The notes below the pieces were generated by a model. That model had not been told where the DNA came from and did no database searches. It worked only from the letters and a program-made list of their open reading frames with translations. Shown piece after piece: positions 1 to 64,000 of a stretch of 64,000 nt of DNA. The DNA is from Ilex aquifolium (taxonomy: Eukaryota; Streptophyta; Magnoliopsida; Aquifoliales; Aquifoliaceae), in contig OX637396.1 in assembly GCA_951799425.1 (NCBI GenBank), forward strand, positions 37,874,701 through 37,938,700, read 5' to 3'. A program made the translations under genes and the position numbers. The stretch's first letter is position 1. Every line of letters begins with the position of its first letter.

Positions 1-2247
1 GTCACAATATTCTTAAGATCGATTAATTTTACCTCATGTAATTACTAATAAATTATGCATATCGGGTTAATTAAGAGATCCTTGTGAGAGTGGAAGAATT
101 TGTGTCCTTCAAGAGAGTCAAATATTCACTGATTTTAAGTGCTATGAGTTTTCTTTTCCTTTTCTAAGACAATGGCAATTGTTCTCAACATGCATTTATT
201 ACAATCATGACAAAACTTGAACACATTTTAAGGACAAGTAAACCACACGATCGAATTAGTTAACCTAAAACTTGTCGGATTTAGGATCAAGACATGCAAG
301 TTAAGTCGTCTCGTCTTTTATTCGATCACAAAATAATTTGTATGGATTAAAACTCTAGAGTACGGTACTTTTTTGGTATCAAACATAGTTATTATGAAAA
401 AAAAAATGAGGTTGCAACTCAATTCAGTAACATTAGTTATTATGACATGGGAGAATTTCATAACACATCATGCTATGAAGTAAAAGTGGATAGAAACTTT
501 AATCTGATGACTTCCATGCCTGTACTTTTTAACTTCGACATAATAGTCAAATCTCTCATTCCCAACTTTTTAACTAACCTAATAATAAAGAAGAAACTAT
601 TTCGCTACTACAGGTCTCGAATTGAAGCTTTGACTGACGACTGAAAGTTCCAAGTAACCTCACAATGGTGAGTCGAGAAGACCAAGATAGGTTCTTAGTG
701 GTGGAATAGTCCAACTGTCTTGCAGAACCCCATAACCATTATCGGTGGATGTCGTAGGCCAATCGCACTTTTCTTTGGGCGCCCCGGACACAACGAGGGT
801 TGCTCGTCCTACCGTAGTCCCTCCTCTGTTTGGGGCAAATAGAAAAAGATAACTGGTCAAATGAGAAGCTCTAAACGAAAAGCGGGACACACACCACATT
901 CATTTTTGTGCTTGCACAGTAGTCATCATTTCACATGATTGTCATCGTTGCATTTTTGGATCGAATTTCTTTTTTGATTCTTGCAATTTTATATGGTAAT
1001 TACTTTGAATACAATATCAAATTTGATACCATAATCGCCCCGATCAATGATAAAATATACCATTTTCTTCAATCAGTTGAGCCAACATATATACCAACAA
1101 ACACACACACACATATATGTAAGCATGTGATTTTCAATGAGCGATGGCGGGGCAGGCGGCTGACCACAGCCCATGCCTGCTTGTCCCCTCATTTTACTCA
1201 TGGCTACATGGAAACATATAAAACAATTAATTAATTCATTTAGGCAGGAATATATATATATTTTCAATGTTTTGAGTCAATGCTTTGTCAATTAACTCAT
1301 GAAATCCTTAGAATATAAAACACACATTACTGTTAAAACTTACAAAAGCAAATTTTCAAAACCCTTTATATATAGTATGTTTTGATATTGATAGAATCAA
1401 CATATACTAAATTTTATGCACAAAAATATAAAACAAAATGCAAAAACAAAAAACAAAATCCACGGGTTAGATGGTTTGGTTCAAAATCTCACGTTCTTAG
1501 GCAAAGTGTAGCAATAAACATCTACTGTAAATGATAAAGATTAAAATACTTCTCAAAATGATACAATACAAGACAATCATCGAAACTATGAGACGAATGT
1601 CACACAATGACTCGTGACCCTAAAAGAGGTAGATTGTGGTGTTTTAGACCCATCCAACATTATTAAGTGAGGTATATGTGATGTACTTGATAAGGGTGAG
1701 TTTTAGATTTTCAATGCACATAAGTACTTAGTGTGCACATGCCGATGATTAATTTTTCCCAATCTTCTTCCTTGAGAATTGATTTCAAGGCAAAAGTGAT
1801 GTCAAGTTGGAGAAGTTTATAAAATATAAATCTTCAAGTGAATATAACTATTTTGGGCTTTTGAAAAATTCACACAATGAAATAACTCTATTAATATTTT
1901 TTTTAGAAACTGTCTTTTCCACAATAAGAATATAATATAGCCGTTATTGGCCGTGCAACAAGCAATTATTTTGATTAAAGAAATTGGCTATTTGTCGAGG
2001 TGAACTGTACTAGCTTTGACTGTAATCTTGCATAATGAACAGAATCATTAGTCTTGTCGCTGTAAGATTAAACCTACCATACCTCACACCAACCCTTCCC
2101 CCTCTTACTATACTTTTTACCCCTTAAGTTTTCCTACATTCCACTTTGATCTTTAACTTTCAATGTAGTATCAATACAATAACAACAATTTTAAGTAAAA
2201 TAATAAGACGTGATATTTTTCATCAAGTTTTTATATTGAAATTACTA
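1..2247. other. AT-rich intergenic DNA, no gene seen
   Basis: No convincing coding region is visible. A short (CA)n run lies near 1100-1112. A stretch at about 659-900 is clearly less AT-rich than its surroundings and is open on the minus strand for 79 codons, but I recognise no protein or RNA in it. Confidence 0.6.
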
Positions 2248-2330
2248 TTTTTTTTTGGTTGGGCAACATTATATGATAGGGACTACGAGATTTGAACCTA
2301 TGATCTTAAGTTCAACATCGAGGGTGGTGT
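2248..2330 (-). mobile_element. SINE-like fragment (possible)
   Basis: Read on the minus strand this stretch contains GGTTCAAATC at 2298-2289, close to the tRNA B-box consensus GGTTCGAATC. It is followed about 30 bases later by an A-run (the T-run at 2248-2256 on the plus strand), the order expected for a tRNA-derived SINE tail. I cannot identify an A box or target duplications, so this is tentative. Confidence 0.3.
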
Positions 2331-2573
2331 GAATTTAAAGATTAAAAATATAATTAACCCTATTTTATGTTACCATTACCATGACATATTTAATTTAACA
2401 TAAAAAAGCAGATAGGCACATAGAAATATGTATACAGCCTCCCTCTACCCTCAATCACCTTTGTGTTGTTTTTTCTGTCCTCTATATTCTAATGCTTTTT
2501 TGTTTTGTTAAATACAGATAACTAATTAAAAAATATATCATCTTAAAATATGCTTATGGTTGTAAGAACTGCG

Positions 2574-2774
2574 TCTCTATCTCTCTCTCTCCTTTCCTTC
2601 CTCACCCCCTTCCTTTCTTCTGAGCTTGATTCCTTTTGTTTTCTATTCGGTCTAGGGTTTAAATCTTTGTGCTACCATTCCTTTAAAACCCATAAAATAA
2701 TCGCCTTTTTTTCTAATTTGCCAAATTAATCATACTTTAATTTTCTCTGTTTCTGTTCTCTTTCGTTGTTGTTT
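2574..2774 (+). promoter_or_regulatory. pyrimidine-rich leader of the AHL gene
   Basis: A CT-rich tract (about 2574-2610) precedes the start codon by some 170 bases, as in many plant 5' leaders. No clear TATA box was identified, so the transcription start is not fixed. Confidence 0.35.
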
Positions 2775-3617
2775 ATGGATTTAGACTTAGGCTCAGCTTC
2801 TCGCTTTTCTTCTCAGTTCCAGAGGCCTGACCTCCACCTCCAAAGACCACCGGACTCCGACGATGAAAACAATCAAAATCACTTCTCTGGAGACAACGAC
2901 GATGATGACAACACCCATCAAAACCTTGAACTGGTCACACCCAACTCCAGTTCCGGAGATCTTGTTGCCCGCCGGCCGAGAGGAAGACCCGCCGGTTCGA
3001 AGAACAAGCCTAAACCGCCGGTGATCATAACAAGAGAGAGCGCGAACACTCTCCGAGCACATATTCTTGAGGTCAGCAATGGCTGCGATGTGTTTGAATC
3101 TGTAGCAACCTATGCCAGAAAGAGGCAAAGAGGGATTTGTGTACTGAGTGGGAGTGGAACAGTGACCAACGTGAGCTTGAGGCAGCCGGCGGCTGCCGGT
3201 TCAGTTTTGACGCTGCATGGCCGGTTCGAGATATTATCACTATCGGGCTCGTTTCTGCCACCGCCTGCGCCTCCGGGAGCCACCAGTCTGGCTATATATT
3301 TGGCCGGAGGACAAGGTCAGGTGGTTGGTGGGAATGTTGTGGGTGCTTTGATTGCATCTGGGCCTGTTATTGTTATCGCAGGTTCATTCACCAACGTTGC
3401 TTATGAGAGGTTGCCTTTGGATGAAGATGAGCCACCACTTCAGATTCAGCCACCGGTGTCACAACCCTCTAACGGTGGCGGTGGTGATGACGGAAACCCT
3501 TTTCCTGACCCATCTCTGGGGCTTCCATTTTTCAATTTTCCATTGAACATGCCCAATAATCAGCTACCATTAGATGGAACTTGGATGGGCAACTCAACCA
3601 GTCGACCTCCATATTAG
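2775..3617 (+). CDS. AT-hook motif nuclear-localized protein (AHL, single AT-hook plus PPC domain)
   Basis: This intronless gene encodes 280 residues. The start chosen is the ATG at 2775; an upstream in-frame TTG at 2766 is not a likely initiator. Residues 1-60 are acidic and low-complexity, including a run of Asp near 40-45. The AT-hook core R-P-R-G-R-P spans about 67-72 and is followed by the basic stretch GSKNKPK typical of type I hooks. A PPC/DUF296 domain spans about 93-213 and contains the family signature GRFEIL at 149-154. The C-terminus is rich in Pro, Gly and Asn. AHL proteins bind the minor groove of AT-rich DNA in the nucleus, multimerise through the PPC domain and regulate growth and development. 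One hook, a type A PPC domain and absence of introns place it in clade A (SOB3/ESCAROLA-like). The exact orthologue is not assigned. Confidence 0.95.
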
Positions 3618-6525
3618 GGAACAAAGGTTAGAGAATTTACAGATTATTATCATCTTCATCTTCATGTTGTATGATCAATTGATCAGATGATTGTTTTGTT
3701 GATTTGGCTTTTTCTTTTGATCTGTGAAAATTCTTTTCTTCTTGTTGGTGTTGTTCTTTATGGAAGGAACTCGAGTACTTTTTCATTAGAAAAGATTTGA
3801 GGTTTAGCTTTCAAGAACACAACTCTATGGTCATTACTTTTAACCAACTAGCAGAAAAATAATACAAACATGTTTGCAAAATATATGATAAAGTTAATGG
3901 TCAGATTAAAATACATGGTTTTTTAATCTTCTTAATTTCATTATAAAACTTTAGGGCTTTCCTCTTTAAAACTAGTTATTCAACACCATATATACTACTG
4001 TCTACAACATCTATGCTAGAGTTTGTGTGTACTCTAAAATAAACGGTTTATTTATCTTCTATCATCATAAATTTTAGGGTTTTCTACTTTGAAGCTTATT
4101 TAATACCAGATTACCTAAAAACATACAAAAAAAGATACCAATTAAGTGTCTCTCCCAAAAAGATAAATCCTTTGTGATCTTGTGGTCTGATAGAATATTA
4201 GGTAAAGATGACTCGTATATCTAAATGTTCTCGGGGGTTATGGATAATTATATATGCCTCCCCCCCCCCCCCCCCCCCCCCCCCTCTCTCTCTCAAAATA
4301 TAAGAGAATATTGACCTTTATAATCCATATTTTAACATTGTTTACAGATAAAACAAATAATCTGCATAAGTTGCTGATAATAGAAAAAGCTTCTCCAATG
4401 GTAGGTAGCGATAAAGTATATGTTCATTGATAATTCCATCTAATGCTATCCTACCTTTGTTGTTAATTGATCGCATTCAAGTCTAGTCCCTATATAATTA
4501 GCAGGAGAAATAATCCAGTTTTCGAAGGTTTTCGCGCTTCCAATAATGAGAATTTTTAGATCACTGTTAGCTACATTTGATACCTAAATGAGTTGGTACA
4601 TGATTAAAAAGTGGAGAGATATATTAGCCACTTTTAAGAGAAGCAATTTAACCAAGTGATTTCTTAAAATAAATCATATTGGGCACTCAATGGAGCAGAT
4701 ATAGAAGCAATGTTTCCTTTTGCTTCTTTATGTGCTTTTCTCTCCATTATTCAGTTTAATTATACTTTATAGTTATGAAAATTGTTCTATTAACACTTCT
4801 ACTGTATCCTTTTCACATGTTATTGTTTATTATGGTGTGTGCTTTTTAGCAATAAAACTTGCATCTTACTGATAATTAGACAGCTAGGAAAGGAATGTTT
4901 TACAAGATTCAGATACACCCCCCAAGTGGATTAGCCAACTTTGATAAGACAATTGATTGTAAGACCAACACCCTCTCTTTCTTGTATTGTTCCAATGACG
5001 AAGTCTCAAAACTGCGATTTCTTGTTAATTTAACTTCTTAATTTTCATGGAGAAAAGAGGCCTTATTCATGTATGGCTTACCTACTGAACAGCTAGAATT
5101 TGAAGTGGACAAGTAAGAAAATGTAATCATGGGCATGGTGATGGTTTGACTATTCATCGTTTTTTTGCTAGTGTTTTCATAGGATTGATTCTCGTGCATA
5201 ACATGTAATAAAACTTGCTGATACATAAGGATTAATATACGAAAATTTCTCATTTTAGTTTTCAGTTGTATAATGGCACCACTATCTGCAAGCACAAGAA
5301 TTTGGACCAAGTATGTGCAATTGTGAATTATGAATAAAAATTTGAAGTGCTAATTATAGCAAAACTCGCGTTGATTGTCTGTCATGTAAACACTAAATAC
5401 ATTCCATTTTGTCTTCGGATCATTTGGACTTTAATTGCTTTGTTGATCTTTGTACATGAATCGAGTCTATAACTCTTAAAATGCTTATAAATTTGTATTA
5501 CGAATACATCATTTGATGTTATAGTTATCTCTAAAATGGTACCTTTTATTCCCTAATGTTTAGCGAAAGAAAATCTAAATCATGCCATCTTTATAGCCAC
5601 CTATATATAAAAGAAGTTCACCTAGAAAGTATCTAATGTATAATTGAACAATCAGTTGGCAAATCTTTTTGGGTAAGCCGTGTCTGGAAATCTGACCTCA
5701 ATAAATTTCATTTTGGGAACTCTTTGTAGTCTTCAACATTCAGAATATACTTTTATCAATGCACTTCTTGCTAATTTAAGTTTTGGAGCGAAATTACGTA
5801 ATCTCATGTATGCTATATATATATTGTTTCGACGTGCATTTGTTTGTCATCTCATGCATATGATATTCTTAATCAAGAAAAAAAAAACCAATTCTGAACA
5901 CTTTACCTGTTTAACAAATCTGCTTTTACTGTCCCAACTAGGCAGTAACCATCATTCATTAGCAATGGGTAATCCCGCAACCTTTGTAGGTGTGACTTTG
6001 GCAGCTTAATCTTTACTCCATTTGTTTACTAAACATGAGATAACCCACCCTAAATGTCACCATTGCTTCCCTTCCTAATTATAATTGTCCATCTGACTTG
6101 ATCCAACTATAGTAAGGAATGGTAACCGCAAATATCCAGTAACTTGAATTATGGTCTATGCTCTCTAACACATGAATTTCATAGACAATCTTGGGAAATA
6201 TGGTTTGATTAGATATACTTAAGGTTCAGAAAGCTGCATTACATTGCATAAACTCGTGTGTCTTGGGCTCCAGTCTCCTTGACTGTAAAACCTGGGTCTT
6301 CTCGATGAGCGTGGTTAGCAATGTGCATTCAACGTTTGCAAAAATAAAGCAATCTTATATTAATAGAACATAGCTTTATTCTATGCTTTAATAAGCCATA
6401 CTGAGGTTTATAAAGTTACAAATGTTAAATGAACATAGCCACCTTATATTGTAGTAAAGTTGTATCAACAAATGTGTTGGAAGGCAACCATATATAAATC
6501 ATATGATCTTTAATGTCCCAATCAT
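3618..6525. other. AT-rich intergenic DNA between AHL and HIPP
   Basis: It holds the 3' flank of the AHL gene and the 3' flank of the minus-strand HIPP gene. No coding region was identified; the small open frames are short and have no recognisable motifs. Confidence 0.6.
4260..4294. repeat. poly-C tract running into (CT)n
   Basis: Twenty-five consecutive C residues are followed by a short CT dinucleotide run. The run is prone to length error in sequencing and to slippage in vivo. Confidence 0.95.
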
Positions 6526-8740
6526 CTACATTATTGAACAAGCATTTGGATTCTCATCACTAAATAACTGAGGAGCATAGACATAGTGAATGAAATATGG
6601 AGCATGTCCATCAGTTTTCACCTCCACTTTCTTGTCTTTTTCAAATTCTATGACTTCTGTGGTTTCTTTGGTCTTCACTTCCACTGTAACTTTTTCTTTT
6701 GTTTCCTCTTTCTTCTCGCCTTTCTTCTCGTCTTTCTTCTCTTCCTTCTTCTCATCTTTCTTCTCTTCTTTCTTCGCTTCTTTCTTCTCATCTTTCTTCT
6801 CTTCTTTCTTCTCTTTCGGAGGTATAATGTCTGCATGTTTGTGTACCCTCTTTTGCATGTATGTTAAGAGTTTCTCAGATTCAATGATTCCTTCAATTGT
6901 TATTGTTTGAGCTTTTTTGTCTGTTTTTACATTGTGAATACCTGCATTTGTCAAAAGCATTTGCATAAACAAACAAAATTGGAAAATTAGACAGGATTAA
7001 TTACTTATTGTGTAGAAAAAAATCGTACACAAGAAAAAGCAAGTAGAAGACGATCACTTGAACATCTACAAGGCAGAAAACGAGGTTAGGAGCCCTCCTA
7101 ACCTCGTTTTCCGTTTTGCAAATGTTTTGAGTGGTGCCCATCTACTTGCTTTTTACGGTTGGACGATTTGTTTCTGTACAAATTTATTACCTTTGTGTTT
7201 TAATAATCTCTTTCGCAGGTCACGCTCACATTGGTCACAATGCATGTAGACCTTTATAACTGTTGTCTTCACAGTTTCCTTCAAATTCAAACATGATGAT
7301 CAGGATTTCAATTGCCTAATTATATGTGAATTCTGTTGTAAAGGGGGTGCAACTAATCAATATGCATGCTAATGTTTCAATTACAATTAAGGACGCTTGT
7401 ACACACTCACACACACACAGATGTATGCAGTGACGCAGGCATAAACATGATGATCGAGAACATTTTATGCATTGTGAATCTGTTATGTATATCAGACATA
7501 AAAGCTAGTTGGACTGTAAATTTTCATGAAACAATCAGTCAAATTTAAGAATTCATTAGCACAATTCATGTCGACATTGATAATTAATCAAGTTTACTTC
7601 TAAATAGATGAAGAAAAAATAGAGTTGGTTAGATATTTCTGGGATGAACTAGAAAAAATACATGAAGTGTTCATATGATTTTTCTTTATGGTGTAAAAGA
7701 ATTCTACTCGAGGATTTACCAATATCCTGGAGTTGTTTTGGGGATGTTAATCGAGCTAACCACGCTGAGCCTTTGAGCTCTGGGATGTTTAGTCTAGGCC
7801 CTAGTTAATATTCATGGATAGATTTGGCTCGATTTTTAAATCATCTGCTCGTTTTCAGCTTGGCTTGATTAACATTTGTACTAGATGCCTAATCTATCTT
7901 TTAAGCTAAAAAGCGTTATATTTATCATCATGAATTTTGTATAGATATTACATTTCGAACAAATTGAGTTCAAGTCTATCGGGCCAATTGCTCATTGTTG
8001 AGATGTGGCTTGGTTATAAATACTCTTGAACGAGCCAAAATTGTATTGAATACGAGTCAAGCTCTAGAAGCTTCGATAAGCTAACAATCCCCACTAGGTA
8101 ATTTTAATCCTCATAGAATTCTTGCAGTCATGTTACCTATAGGTTTTTTTTCATTCAACGACACTTACCTTTTTGGTCTCCTCTTTCTTTTCTGCTTCCT
8201 TAACCTTGGCCTGGGATAATAGCTCAACCTTTTTCTTACTCCATTTCTCTAATTGTCCATGCATTTTCTTCGCATCGAAGGCACCTTTGACTGTAATTTC
8301 ACCTTTTTCAAATTTGACGTCCACGCTGTGAACCCCTGGATAGCATCAAAATACAGTTATGACATAAATCCGATTCTCCAATAAGTTTAATTAATAAAAT
8401 GAGTTTATCAACCTTATGACTTATACTTAGTATTTCAAATATATGCATATATGCAAATTTTTTAAAGGTGATTTCACGCCTCCGATTTCTGTTTCCGTTG
8501 TGCTCCGCATCCACCGTTTGATATTGTTACATGGTTGTTATCGGAAATTAAACTATATTATAATACACGCTCAGAGAGAGAGAGAGAGAGCACATAAATA
8601 AAAACAGCACCTGGGGTTCTAAGGAGAGGCTTTTGGATATCACGAGCACATTGTGGACAATGTAGATGAGCTTTGTAAACAGCAGTAATCACTTCAATTT
8701 TTTCCTTCTTTTCCTCAACTTTTTCTTTCTTTTCTGCCAT
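6526..8740 (-). CDS. heavy metal-associated isoprenylated plant protein (HIPP) with two HMA domains
   Basis: A four-exon model, 266 residues: exon 1 8740-8611, exon 2 8335-8169, exon 3 7278-7191, exon 4 6941-6526, with GT/AG introns and consistent phases. An upstream in-frame GTG at 8752 is rejected in favour of the ATG at 8740. HMA domain 1 (about 17-85) carries the metal-binding pair C28-P-Q-C31. HMA domain 2 (about 100-170) carries C113-D-Q-C116 and is split by intron 3. Residues 171-213 are a Lys/Glu-rich repeat. The C-terminus C263-S-I-M is a CaaX box, with Met favouring farnesylation. HIPPs bind transition metals and are tethered to membranes or nucleus by the prenyl group; roles in metal handling, stress and pathogen response are known for the family. 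It resembles proteins often named HIPP4, but I do not assign orthology. Intron 1 has a (GA)n run at 8573-8590. The exon 3 acceptor (7279) is the least certain border. Confidence 0.9.
7034..7154. repeat. long imperfect foldback inside HIPP intron 3
   Basis: Two arms of about 59 and 60 nt are separated by only 2 nt. The inner 17 bp pair perfectly (7076-7111, GAAAACGAGGTTAGGAG and its complement). The outer 14 bp (AAAAAGCAAGTAGA) also pair perfectly, with mismatched and bulged pairing between. It lies entirely within the 249-bp intron 7190-6942. It could be a tiny foldback transposon or a microRNA-like precursor; no target duplication was found. Confidence 0.8.
7740..8092. mobile_element. MITE-like foldback in HIPP intron 2 (possible)
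   Basis: The left end reads TGGGGATGTTAATCGAGCT. The complement of the right end reads TGGGGATTGTTAGCTTATC, giving degenerate terminal inverted repeats. Internal GAGC-type words resemble those at 32407-33013. No clean target duplication is seen, so the borders are approximate. Confidence 0.35.
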
Positions 8741-10504
8741 TGTGACCACCACAACACAGCAAAACCCTAAACAGAGGTCTCGGGAGAGAGTTTCATATTC
8801 AAAACCATAAGAGTAGAAAAAAATCTTCTGTTTCTGTTCTCCAAAATATTGTTCAAGATCACAAACGGTTGGTGGGGTTTGCTAAGGGTGGTTCACTAAA
8901 CTAAGGAAACTTGCTGGGGAGAAACTTGAATATTGATACCCTTTGGAAGATAAACCTTGTCTATATAGAGACTATGTTGAATGGTTTGGTTCATCTATTT
9001 TGAAGGCTCTCACGCAATAGACCCAATTACATACATGTATGGTGCCCACATAACCAAAGTTTGGGAAAATAATCGGTAAGTTTAATTTTTCGTTAAAAAA
9101 TACTAAGTTCTATTTTTGAATATGAAGTAAAAAAAGGCACTAATTTTATGATTATTTCTCTTTTGTCCCGTTAGGTTTTATCAATAAAAATCCCAAACAA
9201 GAATTGGTGATTGAAAAAACTAAGTCAAAAAATAAGAAAAATTATTTGAAAAGTAGTTTATTTTGTAGTTATAATGCTTAACAAAATAACAGGTTGTCAA
9301 TAAATAAACATCAGTATATAAGTATAACTAAAAAAGTTTGATTTAGATAATTTGTCAAATACCATATGGAATTATATACACCCCCGATGACCAATCCAGA
9401 CAGAGTCAGAATTTTATCTTGGGGGGGCGACTTTATGCATAGTTGACAACTTTATATTATTGCTAAATATACTGAATAAACCAACACACTTGTTTATATT
9501 AAAAAAATAGTCAAAATTTGAATTTTTTTCAACAATAAATATTAATAATACTTACCGATTAATTCAGGGAGAAAAATATAGCGACCGAATATGTTTTGGT
9601 CTGACCAATAAATGTTTCTTTTGTGATAGATTGAAGAATGTGTTTGAGTTATGAGCAACGAGTTTTATTTTTATAAAGGGTTGGGGCTTTCGGTGGTGAA
9701 AGAAGAATGGTAAGAAATTGGAAAGTGATATTTTTTTTATTGCCTTTTCATTCACCAAGGACATTTTTTTTTTGCAATGAAAGGAAAAAGGGTAGCAATG
9801 TTTCTTTTCTAATTAGATAAGAATAAAAAAGTGTTATGTACCCTCTTTGGTTGAGGGCCAAGTAAGGGAAGTCTCTTTAATTTATAAAACTCCTCCAACA
9901 ACCACTATATAGTACCAGAGGCTATATAAAACACAGGGTAGCTCCGTCTATGGACCCGTCATCGTTCTGAAATTTTTTATAATAAATCGAATTTGATTAA
10001 AAAATTATGAACAAAAGTTTAATTGACATTTTTATGAGAAAGGGTAAGTGTGGAATAAAAGGAAAATATTTTCCATCCATGAAAGAAAGAATAGAAGGGA
10101 TTTTGTAAGACTGTCACCCAATACTTATATATAATAGTTTTTTTTTTTTTTTACAATTAATAGAATGTTTTTACCTTCCAAAAATAAAAAAAATAAAAAA
10201 CTTAGAAGGAAGAGGGCCTTCATGTCAACCATATAAGATTGGGCCAAGGCCTATACTTAGGCTTCAGAACACAATTTAATCTCTATCAGTAGCCCAACAA
10301 ATTTTTGCCCCATTCATGGTCCTGCATGGTCTGGCCCATTGATTAAACTCCAACGCTCGACGAATTATGTACCAATCTTATGATACAAACATTGGATGTT
10401 GTATAGAAAAAATAATATTTAAAAAAAAAAAAAGATTTAAGATAAATTTTATTTTATTATTAAATTAAAATATATTAAAATTAGATAAATTTTAACCATA
10501 ATTA
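8741..10504. other. intergenic DNA, HIPP upstream region
   Basis: This holds the HIPP promoter and AT-rich DNA. On the minus strand a CTATATAG motif lies at 8968-8961, about 220 bases before the HIPP start codon, and could be its TATA box. No gene was seen in the remainder; A and T homopolymer runs are common. Confidence 0.5.
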
Positions 10505-11571
10505 TCTATATAATAAAGTATAATACAATTCAAATCTCAAAAGATAAACAAAATGACTTTTACTTTTCGCGGTTGAGATCTCTTTAAATTTTACTTTAAA
10601 ATTAATCCGACGACTAATATTAACACCCTAAATTTAATAGGGAAAATAAGCTCCTAAGGGTATGTTTGGGGTGACTTTTAAAAAGTGTTTCAAGGACTTA
10701 TAATTTCTTATAACTACTTTAAATAAAAAAAAATAGTGTTTGAAATCGTCTCACCCCCACCCCCCACCACCACCACAACCTTCGCCCCCACTACTACCAT
10801 CACCGCCGCCACCGTCGACGCCACCACCACTATCCTACTACCACCGTCATTTTCGTCCCACCATCACCCTTACCACCACTGCCCCACGACCATCACTTCT
10901 ACTACCACTGTCGCTTCCACCACTCACCAGTGTCGCTTCCACCACTCACCACCATTGTCATATCATTCTTATATTTATTACAACTACCATCATCATCTCA
11001 CGGCTATCGTCGCCACCCACCACCACCCGTCATCAACAACCACTATCACCCCACCTCTACTACACTTACCACCACCATCCTTCACTGCCCACTACTGCTG
11101 CCACCCACCCCCACCACACCTATCACCACTGCCATTCACCATCCCTCATCATACTGTCGCTCAGAAGCATCCGTCGTCGTCCACCACCGCCATCACCACC
11201 GTCGTCGCCCCACCACCACGACTGACAACAACCATCATCGTCGCCCACCACCACCCACACTCACACCCACCACCACCATCGCCGTCACCCATGGCTGTCA
11301 CTACTACCATCATAGTTGCCACACACGGTTACCACCACCACCACCACCATCACGGTCGTTGCCACCCACCACAACCATGACCGTCTCCTACCACCACTAC
11401 TACTGCCCACCACCACTACCGCCCACCACCTCTCACCCCCACTACAAACCGATGCTTAAATTCATTTATCTCTTCTCTATGTTTGTGATTTGATTTTGGA
11501 TATAAATACAAATATGTTTATTGTTGACAATTTTTTATTACTCTGTCCCTTCAGATACAAGCAATAACTAG
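10505..11571 (+). mobile_element. non-autonomous Helitron with CCN-repeat core
   Basis: The 5' end is TCTATATAATAAAG preceded by host A (10504). The 3' end is CTAG (11568-11571) followed by host T, preceded by a degenerate form of the hairpin seen in the second copy. Helitrons insert between A and T, begin TC and end CTRR after a short hairpin, so the ends fit well. Its first about 240 bases and last about 130 bases match 21769-22442 in inverse orientation. It has no Rep/helicase coding region. The interior (10745-11450) is almost entirely CCN trinucleotides. Confidence 0.85.
10745..11450. repeat. (CCN)n trinucleotide-rich tract
   Basis: About 700 bases dominated by CAC, CAT, ACC and GCC words, nearly free of purine runs. 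It is open in all three forward frames purely because of composition. The protein-like translations (His/Pro/Thr runs) should not be annotated as genes. Confidence 0.95.
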
Positions 11572-11688
11572 TAATTTTATAGGTTAAACATTTTTAGTTC
11601 TAGACATCTTTAGTTCGAAACATAACAAATCTCTTAGAACCAAGTAATGAGAAATTTATCATCATGAATTTTCAAATTTCGACATAGA

Positions 11689-12214
11689 TAGGCCTGTCAA
11701 TGAACCGAATTTCAACCCGAATTCGTTTAAGTGAAAATGAATCATATTTCCAATCCATTAATTCGATCTGATCTAAATCCGATTAGAGTTGTCTAAACGG
11801 ATTCAGATATGAATTTATAATAATTCGATCTGTTATTAATCCGATCTAAATAAAAATATATATTATGTAAATAAATATCACACATATATTATACTTATAT
11901 TAAAAAAATAAATAAAATTTGAGTAAATATCATAATATTTGACCCATTTTTTTCATTTTTATTTTGATTCTCTCTATTTTTTGATTCCCCCTTTTTACTT
12001 CAATTTTTCATTTTTTTTTGTTCATTATCCAAATTCTTATTATTAATTTTTTGGTGTGCATGTATTTTTCGTGATAGTCGGATCAGATCAGATTTTCGGA
12101 TTGAATATTCGAAAATTAACGTATTTGGACATGGAATGAATTTTTTCAAATATGTTGGATAATCGGATCGGATATAGGTCGATCCGGTCCATATCCGATT
12201 CGTTGACAGGTCTA
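11689..12214. mobile_element. hAT-like miniature element, TAGRCCTGTCAA family
   Basis: Ends TAGGCCTGTCAATGAACC and, inverted, TAGACCTGTCAACGAATC form terminal inverted repeats. Flanking octamers GACATAGA and GATATAGT agree at 6 of 8 positions, consistent with an old 8-bp hAT target duplication. The interior is AT-rich and non-coding. The element at 30148-30456 belongs to the same end family. Confidence 0.6.
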
Positions 12215-14163
12215 GATATAGTGGTGTGTTTGGTTTAAGCATTAGAAATGACCGGATTAAATAATGTTGTCCATCATTTATCCATCCATCCGACCCTTTG
12301 ATTAATTATAGTGATAATCCCTCCTCACCCCATGTTTGGTTTAAGTATTAAGAAGTAGTGAATCTCACATTTATCACATCCAACATTTTGTTTAGATGAA
12401 GTATTGAATGATGATATAAATATTTAATTACTAAAAAACCCTAAAGATAAATAGTGATATTTATATCCTAGATATACTTGAAGGTAAAAATGCATTTTGA
12501 CCAAATACATCCCAATTGCACTATTTAAACCCACAAAAAATGTGGGTTTATTTAAGATGTTGTATGTAGTATTAAATATACTATTCATCCAGGCCGGTAT
12601 TATTTTTAGGTGATAATACCGAGTTTAAAATGTGTATCCAAACATGAGTACAAGAGAGATAAGGTAGGTCCGACTTTATCTTTTTCAATCCCTCTTTGCT
12701 AATACCTAAAACAAATAAAATGGTCTGTTTTTTACCGGACTAAAAAGTGAATTAGTCAAAGTGTATTGGCCAAAACATCTGAGATTAAAAAAAATAATCT
12801 AGTTCCTGATTAACTCTTTTTTTTTTTTTAATCAGTAAACTGAATAATTCATTGTTAGAGCTCACTGTATTTTCCCGCTTCACTCTCTCTCTCTGCTTCT
12901 TGCAGAGTCCTCTTGGCATATCGATATTGTTGGTTCGCAGTTCATACACACCAAATTGAGGTATATAGTGGATTTATTACCTTTCTCAATTTCTTTGATT
13001 CAATCTTAGTTTCTTGCTTTTTCTGATCATTGTTTGTGTTCATATATAGGTTCCACTATTGTAGAAACCAGAGAATTTCTCAATCATTTTTCAATTTTCC
13101 TCCAAGGTTTCGTCTCTATCGGTTTCTCTTTCCGGTAATTACTATTTTGCGTTCTACTCAACTCTAACTTTACATGGTTGCCCTAATTACTTTCTTATGG
13201 GATGTTTTACACAATGTGTTTGACTACTAAATCGCTAGGCGAAATAGGATTGACTGAAGCAATATAGAAATTGCCTGATTTTAGTGTAATTATTTTGGAT
13301 TATAACCTGAGTACTCATGGAAATTGAAGTGTGAAAAGGGTTTGATTTGGGTTATTAATTACACATGGCTATCTTTGTGTATATCAAGTATTTCAAAGTA
13401 ATTGTCTAGAGAAGAGTAATTTGTAAAATGAAATTTATAAATCATCTATGAAATGTAATAGATATGATAGTATAAGTTGGGAATGACCATCTTGAAAGAA
13501 ATTAAATGAAGTAGAATTGGAGGAATTTGAGTCCTGAGACATATCCATGGCAATCTAGGAAAATAAGATTACATATTGCGTAAAATGGCTTTCCAATCAT
13601 CTAGAAGTGATAAAAATACTATAATCATTGCCAAAAATTTTGCGGGATGATGTCTGTTTATTTTTAATTATGACCTAATAATATGTAGTTTATGAAAATC
13701 GAAATACCGTATTTATTGTGGGTCTCGCAAACGATATCTCACCACGAAACCACTTACTTCATAACCATTATTGCAAATGTGCAACAACCATAATCTTTGG
13801 ATTGAATATGTATCATGCAAATTTGATTCCAGATATGGAAAGTAATTTATTTAGGCTGCTAGAAATTTTTTGAAAATCCTTTCAACCAAGTTAGTTCCCT
13901 GAGGAGAATACCTTTGTATGTGTTTTCGCGCGCGCGCCAAATGACCGTTATTTCCATGCTTTTAAAAAATAACATAAACAACATTCATCTGAAAATATCT
14001 TAATACATAAAAAAAAAGGACTTTCATTAACAGAAACAATGTGGATCAAACAAGCAAAACACACAAATAAGAACAAAAGAGGGGTAGGGCTGTGGATTGG
14101 GGGAAGAGCTTCATCAACTGTGTCAAGTAAACAGAAACACATAACACCTATAAGCAAGATTTC
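12215..14163. other. intergenic DNA with a leader-like stretch
   Basis: At 12226-12715 the ends TTTGGTTTAAGCATTAG and (inverted) TTTGTTTTAGGTATTAG suggest another degenerate foldback element. At 12870-13140 a CT-rich stretch, a GAG/gtatat junction and a later TAG/GTTCC junction resemble a spliced plant 5' leader. No coding sequence follows on the plus strand. Alternating CG (13927-13938) occurs near the right end. Confidence 0.4.
13927..13938. repeat. alternating CG run
   Basis: A short uninterrupted CG-alternating stretch, rare in this AT-rich sequence and of the type able to adopt Z-DNA. Confidence 0.85.
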
Positions 14164-14856
14164 TTAGGGGTACATAAAGTTAGGCCCGATACCGTTACTG
14201 TTGTAACCATACGATGGAATGGTCGGGTCCCAGCCTAAGCCATATTGACTGACATTAGGTTGTATGTTCCATTGGTAATTTTGCATTGCATTCATGGGCA
14301 TCTCTGAAGCAATCTGTGTGTCTGCAACAATCTCTGCACTGCTCATTCCATGCCTCATTGTCATGCCTTGATGAGGAAGAATTTCCTCCTTAAGTGAATT
14401 GATCCTCCTCGCAATGTCCCTTATGTTCTGGTCGACGAACCATCCCATTTCAGTCAAATCGTAAAAGCTGAAACTGCGAGACCATTCACCAGCCAAGCAC
14501 TGGAACATTACATTCGTCATTTCCTTATGCTGATTCTCCTTGTGTTGTTTCCTCAGTTTTTCCTCTGTTTTCCTGATCCTTTCTTTGGTGAAACTTTCCT
14601 GGTTTGCCATTTTCCTGCCTTGATCCCAGTCAGGTAAGTTTTTGAACTTTGCAATCACACATTGAGCCCCCAGAGGCGAAGGCCAAACCTCGGGATCATG
14701 GCTGTACGGACTTAGGATGATTGCACATGCATCAACTCCACATAGGGTGCTAAGCTCGTTCACCTTCTTCATCATACCTTTCTTCCTTTTCTTGAAGGAG
14801 GCTTTCCTTTCAGAATCATTTGGAATATATGCAAGGGTCACTTTCTTCCTAGTCAT
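14164..14856 (-). CDS. type I (M-gamma) MADS-box transcription factor, AGL80-like
   Basis: An intronless gene of 230 residues. The ATG at 14856 is chosen because the MADS domain begins directly there (MTRKKVTLAYIPND); the frame stays open 34 codons upstream, but that extension overlaps the TATA box. The MADS domain spans about 1-60, with the basic helix FKKRKKGMMKKVNELSTLCG (21-40) and the M-gamma signature DACAIILSPY then EVWPS (42-60). A predicted helical, charged region follows at about 85-115. No K domain is present. The C-terminus is rich in Met, Asn, Gln and Tyr. Type I M-gamma factors act in the nucleus, dimerise with M-alpha partners and mostly function in central cell, endosperm and female gametophyte development. 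Lack of introns is normal for type I. Orthology to AGL80 itself is not proven, since this subfamily expands lineage by lineage. Confidence 0.93.
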   Translation of the reverse strand: MTRKKVTLAYIPNDSERKASFKKRKKGMMKKVNELSTLCGVDACAIILSPYSHDPEVWPSPLGAQCVIAKFKNLPDWDQGRKMANQESFTKERIRKTEEKLRKQHKENQHKEMTNVMFQCLAGEWSRSFSFYDLTEMGWFVDQNIRDIARRINSLKEEILPHQGMTMRHGMSSAEIVADTQIASEMPMNAMQNYQWNIQPNVSQYGLGWDPTIPSYGYNSNGIGPNFMYP

Positions 14857-14932
14857 GGCTGGGGATGACTCAGAGGAAGAAAATATGACTAGAGCATGTA
14901 GATGGTGGGCTTTTATGTCCCCTAATAGGCCA

Positions 14933-14941
14933 ATATATATA
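14933..14941 (-). promoter_or_regulatory. TATA box of the MADS-box gene
   Basis: On the minus strand TATATATA lies about 77-85 bases before the start codon at 14856, a usual spacing for a short plant leader. Confidence 0.55.
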
Positions 14942-15503
14942 GTGCTGGAGACCTTCAATTATGTATGTTAGAAGAATTTGAATTTGTGTTGCCAGATATG
15001 TATATTAGTCGTACGTATTAATTGTCATACTATGATTAATTTGAATGGGTGGCATTTATTTGGACAACAGAATATTGGATTCACATTATTTTGCTGATCT
15101 GGTATATCTATGATAAGTTTTGGCCTCTATCTTGGTAGGTTCATTCTAAGTGTAATCAGAACTTTCAAAAATAACAATTGATTTGGTGATATTGGGTGTT
15201 TACCTCTTGTTTTACTTCCCTTTTACATGGAAAGGTGTTGGTCAAAGTTCCGTTGCAGAGTATTAGAGGCTTATCTTTGAATTTTTTCTGCATTAAAGAA
15301 TTTACCTTTTGTTAATGTTTATGTTTTGGTAATAACTAAAATGTATATTAAAGTGTATTGACAGTGATAGATTCGAATGATGGGTTCTCAGGTTGACTCC
15401 TTGTCATAGACCGTTTAGTGATTCTTATCTATGGCTCACCCTCACATTAACTTCATTATCTTTAATTTTCTTATCTGTGCCTCTCTGTCATTTAAGTATA
15501 TTT

Positions 15504-15509
<6 letters not shown>

Positions 15510-15542
<33 letters not shown>
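15510..15542. repeat. (GA)16 microsatellite
   Basis: Uninterrupted GA dinucleotides, probably length-polymorphic. Confidence 0.95.
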
Positions 15543-15546
<4 letters not shown>

Positions 15547-15882
15547 TAGATTATTCTCCACATTTATGTTTAGAGAAATATGTCGGGTCCGTCACGTCTG
15601 TCGTGTCACGGTTCCTGAAATTTAGATTCTATTTATTTGATTATACTCGTCAAAGCCGTTGTAGCATATATAGTTGACCTAGCGCTGGGATGAGGAAGGT
15701 GCTTATTTCCAAATCAATTTCAGATTCTACTGAATGAACAGTCCACCCCCCGGGTGGTGGCGGGCGAGTGATTACCTTAATAGATAATGTAATAATTTGG
15801 GCATTATTTATTTAAACTAAGATTGCTTCTTTATGATTGGTGCGTCAAGGTTTAGGTCATAGACGCAATCTCACTGCCGCAT

Positions 15883-15911
15883 GGGGGGGGGGGGGGGGGT
15901 GGGGGTGGGGG
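15883..15911. repeat. poly-G tract
   Basis: Seventeen G residues followed by T-interrupted G blocks. Potential quadruplex former and a likely site of sequencing length error. Confidence 0.9.
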
Positions 15912-17047
15912 TGACATTAATGCCACGTTCATCTGGCCCTCCTTAATCCTTTCATTGACGAGTATCTCATGGTTTGATTTATCAAGTAGAAGACTTGTTA
16001 TTCCATTTATTTTAACATTGGACATTTGCAATTCAAGTTGCAACTTCCTTTTCGGAACGAGCAACGTTATCACCGTCATCTGAAACTCTGTTCCATCACA
16101 ACCTCCATCTCTTACCTCCCAGTTGATTTTTCTTGTGAATTCTTTGTTTTTTATGCGATTTCTCAGATTTTTTTGACGTTTGATTTTTTGGGGTCAAAAC
16201 CAGTCTTGGCTTTGAGTCTACAAGGAGATTTTTCAGGTTGAGACATTAGACAGAACTACTTGTTTTGTTTCAACTTTCACAGATGAAAGAGTTCTTGTTT
16301 CCTAGGCTACCCCAAAAAAAGCTTGATTGGTGACCCAATGAGGCAATATGCTTGAGGCTCTGTACATGAGAATTAGATTACAAGAACTTGATGTTTGGCT
16401 ATACATCCGAAAGTATGCGTAGGTAATTGTACATTTACATGGCGAGTGGCGCTTAATTTTTTGAATTCTTTTGCAAGATGAACCTTTAATGTTTCGGCAT
16501 ATTCATATCTAATAACGCGGTTTTTTCCCCGATTCTTGGAGAGAGGATCCATCAATGTACCTAAGTAGGCTGATCTATCCTCCTGAACTTATACATAAGA
16601 TGACCCTTCCAAATTGTTAAGCTGGTAGTTTATATAGGAATTTCATGGAAATGTATGATGATAGGATTGATTGGATCGTGTCTCGTGTTTTAGTTTTATA
16701 AATTGTGTCGTCTTAAAATTGACTCAATTGATATTGAAATAAATTTATGTTGCCCACTAACACTTTGATTCCAAAACGAAAATAAAAATAAAAATTATTA
16801 GTGTAGTAGTATTTACAAAATACCACTCTCTTATTATTGAGATTTTGCATACAATTCCCTTTCTAATACACCCCATATATAAATGCATTGGAGATTTCGT
16901 ATGATAGAAACAAAATCTTTTGGTCATGATATTAAAAAGATTGTGATATTTTGGGGGAATTTCTCAACAAAAGATTTTCCTAATCTGGCCCCCTATGAAA
17001 AGGTCAAAACAGTTACACTCAAAGAAGAGAAATTGTTTTTTTTTTTT

Positions 17048-17063
17048 GGGGGGGGGGGGGGGG
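17048..17063. repeat. poly-T/poly-G homopolymer junction
   Basis: A T run passes directly into sixteen G residues, immediately before the tandem duplication at 17064. Confidence 0.9.
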
Positions 17064-17399
17064 TTTCTTAATCACCATTGTATTTGTTGCATTTTCGAAG
17101 CAATATGAAATTACTGGATTAGAATTGATAGATTTTCAATTCAAATTGAGAGCGAACAATACTCTAACATAGAAAATAAATTTGTCGGGTTATTGTCAAA
17201 TACGAACAACTCGATTTCAACAACAGGGGGGGTTCTTAATCACCATTGTATTTGTTGCATTTTCGAAACAATATGAAATTACCGGATTAGAATTGATAGA
17301 TTTTCAATTCAAATTGAGAGCGAACGATACTCTAACATAGATAATAAATTTGTCGGGTTGTTGTCAAATACGAATAACTCGATTTCACCAACAAATGCC
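17064..17399. repeat. 168-bp tandem duplication
   Basis: The stretch starting CTTAATCACCATTGTATTTG at 17067 recurs at 17235 with only a few substitutions across the full 168-bp period. The second copy is also preceded by a short G run. Confidence 0.9.
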
Positions 17400-17563
17400 T
17401 ATTTAGTCAATGTTATATGTAGAAAATGTATGTTTACTTATTTATTAATCAGATATCGTACAAATCATTGGAGAATTAGAAGCTCTTTTTTTTTTTTTGC
17501 TTGATTTTACTAGCCTACAGATGAAATCGATGATTAGTTTATCAGTAATGTTATGTTTATCAA

Positions 17564-17692
17564 GTTTTTTACTAAGTTTTTTATCTCAAGTGATGAGGTA
17601 CAATTTTCATTATTGAATATTAATGGGACCCATTTATTTGATGGTGAAAATTGTGCCACATCACTTGAGATAAAAAAAACTTAGTAAAAAAT
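17564..17692. mobile_element. small MITE-like foldback
   Basis: Left arm TTTTTTACTAAGTTTTTTAT (from 17565) and the rest of the arm to about 17608 pair with the inverted right arm at about 17641-17691 over some 45 bp with few mismatches. The loop is about 30 bp. No clear target duplication was found. Confidence 0.6.
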
Positions 17693-18121
17693 CTCGGTCA
17701 ACATAGCAATGTTGTTAGTTTATAAGGGGGCCAATGAGTGATAGGTTTGGTCAAGAAAAAAAAATTATAATACGAGATTTCAGGTTCATGGGTTATACGT
17801 GTCAACCTGTGAATGAGACGATTAATCAATTTGTCTGACTAGTTAAGACATTTGACATAAGTAATTGAATGAGTCGAACAATGATTTAACTACTAAATGC
17901 ACCTAAAATAACACAATCCGAAATAACAAATAATATCATCAAAATTTATCATACTCGAGGTCCGTTATTGCTACATTATAAGCAGCTAGTGCCTAAAAAT
18001 ATTACATTACATTGCATGTCAAACCACTCAAAATTCAAATGAACTTATAGATAAATTCAGGATAAAAGTAACAAAAACATAAGGATAGCTGCTCTGATTG
18101 TTCTTCAACATAACACTAGCT

Positions 18122-19125
18122 TCAGAGAAGGTTGTTAGTTGGAGGACCCCCTGCAGCGTTAGAGGTATAGCCCGTTCCAGCGGCGGCAGACCCGAGGTTA
18201 CCGGTGTTCTGGCCATAGGGGTCCTGTGCACCGCCACCATAAGGGTTGTCAGTGGTGGCGCCAAGGTGACTCGGATCGCGGCCATAAGGGTCCTGCATGC
18301 CCTCCCCATATTGCTGGTCAGTGTAGTGTGTCTGCTTTGCCTCTTGCTGTGCTATTTTTTCTGCAGCTTTGCTAACATGAAGATCCATTGCAGCTTCAGC
18401 CTCTCTTGCTAGTCTAACCTCGTGTGCAACCTGAACCCTGGTTTTGGCCACCTCTTTCTCTGCCTATGGAATGTGAATTCATATAATTCCCAACACATCA
18501 ATTTTCTAGTTAATCTTAAAAGAGTCTACTCTAGTCGATATTCAAATCCCTCCAATATCATTTTCATTCGATTTACTGGAAGACTCGCTTATATAGTAGT
18601 GAATTATGTTTGAACTTACTGTGGGTGATCTCTTTTTAAGGAAAATTTAGGAGGACCAAAATGTATTCGTGAAGATTCAAACCCATCTAGACGTGATCAC
18701 TACTAAATATTGTGCCTTTTTGTACAACAATTCTTTTCATAAAATCGAACATGAATAAGATGTTATAAATAAGGTGAAACAATATGTAAGCAAGCAAAGT
18801 TCATACTAAGAAACTACAGAATAAACACGTAGATTAAGATTTTTCTTATTGTATTTCTTTCAAAATTTTAGAATAGTAGGTCGTGTGTCAGTGATTCGGG
18901 TGGTAGAATGACAATCATTAATTCAATTAAGATCCCACTATATACAAACGGATGATCTATTAATACATGATGGTTGATCATATATAATGAATCCGACTTA
19001 AATTTAATGAAGTATTGTCGGTGAAAATCATTTGTTTTTGTTGTTACCTTTTCTTCCTCCTTTGCCTCAGCCTTGGCTTTGCGCATTGCCCCCATATCAT
19101 TCAACTTTTCCTTGATAGCCTGCAT
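18122..19125 (-). CDS. late embryogenesis abundant protein, LEA_1 (group 1/4) family
   Basis: Two exons, 19125-19048 and 18463-18122, joined at a GT/AG intron in phase 0, encode 139 residues. The N-terminal about 70 residues (MQAIKEKLNDMGAM, then Ala/Lys/Glu-rich) match the LEA_1 domain: highly charged, amphipathic-helix-forming and without Cys or Trp. The C-terminal half is Gly/Asn/Pro/Tyr-rich and contains repeats of the type QDPYG at 83-87 and 106-110, with a related NPYGG at 99-103. LEA_1 proteins are intrinsically disordered in water, gain helix on drying, and protect membranes and enzymes during seed desiccation and water stress. An exon break after the first about 25 codons is usual in this family. 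It is related to the Arabidopsis LEA6/LEA18/LEA46 group; the specific orthologue is not assigned. Confidence 0.92.
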
Positions 19126-19199
19126 ATTGTTTCTCTCTCTTAATTTTCCCTCAGTTTAACTGTGATTCTTGGTGGGCTAGAATGCTTTGATACAAAACC

Positions 19200-19210
19200 C
19201 ATATATATAG
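19200..19210 (-). promoter_or_regulatory. TATA box of the LEA gene
   Basis: CTATATATAT on the minus strand lies about 75-85 bases before the start codon. A second CTATATAG lies some 20 bases further upstream. Confidence 0.55.
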
Positions 19211-19382
19211 ACCCTGCTATATAGAGAGGTTTCAGTCGTATAAATTGTCCTCAATACCCTATTAATGTGCTTTGATTTGAACGAGTTTGGTTTTGAACTA
19301 GTGGTCAGAAGAGAGTGTTCCTCAGAAATATAGGCCAAAAATAATTACTACAGATCCAAGACCAGCAATATGTGGTTACAAC

Positions 19383-19833
19383 TAGAGGTGACAAATGAGC
19401 GGGTTAAGTTGGTTATGAGTTGGGTGCAAAATAAATTCAATCCGTTTTCAACCCGCTTAATAAAACGGGTTGTAATGGGTTAGGTCATATCGGGTTCGGT
19501 TAAACTCATTAACCCATAAAATAATTAAATTTTTTAATATTAACACATTAATACATAAAAAATACACACACTAATACATCAAACATATGCACACATATAC
19601 TAACACACAAAAAACACAAACACATTTATTTTATTACTTGTATTATTTAATAGAAAGATAAATACTCAACCTAGTAGGTATTCATTTGTAATTTATATTA
19701 ACCTATTTAATTAAAATGAATTCTATTACCCAATTCATTTAGAACCTGCATTAATTAATATAGGTATTCAACCAATTTATTTATGGGTGAATTGAACGGG
19801 TTAATGGATAATGGGTTACGATTGTCATCTCTA
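19383..19833. mobile_element. hAT-like miniature element with perfect 8-bp target duplication
   Basis: Terminal repeats TAGAGGTGACAA and (inverted) TAGAGATGACAA are bounded on both sides by GTTACAAC (19375-19382 and 19834-19841). The interior has words such as GCGGGTTAAGT and AACGGGTTAATGG but no coding region. Its right part and flank are also present at about 29165-29280, inside a segmental duplicate. Confidence 0.8.
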
Positions 19834-20088
19834 GTTACAACGTACAACTATTTCTAAGGGATATTGATTCATTTAATTGTTAGTAATCAACTAATGTTGC
19901 TAATTCTCCCAAACCATACATCAAGATGGGCAATTTTTGACACCAACTATTAATTCTATATAAAATCGATGTGAAGTCATTGGGTATATCTCTATCTATT
20001 CTTAAAGAGGTTGGTTACCAATTGGAATTACCCACGAAACCCACTTAATAAAAGGGTAGTATATAATCTGATGTGATATAACAATTAT

Positions 20089-20807
20089 TAGGGGTGTTCA
20101 TGGATTGGGTTGGCCCACAAGACCCGTTATCTGACTCGAAAAAATAACGTCAAAATTTAATAAGCCCGATAGTTAATTTACTCGAACTCGAGTTCAATAT
20201 CCTTCAAGAGAGGGTTTGATCTTGCTCCTAAGTCCATTATCCGGCCCAAAATTCAGCCCATTAACCCACCCACAAACGGCCCAAGAATCAACCAGCTCAG
20301 CCCACACCGCCTGCCCAACCGCCCATCCACCCCCTTTTTTTGAAAAAAAAAAAAAATGACTATTGAAAGTCAGGTGGCATATTCTTTTTTTAAAAAAGTT
20401 AATTTAGGGTATTATTCGTCATTCATTATTTACTTAAATACTAAATAATTCTTCTCAAATAAAATTATTAATTATTTACTTTTTGTCCATTTTGACTCTA
20501 TTTTTAATTTAAAAATATAAAACACTAAGTTGTAAACTTTTTAAATGAAGATGTATCTTAGACCAAAAAAAAATGAAGATGTATCTTAGACCAAAAAAAA
20601 AATGAAGATGTATATATATATATATACATACACACATAAAGGCCCTCCCAGTGAGTGGCGGGTTTGGTTGCGAATAGTCTATTCCTACCTAAAGTTCGAT
20701 CCGGCCCGCTCGATAACTCACTTGGGGTAAGGGTTTAGACCTATCTTACTCAGGTCTTACCTGGAAAAAATTTCACGGGCTTAATCCGGCTTGGCCCATG
20801 TCCCCTA
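20089..20807. mobile_element. hAT-like element with in-window empty site
   Basis: Ends TAGGGGTGTTCATGG and (inverted) TAGGGGACATGGGCC are flanked by ACAATTAT (20081-20088) and ACAATTAC (20808-20815). The segmental duplicate has the unoccupied site ACAATTAC at 29561-29568, with matching sequence on both sides. This directly supports insertion and dates it after the duplication. Confidence 0.85.
20544..20610. repeat. 28/29-bp tandem repeat, about 2.3 copies
   Basis: AATGAAGATGTATCTTAGAC plus an A-run is repeated inside the element at 20089-20807. Confidence 0.85.
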
Positions 20808-20970
20808 ACAATTACTAGCATATTCATCGATCTATTAAGAAATCGATATGAACTAACGACTTTGGATTTAGCCGTGATGAGTTCATGTTATTATAGGGTT
20901 GATTCGCTAAACCTACTTCATTAGCATGTTGTGTATAAATTGAGTCAATTTTAACATACATTGTAAAGAT

Positions 20971-21116
20971 GAGTTAATTGTAAAAATTTTAGAAGTGCAA
21001 GGGACAAATTGTTGATTTTAGATCATTTGATTTTAAATTTGAGTTAATTATTTCCCAAATCCTAAAGATATGAGTTAATTGTAAAAATTTTAGAAGTGCA
21101 AGGGACAAATTGTTGA
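20971..21116. repeat. duplicated 45-bp word at 101-bp spacing
   Basis: GAGTTAATTGTAAAAATTTT and the following about 25 bases occur at 20971 and again at 21072. Confidence 0.85.
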
Positions 21117-21484
21117 AATTGAAACTAGAGGGAGCCGATTGCAACATGATCCAAACTTAAAGAGAGCAAATTGTAAGTAACCCTAAATAAAATTGCTATC
21201 GCTTCTCATCAAAAAGAAGAAGAAAAATGCATTAGGCCCCTGATCTAATAAGGCCTCAAACAAACCATGTGAAACTCTCACGATATCAATGTCTACGTTT
21301 TCTTTTTGGGTATATTACTATAGATATAGATATAATGTCCATTCTGGCAAAAAGAAAATAGGGAGAGCTGGAAATAGCAAGATAACAATGAAAGACATGC
21401 CTATAACCTCGTTTTATTTTACAAGTATTTATGACTTTCCTCTTTCTCATTCTTCCTTGAGAACCAAGTTTTAAATCTCATGAT

Positions 21485-21768
21485 GGTGGGGCGATGGGGG
21501 TGATGGTGGTTGTGGAGTGGTTTCAAACATTACTTTTTTTAAAAAAATATTTATGAGAAATTATAAGTATTAAAAACACTTTTAAAAAGTCACCCCAAAC
21601 ACACTCCAAACACACCCTTAGGGACATATTTTTCTTATTAAATATGGAGTGTTAATATTAGCCGTCGGATTAACTTTAAAGTAAAATTGAAAGAGATCTC
21701 AACCGCGAATAACAAAAGTCATTTTATTTATCGATTGGAATTTAAATTGTAAGCTACTTTATTATATA
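21485..21768 (-). mobile_element. truncated Helitron 5' part, nested next to a full copy
   Basis: Read on the minus strand this begins TATATAATAAAGTAGC (missing its terminal TC) and follows the Helitron 5' sequence through the conserved CGCGGTTGAGATCTC block to a short GGN stretch near 21485-21515. There is no 3' hairpin or CTAG end. It abuts the 3' end of the complete copy head-to-tail. Confidence 0.7.
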
Positions 21769-22442
21769 CTAGTTATAACCTGTGCCTGAAGGCACAGAGT
21801 AATAAAAAATGGTAAACAATAAACATATTTGTATTCATATCCTAAATCAAATCACACACATAGAGGAGAGATAAATGAATTTAAGCATCGGTTCTAGTAA
21901 GAGTGAGAGGTGGTGGTGGTAGGAGACGGTGATGGTTGTGATGGGTGGCAATGACCATGGTGGTGGTGGTGGCAGTGGTGTCGGTGGTGGCAGTGACGGT
22001 GGTGGTGGGGGTGGCGATGGTGGTGGCGGCGGCGATGGCGATGGAGGCGACGGCGACGACGGCAGCGGTGGTGGTGGCGGCGATGGCTATGACGATGGCG
22101 GTGGTGGCGGCGACGGCGGCAGTGGTTGTGGCGATGGTGGTGGTGATGATGGGGGTGGTGGCAGTGGCGATAATGGCGGCGGCGACGGCGACGGCGGTAG
22201 AGGTAGTGGTGAGACGGTTTCAAATACTATTTTTTTTTTTTAAAGTACTTATGAGAAATAATTTTTAAAAGTACTTTTAAAAAGTCACTCCAAACACACC
22301 ATTAGGGACCTAGTTTTCCTATTAAATTTAGTGTGTTAATATTAGCCGTTAGATTAAATTTAAAGTGATCTCAACCGCGAATAGTAAAAGTCATTTTGTT
22401 TATCTTTTGAGATTTGAATTGTAAGCTACTTTATTATATAGA
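21769..22442 (-). mobile_element. non-autonomous Helitron with GGN-repeat core
   Basis: On the minus strand the element begins TCTATATAATAAAG at 22442 after host A and ends CTAG at 21769 before host T. A perfect 7-bp hairpin with a 4-nt loop, CTGTGCC-TTCA-GGCACAG (21797-21780), stands 7 nt before CTAG, exactly the Helitron 3' arrangement. The core 21901-22215 is GGN trinucleotides. Both ends match the plus-strand element at 10505-11571. It carries no transposase. Confidence 0.9.
21901..22215. repeat. (GGN)n trinucleotide-rich tract
   Basis: About 315 bases of GGT, GGC and GAT words, the reverse complement in character of 10745-11450. Gly-rich or His-rich open frames here reflect composition only. 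Confidence 0.95.
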
Positions 22443-22459
22443 TATTTTATAAGATTTAA

Positions 22460-23298
22460 TTTGCACTTTTAATGTCATTGAATGGTCGCCAAGTGGCCCG
22501 AAAGGTTAACTGCCATTAAGTGATTCCGTGTATTCAAAGATTATTGTGAGGGGCACAAAATAAAATAAAATAAAATAAAAGTGAAAAATATAACAAAATT
22601 TAGTAATTGGATATAATGTTTTAATTATAATTACTATAATTCATTATAATTATTGAATTGACGGTGTATCCAATCAAACTTTTAAATTTGGTGTTACTTC
22701 AACGGTTATAATTAAGTTACATTGGATTAACCGTAGATCCCAATAACATTATTCTTACAATAATTACAGTGAGATATTTTAATTTTTAAAAGTACAAAAT
22801 AAAATTTTTAAATTTCTGGGGTCAAAGCGTCATTTGCCATTTTAAGAAAAGAACGTATTGTGGTGAAAATTTATTGGTCAAAATGGCAGAAATGACCTCA
22901 CTATTTTACCCAATTTATCATTCCAACCTGCCACCGCCTCCTCTTCTCCACTGAAGCCACTAACCACCCTTCACCTTCTCTATTACTCCCCAATTAATTC
23001 ACTCCTCCACATAACTTTAACCCATAATTAGCAATCTTAAACCATCTCAAAACCCAATAACGGCTCTTAATACTTCCTTCAAAACCCCACCACCACCATG
23101 TCTGCCATCTTTAGCAAATTACAAATACACTTATTCACAGAGACCCCAAAACACAAACACAACGTGTTCTTGTGTGTGGATATATATAAGGCATTATTGA
23201 GCTCACATTTCTCAACTAAGTTTAGCAATTTTTTTCTAAAAATGTTGAAAACAGAGCCAAACCAACCCAAACAGAGCCAGAATTAGAATACCCTTAAA
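22460..23298 (+). repeat. upstream block of the peptide-gene unit, copy 1
   Basis: This non-coding block recurs at about 34340-34884 and 40140-40944, in each case upstream of a peptide-gene copy. It includes GGCCCGAAAGGTTAACTGCC, an (AAAAT)n run at about 22560 and a TATA-like GGATATATATAAGG near 23178. Here it is separated from its gene by the hAT insertion at 23299. Confidence 0.75.
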
Positions 23299-25343
23299 CA
23301 TGGCCGGCTTAACAATGGAGTGGAAAAAGCATGGGCTTTAGGCCCACACATAAAAAAGGGCCCAAATTTTAAAGTTCAATAATTTAGTATAGATCAAAAA
23401 TTAAAACTCATTATAATTTAGTTTAACAAAAAAGCTTCTAAAAGATTAAGTTAAAATAAAATTTAGAATTTAGGTTTAAAAGTGGAGTCCACCTCACAAA
23501 TATACATTACACATACATATTTATTAAAGGACAAAAAAAGGTTAACACTTTAATAAAAAAATATAATAAGTATCTCTCTTTTCCACAAATTAAAATAAAT
23601 CAAACACATTTTCTATTTATCTCAAACTCGATTTTATTCTCATTTCAATACAAAATCACCAACTAATTAAATTATTCATTCTCATAAAAGATCTACAATA
23701 AAAACTAATTAATATAAAAAACAATTCGATAAAGTTATTATCAGAAAAAAGTAAAACGCAACAAAACAGTAGGTGAGCGTTACATATATAAGCAAGTTAT
23801 GGATCATAAAAAATTAAAAATAATAAAATAATTCAATAACAAGATAACGAAAAATTATGAATATTTACTGATAGTCGATAATCTAATACCACAATTTTCA
23901 TGAAGAACATACAAAACAAATAAGAATAACATAAAAATAGTAATGAAATAATATATTATGTTCCGAAAAGTGCGGTTCAAGCAAGAGACAAGAGAGACAA
24001 ATAGATGCGCGGATCTGTTTGTTAAAAAATATGTACTTATAACCATGATGATCCATGTATATTTTCAATTCTATGGGTTTTACCACTGAACAATTGCACT
24101 CATATAGTATGATTATGAAATAACACATATCTAATGTTTATTATATATTAAATGCCAAAATTATTAAAAATAAAAATTATGCGACAACACGTTATAATAT
24201 TGAACATTTTTACTATGACAATATCCCTTGTAACGGTCCATGCATTATTTTTGAAAATTTTTAAAAATGCATAAAATATAGAGTAACACATATTACCTTT
24301 AGTCCTTACGCGTCATCCATTAATTAATTTGTCTCACTTAATCGGTTCCATAGACGAAGACTCGATAATGAGGCGCAAACAAAGACTACAATTGTTACGA
24401 GATGCACAAATACTTCGATCATTTGAATGAGAGGAGACATAGCAGGCCTAACCATTAAAATAGTCTCCTAGAGCCATAATTTAATTTTCAGTTATTAGGT
24501 CAGCTTCATGTTTTGAGACCCTTTTGAATACACCAAGTTTGTTTGTTTGGTTTTTTTTTTTGGTGAAACTCGATGGTATGAAGGAATTTTATTGATTAAA
24601 AATTAAATTACACATAGTTAGAGGGGGGCGTATGTACTTTACTTCTCGATACAATCTAATTATAATAATTAAGGAATTAAAAAAATTCTAATGCATGATA
24701 ATTACATGGAAATAAAATAATAGATAATTCTAAAATACTGAACTTCCTAAAAATCCTCCAAAGATGATGAATTCTGTCCATATAAGGCCAATATATTTCA
24801 GAAATTTATCTAAAACTTTATAAAAATTTCTAAAATGTAACAATATTTTCACAGGTCTATATAATGCCTTATATATATAAAATCCTAAAATATAACAAAA
24901 CTTTCTAAAAAAATCTAAAAGTAATGATTTATAACTTTAAAAGTAGCAATCTCTCTCAAATTCTTTTTCACTATTTTTTCCTCTACTCTCACCAGCTATT
25001 TCCAACTTGTTCTCTCCCTCAAACTCTCATTGTCTTGCTCCGGCTCTTTCTCCTTATCTCTAACTCTCTTTTCGTCTTTAAAATTTTATTCAATTTATTC
25101 ATCTATAAGATTCTGACTTCATAATTGCCCCCAATTTTTTATCTAATCCCGCCCAATCCCAAAAAACACTAAAATATTGAAAATAAATCATACTGTAACT
25201 CTCTATAAAACATCTAATAATAGTTAAAACATCTATAAAACATCTAATAATAGTTAAAAAAAATTATTCTCTTCTTAAAATATTAAATGAGGTCTAGTGT
25301 AAAATTTTCTCTTTAGGCCTCAATTTGCTTTGGCCCGCCCTTG
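23299..25343. mobile_element. non-autonomous hAT transposon (2045 bp)
   Basis: Imperfect terminal inverted repeats CATGGCCGGCTTAAC and (inverted) CAAGGGCGGGCCAAAG are bounded by the exact 8-bp target duplication CCCTTAAA (23291-23298 and 25344-25351). The paralogous block has the single unoccupied CCCTTAAA at 34877-34884 with matching flanks. The 2-kb interior is AT-rich and shows no recognisable transposase or hAT dimerisation domain, so it is non-autonomous or decayed. Confidence 0.9.
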
Positions 25344-25612
25344 CCCTTAAACTTTTTAGTCGATATTTACAATCTCTGTGCAATGCTGGAGACATATAGA
25401 GACAGTGTGCCATTTTTGGAACTCCTTTTTTTATCAAACAATGCTTCTGAGTGTGGGTTTGAAGATTGACATTGCAGTTGAACGATCACACAGAAGTAAA
25501 CCCCAAACAATTCTACCTTCTCGTTCTATATATGTGTTTCTATCCACCCAAACCTTAAACTACACCAGCCTTTCTATTTTCCTTCCCCTTCTCTGTTTGA
25601 CACACATATGAT

Positions 25613-25624
25613 ATGGCTTCCTTT

Positions 25625-25657
<33 letters not shown>

Positions 25658-28374
25658 TTCTTGTCTTCCTCGCATTCACTGTGCCTGCTGATTCAGAAAC
25701 TGTAAGTCTCTTGGTTTCCTTTGCTTGTTTCTAATGGCTACTAAGATTTATAAGGAGTGTGTTCTTGATGTTGGCTTGTCCGAACCCTTATGTTGTTGGT
25801 GTGGCTTCTGTTGTGTATGTAGGTAGAGGTTAACTTATTCACCCATTTACCCATGAAATATATTAAGTTATTCACCACTACTCATCAAATAGATTAACCA
25901 TTCATCAAAGACACTACCAAATTGTCACTCCCCTGTTTCACTAACACAGAGAATTAGACCCATTGATCTTGGTTTTAACAATTTATGTTTCTATTTTCAA
26001 TTTCGGTGGATAAATTGGGTTATTTCGATTTTATGGTAGTCGTGGTTCGTGATGGCTGCATAGCAGAAGTAGAATTAGAACTTTGGATGTATCTTGAATT
26101 TCAAAAGTAATAAAAATTGTTCTTTTTGTTGTTAAGGCTAAAGGTTCGAAATCAAATCGTCATCGAAATATTACAGACATTATTTTTGAGTAAATTAAAA
26201 TACAAAATCATTCTCTATGCACCCTTTTGTTCAATTTTATTAGAATTTTTTGTTTTGTTTGTTTGGTAGAGGGGACTTGACAATTTGGGTGTAATTAAAT
26301 GGTTGAAGAGAAATATGATGGATTACAGGCACATGTTGGACAGTGATTGGAAGATACTGTGGTGTTCGTTACACTAGGAGTTCTCTGATGATGTGTTTGC
26401 AAATTTTTTTGTAACATTGATTTGCAGCCACCATTTCCCACTAGGAGTGTCAGTCGCCAACCTGTACATGTTAGATTGCTATAGAAATGACAAGAATGAC
26501 TAATGTTTCTTTTTGCATTTTGTTTCATATGAAGACTAGTAGAAATATGAAAACTCAAAAACCTCAACTTTTTCCAACTATTGTGTTATCCACAAAAGGG
26601 AGAAGAAATAGGTTTGAGAGAAAACTCTATTTATTTAAGCAGTTTATTTTATACCAAAAGGTGGCTAATCAATTAACCAAATTTCTCTTATTTGTTTCCT
26701 AAGCAGACATAATTTTGTCCTTGTTTGTAGCACAATTTTTATGCTAAATGGCATGCCAAGCAAAAAAATTTCGAAGGTTAAACAACTGTTTTATGTAAAT
26801 CAATCGTGCATGTTAAAATGGAAATGGAAGATCCCTTACATGTACGTTTAAAGGAAAAAAAAAATTCCATGGAAAGCTGTTACAACCTGTAGGAGGTGCC
26901 CTACTTACAGATGTTTTGCTGGAATTATGTACATATCTGAAGTATGCTCTAAGACATTTAGCTAGTGCTGCTATATTATATTTCTCCATAGATATTTGCA
27001 TGTCAATCTTCTTCAGCTTTTCTTGTGTGGTGCAATGAAGTTATAGAAAAAAATAAGGCTATTTTAATTCCATCAGACCACCTATCATTGTTCTTTAGTT
27101 ATCTTTTATGTTCATCAATCTCCAACCACTTTTTTTTCATATATGTTGCATGTTGAAGCAAAATATGTGGTCTTAAAGCGGACGTGTGTGCCCGGTGCCA
27201 CTGAATCTTGTGGTTGCACTTTAGAGGGTTTATAGTAACTAGCTAGAAGCCTAGATTGTATCAAATAACATGAGAAAGAGTTAGAAAATTGCGTCAACTC
27301 TTGATTTTGAATTACACTCTGAAAATTTGTTCTTTTATATTCCGGATGCACTGCCTCTACCTTGACATTGATAAAGGAAAGCATCAGAAGAATTGAAACA
27401 TGTTATTTTTTACACACTCAGTAAACCTTGCAGCATACGAATTCTGTTCAGGACAACCTTTGACATGGATCACCATTTGAGGGTTTAATGCGCATTTCTA
27501 AATGTTTTGTAGTCAAAGACAATAGAATTTCGCATGACAACTTGAAATACATAATACGTGATTAACATTCCACTTTGATATTGAAAAGCTATTCAGGTTA
27601 TATTGTGTGTTGTTAATTTACAAGTTTTGAATTCATGAAACTTATGTATTATGTATTATCATAATACATAACTATCAAAGTTGTATAAAGCTAAATAAAA
27701 ATGACATAAAATTCTACGTGGAATTCCAAAGTTAATGGGAAGAAGTTGTTCTCATTGCACTTGGAAGTTCATTTCATGAAGTTTATCTAATTTTTCCACC
27801 TGTGTTAAGTATTCGGTTGGTAAAGGATGAGAGTTCGATTTTGGGAGAATACTTGAGGGTGCTATGTCTTTTGCTTGTAAGGTTGTTTAGACCCCAAAAT
27901 TCATATATTTCAAGTATGATATAATTCAGTGGATTTTCTTGTCGTACTTCTTATGCTGTGCTCATAGGTTTTTTTAGCCCTTCTTTTTGTTTGTTGTATC
28001 TTTCTTGTATTTACTTTGCTCACAAGGATTCCCAGTTCTCTTATATACTTTAGCATGATTTTTTATGATTAATAGAATTTTCGTGTTTCCTATAAAAAAA
28101 AAAAATAGTAGCTGTACTCTCATAATTATACTTCTACCAAACGAATATTAACAAATTTTATTTTGCTGATTTTTGTGTTTCCTCCTTAACAATGAGAACA
28201 AAGTGGTGTGTTATGTTGTGTTTGCTAAGTAATTTGTGATATTGTCTGCAGGGCCCTTTTCACCGCCCAGCTCAATGGGCAGTGGAGTATGTAGGGCCTC
28301 CACCGCCACCATCGCAGGCAGCTCCACCTGCACAGATTAGCTCTGTTATTGAGTTTATAAGGAAGGCAGTGTGA
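25613..28374 (+). pseudogene. small proline-rich secreted peptide gene, copy 1, frameshifted
   Basis: Exons at 25613-25701, 26428-26469 and 28252-28374 align with the intact copy at 35145-37883. In exon 1 a CT microsatellite inside the signal-peptide codons is 20 nt longer than in the intact copy. The frame therefore runs MASFCLSLSLS and then stops at a TGA shortly before the exon end. Exon 2 encodes PPFPTRSVSRQPVH. Exon 3 is open and encodes GPFHRPAQWAVEY, a Pro-rich middle and SSVIEFIRKAV before TGA. The exon 2 donor is CAT/GTTAGA rather than CAG/GTTAGA. A TATATAT lies at 25527-25533. Its upstream block is split off by the hAT element. Because the lesion is a microsatellite, another allele could be in frame. 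Confidence 0.6.
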
Positions 28375-28494
28375 TGATTCATTTACTTATCATTTCATAT
28401 GTAGACTGAAAAAATATGAAAATTCATGTATTATTATAATTATGATTTTCAAAATTTTATAGAGTTAAATAAAAATGACATGAAACTTGGGTGA

Positions 28495-28800
28495 AAGTTT
28501 CAATTTTTGAGACATCACTCTGGGGGTCATGGTCCGACATAATATTTGCAATTTTGCAAAATTTTTGCAAAATCACCAAGCAATTTTGCAAAAGTTTTGC
28601 AAAATCCAAACAAACTTTTGCAAAATCACCAAGCAATTCCTCCGCAAAATTGAAGATTGACATTGATACAAATTTCTATCTTTGAGGGTGCAAATTGAGA
28701 TTTTTGATCTTTGGGGATGCACCTTGATACAAATTTCTATCTTTGAGGGTGCAAATTGAGATTCAAACTATCTTTCGGGGTGTAATTTGCAATTAACCCT
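28495..28800. repeat. 3' flank of copy 1 with TTTTGCAAAA words and 60-bp repeats
   Basis: 28545-28625 contains several copies of the palindromic decamer TTTTGCAAAA spaced by ATCACCAAGC or ATCCAAACAAAC. Beyond it GATACAAATTTCTATCTTTG is repeated twice at about 60-bp spacing. The first part is the sequence later amplified in every array monomer. Confidence 0.85.
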
Positions 28801-29164
28801 TATTTTTTTACCATCTTTAGGTATTACGTGACAAGTTTATGATAAAAAATTGTTATCAATCTGGATATTATTTGCTTTAAAATGATGTAATTGAAATATT
28901 AAGAACCAAAATAAAATAAACCCCACACTTTGGAGTCCTATAGTACAATTACAACTTAAAAAAAAAAAGAACTTATTGTGGGTCAAAATTTATAGATCAA
29001 AATGGCAGAAATGACCTCACTATTTCACCCAATTTATCAATCCTACATGCCACCGCCTCTTCTCCACTAAAACCACTAACCACCCTTCACCACAACATTA
29101 TCGAAAACAACTCACAATCTCCTAATATTGAATCACACCTAAAATGGTATGTTGATTGCACTTT
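28801..29164. other. non-coding joint between duplicated blocks
   Basis: Nothing gene-like is visible. A fragment at about 28970-29090 (GGCAGAAATGACCTCAC and following) matches the upstream block of the peptide-gene unit, which marks this as a duplication joint. Confidence 0.5.
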
Positions 29165-30031
29165 ATCCAACCCATTTAGAACCTACATTAATTAATATAG
29201 GTAACCAATTCATGTATTTATGGGTGAATTAGACGGGTTAATGGGTAATGAGTTTCTATTGCCATCTCTAGTTACAACGTACAACTATTTCTAAGGGATA
29301 TTGATTCTTTTAATCGTTAGTAATCTAACTAATGTTGCTAATTCTCCCAACCATACATCAAGATGGGCAATTTTTGACACCAACTATTAATTCGATATAA
29401 AATCGATGTGAAGTGATTGGGTATGTCTCTGTCTATTCTTAAAGAGGTCGGTTAACAATTGGAATTACCCACAAAAACCACTTAATAAAAGGCTAGCATA
29501 TAGGCTAAGTCAATTTTAATAAGACGCTACTTAATTGTGAAATAAATCTGATGTGATACAACAATTACTAGCAGATTCATCGATCCATTAAGAAATCGAC
29601 ATGAACTTACAACTATGGACCTACTTCAATTGACGACTAAGGTTACTATTGGGTCAATTGACGGGTTCTTGCTATTATAGGGTTGATTCAGTAAACCTAA
29701 ACTACTTCATTAGCAGAGTGTGTATAACTTGAGTTAATTTTGATATAACGCGACATACATGACATATTGTAAAATCATTTAAATGCAAAATACCATTAGT
29801 TCCCTGATCTAATAAGGCGTGAAACCATGTGAAACTCTCAGGATATCATGACCACATTTTCTTTTTGGGTATATAGATATAATGCCCATTCCGGAAAAAA
29901 GAAAATAGGGAGAGCTGGAAATAACAAGATAACAATGAAGGACATGCCTATAACCTCGTTTCCTTCTACAAGTATTTATGACTTTCCTATTTCTCATTCT
30001 TCCTTGATAACCAAGTTTTAAATCTCATGAT
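29165..30031. repeat. segmental duplicate, right copy
   Basis: It aligns with about 19730-21484 but lacks the 719-bp hAT-like insert, leaving the pre-insertion site at 29561-29568. It also lacks the 101-bp spaced duplication. After 30031 the copies diverge: here TTCTTGCTGAAG follows, whereas the other copy passes into Helitron sequence. Confidence 0.8.
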
Positions 30032-30147
30032 TCTTGCTGAAGTAGGTATTGAAGATTGATGGGACCACTACATAATATATATTATTCTATTTTGGTAAAA
30101 AGTATACAAAGTATCCGATATATATATGTTATTTGAGATGTTACTAG

Positions 30148-30456
30148 TAGGTTTGTCAACGGATTGGGTTTAAATTGGTTTTTGGACTGTTGTAAATATG
30201 ATTCCAAGTCCGATCTGATTCGAATGACTTAATTTAACTAGAATTTAATAAATTATATCTATTTTTCTTCAAGTAATCAATTAATTTCTTTAATATTTTT
30301 ATATAAAATATATAGATATTTCGGATCGGATCGAATCGAATATATGTATATTAAAATTTGAATCCGTAAAGTATAAGATATCGGATTTGAATTATCAGTA
30401 ATATATGATTAATTAGATTTTAATGCAGATTAAAATCTGATCTATTGACAAGTCTA
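30148..30456. mobile_element. hAT-like miniature element, 309 bp
   Basis: Ends TAGGTTTGTCAACGG and (inverted) TAGACTTGTCAATAG are flanked by GTTACTAG (30140-30147) and GTTACTAA (30457-30464), an 8-bp target duplication with one mismatch. The same end family as 11689-12214; non-coding. Confidence 0.7.
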
Positions 30457-33400
30457 GTTACTAAGTGAAGAGAAGAAAATTAGCAAAAATTTCGTGCTGA
30501 AAAACCTCAAATGTATTCATGCACATGTCAAGTCGAAATCAACAATGTTAGTTGGTTTTTGGGAGACAACGATTTGAAAGAGATGTTCGAATGCAGACTG
30601 TCTTGATCATCATAAAGAATATTTTGCCACTTAATTGAATCATGGTTAGGTAATCCCCTTTTGTAGCTCACACTTTTGGCAAAATCAAGAATAGGTGTGG
30701 TTAATTGGATGTGTTTTGGTATAGTAATACGTATATTTTTTTGTGTATTAGTATGTATTCATATCAAGAGTTTTTATTATTTTACTGGTTAATGAGTTTA
30801 ATCTAACTTGTTATGATTCAACTCATTATTACTCGTTTATTAAACGGGTTGAAAACGGATTAGATTTGTTTTGTACCTAACTCACCTTAAATCAACCCAT
30901 AACCAACTCAACCCGCCCATTTACCAAAACACACATTAATGGGTACCTTGGATACCTAGCAATAATAAAATAATATGGGGACCTATGGTAATAATGTAGT
31001 TATTGTAATAACAAGAGATCAAAGAAGATAGCACCCATGTAACCTCGTTCTCTTACACGATCATTTGAAAATTACAATTAATGAACCCAAACAACAATGG
31101 GTGAATTGGGTTTAAAGGGGCAGTTTAATATCGTCGTCTAATTTCGTATCGTGGTAAAAGATGACGCTCCAAAAATAAACTGAGTATGAGTTATATCATA
31201 TATGCATGGTACTTAAAATGTGAATGGATTCACATATAATCTCTCGTATCGGGGAAATTTTTTTCGATACCATATCAAAATTATATTTTAGTGTTATATA
31301 AAGGCTGAAAAATAATTTGTATCATTCAATTTTAATTGGTTTATTTAGAGTCAATAATTATAAAATAATACAATAAAATAAAATAACTTCGCACGTGTCA
31401 TGATGGATAAAAAAAAGAGAGAGAATAATATCAAATTTTAATTTTTGGATTTGAATCGTTGGATCAAGACATGAAATTTGTAGCATACACCTTTTTGTGC
31501 ATGAACTAAGAAAACTTGGCAGGCAATGCTATCCTTGTTCCGGATGTAAACCGATTTAGAAATAAAGATTTGAAAATATTTGGTTGTCTTAATCGTGACA
31601 GAAAGTGACCCATGATTCTCATCGAGTATTTCGTACAAAATTATAATGTCACATCATCACTCCTAAAATCATATACCAACTGGAGTTCTGTTCCGTCTTT
31701 TGATAGAGTCATGCATCTATTTGAGTGAAATCGTTTGGTGAAACTAGTGAACTGAACACTTATTTAAATTCAGCTTATCGTCCAATAAAACTTAATTATC
31801 CACAATCACGTGCGTCACAAATGGACACAAAAATTTTATTTACTAATTGAAATATAATGCTTTATTTACAATAATCAAGGTCCTCTGTGATTTTTTGATT
31901 TTAGAATGCATAAATTTTATATCTTGTAAGATTTTTAAAATTTTAATTTATACGTAACGATATTATGTCATGTTTGGTTTACATCTTAAAAAACAGTATC
32001 CAAAAATTGTTTTTAGGAAGAGTTTTAGAAAACTATTTTGGTGTTTTTTGTATCGTAGAATTTGTTTGGTTATGTGATTCCAAAAATAGTTTTACGGAAT
32101 AGAAAATAGTAAAATGTGTTTAGACAATATCCCAAAAAAAAATGAAAAAAAAAATGTGGTGGTTGTGAAAATGTGGTGGTGGTGGTGGTGGTGGATGTCG
32201 TGGTGTCGGTGGTGGTATTTTCTAAATTCTGGAAAAGTTGTTTTAAAAACACACAAAACAATTCTAACTTGTTCTCTAAATCTCTATATTTTTTGTTCTC
32301 AATTTTCAAAAATTTTAAAAACAATTGATCAAATGACTTTTTTCCCAAAAACTATTTCTGAAAAAAAAAACAAATTTTGAGATAAAATTTTGGTAACACA
32401 CCTTCAATTAGGGGTGATAATCGAGCTTAATTCGAGCTTAACTCAAGCCTAATTTATACATAAACGAGCTAGCTCATTTGACTATTTACACATAAACGAG
32501 CCTAAAAAAATGTTCAAGTTTGGCTTGATTAACAACCCTACCCTCAATCAGCCGAAAAGGTGTCAATGTAGTCAAAAAAACAAATATTCTTTGGATGTCA
32601 CACCAAGCAAAGCATGTTTCCACTTTGGATGGACCGTATGTCTGATCCCATTTAATATAATTTTTCTTCAATTTTTTTGTCTAGCCGATCATCCACAATT
32701 AATAAGTGACAGTACCATTTTTTTACAATGTGGTTGGGCTAGGGTTTATAGTAGAATGGCTCGATCCGAGCTTAAAAAATTTATTTTTTTAATCGAGTTT
32801 AAAAAATTGTTCAAGTTGGATTTGATTAGAAAACGAATTGAGCCAGAGTATTTGCACATAAGCGAGTCGAGCCTGTCAAGTTCGAGTCAAGCTTGTCCGC
32901 CTCATTTTCTAAACAAACCTAAAAAAATTTTAATAGCGAACCGAGCTTGAATGAGTCAAAAACAAGACGAACTCGAGCCGAGCTCAAATAGCTCAGTTTT
33001 ATTAACAGCCACAGTCTAAGGAAAAATGAAAAAAAAAATCACATAGTTCGGGGAGTAAAATTAAACATGTTCCTATTAAATTTGTAATGGACCTTAATAA
33101 CTGAGGCGATGTAAAACTAATCACATAGTTAAGTGTGTCATGTGATAAATATGATGGTGGAATGGACAATGTGGAAAAAAGGTCATAGTTGAGGGGATTA
33201 AAGTGTAATTTATCATAGTTAAATATATTAAACTTTGATTATAAATTTTATTAGTCTTGAGGCTACTAAATAGTGGATAACGGGCTTGAAGATTCATCAC
33301 CATCGCTTAGCAATCAAAACAAATAAGAATCTAATAAATTGAATCCTTAATTACATACACATGCACAAACGTACATACCCTCCCTCATACATGTATGCAT

Positions 33401-34339
33401 TGGGTTTCAACTGAATTTTAATTTTTTGTCTTTGATATATTATCTTAATTTTATCAACTCAAAGAAAAAAAAAATTATTGAAGTGCCCACTCAAAAATTA
33501 TTTTTCTGACTCCGCCTGCCAAAAAAGAAAGGCTTAAAATTTTTAAGACTTTTTCTCGAAGTGACTCTCCAACAACTCCCTAACCCAGAGCAACCAAACC
33601 CACACTGAAATTCTCTTACTTGACCATATTTAGAGAGATATGACAAACATGCGAAATGAAATGGTTATGAATGTTAAAGGAACCCAAAAATGGAAGAGAT
33701 ATCACCCCACTATGATTCTCATTTGAGTTCCCAAAGAATCTCCAAGATTCAAAGAGCAATTTCGTGACAAAAAAAAAATTATTTGTTGAACAGGAAAAAA
33801 TAATGATAAGTCTACGTATGTCAAAACTATAAATCGATTTAGTCGAGTAGTATCAAATTCTGATAATGATATTTTGGGTGCTGTCTTTTTTGAATTAATT
33901 TGTAAACCATGAATCAAAATGTAAGACTAGGACCCATCTCTCTCTAAATCAAAATGCCATGTGGGGCCACCAAGTATAAAAAAAATTTGATAAAAAAAAG
34001 TATAAAAATAATACATGAAATTAAAATAATTAAATAATTATGTTTACACGTATCACTTTTTTAATGAATATAAAAAATAAATTTTTAATACCATATTTTA
34101 GTCATTGGATCAACACAAGAAATTATAATTTTATTTGGGATGTAAAGGATAAAAATGAGGGTTTGATTGCTAGTCAGTTACTTGTCTTTATCGTCATAAT
34201 TGACACAATATTATGGAAAACGATCCACAACCTCCTAATATTGAATCACACCTAAAATGGTATGCTAATTACACTTTATCCCACAAAACTTATGATTAAT
34301 AACATTGTACATCCTAAAAAGATTTTAAAATATTTAGTT
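30457..34339. other. AT-rich intergenic DNA with transposon remnants
   Basis: No gene was identified. At about 30780-30935 words related to the 19383 element occur in inverse orientation. At 32160-32215 there is a GGT-rich patch within a possible element (about 31975-32395). A GAGC-word foldback follows at 32407-33013. Confidence 0.5.
32407..33013. mobile_element. GAGC-rich foldback element (possible)
   Basis: It starts AGGGGTGATAATCGAGCTTA and ends near GAGCTCAAATAGCTCAGTTT, so degenerate inverted ends share GAGCT words. The content is similar to 7740-8092. No target duplication was defined, so the borders are approximate. Confidence 0.35.
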
Positions 34340-34884
34340 TGCACCTATAACATTACTCTTATATTAATTACAAAGAAATATTTTAATCTTTAAAAAAATA
34401 AAATAAAAATTTTTAAATTTCTGGGGATAAAGCGTCATTTGCCATTTTAAAAAATGAACGTATTGTGGGTCAAAATGGCAGAAATGACCTCACTATTTCA
34501 CCCAATTTATCAATCCTACCTGCCACCGCCTCTTCTCCACTGAAACCACTAACCACCCTTCACCTTCTCTATTACTTCCCAATTAATTCACTCCACCACA
34601 GAACTTTAGCCCATCATTAGGAATCTTCAACCATCCCAAAACCCAATTACGTCTCTTAATACTTCATTCAAAACTCAGCACCACCATGTCTGTCATCTTT
34701 AGCAAATTACAAATACACTCATTCACAGAGACCCCAAAACACACACACAACGTGTTCTTGTGTGTGGATATATAAGGCATTATTGAGCTCAGATTTCCCA
34801 ACTAAGTTTAGCAATTTTTTTCTGAAAATGTTGAAAACAGAGCCAAACCAACCCAAACTGAGCTAGAGTTAGAATACCCTTAAA
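34340..34884 (+). repeat. upstream block of the peptide-gene unit, copy 2
   Basis: It aligns with 22740-23298 and 40440-40944 and contains GGATATATAAGGC near 34766. At its right end the single CCCTTAAA (34877-34884) is the empty site of the hAT element seen in copy 1. Confidence 0.75.
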
Positions 34885-35058
34885 CTTTTCAGTCGAGATT
34901 TACAATCTTTGTTCAATGCTCGAGACATATAGAGACAAAGTGCCATTTTTGGAACTCCTTTTTTATCAAACAATGTTTCTGAGTATGGGTTTGAAGATTG
35001 ACATTGTAGTTGAAAGATCACACAGAAGTAAACCCCAAACAATTCTACCTTCTCCTTC

Positions 35059-35065
35059 TATATAT
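35059..35065 (+). promoter_or_regulatory. proximal TATA box of peptide gene copy 2
   Basis: TATATAT lies 80-86 bases before the ATG, followed by a pyrimidine-rich leader. The motif and spacing are kept at copies 1 (25527) and 3 (38434); copy 4 has TATAAAT at 41042. Confidence 0.5.
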
Positions 35066-35144
35066 GTGTTTCTATCCACCCAAACCTTACACTACACCAA
35101 CCTTTCTATTTTCCTTTCCCCTCTCTCTTTGACACACATCTGCT

Positions 35145-37883
35145 ATGACTTCCTTTTGTCTCTCACTCTTTCTTGTCTTCCTCGCATTCACTGTGCCTGC
35201 TTATTCAGAAGTTGTAAGTCTCTTGGTTTTCTTTGTTTGTTTCTTATGGCTACTAAGATTTATAAGGAGTGTGTTCTTTATGTTGGCTTGTCCGAACCAT
35301 TCGGTTGTTGGTGTGGCTTTTGTTGTGTATGTAGGTAGAGGTTAACTTATTCACTACCTACCCATCAAATAGATTAAGTTATTCACCATTACCCATCAAA
35401 TAGATTAGCCATTCATCAAAGACACCACCAAATTGTCACTCCCCTGTTTCACTAACACAGAATTAAACCCATTGATCTTGGTTTTGACAATTTGTGGTTC
35501 TATTTTTCAATTTCGGTGGTTAAATTGTGTTATTTTAATTTTATGGTAATCGTGGTTCGTGATGGCTGCATAGCAAAAGTAGAATTAGAACTTTGGATGT
35601 ATCTTGAATTTCAAAAGTAATAAAAATTGTTCTTTTTGTTGTTAAGGCTAAAGGTTCGAAATCAAATCGTCATCTAGATTATTACATACATTATTTTTGA
35701 GTAAATTAAAATATAAAATCATTCTCTATGCACCCTTTTGTTGAATTTTATTAGAATTTTCTGTTTTGTTTGTTTGGTAGAGGGGACTTGACAATTTGGG
35801 TGTAATTAAATGGTTGAAGAGAAATATGATGGATTACAGGCACATGTTGGATAGTGATTGGAAGATATTGTGGGGTTTGTTACACTAGGAGTTCTCTGAT
35901 GATGTGTTTGCTAATTTTTTTGTAACATTGATTTGCAGCCACCATTTCCCACTAGGAGTGTCAGCCGCCAACCTGTACAGGTTAGATTGCTATTGAAATG
36001 ACAAGAATGACTAATGTTTCTTTTTGCATTTCGTTTCATATGAAGACTAGTAGAAATATGAAAACTCAAAAACTCTACTTTTTCTAACTATTGTGTTATC
36101 CAAAAAAGGGAGAAGAAAAAGCTTTGAGAGAAAACTTTATTTATTTAAGCAGTTTATTTTATACCAAAAGGTGGCTAATCAATTAACCAAATTTATCTTA
36201 TTTGTTTCCTAAGCATACATAATTTTGTCTTTATTTGTAGCACAATTTTTATGCTAAATGGCATGCCAAGTAAAAAAATTTCCAAGGTTAAATAACTGTT
36301 TTATGTAAATCAATCGTGGATGTTAAAATGGAAATGGAGGATCCCTTACATGTACGTTTAAAGAAAAAAAAAAGCTTCCATGGAAAGCTATTACAATCTG
36401 TAGGAGGTGCTCTGCTTACAACTGTTTTGCTGGAATTATGTACATATCTGAAGTATGTTCTAAGACATTTAGCTAGTGCTGCTATATTATATTTCTCCAT
36501 AGATATTTGCATGCCAATCTTCTTCAGCTTTTCTTGTGTGGTGTAAAGAAGGTATAGAAAAAAATGAGGTTCTTTTAATTCCATGAGACCACCTATCATT
36601 GTTCTTTAGTTATCTTTTATGGTCATCAATCTCCAACCACTTTGTTTTTCATATATGTTGCCTGTTGAAGCAGAATATGTGGTCTTAAAGCGGACGCGTG
36701 TGCCCGATGCCACTAAATCTTGTGGTTGCACTTTAAAGGGTTTATAGTAACTAGCTAGAAGCATAGATTGTATCAAATAACTTGAGAAAGAGTTAGAAAA
36801 TTACGTCAACTCTTGGTTTTGAATTACACTCTGAAAATTTGTTCTTTTATATTCCGGATGCACTGCCTCTGCCTTGGCATTGATAAAGGAAAGCATCAGA
36901 AGAATTGAAATATGTTATTTTTTACACACTCAGTAAACCTTGCAGCATTCAAAATCTGTTCAGGACAACATTTGACATGGATCACCATTTGAAGGTTTAA
37001 TGCACATTTCTAAATGTTTTGTAATCAAAGACAATAGAATTTCGTATGGTAGCTTGAAATACATAATACATGATCAACATTCCACTTTGATATTGAAAAG
37101 CTATTCAGGTTATATTGTGTGTTGTTAATTTACAAGTTTTGAATTCATGAAACTTATGTATTATATATTATCATAATACATAACTATCAAAGTTATATAA
37201 AACTAAATAAAAATGACATAAAATTCTGCGTGGAATTCCAAAGTTAATGGGAAGGAGTTGTTCTCATTGCACTTGGAAGTTCATTTCATGAAGTTCATCT
37301 AATTTTTCCACCTGTGTTAAGTATTCGGTTGGTAATAGGATGAGAATTCGATTTTGGGAGAATACTTGGGGGTGCTATGTCTTTTGCTTATAAGGTTGTC
37401 TAGACCCCAAAATTCATATATTTCAAGTATGATATAATTCAGTGGATTTTCTTGCATACTTCTTATGCTGTGTTCATAGGTTTTTTTAGCCCTTCTTTTT
37501 GTTTGTTGTATCTTTCTTGTATTTACTTTGCTCACAAGGTTTCCCAGTTCTCTTATGTACTTTCTTATGATGTTTTATGATTAATAGAATTTTCGTGTTT
37601 CTTATCAAAAAAAAGTAGTAGCTGTACTCTCATAATTCTACTTCTACCAAACGAATATTAACAAATTTTATTTTGCTGATTTTCTTGTTTCCTCCTTAAC
37701 AATGAGAAAAAGTGGTGTGTTATGTTGTGTTTGCTAAGTAATTTGTGATATTGTTTGCAGGACCCTTTTCACCGCCCAGCTCCATGGGCAGTGGAGTATG
37801 CAGCGCGTCCACCGCCACCATCGCAGGCAGCTCTGCCTGCACATGTTAGCTCTGTTATTGAGTTTATAAGAAAGATAGTGTAA
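35145..37883 (+). CDS. unrecognised small proline-rich secreted peptide gene (intact copy 2)
   Basis: Three exons, 35145-35213, 35939-35980 and 37761-37883, all join in phase 0 and encode 77 residues. Donors are GTAAGT and GTTAGA; both acceptors are TTTGCAG. Exon 1 (23 codons) is a typical signal peptide, MTSFCLSLFLVFLAFTVPAYS. Exon 2 adds PPFPTRSVSRQPVQ. Exon 3 gives DPFHRPAPWAVEYAARPPPP, then SQAALPAHVSSVIEFIRKIV and TAA. The predicted mature product is a basic, Pro-rich peptide of about 55 residues without cysteines. I recognise no family. Support comes from intact exon borders and from four further copies nearby sharing the same exon layout. It is the only copy with all exons open. A small apoplastic peptide or signal is possible but not shown. 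The gene could also be a non-coding transcript whose frame is fortuitous. Confidence 0.6.
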
Positions 37884-38345
37884 TAATTCTTTTGCTTATC
37901 ATTTCATATGTAGATTGAAAAAATATGAAAATTCATGTATTATCATAATTATGATTTTCAAAATTTTATAGAGCTAAATAAAAATGACATTAAACTTGGG
38001 TGAAAGTTTCAATTTTTGAGACATCACCCTGGGGGTCATGGTCCGACATAACCTTTGCAATTTGCAAAAAATTTGCAAAATCCAAACAAACTTTTGAAAA
38101 ATCACCAAGCAATTCCTCCGCAAAATTGAAGATTGACATTGATACAAATTTCTATCTTTGAGGGTGCAAATTGAGATTTTTGATTTTTGGGGATGCACAT
38201 TGATACAAATTTCTATCTTTGAGGATGCAAATTAAGATTTTTGATCTTTGAGGGTGCAAATTGAGATTCAAACTATCTTTTGAGGTGTAATTTGTAATTA
38301 ACCCTTTTTTTTTTTTTTTTTTTTACCATATTTAGATATTACGTG
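37884..38345. repeat. 3' flank of copy 2, short TTTGCAAAA and GGGTGCAAATTGAG repeats
   Basis: It aligns with 28375-28850, but the TTTTGCAAAA cluster is reduced by deletion. Repeats of GATACAAATTTCTATCTTTG follow, then a T-run, and at about 38358 the sequence joins directly to the promoter of copy 3. Confidence 0.75.
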
Positions 38346-38519
38346 ACAAATTTATGTGTGTGGGTTTGAAGATTGACATTGCAATTGAAAGATCACACAG
38401 AAGTAAACCCCAAACAATTCTACCTTCTCCTTCTATATATGTGTTTCTATCCACCCAAAAATTACACTACACCAACCTTTCTATTTTCCTTCTCCCTCTC
38501 TCTTTGACACACATCTGCT

Positions 38520-39715
38520 ATGGCTTCCTTTTGTCTCTCACTCTTTCTTGTCTTCCTCGCATTCACTGTGCCTGCTTATTCAGAAGTTGTAAGTCTCTTG
38601 GTTTTCTTTGCTTGTTTTTTATGGCTACTAAGATTTATAAGGAGTGTGTTCTTGATGTTGGCTTGTCCTAACCATTCGGTTGTTGGTGTGGCTTCTGTTG
38701 TGTATGTAGGTAGAGGTTAACCTATTCACTCACTACCCATCAAATAGATTAAGTTATTCACCACTACCCATCAAACAGATTAGCCATTCATCAAAGACAC
38801 CACCAAATTGTCACTCCCTTGTTTCACTAACACAGAATTAGACCCATTGCTCTTGGTTTTGACAATTTGTGGTTCTATTTTCAATTTCGGTGGTTAAATT
38901 GTGTTATTTTGATTTTATGGTAACAGTGGTTCGTGATGGCTGCACAACAAAAGTAGAATTAGAACTTTGGACATATCTTGAATTGAAAAGTAATAAAAAT
39001 TGATCTTTCTATTGTTAAGGCTAAAGGTTTGAAATCAAATCGTCATCGAGATTCTTACAGACATTATTTTTGAGTAAATTAAAATACAAAATCATTCTCT
39101 ATCCTCCCTTTTGTTGAATTTTGTTAGAATTTTCTGTTTTGTTTGTTTGGTAGAGGGGACTTGACAATTTGGGTGTAATTGAATGGTTGAAGAGAAATAT
39201 GATTGATTATAGACACTTATTGGACATTAATCGGAAGATAGTGTGGTGTTCTTTGTTCTTTGTGTTAAGATTTTTGGGGCTATATTTAATATTGTCTTCT
39301 CGATTCTTAAACATATGATAATTGGTAATTTTGCTTAACTTGTGTGGTGCTTGACAACCTTTGACATGGATCACCATTTGAAAGTTTACTGCTCATTTCT
39401 AAATGTTTAGTAGTCAAATATGTTAGAATTTTGTATGAAAACTTGAAATACATAATACATGATTAACTTTCCACTTTGATATTCAAAAGCTTTTTAGGTT
39501 ATATTGTGTGTTGTGAATTTTCAAGTTTTGAATTCGTGAAAATTCATCCAAATTATGTATTATGTATTATGATAATACAAAACTATCAAAATTTTATAAA
39601 GCTAAACAAAAATGACATAAAATTCTGCGTGGGATTACAAAGTTAGTGGGAAGGAGGTGTTCTCATTGCACTTGGAAATGAAGTTTACCTAATTTTTCTA
39701 CCTATGTTAGTTTTA
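38520..39715 (+). pseudogene. peptide gene copy 3, lacks exons 2 and 3
   Basis: Exon 1 (38520-38588) is intact, encodes MASFCLSLFLVFLAFTVPAYSEV minus any SSR expansion, and ends at GTAAGT. A TATATAT is at 38434. Intron 1 follows copy 2 as far as about 39250. The sequence then resumes at the equivalent of intron 2 (about 39350), so exon 2 was deleted. Homology ends near 39715 before exon 3. Confidence 0.7.
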
Positions 39716-39933
39716 TTTTCATAATTTCAAAAATTATGAATTAATTAATATAAAATAGGTTTATAGAGTCATCATATTTATACATTTGGTCTAATTTGGT
39801 CTAATGTCTCATAATTCATTCATTTATAATCTAAAAGCCACAATTCATCCCAACCAAAAACAAATCCCACCCAACACTTAAACCACCTGTATGTCCCCCA
39901 ACCCACTGTCAGACCCCACCTGCTCCCTCTCTC

Positions 39934-39996
<63 letters not shown>

Positions 39997-40139
39997 GCGA
40001 CTCTTCTCTGAGTTCTCTCTGTCACCACTCCCTGCAACATCTCTCTCTATACTCCCTGCGACACAGTGAACCCTGCCTTGGCTCACTGGCTCTTCTCTCT
40101 CTCTCTCTACCTGTACATTCTAAAAAGATTTTCTAATAT
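39716..40139. other. non-coding DNA with a long TC microsatellite
   Basis: It separates copy 3 from the next upstream block. No gene was seen; the Ser/Leu or Arg/Glu frames over the repeat are artefacts. Confidence 0.6.
39937..39994. repeat. (TC)29 microsatellite
   Basis: Fifty-eight bases of uninterrupted TC. Confidence 0.97.
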
Positions 40140-40944
40140 TTAATTTGCACCTTTAATTAATGTCATTGAATGGTAGCCAAGTGGCCCGAAAGGTTAACTG
40201 CCATTAGGTGATTCCGTCTATTCAAGGATTATGGTGAGGGTCACAAAATAAAAATAAAATAAAATAAGTGAAAAATATAACAACAGTTAGCAATTGGATA
40301 TAATGTTTTAATTATAATTACTAACTTAATTCATTATAATCATTGAATTGACGGTGTATCCCATCAAACTTTTAAATTTGGTGTTATTTCAACGGTTATA
40401 ATTAAGTTACATTGGATTGGATTAACCGTAGATCCCAATAATATTACTCTTACAATAATTATAATTACAGTGTGATATTTTAATTTTTAAAAGTACAAAA
40501 TAAAAATTTAAATTTCTGGGGCCAAAGAGTCATTTGCCATTTTAAGAAAAGAGTGTATTGTGGTTGAAAATTTATAGGTCAAAATGGCAGAAATGACCTC
40601 ACTATTTCACCCAATTTATCATTCCAACCTGCCACCGCCTCTTCTTCTCCACTAAAACCACTAACCACCCTTCACCTTCTCTATTACTCCCCAATTAATT
40701 CACTCCACCACAGAACTTTATCCCATCATTACCAATCTTCAACCATCCCAAAACCCAATTACGTCTCTTAATACTTCATTTACAAATACACTCATTCACA
40801 GAGACCCCAAAACATAGACACAACGTGTTCTTGTGTGTGGATATATATATGGCATTATTGAGCTCAGATTTCCCAACCAAGTTTAGCAATTTTTTTCTGA
40901 AATTGTTGAAAAACAGAGCCAAACCAACCCAAACTGAGCTAGCA
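40140..40944 (+). repeat. upstream block of the peptide-gene unit, copy 4
   Basis: It aligns with 22460-23290 and 34340-34870, including GGCCCGAAAGGTTAACTGCC and a TATA-like GGATATATATATGGC near 40838. The sequence just before the CCCTTAAA site differs and leads straight into the copy 4 proximal promoter. Confidence 0.75.
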
Positions 40945-41089
40945 ATGATGGAGACATATAGAGGCAGTGTGCCATTTCAATGCTTCTGTGTGTGCAGTCG
41001 AAGGATCACGCAGAAGTAACCCAAACAATTCTACCATCTCCTATAAATGTGTTTCTATCCACCTTACACTACACCAGCCTTCATCTGCT

Positions 41090-41335
41090 ATGGCTTCCCT
41101 CTCTCTCTCTCTCTTTCTTGTCTTCCTCACATTGCCTGCTGATTGTAACATTGTTTTGCAGCCACCATTGCCAGGATCTCCGGTATTAGCAGCTCCGCCT
41201 GTACAGGTTAGATTGCCATTTCTTCTCCCTTTTTTGAATAACGCAATAGTTAAGAAACTTGTTTGCTTAGTATTTTTGTTCTCAAATTTTTGGAAAAAAA
41301 TGAGATTTGGAACACAAAAACAGAAAACAAGTTAA
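41090..41335 (+). pseudogene. peptide gene copy 4, exons 1 and 2 fused, exon 3 absent
   Basis: From the ATG at 41090 the frame reads MASLSLSLFLVFLTLPADCN, then IVLQ, then the exon 2 equivalent PPLPGSPVLAAPPVQ, ending at CAG/GTTAGA (41206). The codons for CNIVLQ are the last bases of the former intron 1 (TGTAACATTGTTTTGCAG). The intron was therefore deleted except for its 3' end, leaving the frame open. Without splicing the frame continues to a stop at 41335. No matching exon 3 follows before copy 5. TATAAAT at 41042 is a likely TATA box. It may be a pseudogene or a rearranged gene splicing into a distant exon. Confidence 0.5.
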
Positions 41336-42396
41336 ACAAGCTTCGAGTTCCCTTAGCAGCACACAACTTCTCTGTTTTTTTTCCATCCTCTCTCTCCACT
41401 TTGCCCAGCGTCTTCTTCTCCCGTGTCTTCACTGTGCTTCAGATCTGCCTATCTCTCCCCTCTCTCCCTCTCTCCCTCTCTCCCCCTCTCCCTCCCTCTC
41501 TCTCCCCTCTTTCCCCCTCTCTCTCTTTCGCAACAACGACAGATCTGTGTGGGTTTGTGTATGTGTGTGTATGCCCGTGTGTGTGTATGTATTCCTCTGT
41601 GTGTGGTTGTTTTATGTGAGAAGATAATGTGGTGAGAGTGAAAGAAAAACAGCACAATGTGCTGTTAGGCGAAACGTCGCCGTTTTACTAAGTTTTGAAC
41701 AGTAAAACTTATTTTCTCAAAAAGAAATCTTTTCTCTGTGCTACTATATCCCTGCCAAGTCCTTTCTCTTACTCCTCACACAAACTCTGCTTTCTCTTTT
41801 TCTATTTCTCTCTCTTCTCCTCTGCGAACTTCCTCTTTTTGTGAGTTCAGGCAAGCACGATGATTAGTAATTCTAGTTGATGGGGTACTTCGGTGTTGGC
41901 ACCCATGATTGTGATTTTACCCATGAATGGATAGTAAGACTAGTAGTAAAGTTTATAGAGGCGATTTTATAGAAAGAAAATTGTAGTAAAATCCGAGAGA
42001 GGGAGAGAGAGAGATAATTCTGGGTCTTGAATGTGCAGAGAGACTGTGCAAGGGAGTGCAGAAATGGAGCTTGGCGGGAGAGCTTGGATCCAAACTTGAA
42101 TAATTATGGGTCTTTGATTGATATCAAACATACAAACAAATTTGCTGATTACTCCAGTTAATTAACCAATACTGAATCAAAGAGTGATTTTTTCATTGAC
42201 TACCAAACTAGATGCAATCATATCATGTAATTGGATCCAATATGACCCATTACGGAAATCCAATTTTTTTTTAATGTTTTGCCCTTTTCCCAATTGCTTC
42301 AACACCATACCAGCAAAAAAAAAATTTTTGGCATTAAGCAGAGCCAAACCAACCCCAGCTAGAATTTTTTTCCTTCCCCCTCTCTCTTTGACAACT
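41336..42396. other. non-coding DNA, CT-rich at 41395-41525
   Basis: A pyrimidine-rich tract and several (GT)n words occur. No gene was recognised, and overlapping frames on both strands across the CT tract are low-complexity. Confidence 0.6.
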
Positions 42397-42886
42397 ATGG
42401 CTTCCTTCTCTCTCTCTTTCTTGTATTCCTCACATTGCCTGCTGATTCAGAAGCTGTAAATCTTGGTTTTGTTTCTAATGGCTACTAAGATTTATAAGGC
42501 ATTTAAATTTTGGGAAACCTCTTTGTTTACCGTTTTTTGTTCTCCAATTTTTTAGCGTTTTTTGTTCTCCAATTTTTTTAGCGTCTTTGTTCTCATAATT
42601 CTAAAAACAATGAAAGTTGTTTGCTTTGATTTTTTGTTCATCAATTTTCAGAAAAAAGGGAGAAGTAAAGCACAAAAATTGAAAACAAGCCCAGCTTGTA
42701 CTTTATCATGATTTTATTAACAAATTTTATTTTGCTGATTTTTTTGTTTCCTCCTTAACAATCGGAACAAAGTGGTGTGTTATGTTGTGTTTGCTAAGTA
42801 ATTTGTGATATTGTCTGCAGGGCCCTTTTCACCGCCCAGCTCCATGGGCAGTGGAGTATGTAGGGCCTCCATCGCCACCATCGTAG
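42397..42886 (+). pseudogene. peptide gene copy 5, frameshift, missing exon 2 and a stop in exon 3
   Basis: Exon 1 begins at 42397, but its CT repeat is 2 nt out of register, giving a frameshift and a TAA at 42457-42459. Intron 1 is shortened and exon 2 is absent. Exon 3 (from 42821 after CTGCAG) encodes GPFHRPAPWAVEYVGPPSPPS and then has TAG at 42884 in place of the CAG found in other copies. This exon and its 3' flank are the immediate left neighbour, and apparent progenitor type, of the array monomers. Confidence 0.7.
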
Positions 42887-43200
42887 GCAGCTCCACCAGC
42901 ACAGATTAGCTATGTTATTGAGTTTATAAGGAAGGTAGTGTGATGATTCTTTTAATTATCATTTCATATGCAGACTGCAAAAATATGAAAATTCATGTAT
43001 TATTATAATTATGATTTTCAAAATTTTATAGAGTTAAATAAAAATGACATGAAACTTGGGTGAAAGTTTCAATTTTTGAGACATCACTCTGGGGGTCATG
43101 GTCCGACATAATCTTTGCAATTTTGCAAAAATTTTGCAAAATCACCAAACAATTTTGCAAAAGTTTTGCAAAATCCAAACAAACTTTTGCAAAATCACCG

Positions 43201-44069
43201 CCGAGGTCTATGGGTAGTGGAGAATGTACCTCCACTGCCACAGTTCCCCGTGCCTCCATCGCCACCGCCACCATCGCAGACAGCTCCCACCATTGCAGGC
43301 AGCAATACCAACTGCGATACTTATTGCACGTCACATGTGGTTTGGATGATTCTATGCGTATGTGGTGCAGTGGCAGTCCCAAGCATAGCCTGCTATATAC
43401 GCTCAGGTTGTCACCACTGTGCGAGGAGTGGTCAGCTTGACCCGGAGCAGGAGCAGGAGCATGAGAGAGTGACACTGACTCCACACAGGCCGGAGCGTCC
43501 ACACAGGTGGGAGCCTCCACGCTGGCCGGGGCGTCCACACAGGCCGGAGCCAGAGTGGCTTGAGATGGATGAGAGATGCATAACGGCTTGAGATGGAGAT
43601 GCCGGACTGAGCTAGATCCAGATTACGAAGTGGATGGTGAGGACCTCTTAATCCTGTTTAATGAGGAGAAGAGAAAAAGATGAATATGAAAATCATATAA
43701 GAAATCATTTATTCAATATGAGTTTAATGAATATGCAGCTCCACCTGCACAGATTAGCTCTGTTATTGAGTTTATAAGGAAGGCAGTGTCATGATTCTTT
43801 TACTTATCATTTCATATGTAGACTGAAAAAATATGAAAATTCATGTATTATTATAATTATGATTTTCAAAATTTTATAGAATTAAATAAAAATGACATGA
43901 AACTTGGGTGAAAGTTTCAATTTTTGAGACATCACTCTGGGGGTCATGGCCCGACATAATCTTTGCAATTTTGCAAAAATTTTGCAAAATCACCAAGCAA
44001 TTTTGCAAAAGTTTTGCAAAATGCAAACAAACTTTTGCAAAATCCAAACAAACTTTTGCAAAATCACCG
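43201..44069 (+). repeat. monomer 1
   Basis: 869 bp. Insert at 43304-43734 between GCAGC repeats. Exon-derived frame open to TGA at 43589. Confidence 0.9.
43304..43734 (+). other. 431-bp GC-rich insert (first example) with an open frame
   Basis: It is bounded by GCAGC (43299-43303 and 43735-43739) at the point where exon 3 of the parental gene reads GCAGCTCC. In frame with exon 3 it encodes a hydrophobic, Cys-containing segment (VVWMILGVCGAVAVPSIACY, then a C-x-x-C motif), a Glu-Gln tract, and four 18-bp repeats encoding PHRPER-type hexapeptides, ending CITA and stop. A second frame after it reads NGLRWRCWTELDPDYEVDGE. No family is recognised. It could be a captured gene fragment, or an ancestral part of the exon lost from copies 1 and 2. 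Confidence 0.7.
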
Positions 44070-44885
44070 CCGAGGTCTATGGGTAGTGGAGAATGTACCT
44101 CCACTGCCACAGTTCCCGGTGCCTCCATCGCCACCGCCACCATCGCAGACAGCTCCCACCATCGCAGGCAGCAATAGCAACTGCGATACTTATTGCACGT
44201 CACATGTGGTTTGGATGATTCTAGGCGTATGTGGTGCAGTGGCAGTCCCAAGCATAGCCTGCTATATACGCTCAGGTTGTCACGACTGTGCGAGAAGTGG
44301 TCAGCCTGACCCGGAGCAGGAGCAGGAGCATGAGAGAGTGACACTGACTCCACACAGGCCGGAGCGTCCACACAGGTGGGAGCCTCCACGCTGGCCGGGG
44401 GGTCCACACAGGCCGGAGCCAGAGTGGCTTGAGATGGATGAGAGATGCATAACGGCTTGAGATGGAGATGCTGGACTGAGCTAGATCCTGATTACGAAGT
44501 GGATGGTGAGGACCTCTCAATCCTGTTTAATGAGGAGAAGAGAAAAGGATGAATATGAAAAGCATATAGGAAATCATTTATTGAATATGAGTTTAATGAA
44601 TATGCAGCTCCACCTGCACAGATTAGCTCTATTATTGAGTTTATAAGGAAGGCAGTGTGATGATTCTTTTACTTATCATTTCATATGTAGACTGAAAAAA
44701 TATGAAAATTCATGTATTATTATAATTATGATTTTCAAAATTTTATAGAGTTAAATAAAAATGACATGAAACTTGGGTGAAAGTTTCAATTTTTGAGACA
44801 TCACTCTGGGGGTCATGGTCCGACATAATCTTTGCAATTTTGCAAAAATTTTGCAAAATCCAAACAAACTTTTGCAAAATCACCG
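44070..44885 (+). repeat. monomer 2
   Basis: 816 bp. Frame open to 44460. Its right part matches monomer 7 at 4226-bp offset (shared GGCCGGGGGGTCC variant). Confidence 0.9.
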
Positions 44886-45727
44886 CCGAGGTCTGTGGGT
44901 AGTGGAGAATGTACCTCCACTGCCACAGTTCCTCGTGCCTCCATCGCCACCGCCACCATCGCAGACAGCTCCCACCATCGCAGGCAGCAATACCAACTGC
45001 GATACTTATTGCACGTCACATGTGGTTTGGATGATTCTAAGCGTATGTGGTGCAGTGGCAGTCCCAAGCATAGCCTGCTATATACGCTCAGGTTGTCACC
45101 ACTGTGCGAGGAGTGGTCAGCCTGACCCGGAGCAGGAGCATGAGAGAGTGACACTGACTCCACACAGGCCGGAGCGTCCACACAGGTGTGAGCCTCCACG
45201 CTGGCCGGGGCGTCCACACAGGCCGGAGCCAGAGTGGCTTGAGAGGGATGAGAGATGCATAACGGCTTGAGATGGAGATGCTGGACTGAGCTAGATCCTG
45301 ATTACGAAGTGGATGGTGAGGACCTCTTAATCCTGTTTAATGAGAAGAAGAGAAAAGGATGAATATGAAAAGCATATAGGAAATCATTTATTCAATATGA
45401 GTTTAATGAATATGCAGCTCCACCTGCACAGATTAGCTCTGTTATTGAGTTTATAAGGAAGACAGTGTAATGATTCTTTTACTTATCATTTCATATGTAG
45501 ACTGAAAAAATAAGAAAATTCATGTATTATTATAATTATGATTTTCAAAATTTTATAGAGTTAAATAAAAATGACATGAAACTTGGGTGAAAGTTTCAAT
45601 TTTTGAGACATCACTCTGGGGGTCATGGTCCGACATAATCCTTGCAATTTTGCAAAAATTTTGCAAAATTACCAAGCAATTTTGCAAAAGTTTTGCAAAA
45701 TCCAAACAAACTTTTGCAAAATCACCG
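44886..45727 (+). repeat. monomer 3
   Basis: 842 bp. Twin of monomer 8. Frame open to 45270. Only one GAGCAG before GAGCAT. Confidence 0.9.
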
Positions 45728-46593
45728 CCGAGGTCTATGGATAGTAGAGAATGTACCTTCACTGCACAAGTTCCCCGTGCCTCCATCGCCACCGCCACCG
45801 CCACCATCGCAGACAGCTCGCACCATCGCAGGCAGCAATACCAACTGCGATACTTATTGCACGTCACATGTGGTTTGGATGATTCTAGGCGTATGTGGTG
45901 CAGTGGCAGTCCCAAGCATAGCCTGCTATATACGCTCAGGTTGTCACCACTGTGCGAGGAGTGGACAGCCTGACCCGGAGCAGGAGCAGGAGCAGGAGCA
46001 GGAGCATGAGAGAGTGACACTGACTCCACACAGGCCGGAGCGTCCACACAGGTGGGAGCCTCCACGCTGGCCGGGGCGTCCACACAGGCCGGAGCCAGAG
46101 TGGCTTGAGATGGATGAGAGATGCATAACGGCTTGAGATGGAGATGCTGGACTGAGCTAGATCCTGATTACGAAGTGGATGGTGAGGACCTCTCAATCCT
46201 GTTTAATGAGGAGAAGAGAAAAGGATGAATATGAAAAGCATATAGGAAATCATTTATTCAATATGAGTTTAATGAATATGCAGCTCCACCTGCACAGATT
46301 AGCTCTTTTATTGAGTTTATAAGGAAGGCAGTGTGATGATTCTTTTACTTATCATTTCATATGTAGACTGAAAAAATATGAAAATTCATGTTTTATTATA
46401 ATTATGATTTTCAAAATTTTATAGAGTTAAATAAAAATGACATGAAACTTGGGTGAAAGTTTCAATTTTTGAGACGTCACTCTGGGGGTCATGGTCCGAC
46501 ATAATCTTTGCAATTTTGCAAAAGTTTTGCAAAATCACCAAACAATTTTGCAAAAGTTTTGCAAAATCCAAACAAACTTTTGCAAAATCACCG
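45728..46593 (+). repeat. monomer 4
   Basis: 866 bp. Twin of monomer 9. Carries extra CCGCCA and GAGCAG hexamers, all frame-neutral. Frame open to 46136. Confidence 0.9.
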
Positions 46594-47426
46594 CCGAGGT
46601 CTATGGGGGATAATGTACCTCCACTGCCACAGTCCCCCGTGCCTCCATCGCCACCGCCACCATCGCAGACAGCTCCCTCCATCGCAGGCAGCAATACCAA
46701 CTGCGATACTTATTGCACGTCACATATGGTTTGGATGATTCTAGGCGTATGTGGTGCAGTGGCAGTCCCAAGCATAGCCTGCTATATACGCTCAGGTTGT
46801 CACCACTGTGTGAGGAGTGGTCAGCCTGACCCGGAGCAGGAGCAGGAGCATGAGAGAGTGACACTGACTCCACACAGGCCGGAGCGTCCACACAGGTGGG
46901 AGCCTCCACGCTGGCCGGGGCGTCCACATAGGCCGGAGCCAGAGTGGCTTGAGATGGATGAGAGATGCATAACGGCTTGAGATGGAGATGCTGGACTGAG
47001 CTAGATCCTGATTACGAAGTGGATGGTGAGGACCTCTCAATCCTGTTTAATGAGGAGAAGAGAAAAGGATGAATATGAAAAGCATATAGGAAATCATTTA
47101 TTGAATATGAGTTTAATGAATATGCAGCTCCACCTGCACAGATTAGCTCTATTATTGAGTTTACAAGGAAGGCAGTGTGATGATTCTTTTACTTATCATT
47201 TCATATGTAGACTGAAAAAATAAGAAAATTCATGTATTATTATAATTACGATTTTCAAAATTTTATAGAGTTAAATAAAAATGACATGAAACTTGGGTGA
47301 AAGTTTCAATTTTTGAGACATCACTCTGGGGGTCATGGTCCGACATAATCTTTGCAATTTTGCAAAACTTTTGCAAAATCCAAACAAACTTTTGCAAAAT
47401 CCAAACTAACTTTTGCAAAATCACCG
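46594..47426 (+). repeat. monomer 5
   Basis: 833 bp. Twin of monomer 10. A net 4-nt loss just after CTATGGG shifts the exon-derived N-terminal frame; the downstream frame is open to 46980. Confidence 0.9.
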
Positions 47427-48295
47427 CCGAGGTCTATGGGTAGTGGAGAATGTACCTCCACTGCCACAGTTCCCCGTGCCTCCATCGCCACCGCCACCAT
47501 CGCAGACAGCTCCCACCATCGCAGGCAGCAATACCAACTGCGATACTTATTGCACGTCACATGTGGTTTGGATGATTCTAGGCGTATGTGGTGCAGTGGC
47601 AGTCCCAAGCATAGCCTGCTATATACGCTCAGGTTGTCAACACTGTGCGAGGAGTGGTCAGCCTGACCCGGAGCAGGAGCAGGTGCATGAGAGAGTGACA
47701 CTGACTCCACACAGGCCGGAGCGTCCACACAGGTGGGAGCCTCCACGCTGGCCGGGGCGTCCACACAGGCCGGAGCCAGAGTGGCTTGAGATGGATGATA
47801 GATGCATAACGGCTTGAGATGGAGATGCTGGACTGAGCTAGATCCTGATTACGAAGTGGATGGTGAGGACCTCTTAATCCTGTTTAATGAGGAGAAGAGA
47901 AAAGGATGAATATGAAAAGCATATAGGAAATCATTTATTCAATATGAGTTTAATGAATATGCAGCTCCACCTGCACAGATTAGCTCTGTTATTGAGTTTA
48001 TAAGGAAGGCAGTGTAATGATTCTTTTACTTATCATTTCATATGTAGACTGAAAAAATATGAAAATTCATGTATTATTATAATTATGATTTTCAAAATTT
48101 TATAGAGTTAAATAAAAATGACATGAAACTTGGGTGAAAGTTTCAATTTTTGAGACATCACTCTGGGGGTCATGGTCCGACATAATCTTTGCAATTTTGC
48201 AAAAGTTTTGCAAAATCACCAAGCAATTTTGTAAAAGTTTTGCAAAATCCAAACAAACTTTTGCAAAATCCAAACTAACTTTTGCAAAATCACCG
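47427..48295 (+). repeat. monomer 6
   Basis: 869 bp. Near-twin of monomers 11 and 13 (GAGCAGGTGCATG variant). Frame open to 47817. Confidence 0.9.
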
Positions 48296-49111
48296 CCGAG
48301 GTCTATGGGTAGTGGAGAATGTACCTCCACTGCCACAGTTCCCCGTGCCTCCATCGCCACCGCCACCATCGCAGACAGCTCCCACCATCGCAGGCAGCAA
48401 TATCAACTGCGATACTTATTGCACGTCACATGTGGTTTGGATGATTCTAGGCGTATGTGGTGCAGTGGCAGTCCCAAGCATAGCCTGTTATATACGCTCA
48501 GGTTGTCACCACTGTGCGAGTAGTGGTCAGCCGGAGCAGGAGCAGGAGCAGGAGCATGAGAGAGTGACACTGACTCCACACAGGCCGGAGCGTCCACACA
48601 GGTGGGAGCCTCCACGCTGGCCGGGGGGTCCACACAGGCCGGAGCCAGAGTGGCTTGAGATGGATGAGAGATGCATAACGGCTTGAGATGGAGATGCTGG
48701 ACTGAGCTAGATCCTGATTACGAAGTGGATGGTGAGGACCTCTCAATCCTGTTTAATGAGGAGAAGAGAAAAGGATGAATATGAAAAGCATATAGGAAAT
48801 CATTTATTGAATATGAGTTTAATGAATATGCAGCTCCACCTGCACAGATTAGCTCTATTATTGAGTTTATAAGGAAGGCAGTGTGATGATTCTTTTACTT
48901 ATCATTTCATATGTAGACTGAAAAAATATGAAAATTCATGTATTATTATAATTATGATTTTCAAAATTTTATAGAGTTAAATAAAAATGACATGAAACTT
49001 GGGTGAAAGTTTCAATTTTTGAGACATCACTCTGGGGGTCATGGTCCGACATAATCTTTGCAATTTTGCAAAAATTTTGCAAAATCCAAACAAACTTTTG
49101 CAAAATCACCG
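48296..49111 (+). repeat. monomer 7
   Basis: 816 bp. Left part resembles monomers 12 and 14 (AATATCAAC, GCGAGTAGTGG); right part matches monomer 2. It looks like a recombinant. Frame open to 48686. Confidence 0.9.
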
Positions 49112-49953
49112 CCGAGGTCTGTGGGTAGTGGAGAATGTACCTCCACTGCCACAGTTCCTCGTGCCTCCATCGCCACCGCCACCATCGCAGACAGCTCCCA
49201 CCATCGCAGGCAGCAATACCAACTGCGATACTTATTGCACGTCACATGTGGTTTGGATGATTCTAAGCGTATGTGGTGCAGTGGCAGTCCCAAGCATAGC
49301 CTGCTATATACGCTCAGGTTGTCACCACTGTGCGAGGAGTGGTCAGCCTGACCCGGAGCAGGAGCATGAGAGAGTGACACTGACTCCACACAGGCCGGAG
49401 CGTCCACACAGGTGTGAGCCTCCACGCTGGCCGGGGCGTCCACACAGGCCGGAGCCAGAGTGGCTTGAGAGGGATGAGAGATGCATAACGGCTTGAGATG
49501 GAGATGCTGGACTGAGCTAGATCCTGATTACGAAGTGGATGGTGAGGACCTCTTAATCCTGTTTAATGAGAAGAAGAGAAAAGGATGAATATGAAAAGCA
49601 TATAGGAAATCATTTATTCAATATGAGTTTAATGAATATGCAGCTCCACCTGCACAGATTAGCTCTGTTATTGAGTTTATAAGGAAGACAGTGTAATGAT
49701 TCTTTTACTTATCATTTCATATGTAGACTGAAAAAATAAGAAAATTCATGTATTATTATAATTATGATTTTCAAAATTTTATAGAGTTAAATAAAAATGA
49801 CATGAAACTTGGGTGAAAGTTTCAATTTTTGAGACATCACTCTGGGGGTCATGGTCCGACATAATCCTTGCAATTTTGCAAAAATTTTGCAAAATTACCA
49901 AGCAATTTTGCAAAAGTTTTGCAAAATCCAAACAAACTTTTGCAAAATCACCG
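49112..49953 (+). repeat. monomer 8
   Basis: 842 bp. Twin of monomer 3. Frame open to 49496. Confidence 0.9.
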
Positions 49954-50819
49954 CCGAGGTCTATGGATAGTAGAGAATGTACCTTCACTGCACAAGTTCC
50001 CCGTGCCTCCATCGCCACCGCCACCGCCACCATCGCAGACAGCTCGCACCATCGCAGGCAGCAATACCAACTGCGATACTTATTGCACGTCACATGTGGT
50101 TTGGATGATTCTAGGCGTATGTGGTGCAGTGGCAGTCCCAAGCATAGCCTGCTATATACGCTCAGGTTGTCACCACTGTGCGAGGAGTGGACAGCCTGAC
50201 CCGGAGCAGGAGCAGGAGCAGGAGCAGGAGCATGAGAGAGTGACACTGACTCCACACAGGCCGGAGCGTCCACACAGGTGGGAGCCTCCACGCTGGCCGG
50301 GGCGTCCACACAGGCCGGAGCCAGAGTGGCTTGAGATGGATGAGAGATGCATAACGGCTTGAGATGGAGATGCTGGACTGAGCTAGATCCTGATTACGAA
50401 GTGGATGGTGAGGACCTCTCAATCCTGTTTAATGAGGAGAAGAGAAAAGGATGAATATGAAAAGCATATAGGAAATCATTTATTCAATATGAGTTTAATG
50501 AATATGCAGCTCCACCTGCACAGATTAGCTCTTTTATTGAGTTTATAAGGAAGGCAGTGTGATGATTCTTTTACTTATCATTTCATATGTAGACTGAAAA
50601 AATATGAAAATTCATGTTTTATTATAATTATGATTTTCAAAATTTTATAGAGTTAAATAAAAATGACATGAAACTTGGGTGAAAGTTTCAATTTTTGAGA
50701 CGTCACTCTGGGGGTCATGGTCCGACATAATCTTTGCAATTTTGCAAAAGTTTTGCAAAATCACCAAACAATTTTGCAAAAGTTTTGCAAAATCCAAACA
50801 AACTTTTGCAAAATCACCG
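49954..50819 (+). repeat. monomer 9
   Basis: 866 bp. Twin of monomer 4. Frame open to 50362. Confidence 0.9.
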
Positions 50820-51684
50820 CCGAGGTCTATGGGGGATAATGTACCTCCACTGCCACAGTCCCCCGTGCCTCCATCGCCACCGCCACCATCGCAGACAGCT
50901 CCCTCCATCGCAGGCAGCAATACCAACTGCGATACTTATTGCACGTCACATATGGTTTGGATGATTCTAGGCGTATGTGGTGCAGTGGCAGTCCCAAGCA
51001 TAGCCTGCTATATACGCTCAGGTTGTCACCACTGTGTGAGGAGTGGTCAGCCTGACCCGGAGCAGGAGCAGGAGCATGAGAGAGTGACACTGACTCCACA
51101 CAGGCCGGAGCGTCCACACAGGTGGGAGCCTCCACGCTGGCCGGGGCGTCCACATAGGCCGGAGCCAGAGTGGCTTGAGATGGATGAGAGATGCATAACG
51201 GCTTGAGATGGAGATGCTGGACTGAGCTAGATCCTGATTACGAAGTGGATGGTGAGGACCTCTCAATCCTGTTTAATGAGGAGAAGAGAAAAGGATGAAT
51301 ATGAAAAGCATATAGGAAATCATTTATTGAATATGAGTTTAATGAATATGTAGCTCCACCTGCACAGATTAGCTCTATTATTGAGTTTACAAGGAAGGCA
51401 GTGTGATGATTCTTTTACTTATCATTTCATATGTAGACTGAAAAAATAAGAAAATTCATGTATTATTATAATTACGATTTTCAAAATTTTATAGAGTTAA
51501 ATAAAAATGACATGAAACTTGGGTGAAAGTTTCAATTTTTGAGACATCACTCTGGGGGTCATGGTCCGACATAATCTTTGCAATTTTGCAAAACTTTTGC
51601 AAAATCACCAAGCAATTTTGCAAAAGTTTTGCAAAATCCAAACAAACTTTTGCAAAATCCAAACTAACTTTTGCAAAATCACCG
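50820..51684 (+). repeat. monomer 10
   Basis: 865 bp. Twin of monomer 5 with the same 4-nt loss. It is 32 bp longer at its right end because a TTTTGCAAAA subrepeat is retained. Confidence 0.9.
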
Positions 51685-52553
51685 CCGAGGTCTATGGGTA
51701 GTGGAGAATGTACCTCCACTGCCACAGTTCCCCGTGCCTCCATCGCCACCGCCACCATCGCAGACAGCTCCCACCATCGCAGGCAGCAATACCAACTGCG
51801 ATACTTATTGCACGTCACATGTGGTTTGGATGATTCTAGGCGTATGTGGTGCAGTGGCAGTCCCAAGCATAGCCTGCTATATACGCTCAGGTTGTCAACA
51901 CTGTGCGAGGAGTGGTCAGCCTGACCCGGAGCAGGAGCAGGTGCATGAGAGAGTGACACTGACTCCACACAGGCCGGAGCGTCCACACAGGTGGGAGCCT
52001 CCACGCTGGCCGGGGCGTCCACACAGGCCGGAGCCAGAGTGGCTTGAGATGGATGATAGATGCATAACGGCTTGAGATGGAGATGCTGGACTGAGCTAGA
52101 TCCTGATTACGAAGTGGATGGTGAGGACCTCTTAATCCTGTTTAATGAGGAGAAGAGAAAAGGATGAATATGAAAAGCATATAGGAAATCATTTATTCAA
52201 TATGAGTTTAATGAATATGCAGCTCCACCTGCACAGATTAGCTCTGTTATTGAGTTTATAAGGAAGGCAGTGTAATGATTCTTTTACTTATCATTTCATA
52301 TGTAGACTGAAAAAATATGAAAATTCATGTATTATTATAATTATGATTTTCAAAATTTTATAGAGTTAAATAAAAATGACATGAAACTTGGGTGAAAGTT
52401 TCAATTTTTGAGACATCACTCTGGGGGTCATGGTCCGACATAATCTTTGCAATTTTGCAAAAGTTTTGCAAAATCACCAAGCAATTTTGCAAAAGTTTTG
52501 CAAAATCCAAACAAACTTTTGCAAAATCCAAACTAACTTTTGCAAAATCACCG
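51685..52553 (+). repeat. monomer 11
   Basis: 869 bp. Twin of monomer 13 at 1744-bp offset and near-twin of monomer 6. Frame open to 52075. Confidence 0.9.
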
Positions 52554-52790
52554 CCGAGGTCTATGGGTAGTGGAGAATGTACCTCCACTGCCACAGTTCC
52601 CCGTGCCTCCATCGCCACCGCCACCATCGCAGACAGCTCCCACCATCGCAGGCAGCAATATCAACTGCGATACTTATTGCACGTCACATGTGGTTTGGAT
52701 GATTCTAGGCGTATGTGGTGCAGTGGCAGTCCCAAGCATAGCCTGTTATATACGCTCAGGTTGTCACCACTGTGCGAGTAGTGGTCAGCC

Positions 52791-52824
<34 letters not shown>

Positions 52825-53428
52825 AGAGTGACACTGACTCCACACAGGCCGGAGCGTCCACACAGGTGGGAGCCTCCACGCTGGCCGGGGCGTCCACACA
52901 GGCCGGAGCCAGAGTGGCTTGAGATGGGTGAGAGATGTATAACGACTTGAGATGGAGATGCTGGACTGAGCTAGATCCTGATTACGTAGTGGACGGTGAG
53001 GACCTCTCAATCCTGTTTAATGAGGAGAAGAGAAAAGGATGAATATGAAAAGCATATAGGAAATCATTTATTGAATATGAGTTTAATGAATATGCAGCTC
53101 CAACTGCACAGATTAGCTCTGTTATTGAGTTTATAAGGAAGGCAGTGTGATGATTCTTTTACATATCATTTCATATGTAGACTGAAAAAATATGAAAATT
53201 CATGTATTATTATAATTACGATTTTCAAAATTTTATAGAGTTAAATAAAAATGACATGAAACTTGGGTGAAAGTTTCAATTTTTGAGACATCACTCTGGG
53301 GGTCATGGTCCGACATAATCTTTGCAATTTTGCAAAACTTTTGCAAAATCACCAAGCAATTTTGCAAAAGTTTTGCAAAATCCAAACAAACTTTTGCAAA
53401 ATCCAAACTAACTTTTGCAAAATCACCG
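52554..53428 (+). repeat. monomer 12
   Basis: 875 bp. Twin of monomer 14, which has one more GAGCAG. Frame open to 52950. Confidence 0.9.
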
Positions 53429-54297
53429 CCGAGGTCTATGGGTAGTGGAGAATGTACCTCCACTGCCACAGTTCCCCGTGCCTCCATCGCCACCGCCACC
53501 ATCGCAGACAGCTCCCACCATCGCAGGCAGCAATACCAACTGCGATACTTATTGCACGTCACATGTGGTTTGGATGATTCTAGGCGTATGTGGTGCAGTG
53601 GCAGTCCCAAGCATAGCCTGCTATATACGCTCAGGTTGTCAACACTGTGCGAGGAGTGGTCAGCCTGACCCGGAGCAGGAGCAGGTGCATGAGAGAGTGA
53701 CACTGACTCCACACAGGCCGGAGCGTCCACACAGGTGGGAGCCTCCACGCTGGCCGGGGCGTCCACACAGGCCGGAGCCAGAGTGGCTTGAGATGGATGA
53801 TAGATGCATAACGGCTTGAGATGGAGATGCTGGACTGAGCTAGATCCTGATTACGAAGTGGATGGTGAGGACCTCTTAATCCTGTTTAATGAGGAGAAGA
53901 GAAAAGGATGAATATGAAAAGCATATAGGAAATCATTTATTCAATATGAGTTTAATGAATATGCAGCTCCACCTGCACAGATTAGCTCTGTTATTGAGTT
54001 TATAAGGAAGGCAGTGTAATGATTCTTTTACTTATCATTTCATATGTAGACTGAAAAAATATGAAAATTCATGTATTATTATAATTATGATTTTCAAAAT
54101 TTTATAGAGTTAAATAAAAATGACATGAAACTTGGGTGAAAGTTTCAATTTTTGAGACATCACTCTGGGGGTCATGGTCCGACATAATCTTTGCAATTTT
54201 GCAAAAGTTTTGCAAAATCACCAAGCAATTTTGCAAAAGTTTTGCAAAATCCAAACAAACTTTTGCAAAATCCAAACTAACTTTTGCAAAATCACCG
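53429..54297 (+). repeat. monomer 13
   Basis: 869 bp. Twin of monomer 11. Frame open to 53819. Confidence 0.9.
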
Positions 54298-54534
54298 CCG
54301 AGGTCTATGGGTAGTGGAGAATGTACCTCCACTGCCACAGTTCCCCGTGCCTCCATCGCCACCGCCACCATCGCAGACAGCTCCCACCATCGCAGGCAGC
54401 AATATCAACTGCGATACTTATTGCACGTCACATGTGGTTTGGATGATTCTAGGCGTATGTGGTGCAGTGGCAGTCCCAAGCATAGCCTGTTATATACGCT
54501 CAGGTTGTCACCACTGTGCGAGTAGTGGTCAGCC

Positions 54535-54574
<40 letters not shown>

Positions 54575-55157
54575 AGAGTGACACTGACTCCACACAGGCC
54601 GGAGCGTCCACACAGGTGGGAGCCTCCACGCTGGCCGGGGCGTCCACACAGGCCGGAGCCAGAGTGGCTTGAGATGGGTGAGAGATGTATAACGACTTGA
54701 GATGGAGATGCTGGACTGAGCTAGATCCTGATTACGTAGTGGACGGTGAGGACCTCTCAATCCTGTTTAATGAGGAGAAGAGAAAAGGATGAATATGAAA
54801 AGCATATAGGAAATCATTTATTGAATATGAGTTTAATGAATATGCAGCTCCAACTGCACAGATTAGCTCTGTTATTGAGTTTATAAGGAAGGCAGTGTGA
54901 TGATTCTTTTACATATCATTTCATATGTAGACTGAAAAAATATGAAAATTCATGTATTATTATAATTATGATTTTCAAAATTTTATAGAGTTAAATAAAA
55001 ATGACATGAAACTTGGGTGAAAGTTTCAATTTTTGAGACATCACTCTGGGGGTCATGGTCCGACATAATCTTTGCAATTTTGCAAAAGTTTTGCAAAATC
55101 ACCAAGCAATTTTGCAAAAGTTTTGCAAAATCCAAACAAACTTTTGCAAAATCACCG
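54298..55157 (+). repeat. monomer 14
   Basis: 860 bp. Twin of monomer 12. It has the longest GAGCAG tract of the array. Frame open to 54700. Confidence 0.9.
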
Positions 55158-56019
55158 CCGAGGTCTATGGGTAGTGGAGAATGTACCTCCACTGCCACAG
55201 TTCCCCGTGACTCCATCGCCACCGCCACCATCGCAGGCAGCAATACCAACTGCGATACTTATTGCACGTCACATGTGGTTTGGATGATTCTAGGCGTATG
55301 TGGTGCAGTGGCAGTCCCAAGCATAGCCTGCTATATACGCTCAGGTTGTCACCACTGTGCGAGGAGTGGTTAGCCTGACCCGGAGCAGGAGCAGGAGCAG
55401 GAGCAGGAGCATGAGAGAGTGACACTGACTCCACACAGGCCGGAGCGTCCACACAGGTGGGATCCTCTACGCTGGCCGGGGCGTCCACACAGGGCGGAGC
55501 CAGAGTGGCTTGAGATGGATGAGAGATGCATAACGGCTTGAGATGGAGATGCTGGACTGAGCTAGATCCTGATTACGAAGTGGATGGTGAGGACCTCTTA
55601 ATCCTGTTTAATGAGGAGAAGGGAAAAGGATGAATATGAAAAGCATATAGGAAATCATTTATTCAATATGAGTTTAATGAATATGCAGCTCCACCTGCAC
55701 ATATTAGCTCTGTTATTGAGTTTAAAAGGAAGGCAGTGTAATGATTCTTCTACTTATCATTTCATATGTAGACTGAAAAAATATGAAAATTCATGTATTA
55801 TTATAATTATGATTTTCAAAATTTTATAGAGTTAAATAAAAATGACATGAAACTTGGGTGAAAGTTTCAATTTTTGAGACATCACTCTGGGGGTCATGGT
55901 CCGACATAATCTTTGCAATTTTGCAAAAATTTTGCAAAATCACCAAGCAATTTTGCAAAAGTTTTGGAAAATCCAAACAAACTTTTGCAAAATCCAAACA
56001 AACTTTTGCAAAATCACCG
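55158..56019 (+). repeat. monomer 15 (type A, frame broken)
   Basis: 862 bp. A 19-nt deletion between CACCATCGCAG repeats shifts the frame, which then stops at TAG (GAGTGGTTAG). Shares CCCCGTGACTCC, GAAGGGAAAAGG and CACATATTAGC with monomers 17 and 19. Confidence 0.9.
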
Positions 56020-56873
56020 CCGAGGTCTATGGGTAGTGGAGAATGTACCTCCACTGCCACAGTTCCCCGTGCCTCCATCGCCACCGCCACCGCCACCATC
56101 GCAGACAGCTCCCACCATCGCAGGCAGCAATACCAACTGCGATACTTATTGCACGTCACATGTGGTTTGGATGATTCTAGGCGTATGTGGTGCAGTGGCA
56201 GTCCCCAGCATAGCCTGCTATATACGCTCAGGTTGTCACCACTGTGCGAGGAGTGGTCAGCCTGACCCGGAGCAGGAGCAGGAGCATGAGAGAGTGACAC
56301 TAACTCCACACAGGCCGGAGCGTCCACACAGGTGGGAGCCTCCACGCTGGCCGGGGCGTCCACACAGGCCGGAGCCAGAGTGGCTTGAGATGGATGATAG
56401 ATGCATAACGGCTTGAGATGGAGATGCTGGACTGAGCTAGATCCTGATTACGAAGTGGATGGTGAGGACCTCTTAATCCTGTTTAATGAGGAGAAGAGAA
56501 AAGGATGAATATGAAAAGCATATAGGAAATCATTTATTCAATATGAGTTTAATGAATATGCAGCTCCACCTGCATAGATTAGCTCTGTTATTGAGTCTAT
56601 AAGGAAGGCAGTGTAATGATTCTTTTACTTATCATTTCATATGTAGACTGAAAAAATATGAAAATTCATGTATTATTATAATTATGATTTTCAAAATTTT
56701 ATAGAGTTAAATAAAAATGACATGAAACTTGGGTGAAAGTTTCAATTTTTGAGACATCACTCTGGGGGTCATGGTCCGACATAATCTTTGCAATTTTGAA
56801 AAAATTTTGCAAAATCACCAATCAATTTTGCAAAAGTTTTGCAAAATCCAAACAAACTTTTGCAAAATCACCG
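56020..56873 (+). repeat. monomer 16
   Basis: 854 bp. Frame open to 56416. Extra CCGCCA hexamer. Confidence 0.9.
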
Positions 56874-57723
56874 CCGAGGTCTATGGGTAGTGGAGAATGT
56901 ACCTCCACTGCCATAGTTCCCCGTGACTCCATCGCCACCGCCACCAACGCAGGCAGTAATACCAACTGCGATACTTATTGCACGTCACATGTGGTTTGGA
57001 TGATTCTAGGCGTATGTGGTGCAGTGGCAGTCCCAAGCATAGCCTGCTATATACGCTCAGGTTGTCACCACTGTGCGAGGAGTGGTTAGCCTGACCCGGA
57101 GCAGGAGCAGGAGCATGAGAGAGTGACACTGACTCCACACAGGCCGGAGTGTCCACACAGGTGGGAGCCTCTACGCTGGCCGGGGCGTCCACACAGGCCG
57201 GAGCCAGAGTGGCTTGAGATGGATGAGAGATGCATAACGGCTTGAGATGGAGATGCTGGACTGAGCTAGATCCTGATTACGAAGTGGATGGTGAGGACCT
57301 CTTAATCCTGTTTAATGAGGAGAAGGGAAAAGGATGAATATGAAAAGCATATAGAAAATCATTTATTCAATATGAGTTTAATGAATATGCAGCTCCACCT
57401 GCACATATTAGCTCTGTTATTGAGTTTAAAAGGAAGGCAGTGTAATGATTCTTCTACTTATCATTTCATATGTAGACTGAAAAAATATGAAAATTCATGT
57501 ATTATTATAATTATGATTTTCAAAATTTTATAGAGTTAAATAAAAATGACATGAAACTTGGGTGAAAGTTTCAATTTTTGAGACATCACTCTAGGGGTCT
57601 TGTTCGGACATAATCTTTGCAATTTTGTAAAAAATTTGCAAAATCACCAAGCAATTTTGCAAAAGTTTTGCAAAATCCAAACAAACTTTTGCAAAATCCA
57701 AACAAACTTTTGCAAAATCACCG
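56874..57723 (+). repeat. monomer 17 (type A, frame broken)
   Basis: 850 bp. Same 19-nt deletion. Variants CCATAGTTCC and CCACCAACGCAGG link it to monomer 25. Confidence 0.9.
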
Positions 57724-58571
57724 CCGAGGTCTATGGGTAGTGGAGAATGTACCTCCACTGCCACAGTTCCCCGTGCCTCCATCGCCACCGCCACCATCGC
57801 AGACAGCTCCAACCATCGCAGGCAGCAATACCAACTGCGATACTTATTGCACCTCACATGTGGTTTGGATGATTCTAGGTGTATGTGGTGCAGTGGCAGT
57901 CCCAAGCATAGCCTGTTATATACGCTCAGGTTGTCACCACTGTGCGAGGAGTGGTCAGCCTGACCCGGAGCAGGAGCAGGAGCATGAGAGAGTGACACTG
58001 ACTCCACACAGGCCGGAGCGTCCACACAGGTGGGAGCCTCCACGTTGGCCGGGGCGTCCACACAGGCCGGAGCCAGAGTGGCTTGAGATGGATGAGAGAT
58101 GCATAACGGCTTGAGATGGAGATACTGGACTGAGCTAGATCCTGATTACGAAGTGGATGGTGATGACCTCTCAATCCTGTTTAATGAGGAGAAGAGAAAA
58201 GGATGAATATGAAAATCAGATAGGAAATCATTTATTCAATATGAGTTTAATGAATATGCAGCTCCACCTGCACAGATTAGCTCTGTTATTGAGTTTATAA
58301 GGAAGGCAGTGTGATGATTCTTTTACATATCATTTCATATGTAGACTGAAAAAATATGAAAATTCATGTATTATTATAATTATGATTTTCAAAATTTTAT
58401 AGAGTTAAATAAAAATGACATGAAACTTGGGTGAAAGTTTCAATTTTTGAGACATCACTCTGGGGGTCATGGTCCGACATAATCTTTGCAATTTTGCAAA
58501 AGTTTTGCAAAATCACCAAGCAATTTTGCAAAAGTTTTGCAAAATCCAAACAAACTTTTGCAAAATCACCG
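57724..58571 (+). repeat. monomer 18 (type B)
   Basis: 848 bp. Frame open to 58114. Variant CCACGTTGGCC is shared with monomers 20 and 24. Confidence 0.9.
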
Positions 58572-59400
58572 CCGAGGTCTATGGGTAGTGGAGAATGTAC
58601 CTCCACTGCCACAGTTCCCCGTGACTCCATCGCCACCGCCACCATCGCAGGCAGCAATACCAACTGCGATACTTATTGCACGTCACATGTGGTTTGGATG
58701 ATTTTAGGCGTATGTGGTGCAGTGGCAGTCCCAAGCATAGCCTGCTATATACGCTCAGGTTGTCACCACTGTGCGAGGAGTGGTTAGCCTGACCCGGAGC
58801 AGGAGCAGGAGCATGAGAGAGTGATACTGACTCCACACAGGCCGGAGCGTCCACACAGGTGGGAGCCTCTACGCTGGCCGGGGCGTCCACACAGGCCGGA
58901 GCCAGAGTGGCTTGAGATGGATGAGAGATGCATAACGGCTTGAGATGGAGATGCTGGACTGAGCTAGATCCTGATTACGAAGTGGATGGTGAGGACCTCT
59001 TAATCCTGTTTAATGAGGAGAAGGGAAAAGGATGAATATGAAAAGCATATAGGAAATCATTTATTCAATATGAGTTTAATGAATATGCAGCTCCACCTGC
59101 ACATATTAGCTCTGTTATTGAGTTTAAAAGGAAGGCAGTGTAATGATTCTTTTACTTATCATTTCATATGTAGACTGAAAAAATATGAAAATTCATGTAT
59201 TATTATAATTATGATTTTCAAAATTTTATAGAGTTAAATAAAAATGACATGAAACTAGGGTGAAAGTTTCAATTTTTGAGACATCACTCTGGGGGTCATG
59301 GTCCGACATAATCTTTGCAATTTTGCAAAAATTTTGCAAAATCACCAAGCAATTTTGCAAAAGTTTTGCAAAATCCAAACAAACTTTTGCAAAATCACCG
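58572..59400 (+). repeat. monomer 19 (type A, frame broken)
   Basis: 829 bp. Same 19-nt deletion as monomers 15, 17 and 25. Confidence 0.9.
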
Positions 59401-60248
59401 CCGAGGTCTATGGGTAGTGGAGAATGTACCTCCACTGCCACAGTTCCCCGTGCCTCCATCGCCACCGCCACCATCGCAGACAGCTCCCACCATCGCAGGC
59501 AGCAATACCAACTGCGATACTTATTGCACCTCACATGTGGTTTGGATGATTCTAGGCGTATGTGGTGTAGTGGCAGTCCCAAGCATAGCCTGCTATATAC
59601 GCTCAGGTTGTCACCACTGTGCGAGGAGTGGTCAGCTTGACCCGGAGCAGGAGCAGGAGCATGAGAGAGTGACACTGACTCCACACAGGCCGGAGCGTCC
59701 ACACAGGTGGGAGCCTCCACGTTGGCCGGGGCGTCCACACAGGTCGGAGCCAGAGTGGCTTGAGATGGATGAGAGATGCATAACGGCTTGAGATGGAGAT
59801 GCTGGACTGAGCTAGATCCTGATTACGAAGTGGATGGTGAGGACCTCTTAATCCTGTTTAATGAGGATAAGAGAAAAGGATGAATATGAAAAGCATATAG
59901 GAAATCATTTATTCAATATGAGTTTAATGAATATGCAGCTCCACCTGCACGGATTAGCTCTGTTATTGAGTTTATAAGGAAGGCAGTGTAATGATTCTTT
60001 TACTTATCATTTCCTATGTAGACTGAAAAAATATGAAAATTCATGTATTATTATAATTATGATTTTCAAAATTTTATAGAGTTAAATAAAAATGACATGA
60101 AACTTGGGTGAAAGTTTCAATTTTTGAGACATCACTCTGGGGGTCATGGTCCGACATAATCTTTGCAATTTTGCAAAAGTTTTGCAAAATCACCAAGCAA
60201 TTTTGCAAAAGTTTTGCAAAATCCAAACAAACTTTTGCAAAATCACCG
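59401..60248 (+). repeat. monomer 20 (type B)
   Basis: 848 bp. Frame open to 59791. Shares GCACCTCACATG with monomer 18. Confidence 0.9.
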
Positions 60249-60496
60249 CGGAGGTCTATGGGTAGTGGAGAATGTACCTCCACTGCCACAGTTCCCCGTG
60301 CCTGCATCGCCACCGCCACCATCGCAGACAGCTCCCACCATCGCAGACAGCAATATCAACTGCGATACTTATTGCACGTCACATGTGGTTTGGATGATTC
60401 TAGGCGTATGTGGTGCAGTGGCAGTCCCAAGCATAGCCTGCTATATACGCTCAGGTTGTCACCACTGTGCGAGGAGTGGTCAGCCTGACCCGGAGT

Positions 60497-60527
<31 letters not shown>

Positions 60528-61140
60528 TGAGCATGAGAGAGTGACACTGACTCCACACAGGCCGGAGCGTCCACACAGGTGGGAGCCTCCACGCTGGCCG
60601 GGGCGTCCACACAGGCCGGAGCCAGAGTGGCTTGAGATGGATGAGAGATGTATAACGGCTTGAGATGGAGATGCTGGACTGAGCTAGATCCTGATTACGA
60701 AGTGGATGGTGAGGACCTCTCAATTTTTTTAATGAGGAGAAGAGAAAAGGATGAATATGAAAAGCATATAGGAAATCATTTATTGAATATGAGTTTAATG
60801 AATATGCAGCTCCACCTGCACAGATTAGCTCTATTATTGAGTTTATAAGGAAGGCAGTGTGATGATTCTTTTACTTATCATTTCATATGTAGACTGAAAA
60901 AATATGAAAATTCATGTATTATTATAATTATGATTTTCAAAATTTTATAGAGTTAAATAAAAATGACATGAAACTTGGGTGAAAGTTTCAATTTTTGAGA
61001 CATCACTCTGGGGGTCATGTTCCGACATAATCTTTGCAATTTTGCAAAAGTTTTGCAAAATCACCAAGCAATTTTGCAAAAGTTTTGCAAAATCCAAACA
61101 AACTTTTGCAAAATCCAAACAAATTTTTGCAAAATCACCG
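60249..61140 (+). repeat. monomer 21 (nonsense)
   Basis: 892 bp, the longest. Starts CGGAGG. A CAG to TAG change at the head of the Glu-Gln tract (about 60496) ends the frame. Confidence 0.9.
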
Positions 61141-61999
61141 CCGAGGTCTATGGGTAGTGGAGAATGTACCTCCACTGCCACAGTTCCCCGTGCCTCCATC
61201 GCCACCGCCACCATCGCAGACAGCTCCCACCATCGCAGGCAGCAATACCAACTGCGATACTTATTGCACGTTACATGTGGTTTGGATGATTCTAGGCGTA
61301 TGTGGTGCAGTGGCAGTCCCAAGCATAGCCTACTATATACGCTCAGGTTGTCACCACTGTGCGAGGAGTGGTCAGCCTGACCCGGAGTAGGAGCAGGAGC
61401 AGGAGCAGGAGCATGAGAGAGTGACACTGACTCCACACAGGCCGGAGCGTCCACACAGGTTGGAGCCTCCACGCTGGCAGGGGAGTCCACACAGGCCGGA
61501 GCCAGAGTGGCTTGAGATGGATGAGAGATGCATAACGGCTTGAGATGGAGATGCTGGACTGAGCTAGATCCTGATTACGAAGTGGATGGTGAGGACCTCT
61601 CAATCCTGTTTAATGAGGATAAGAGAAAAGGATAAATATGAAAAGAATATAGGAAATCATTTATTGAATATGAGTTTAATGAATATGCAGCTCCACCTGC
61701 ACAGATTAGCTCTGTTATTGAGTTTATAAGGAAGGCAGTGTGATGATTCTTTTACTTATCATTCCATATGTAGACTGAAAAAATATGAAAATTCATGTAT
61801 TATTATAATTATGATTTTCAAAATTTTATAGAGTTAAATAAAAATGACATGAAACTTGGGTGAACTTTTCAATTTTTGAGACATCACTCTGGGGGTCATG
61901 GTCCGACATAATCTTTGCAATTTCCAAAAATTTTGCAAAATCACCAAGCAATTTTGCAAAAGTTTTGCAAAATCCAAACAAACTTTTGCAAAATCACCG
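61141..61999 (+). repeat. monomer 22 (nonsense)
   Basis: 859 bp. Carries the same CAG to TAG change as monomer 21 (about 61388). Confidence 0.9.
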
Positions 62000-62867
62000 C
62001 CGAGGTCTATGGGTAGTGGAGAATGTACCTCCACTGCCACAGTTCCCCGTGCCTCCATCGCCACCGCCACCATCGCAGACAGCTCCCACCATCGCAGACA
62101 GCAATACCAACTGCGATACTTATTGCACGTCACGTGTGGTTTGGATGATTCTAGGCGTATGTGGTGCAGTGGCAGTCCCAAGCATAGCCTGCTATATACG
62201 CTCAGGTTGTCACCACTGTGCGAGGAGTGGTCAGCCTGACCCGGAGCAGGAGCAGGAGCATGAGAGAGTGACACTGACTCCACACAGGCCGGAGCGTCCA
62301 CACAGGTGGGAGCCTCCACGCTGGCAGGGGCGTCCACACAGGCCGGAGCCAGAGTGGCTTGAGATGGATGAGAGATGCATAACGGCTTGAGATGGAGATG
62401 CTGGACTGAGCTAGATCCTTATTACGAAGTGGATGGTGAGGACCTCTCAATTTTTTTAATGAGGAGAAGAGAAAAGGATGAATATGAAAAGCATATAGGA
62501 AATCATTTATTCAATATGAGTTTAATGAATATGCAGCTCCACCTGCACATATTAGCTCTGTTATTGAGTCTATAAGGAAGGCAGTGTAATGATTCTTTTA
62601 CTTATCATTTCATATGTAGACTGAAAAAATATGAAAATTCATGTATTATTATAATTATGATTTTCAAAATTTTATAGAGTTAAATAAAAATGACATGAAA
62701 CTTGGCTGAAAGTTTCAATTTTTGAGACATCACTCTGGGGGTCATGGTCCGACATAATCTTTGCAATTTTGCAAAAGTTTTGCAAAATCACCAAGCAATT
62801 TTATAAAAGTTTTGCAAAATCCAAACAAACTTTTGCAAAATCCAAACAAACTTTTGCAAAATCACCG
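62000..62867 (+). repeat. monomer 23
   Basis: 868 bp. Frame open to 62390. Confidence 0.9.
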
Positions 62868-63715
62868 CCGAGGTCTATGGGTAGTGGAGAATGTACCTCC
62901 ACTGCCACAGTTCCCCGTGCCTCCATCGCCACCGCCACCATCGCAGACAGCTCCCACCATCGCAGGCAGCAATACCAACTGCGATACTTATTGCACGTCA
63001 CATGTGGTTTGGATGATTCTAGGCGTATGTGGTGCAGTGGCAGTCCCAAGCATAGCCTGTTATATACGCTCAGGTTGTCACCACTGTGCGAGGAGTGGTA
63101 AGCCTGACCCGGAGCAGGAGCAGGAGCATGAGAGAGTGACACTGACTCCACACAGGCCGGAGCGTCCACACAGGTGGGAGCCTCCACGTTGGCCGGGGCG
63201 TCCACACAGGCCGGAGCCAGAGTGGCTTGAGATGGATGAGAGATGCATAACGGCTTGAGATGGAGATGCTGGACTGAGCTAGATCCTTATTACGAAGTGG
63301 ATGGTGAGGACCTCTCAATCCTGTTTAATGAGGAGAAGAGAAAAGGATGAATATGAAAATCATATAGGAAATCATTTATTCAATATGAGTTTAATGAATA
63401 TGCAGCTCCACCTGCACAGATTAGGTCTGTTATTGAGTTTATAAGGAAGGCAGTGTGATGATTCTTTTACATATCATTTCATATGTAGACTGAAAAAATA
63501 TGAAAATTCATGTATTATTATAATTATGATTTTCAAAATTTTATAGAGTTAAATAAAAATGACATGAAACTTGGGTGAAAGTTTCAATTTTTGAGACATC
63601 ACTCTGGGGGTCATGGTCCGACATAATCTTTGCAATTTTGCAAAAATTTTGCAAAATCACCAATCAATTTTGCAAAAGTTTTGCAAAATCCAAACAAACT
63701 TTTGCAAAATCACCG
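62868..63715 (+). repeat. monomer 24 (type B)
   Basis: 848 bp. Frame open to 63258. Resembles monomer 18. Confidence 0.9.
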
Positions 63716-64000
63716 CCGAGGTCTATGGGTAGTGGAGAATGTACCTCCACTTCCATAGTTCCCCGTGACTCCATCGCCACCGCCACCAACGCAGGCAGCA
63801 ATACCAACTGCGATACTTATTGCACGTCACATGTGGTTTGGATGATTCTAGGCGTATGTGGTGCAGTTGCAGTCCCAAGCATAGCCTGCTATATACGCTC
63901 AGGTTGTCACCACTGTGCGAGGAGTGGTTAGCCTGACCCGGAGCAGGAGCAGGAGCATGAGAGAGTGACACTGACTCCACACAGGCCGGAGTGTCCACAC
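63716..64000 (+). repeat. monomer 25 (type A, truncated by window edge)
   Basis: Only 285 bp visible. It has the 19-nt deletion and resembles monomer 17 at 6842-bp offset. Confidence 0.9.

Follow-up and report, generated by a model that had tools for sequence, protein, structure and literature searches.

A gene-derived, macrosatellite-like tandem array at a single locus of Ilex aquifolium

Satellites seeded from rDNA spacers and from transposons are already described (PMC5615363), so arrays of the general kind reported here are known. In rDNA-spacer satellites (tomato, PMC2679016; review, PMC5615363), as in the holly array below, a tandem repeat has grown from part of a gene locus; in transposon-derived satellites (PMC6947457; PMC12628747), part of a longer element has likewise become a head-to-tail array. 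The macrosatellites D4Z4 and DXZ4 (PMC8122249) resemble it in another way, with a large unit present in tens to hundreds of copies at one or a few loci. How satellite arrays start is usually hidden because homogenisation erases the founders. In the holly array the order of the single-copy parts, the joining sequences and an independent array in a paralogue are all readable. We analysed a 64,000-nucleotide stretch of holly DNA (the window, C6:37874701-37938700) and ran genome-wide searches over the 800.23-Mb assembly of 103 contigs, in which C6 has 42,839,052 bases and C7, the contig with the paralogue, 42,798,602.

A single array on contig C6

Self-alignment of the window revealed 25 head-to-tail monomers, with periods of 816–892 bp and pairwise identities of 95.2–100%:

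43194 to 64000, forward strand: array part inside the window, monomers M01 to M25 (the last cut by the window end), from the monomer alignment.

The original prediction of a tandem array of ~0.85-kb monomers from ~43196 to the window end is thus borne out, and the array proved far longer than the window. It extends rightward to occupy C6:37917894-38060286, ~142 kb with about 165 monomers. Among 20 samples of 400 bases taken right of the window, 9 matched the array, up to C6:38060001; the other 11, from C6:38070001 to 39000400, had no array match.

Each monomer is made of two halves, A and B. We searched the whole assembly for the A-to-B junction (J1, at most 2 mismatches) and the B-to-A junction (J2, at most 1 mismatch). 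J1 was found at 165 places and J2 at 163, all forward, so the two counts agree; the reversed patterns, used as a control, had 0 matches in the whole assembly. All the junction matches listed (the best 100 of 165 and 100 of 163) lie inside the C6 array, and the remaining 65 J1 and 63 J2 places are about what the rest of the array (~56 kb) requires. A protein search of the genome with the array frame gave 195 candidates, and all 150 that were scored fall in this one array. The genome search for other loci thus returned no second array, either among the junction matches listed or among the scored candidates, and the sites seen elsewhere among the matches listed were gene pieces only.

The ~165 units over 142 kb are near-identical: the mean pairwise identity of 83 contiguous monomers is 97.5%. 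Thirteen pairs among these 83 reach at least 99.6% identity. All lie within 9 units of each other and they occur only at lags of 2, 5, 6, 7, 8 and 9, a pattern of homogenisation by local exchange and higher-order blocks. One recent block is seen in the window:

44063 to 52546, forward strand: recent duplication of block M02-M06 to M07-M11, 4226 bp, from monomer identities.

In this block M03/M08 and M04/M09 are 100% identical, M05/M10 and M06/M11 99.9%, and M02/M07 99.0%; M11/M13 are also 100% identical. Identical units of this sort would be expected if the copy number were a product of the assembly and the true array shorter or longer. The mean identity of 97.5% over the 83 contiguous units argues against this, as does the assembly itself, which, if it is that of PMC11109700, was made from HiFi reads with hifiasm and has a contig N50 of 15.2 Mb. 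We consider an assembly product unlikely.

The source gene family and the anatomy of the monomer

The consensus of the 83 contiguous monomers is 848 bp long, with 307 bp in half A (consensus 542-848) and 541 bp in half B. Half A matches the 3' end of exon 3 and the following sequence in three gene copies of the window:

25613 to 28630, forward strand: gene copy 1, with exon 1 (a TC-repeat change breaks the frame), exon 2, exon 3 (28252-28335) and an intron-3-like A segment.
35145 to 38104, forward strand: gene copy 2, with a signal-peptide exon (35145-35213), exon 2 (35939-35980), exon 3 (37761-37844) and an A-like segment; exon limits set by eye.
42397 to 42904, forward strand: gene copy 5, a pseudogene, with exon 1 frameshifted and exon 3, from 42821, carrying an in-frame TAG.

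Gene models, introns and splice sites were inferred from DNA sequence alone. On these models, the source family appears to consist of small genes of a secreted or membrane type, with a signal peptide, proline-rich exons 2 and 3, and a membrane exon 4. Upstream of copy 1 exon 1 there is also an insertion of ~2.04 kb (23291-25352), flanked by 9-bp direct repeats CCCTTAAAC; copy 2 keeps the uninterrupted counterpart of this site at 34877. The insertion may be a GGCC-rich DNA transposon, which its ends resemble.

A paralogue on C7 shows the gene in the order exon 1 (MASF... signal peptide), exon 2, four exon 3 units and exon 4. Exon 4 encodes GLYVIYRGGSNTNSGIAISQLAWTILGVCAALAVPGIVYYMYSGQ... in phase and sits behind an intron with a splice acceptor. 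The gene is damaged: a stop codon closes exon 2, and of the four exon 3 acceptors two are altered. One more exon 3 piece lies upstream of it. The repeated part is:

L010 5930-8388: exon 3 plus intron, four times in tandem in the C7 paralogue; spacing 783–798 bp, A parts differing by 2.9–4.6%.

On this reading of the locus, the same segment of the gene formed a small tandem array of its own at C7, independent of that on C6. The A segments of the C6 copies diverge from those of the C7 units by 7–12%. We also considered C6 and C7 as partners of a whole-genome duplication. The single marker gene, a 280-codon open frame at 2775-3614 whose product we take to be an AT-hook nuclear protein, has its closest listed paralogue on C5 (87%), with no C7 paralogue among those listed; we therefore call C7 only a paralogue.

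We aligned the monomers to copies 1, 2 and 5, a comparison that would cover the whole unit if, as predicted, the monomer were the 3' part of exon 3 plus its 3' flank. Only consensus 1-48, 69-94 and 542 to the end were covered. Positions 1-48 are ~80% like the 5' part of exon 3, and 69-94 match exon 3 better; from ~95 to 541 there was no match in the gene copies of the window apart from a 17-bp word at 94-110. The predicted composition thus stands for the half A region and fails for half B, about half of the monomer. Even for half A, "3' flank" needs rewording. In copy 2 and the C7 units, exon 3 ends in GCACAG/GTTAGC or in variants that also carry the GT; the same position in copies 1, 5 and the array reads CAGATTAGC, a broken donor. 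Because the paralogues keep a splice donor at the exon 3 end, the sequence behind it reads as intron 3, and half A as the last part of exon 3 followed by intron 3.

Half B was traced outside the window. It matches the terminal membrane exon at C7:6304329, C6:38136282 and C15:25117171, with 64–75% DNA identity over consensus ~105-385:

43194 to 43734, forward strand: first half B, with an exon-3-like 5' part, GGCAGC, terminal membrane exon, tail and 3' sequence; 131-codon open frame.

In half B, then, an exon-3-like part runs with no intervening intron into the terminal membrane-spanning exon, its tail and 3' sequence, the fusion sitting at a GGCAGC shared by the two exons. The membrane exon, tail and 3' sequence, absent from the predicted composition, have no counterpart in copies 1, 2 and 5 within the window. 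A Pfam search with two monomer frames found no family. As half B lacks intron 3, we considered a retroposed (spliced mRNA) origin; a deletion seems preferable because exons 3 and 4 share GGCAGC at the join and because the first 24 bases that exon 4 has at C7 are missing from B. An insertion with target-site duplication, based on GCAGCTCCACC-like words flanking the middle of the monomer, was dropped once exon 4 had been found.

The homology to exon 3, intron 3 and exon 4 supports the descent of the array from the small peptide gene family. In the opposite relation, the monomer would be an old dispersed satellite from which the gene exon was later derived as a fragment. We found no support for this: copies 1, 2, 5 and the C7 gene provide a single-copy source with predicted introns; self-comparison of the window showed that gene units share sequence beyond the monomer's ends on both sides, and far beyond them; exon 4 at C7 lies behind an intron with an acceptor; and the monomer forms one array among the matches listed, not a widespread older satellite. 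We regard this relation as extremely improbable.

The window holds two further repeat structures. At 10500-11573 and 21534-22447, long inverted-repeat arms (71–172 bp, 81–93% complementary) surround GGT/CCA-rich simple repeats, which suggests copies of one dispersed element in opposite orientation. At 17058-17393, a 168-bp unit is duplicated in tandem with 95% identity.

Edges of the array and its founding

We wondered whether the two ends of the array retain its starting structure. The relevant features are:

42887 to 43199, forward strand: A0, putative founder half A, single copy, exon 3 3' end plus intron 3, from alignment and left-edge comparison.
43195 to 43199, forward strand: J1, TCACC common to intron 3 and exon 3, joining A to B; from sequence and 165 assembly places.
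43711 to 43734, forward strand: J2 filler, 24 bp, tandem-duplication junction from B to the next A; from sequence, assembly pattern search and edge comparison.

At the left edge, copy 5 exon 3 runs into A0, J1 and the first B without any J2, and array sequence is left exactly at GCAGCTCC. At the right edge, the last B tracks the array to ...GGAAATCATTT and gives way to unique DNA exactly where inner units start the J2 filler. At E 0.001, the DNA past this edge matched neither the left part of the window nor 30 kb around the C7 gene nor the C6 and C15 exon 4 loci. J1 would therefore predate the amplification and J2 would have founded the array. The single-copy ancestor was probably A-B, and its two halves appear to survive at the two edges of the array.

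As predicted, the left edge merges into copy 5 exon 3. That copy 5 is the progenitor holds in part: it adjoins the left edge and supplies half A, but the counterpart for half B lies 142 kb away at the right edge. Nor is copy 5 the closest by sequence, since the array A consensus differs from copy 1 by 0.98% but from copy 5 (A0) by 2.28%. In half A, 6 states unite the array with copy 1 to the exclusion of copy 5 (unpolarised counts), and 2 unite it with copy 5 to the exclusion of copy 1; the outgroups show these 2 to be changes private to copy 1. Copy 1 was rejected as the direct parent: it is closer in sequence yet not adjacent to the array. Thus, because array A is closer to copy 1 than to the adjacent copy 5, sequence alone does not single out copy 5 as the parent; its position at the left edge does.

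The J2 filler looks partly copied from nearby sequence. Of its 24 bases, 20 are covered by words of at least 7 bases that also occur in the 150 bp flanking it on either side, a coverage equalled by 0.9% of shuffled fillers (P=0.009) and by 0.9% of other window positions. The longest single match, 9 bp, is weaker evidence when taken alone, as 8.7% and 3.2% do as well (P=0.03–0.09). A filler copied from nearby sequence is a hallmark of polymerase-theta-type end joining. The two older joins carry microhomology of 5–6 bp (TCACC and GGCAGC).

If the edge halves are founders, they may be expected to stand apart from the inner units. The last B is 2.5% from the monomer consensus, compared with a mean of 1.40% (sd 0.43, range 0.7–2.7) for the 83 inner monomers, only one of which is as far from the consensus; the first inner monomer is ordinary (1.5%). 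The divergence of the edge halves is thus at the high end of the inner range yet inside it, and lends weak support to founder status. The founding argument comes from edge geometry, not from edge divergence.

Taken together, these observations suggest the following steps. First, exon 3 would have been fused to exon 4 via GGCAGC, with loss of intron 3. Second, the fused exon would have been joined via TCACC to intron 3 behind copy 5 exon 3, which would leave one A-B module whose splice donor is dead and which lacks an acceptor. Third, as read from the edges, end joining with a 24-bp, probably locally templated filler would have linked the end of B to the middle of exon 3 and made the first tandem copy. 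Fourth, as the identity pattern suggests, local exchange of blocks of ~2–9 monomers would have enlarged and homogenised the array to ~165 copies and 142 kb; it would now drift as non-coding tandem DNA, most likely without function. We put the probability of this reading, in which a worn-out member of the gene family was rearranged stepwise, end joining at J2 founded the array, and local blocks expanded a most likely functionless product, at roughly 0.75. Whether the locus is a complete record of a satellite's birth, with two microhomology joins, one templated end-joining founder, both halves kept and a gene segment prone to tandem repetition, we hold to be an even bet. Tandem multiplication of the source segment is seen in the C7 paralogue too, which may point to such a proneness.

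The same edges (A0 on the left, B on the right) and the same single J2 are predicted if A-B was excised as an extrachromosomal circle, closed at J2, copied by rolling circle and returned to the A-B locus by homologous recombination; plant satellites have been surveyed as circles (PMC2543021). However, this route needs more steps, and plain unequal exchange explains why near-identical blocks sit close together, all 13 pairs lying within 9 of 83 units. We see the circle as possible but rather doubtful, and prefer founding by end joining in place.

Coding potential and comparison with known systems

Could the repeated unit still be a coding cassette that provides alternative last exons, a membrane anchor for upstream peptide genes? 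The 131-codon frame continues the frame of exon 3 and, by a loose end-motif test, reaches the tail in 54 of the 83 monomers; 17 of the 150 scored genome hits (195 candidates; frameshifts not counted) have a stop in the aligned stretch. On the other side, the frame starts without an ATG, the splice acceptor that would precede it was removed at J1, and both its diversity (0.0245 in the frame, 0.0263 outside) and its substitution pattern are near neutral. With near-duplicates dropped, 71 of the 83 monomers carry 57 synonymous, 146 nonsynonymous and 8 stop changes (48.1, 151.4 and 11.6 expected; synonymous 57 of 211 against the null of 48.1, P=0.08). The outcome was similar for 19 of the 25 window monomers (21, 48 and 3; P=0.10). 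Indel types divisible by 3 number 7 of 14 in the frame and 1 of 14 outside. These hints of constraint, in synonymous changes and indel lengths, are partly explained by hexamer repeats and slippage. Thus, the frame seems to be under no clear selection, and since it lacks both ATG and acceptor, coding by the array is unlikely; a working cassette of last exons is very improbable, and the array probably has no function.

On the minus strand of 43194-64000, open frames of about 90–209 codons cross many monomers; they probably arise simply because the sequence is GC-rich and derived from coding DNA. The C>T rates in the monomers gave no clear sign of strong CG decay that would indicate methylation: the rate per CG site per monomer (0.0079) is not raised over CHH (0.0124) or CHG (0.0128), yet C>T is seen at 20 of 44 CG sites versus 82 of 255 CHH sites.

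The holly feature is a macrosatellite-like array of gene origin at a single locus, and its founding steps can be read unusually well. Among the papers covered on gene- or exon-derived plant satellites we found no matching case, which is no proof of absence. In contrast to the rDNA-spacer satellites, its source is the exons and intron of a small protein gene, at one locus and with founder halves apparently kept at both edges; in contrast to the transposon-derived satellites, its unit has halves that match exons and an intron of a gene. A gene-derived frame is present in D4Z4 as well. Unlike D4Z4 and DXZ4, the holly unit measures 0.85 kb, its frame is broken in many copies and there is no evidence of function. 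The closest likeness in kind of segment is within the family: the C7 units consist of the same exon 3 and intron segment, in 0.78–0.80-kb units, four in a row inside a gene, but they number only four and lack the membrane exon. Because the single-copy order, the joins and the paralogue array can be read, the steps from gene to array are testable in related hollies. For the specialist, the value of the locus beside the known systems lies in its exon and intron source, the founder halves apparently kept at its edges and, in a paralogue, a small array that arose independently.
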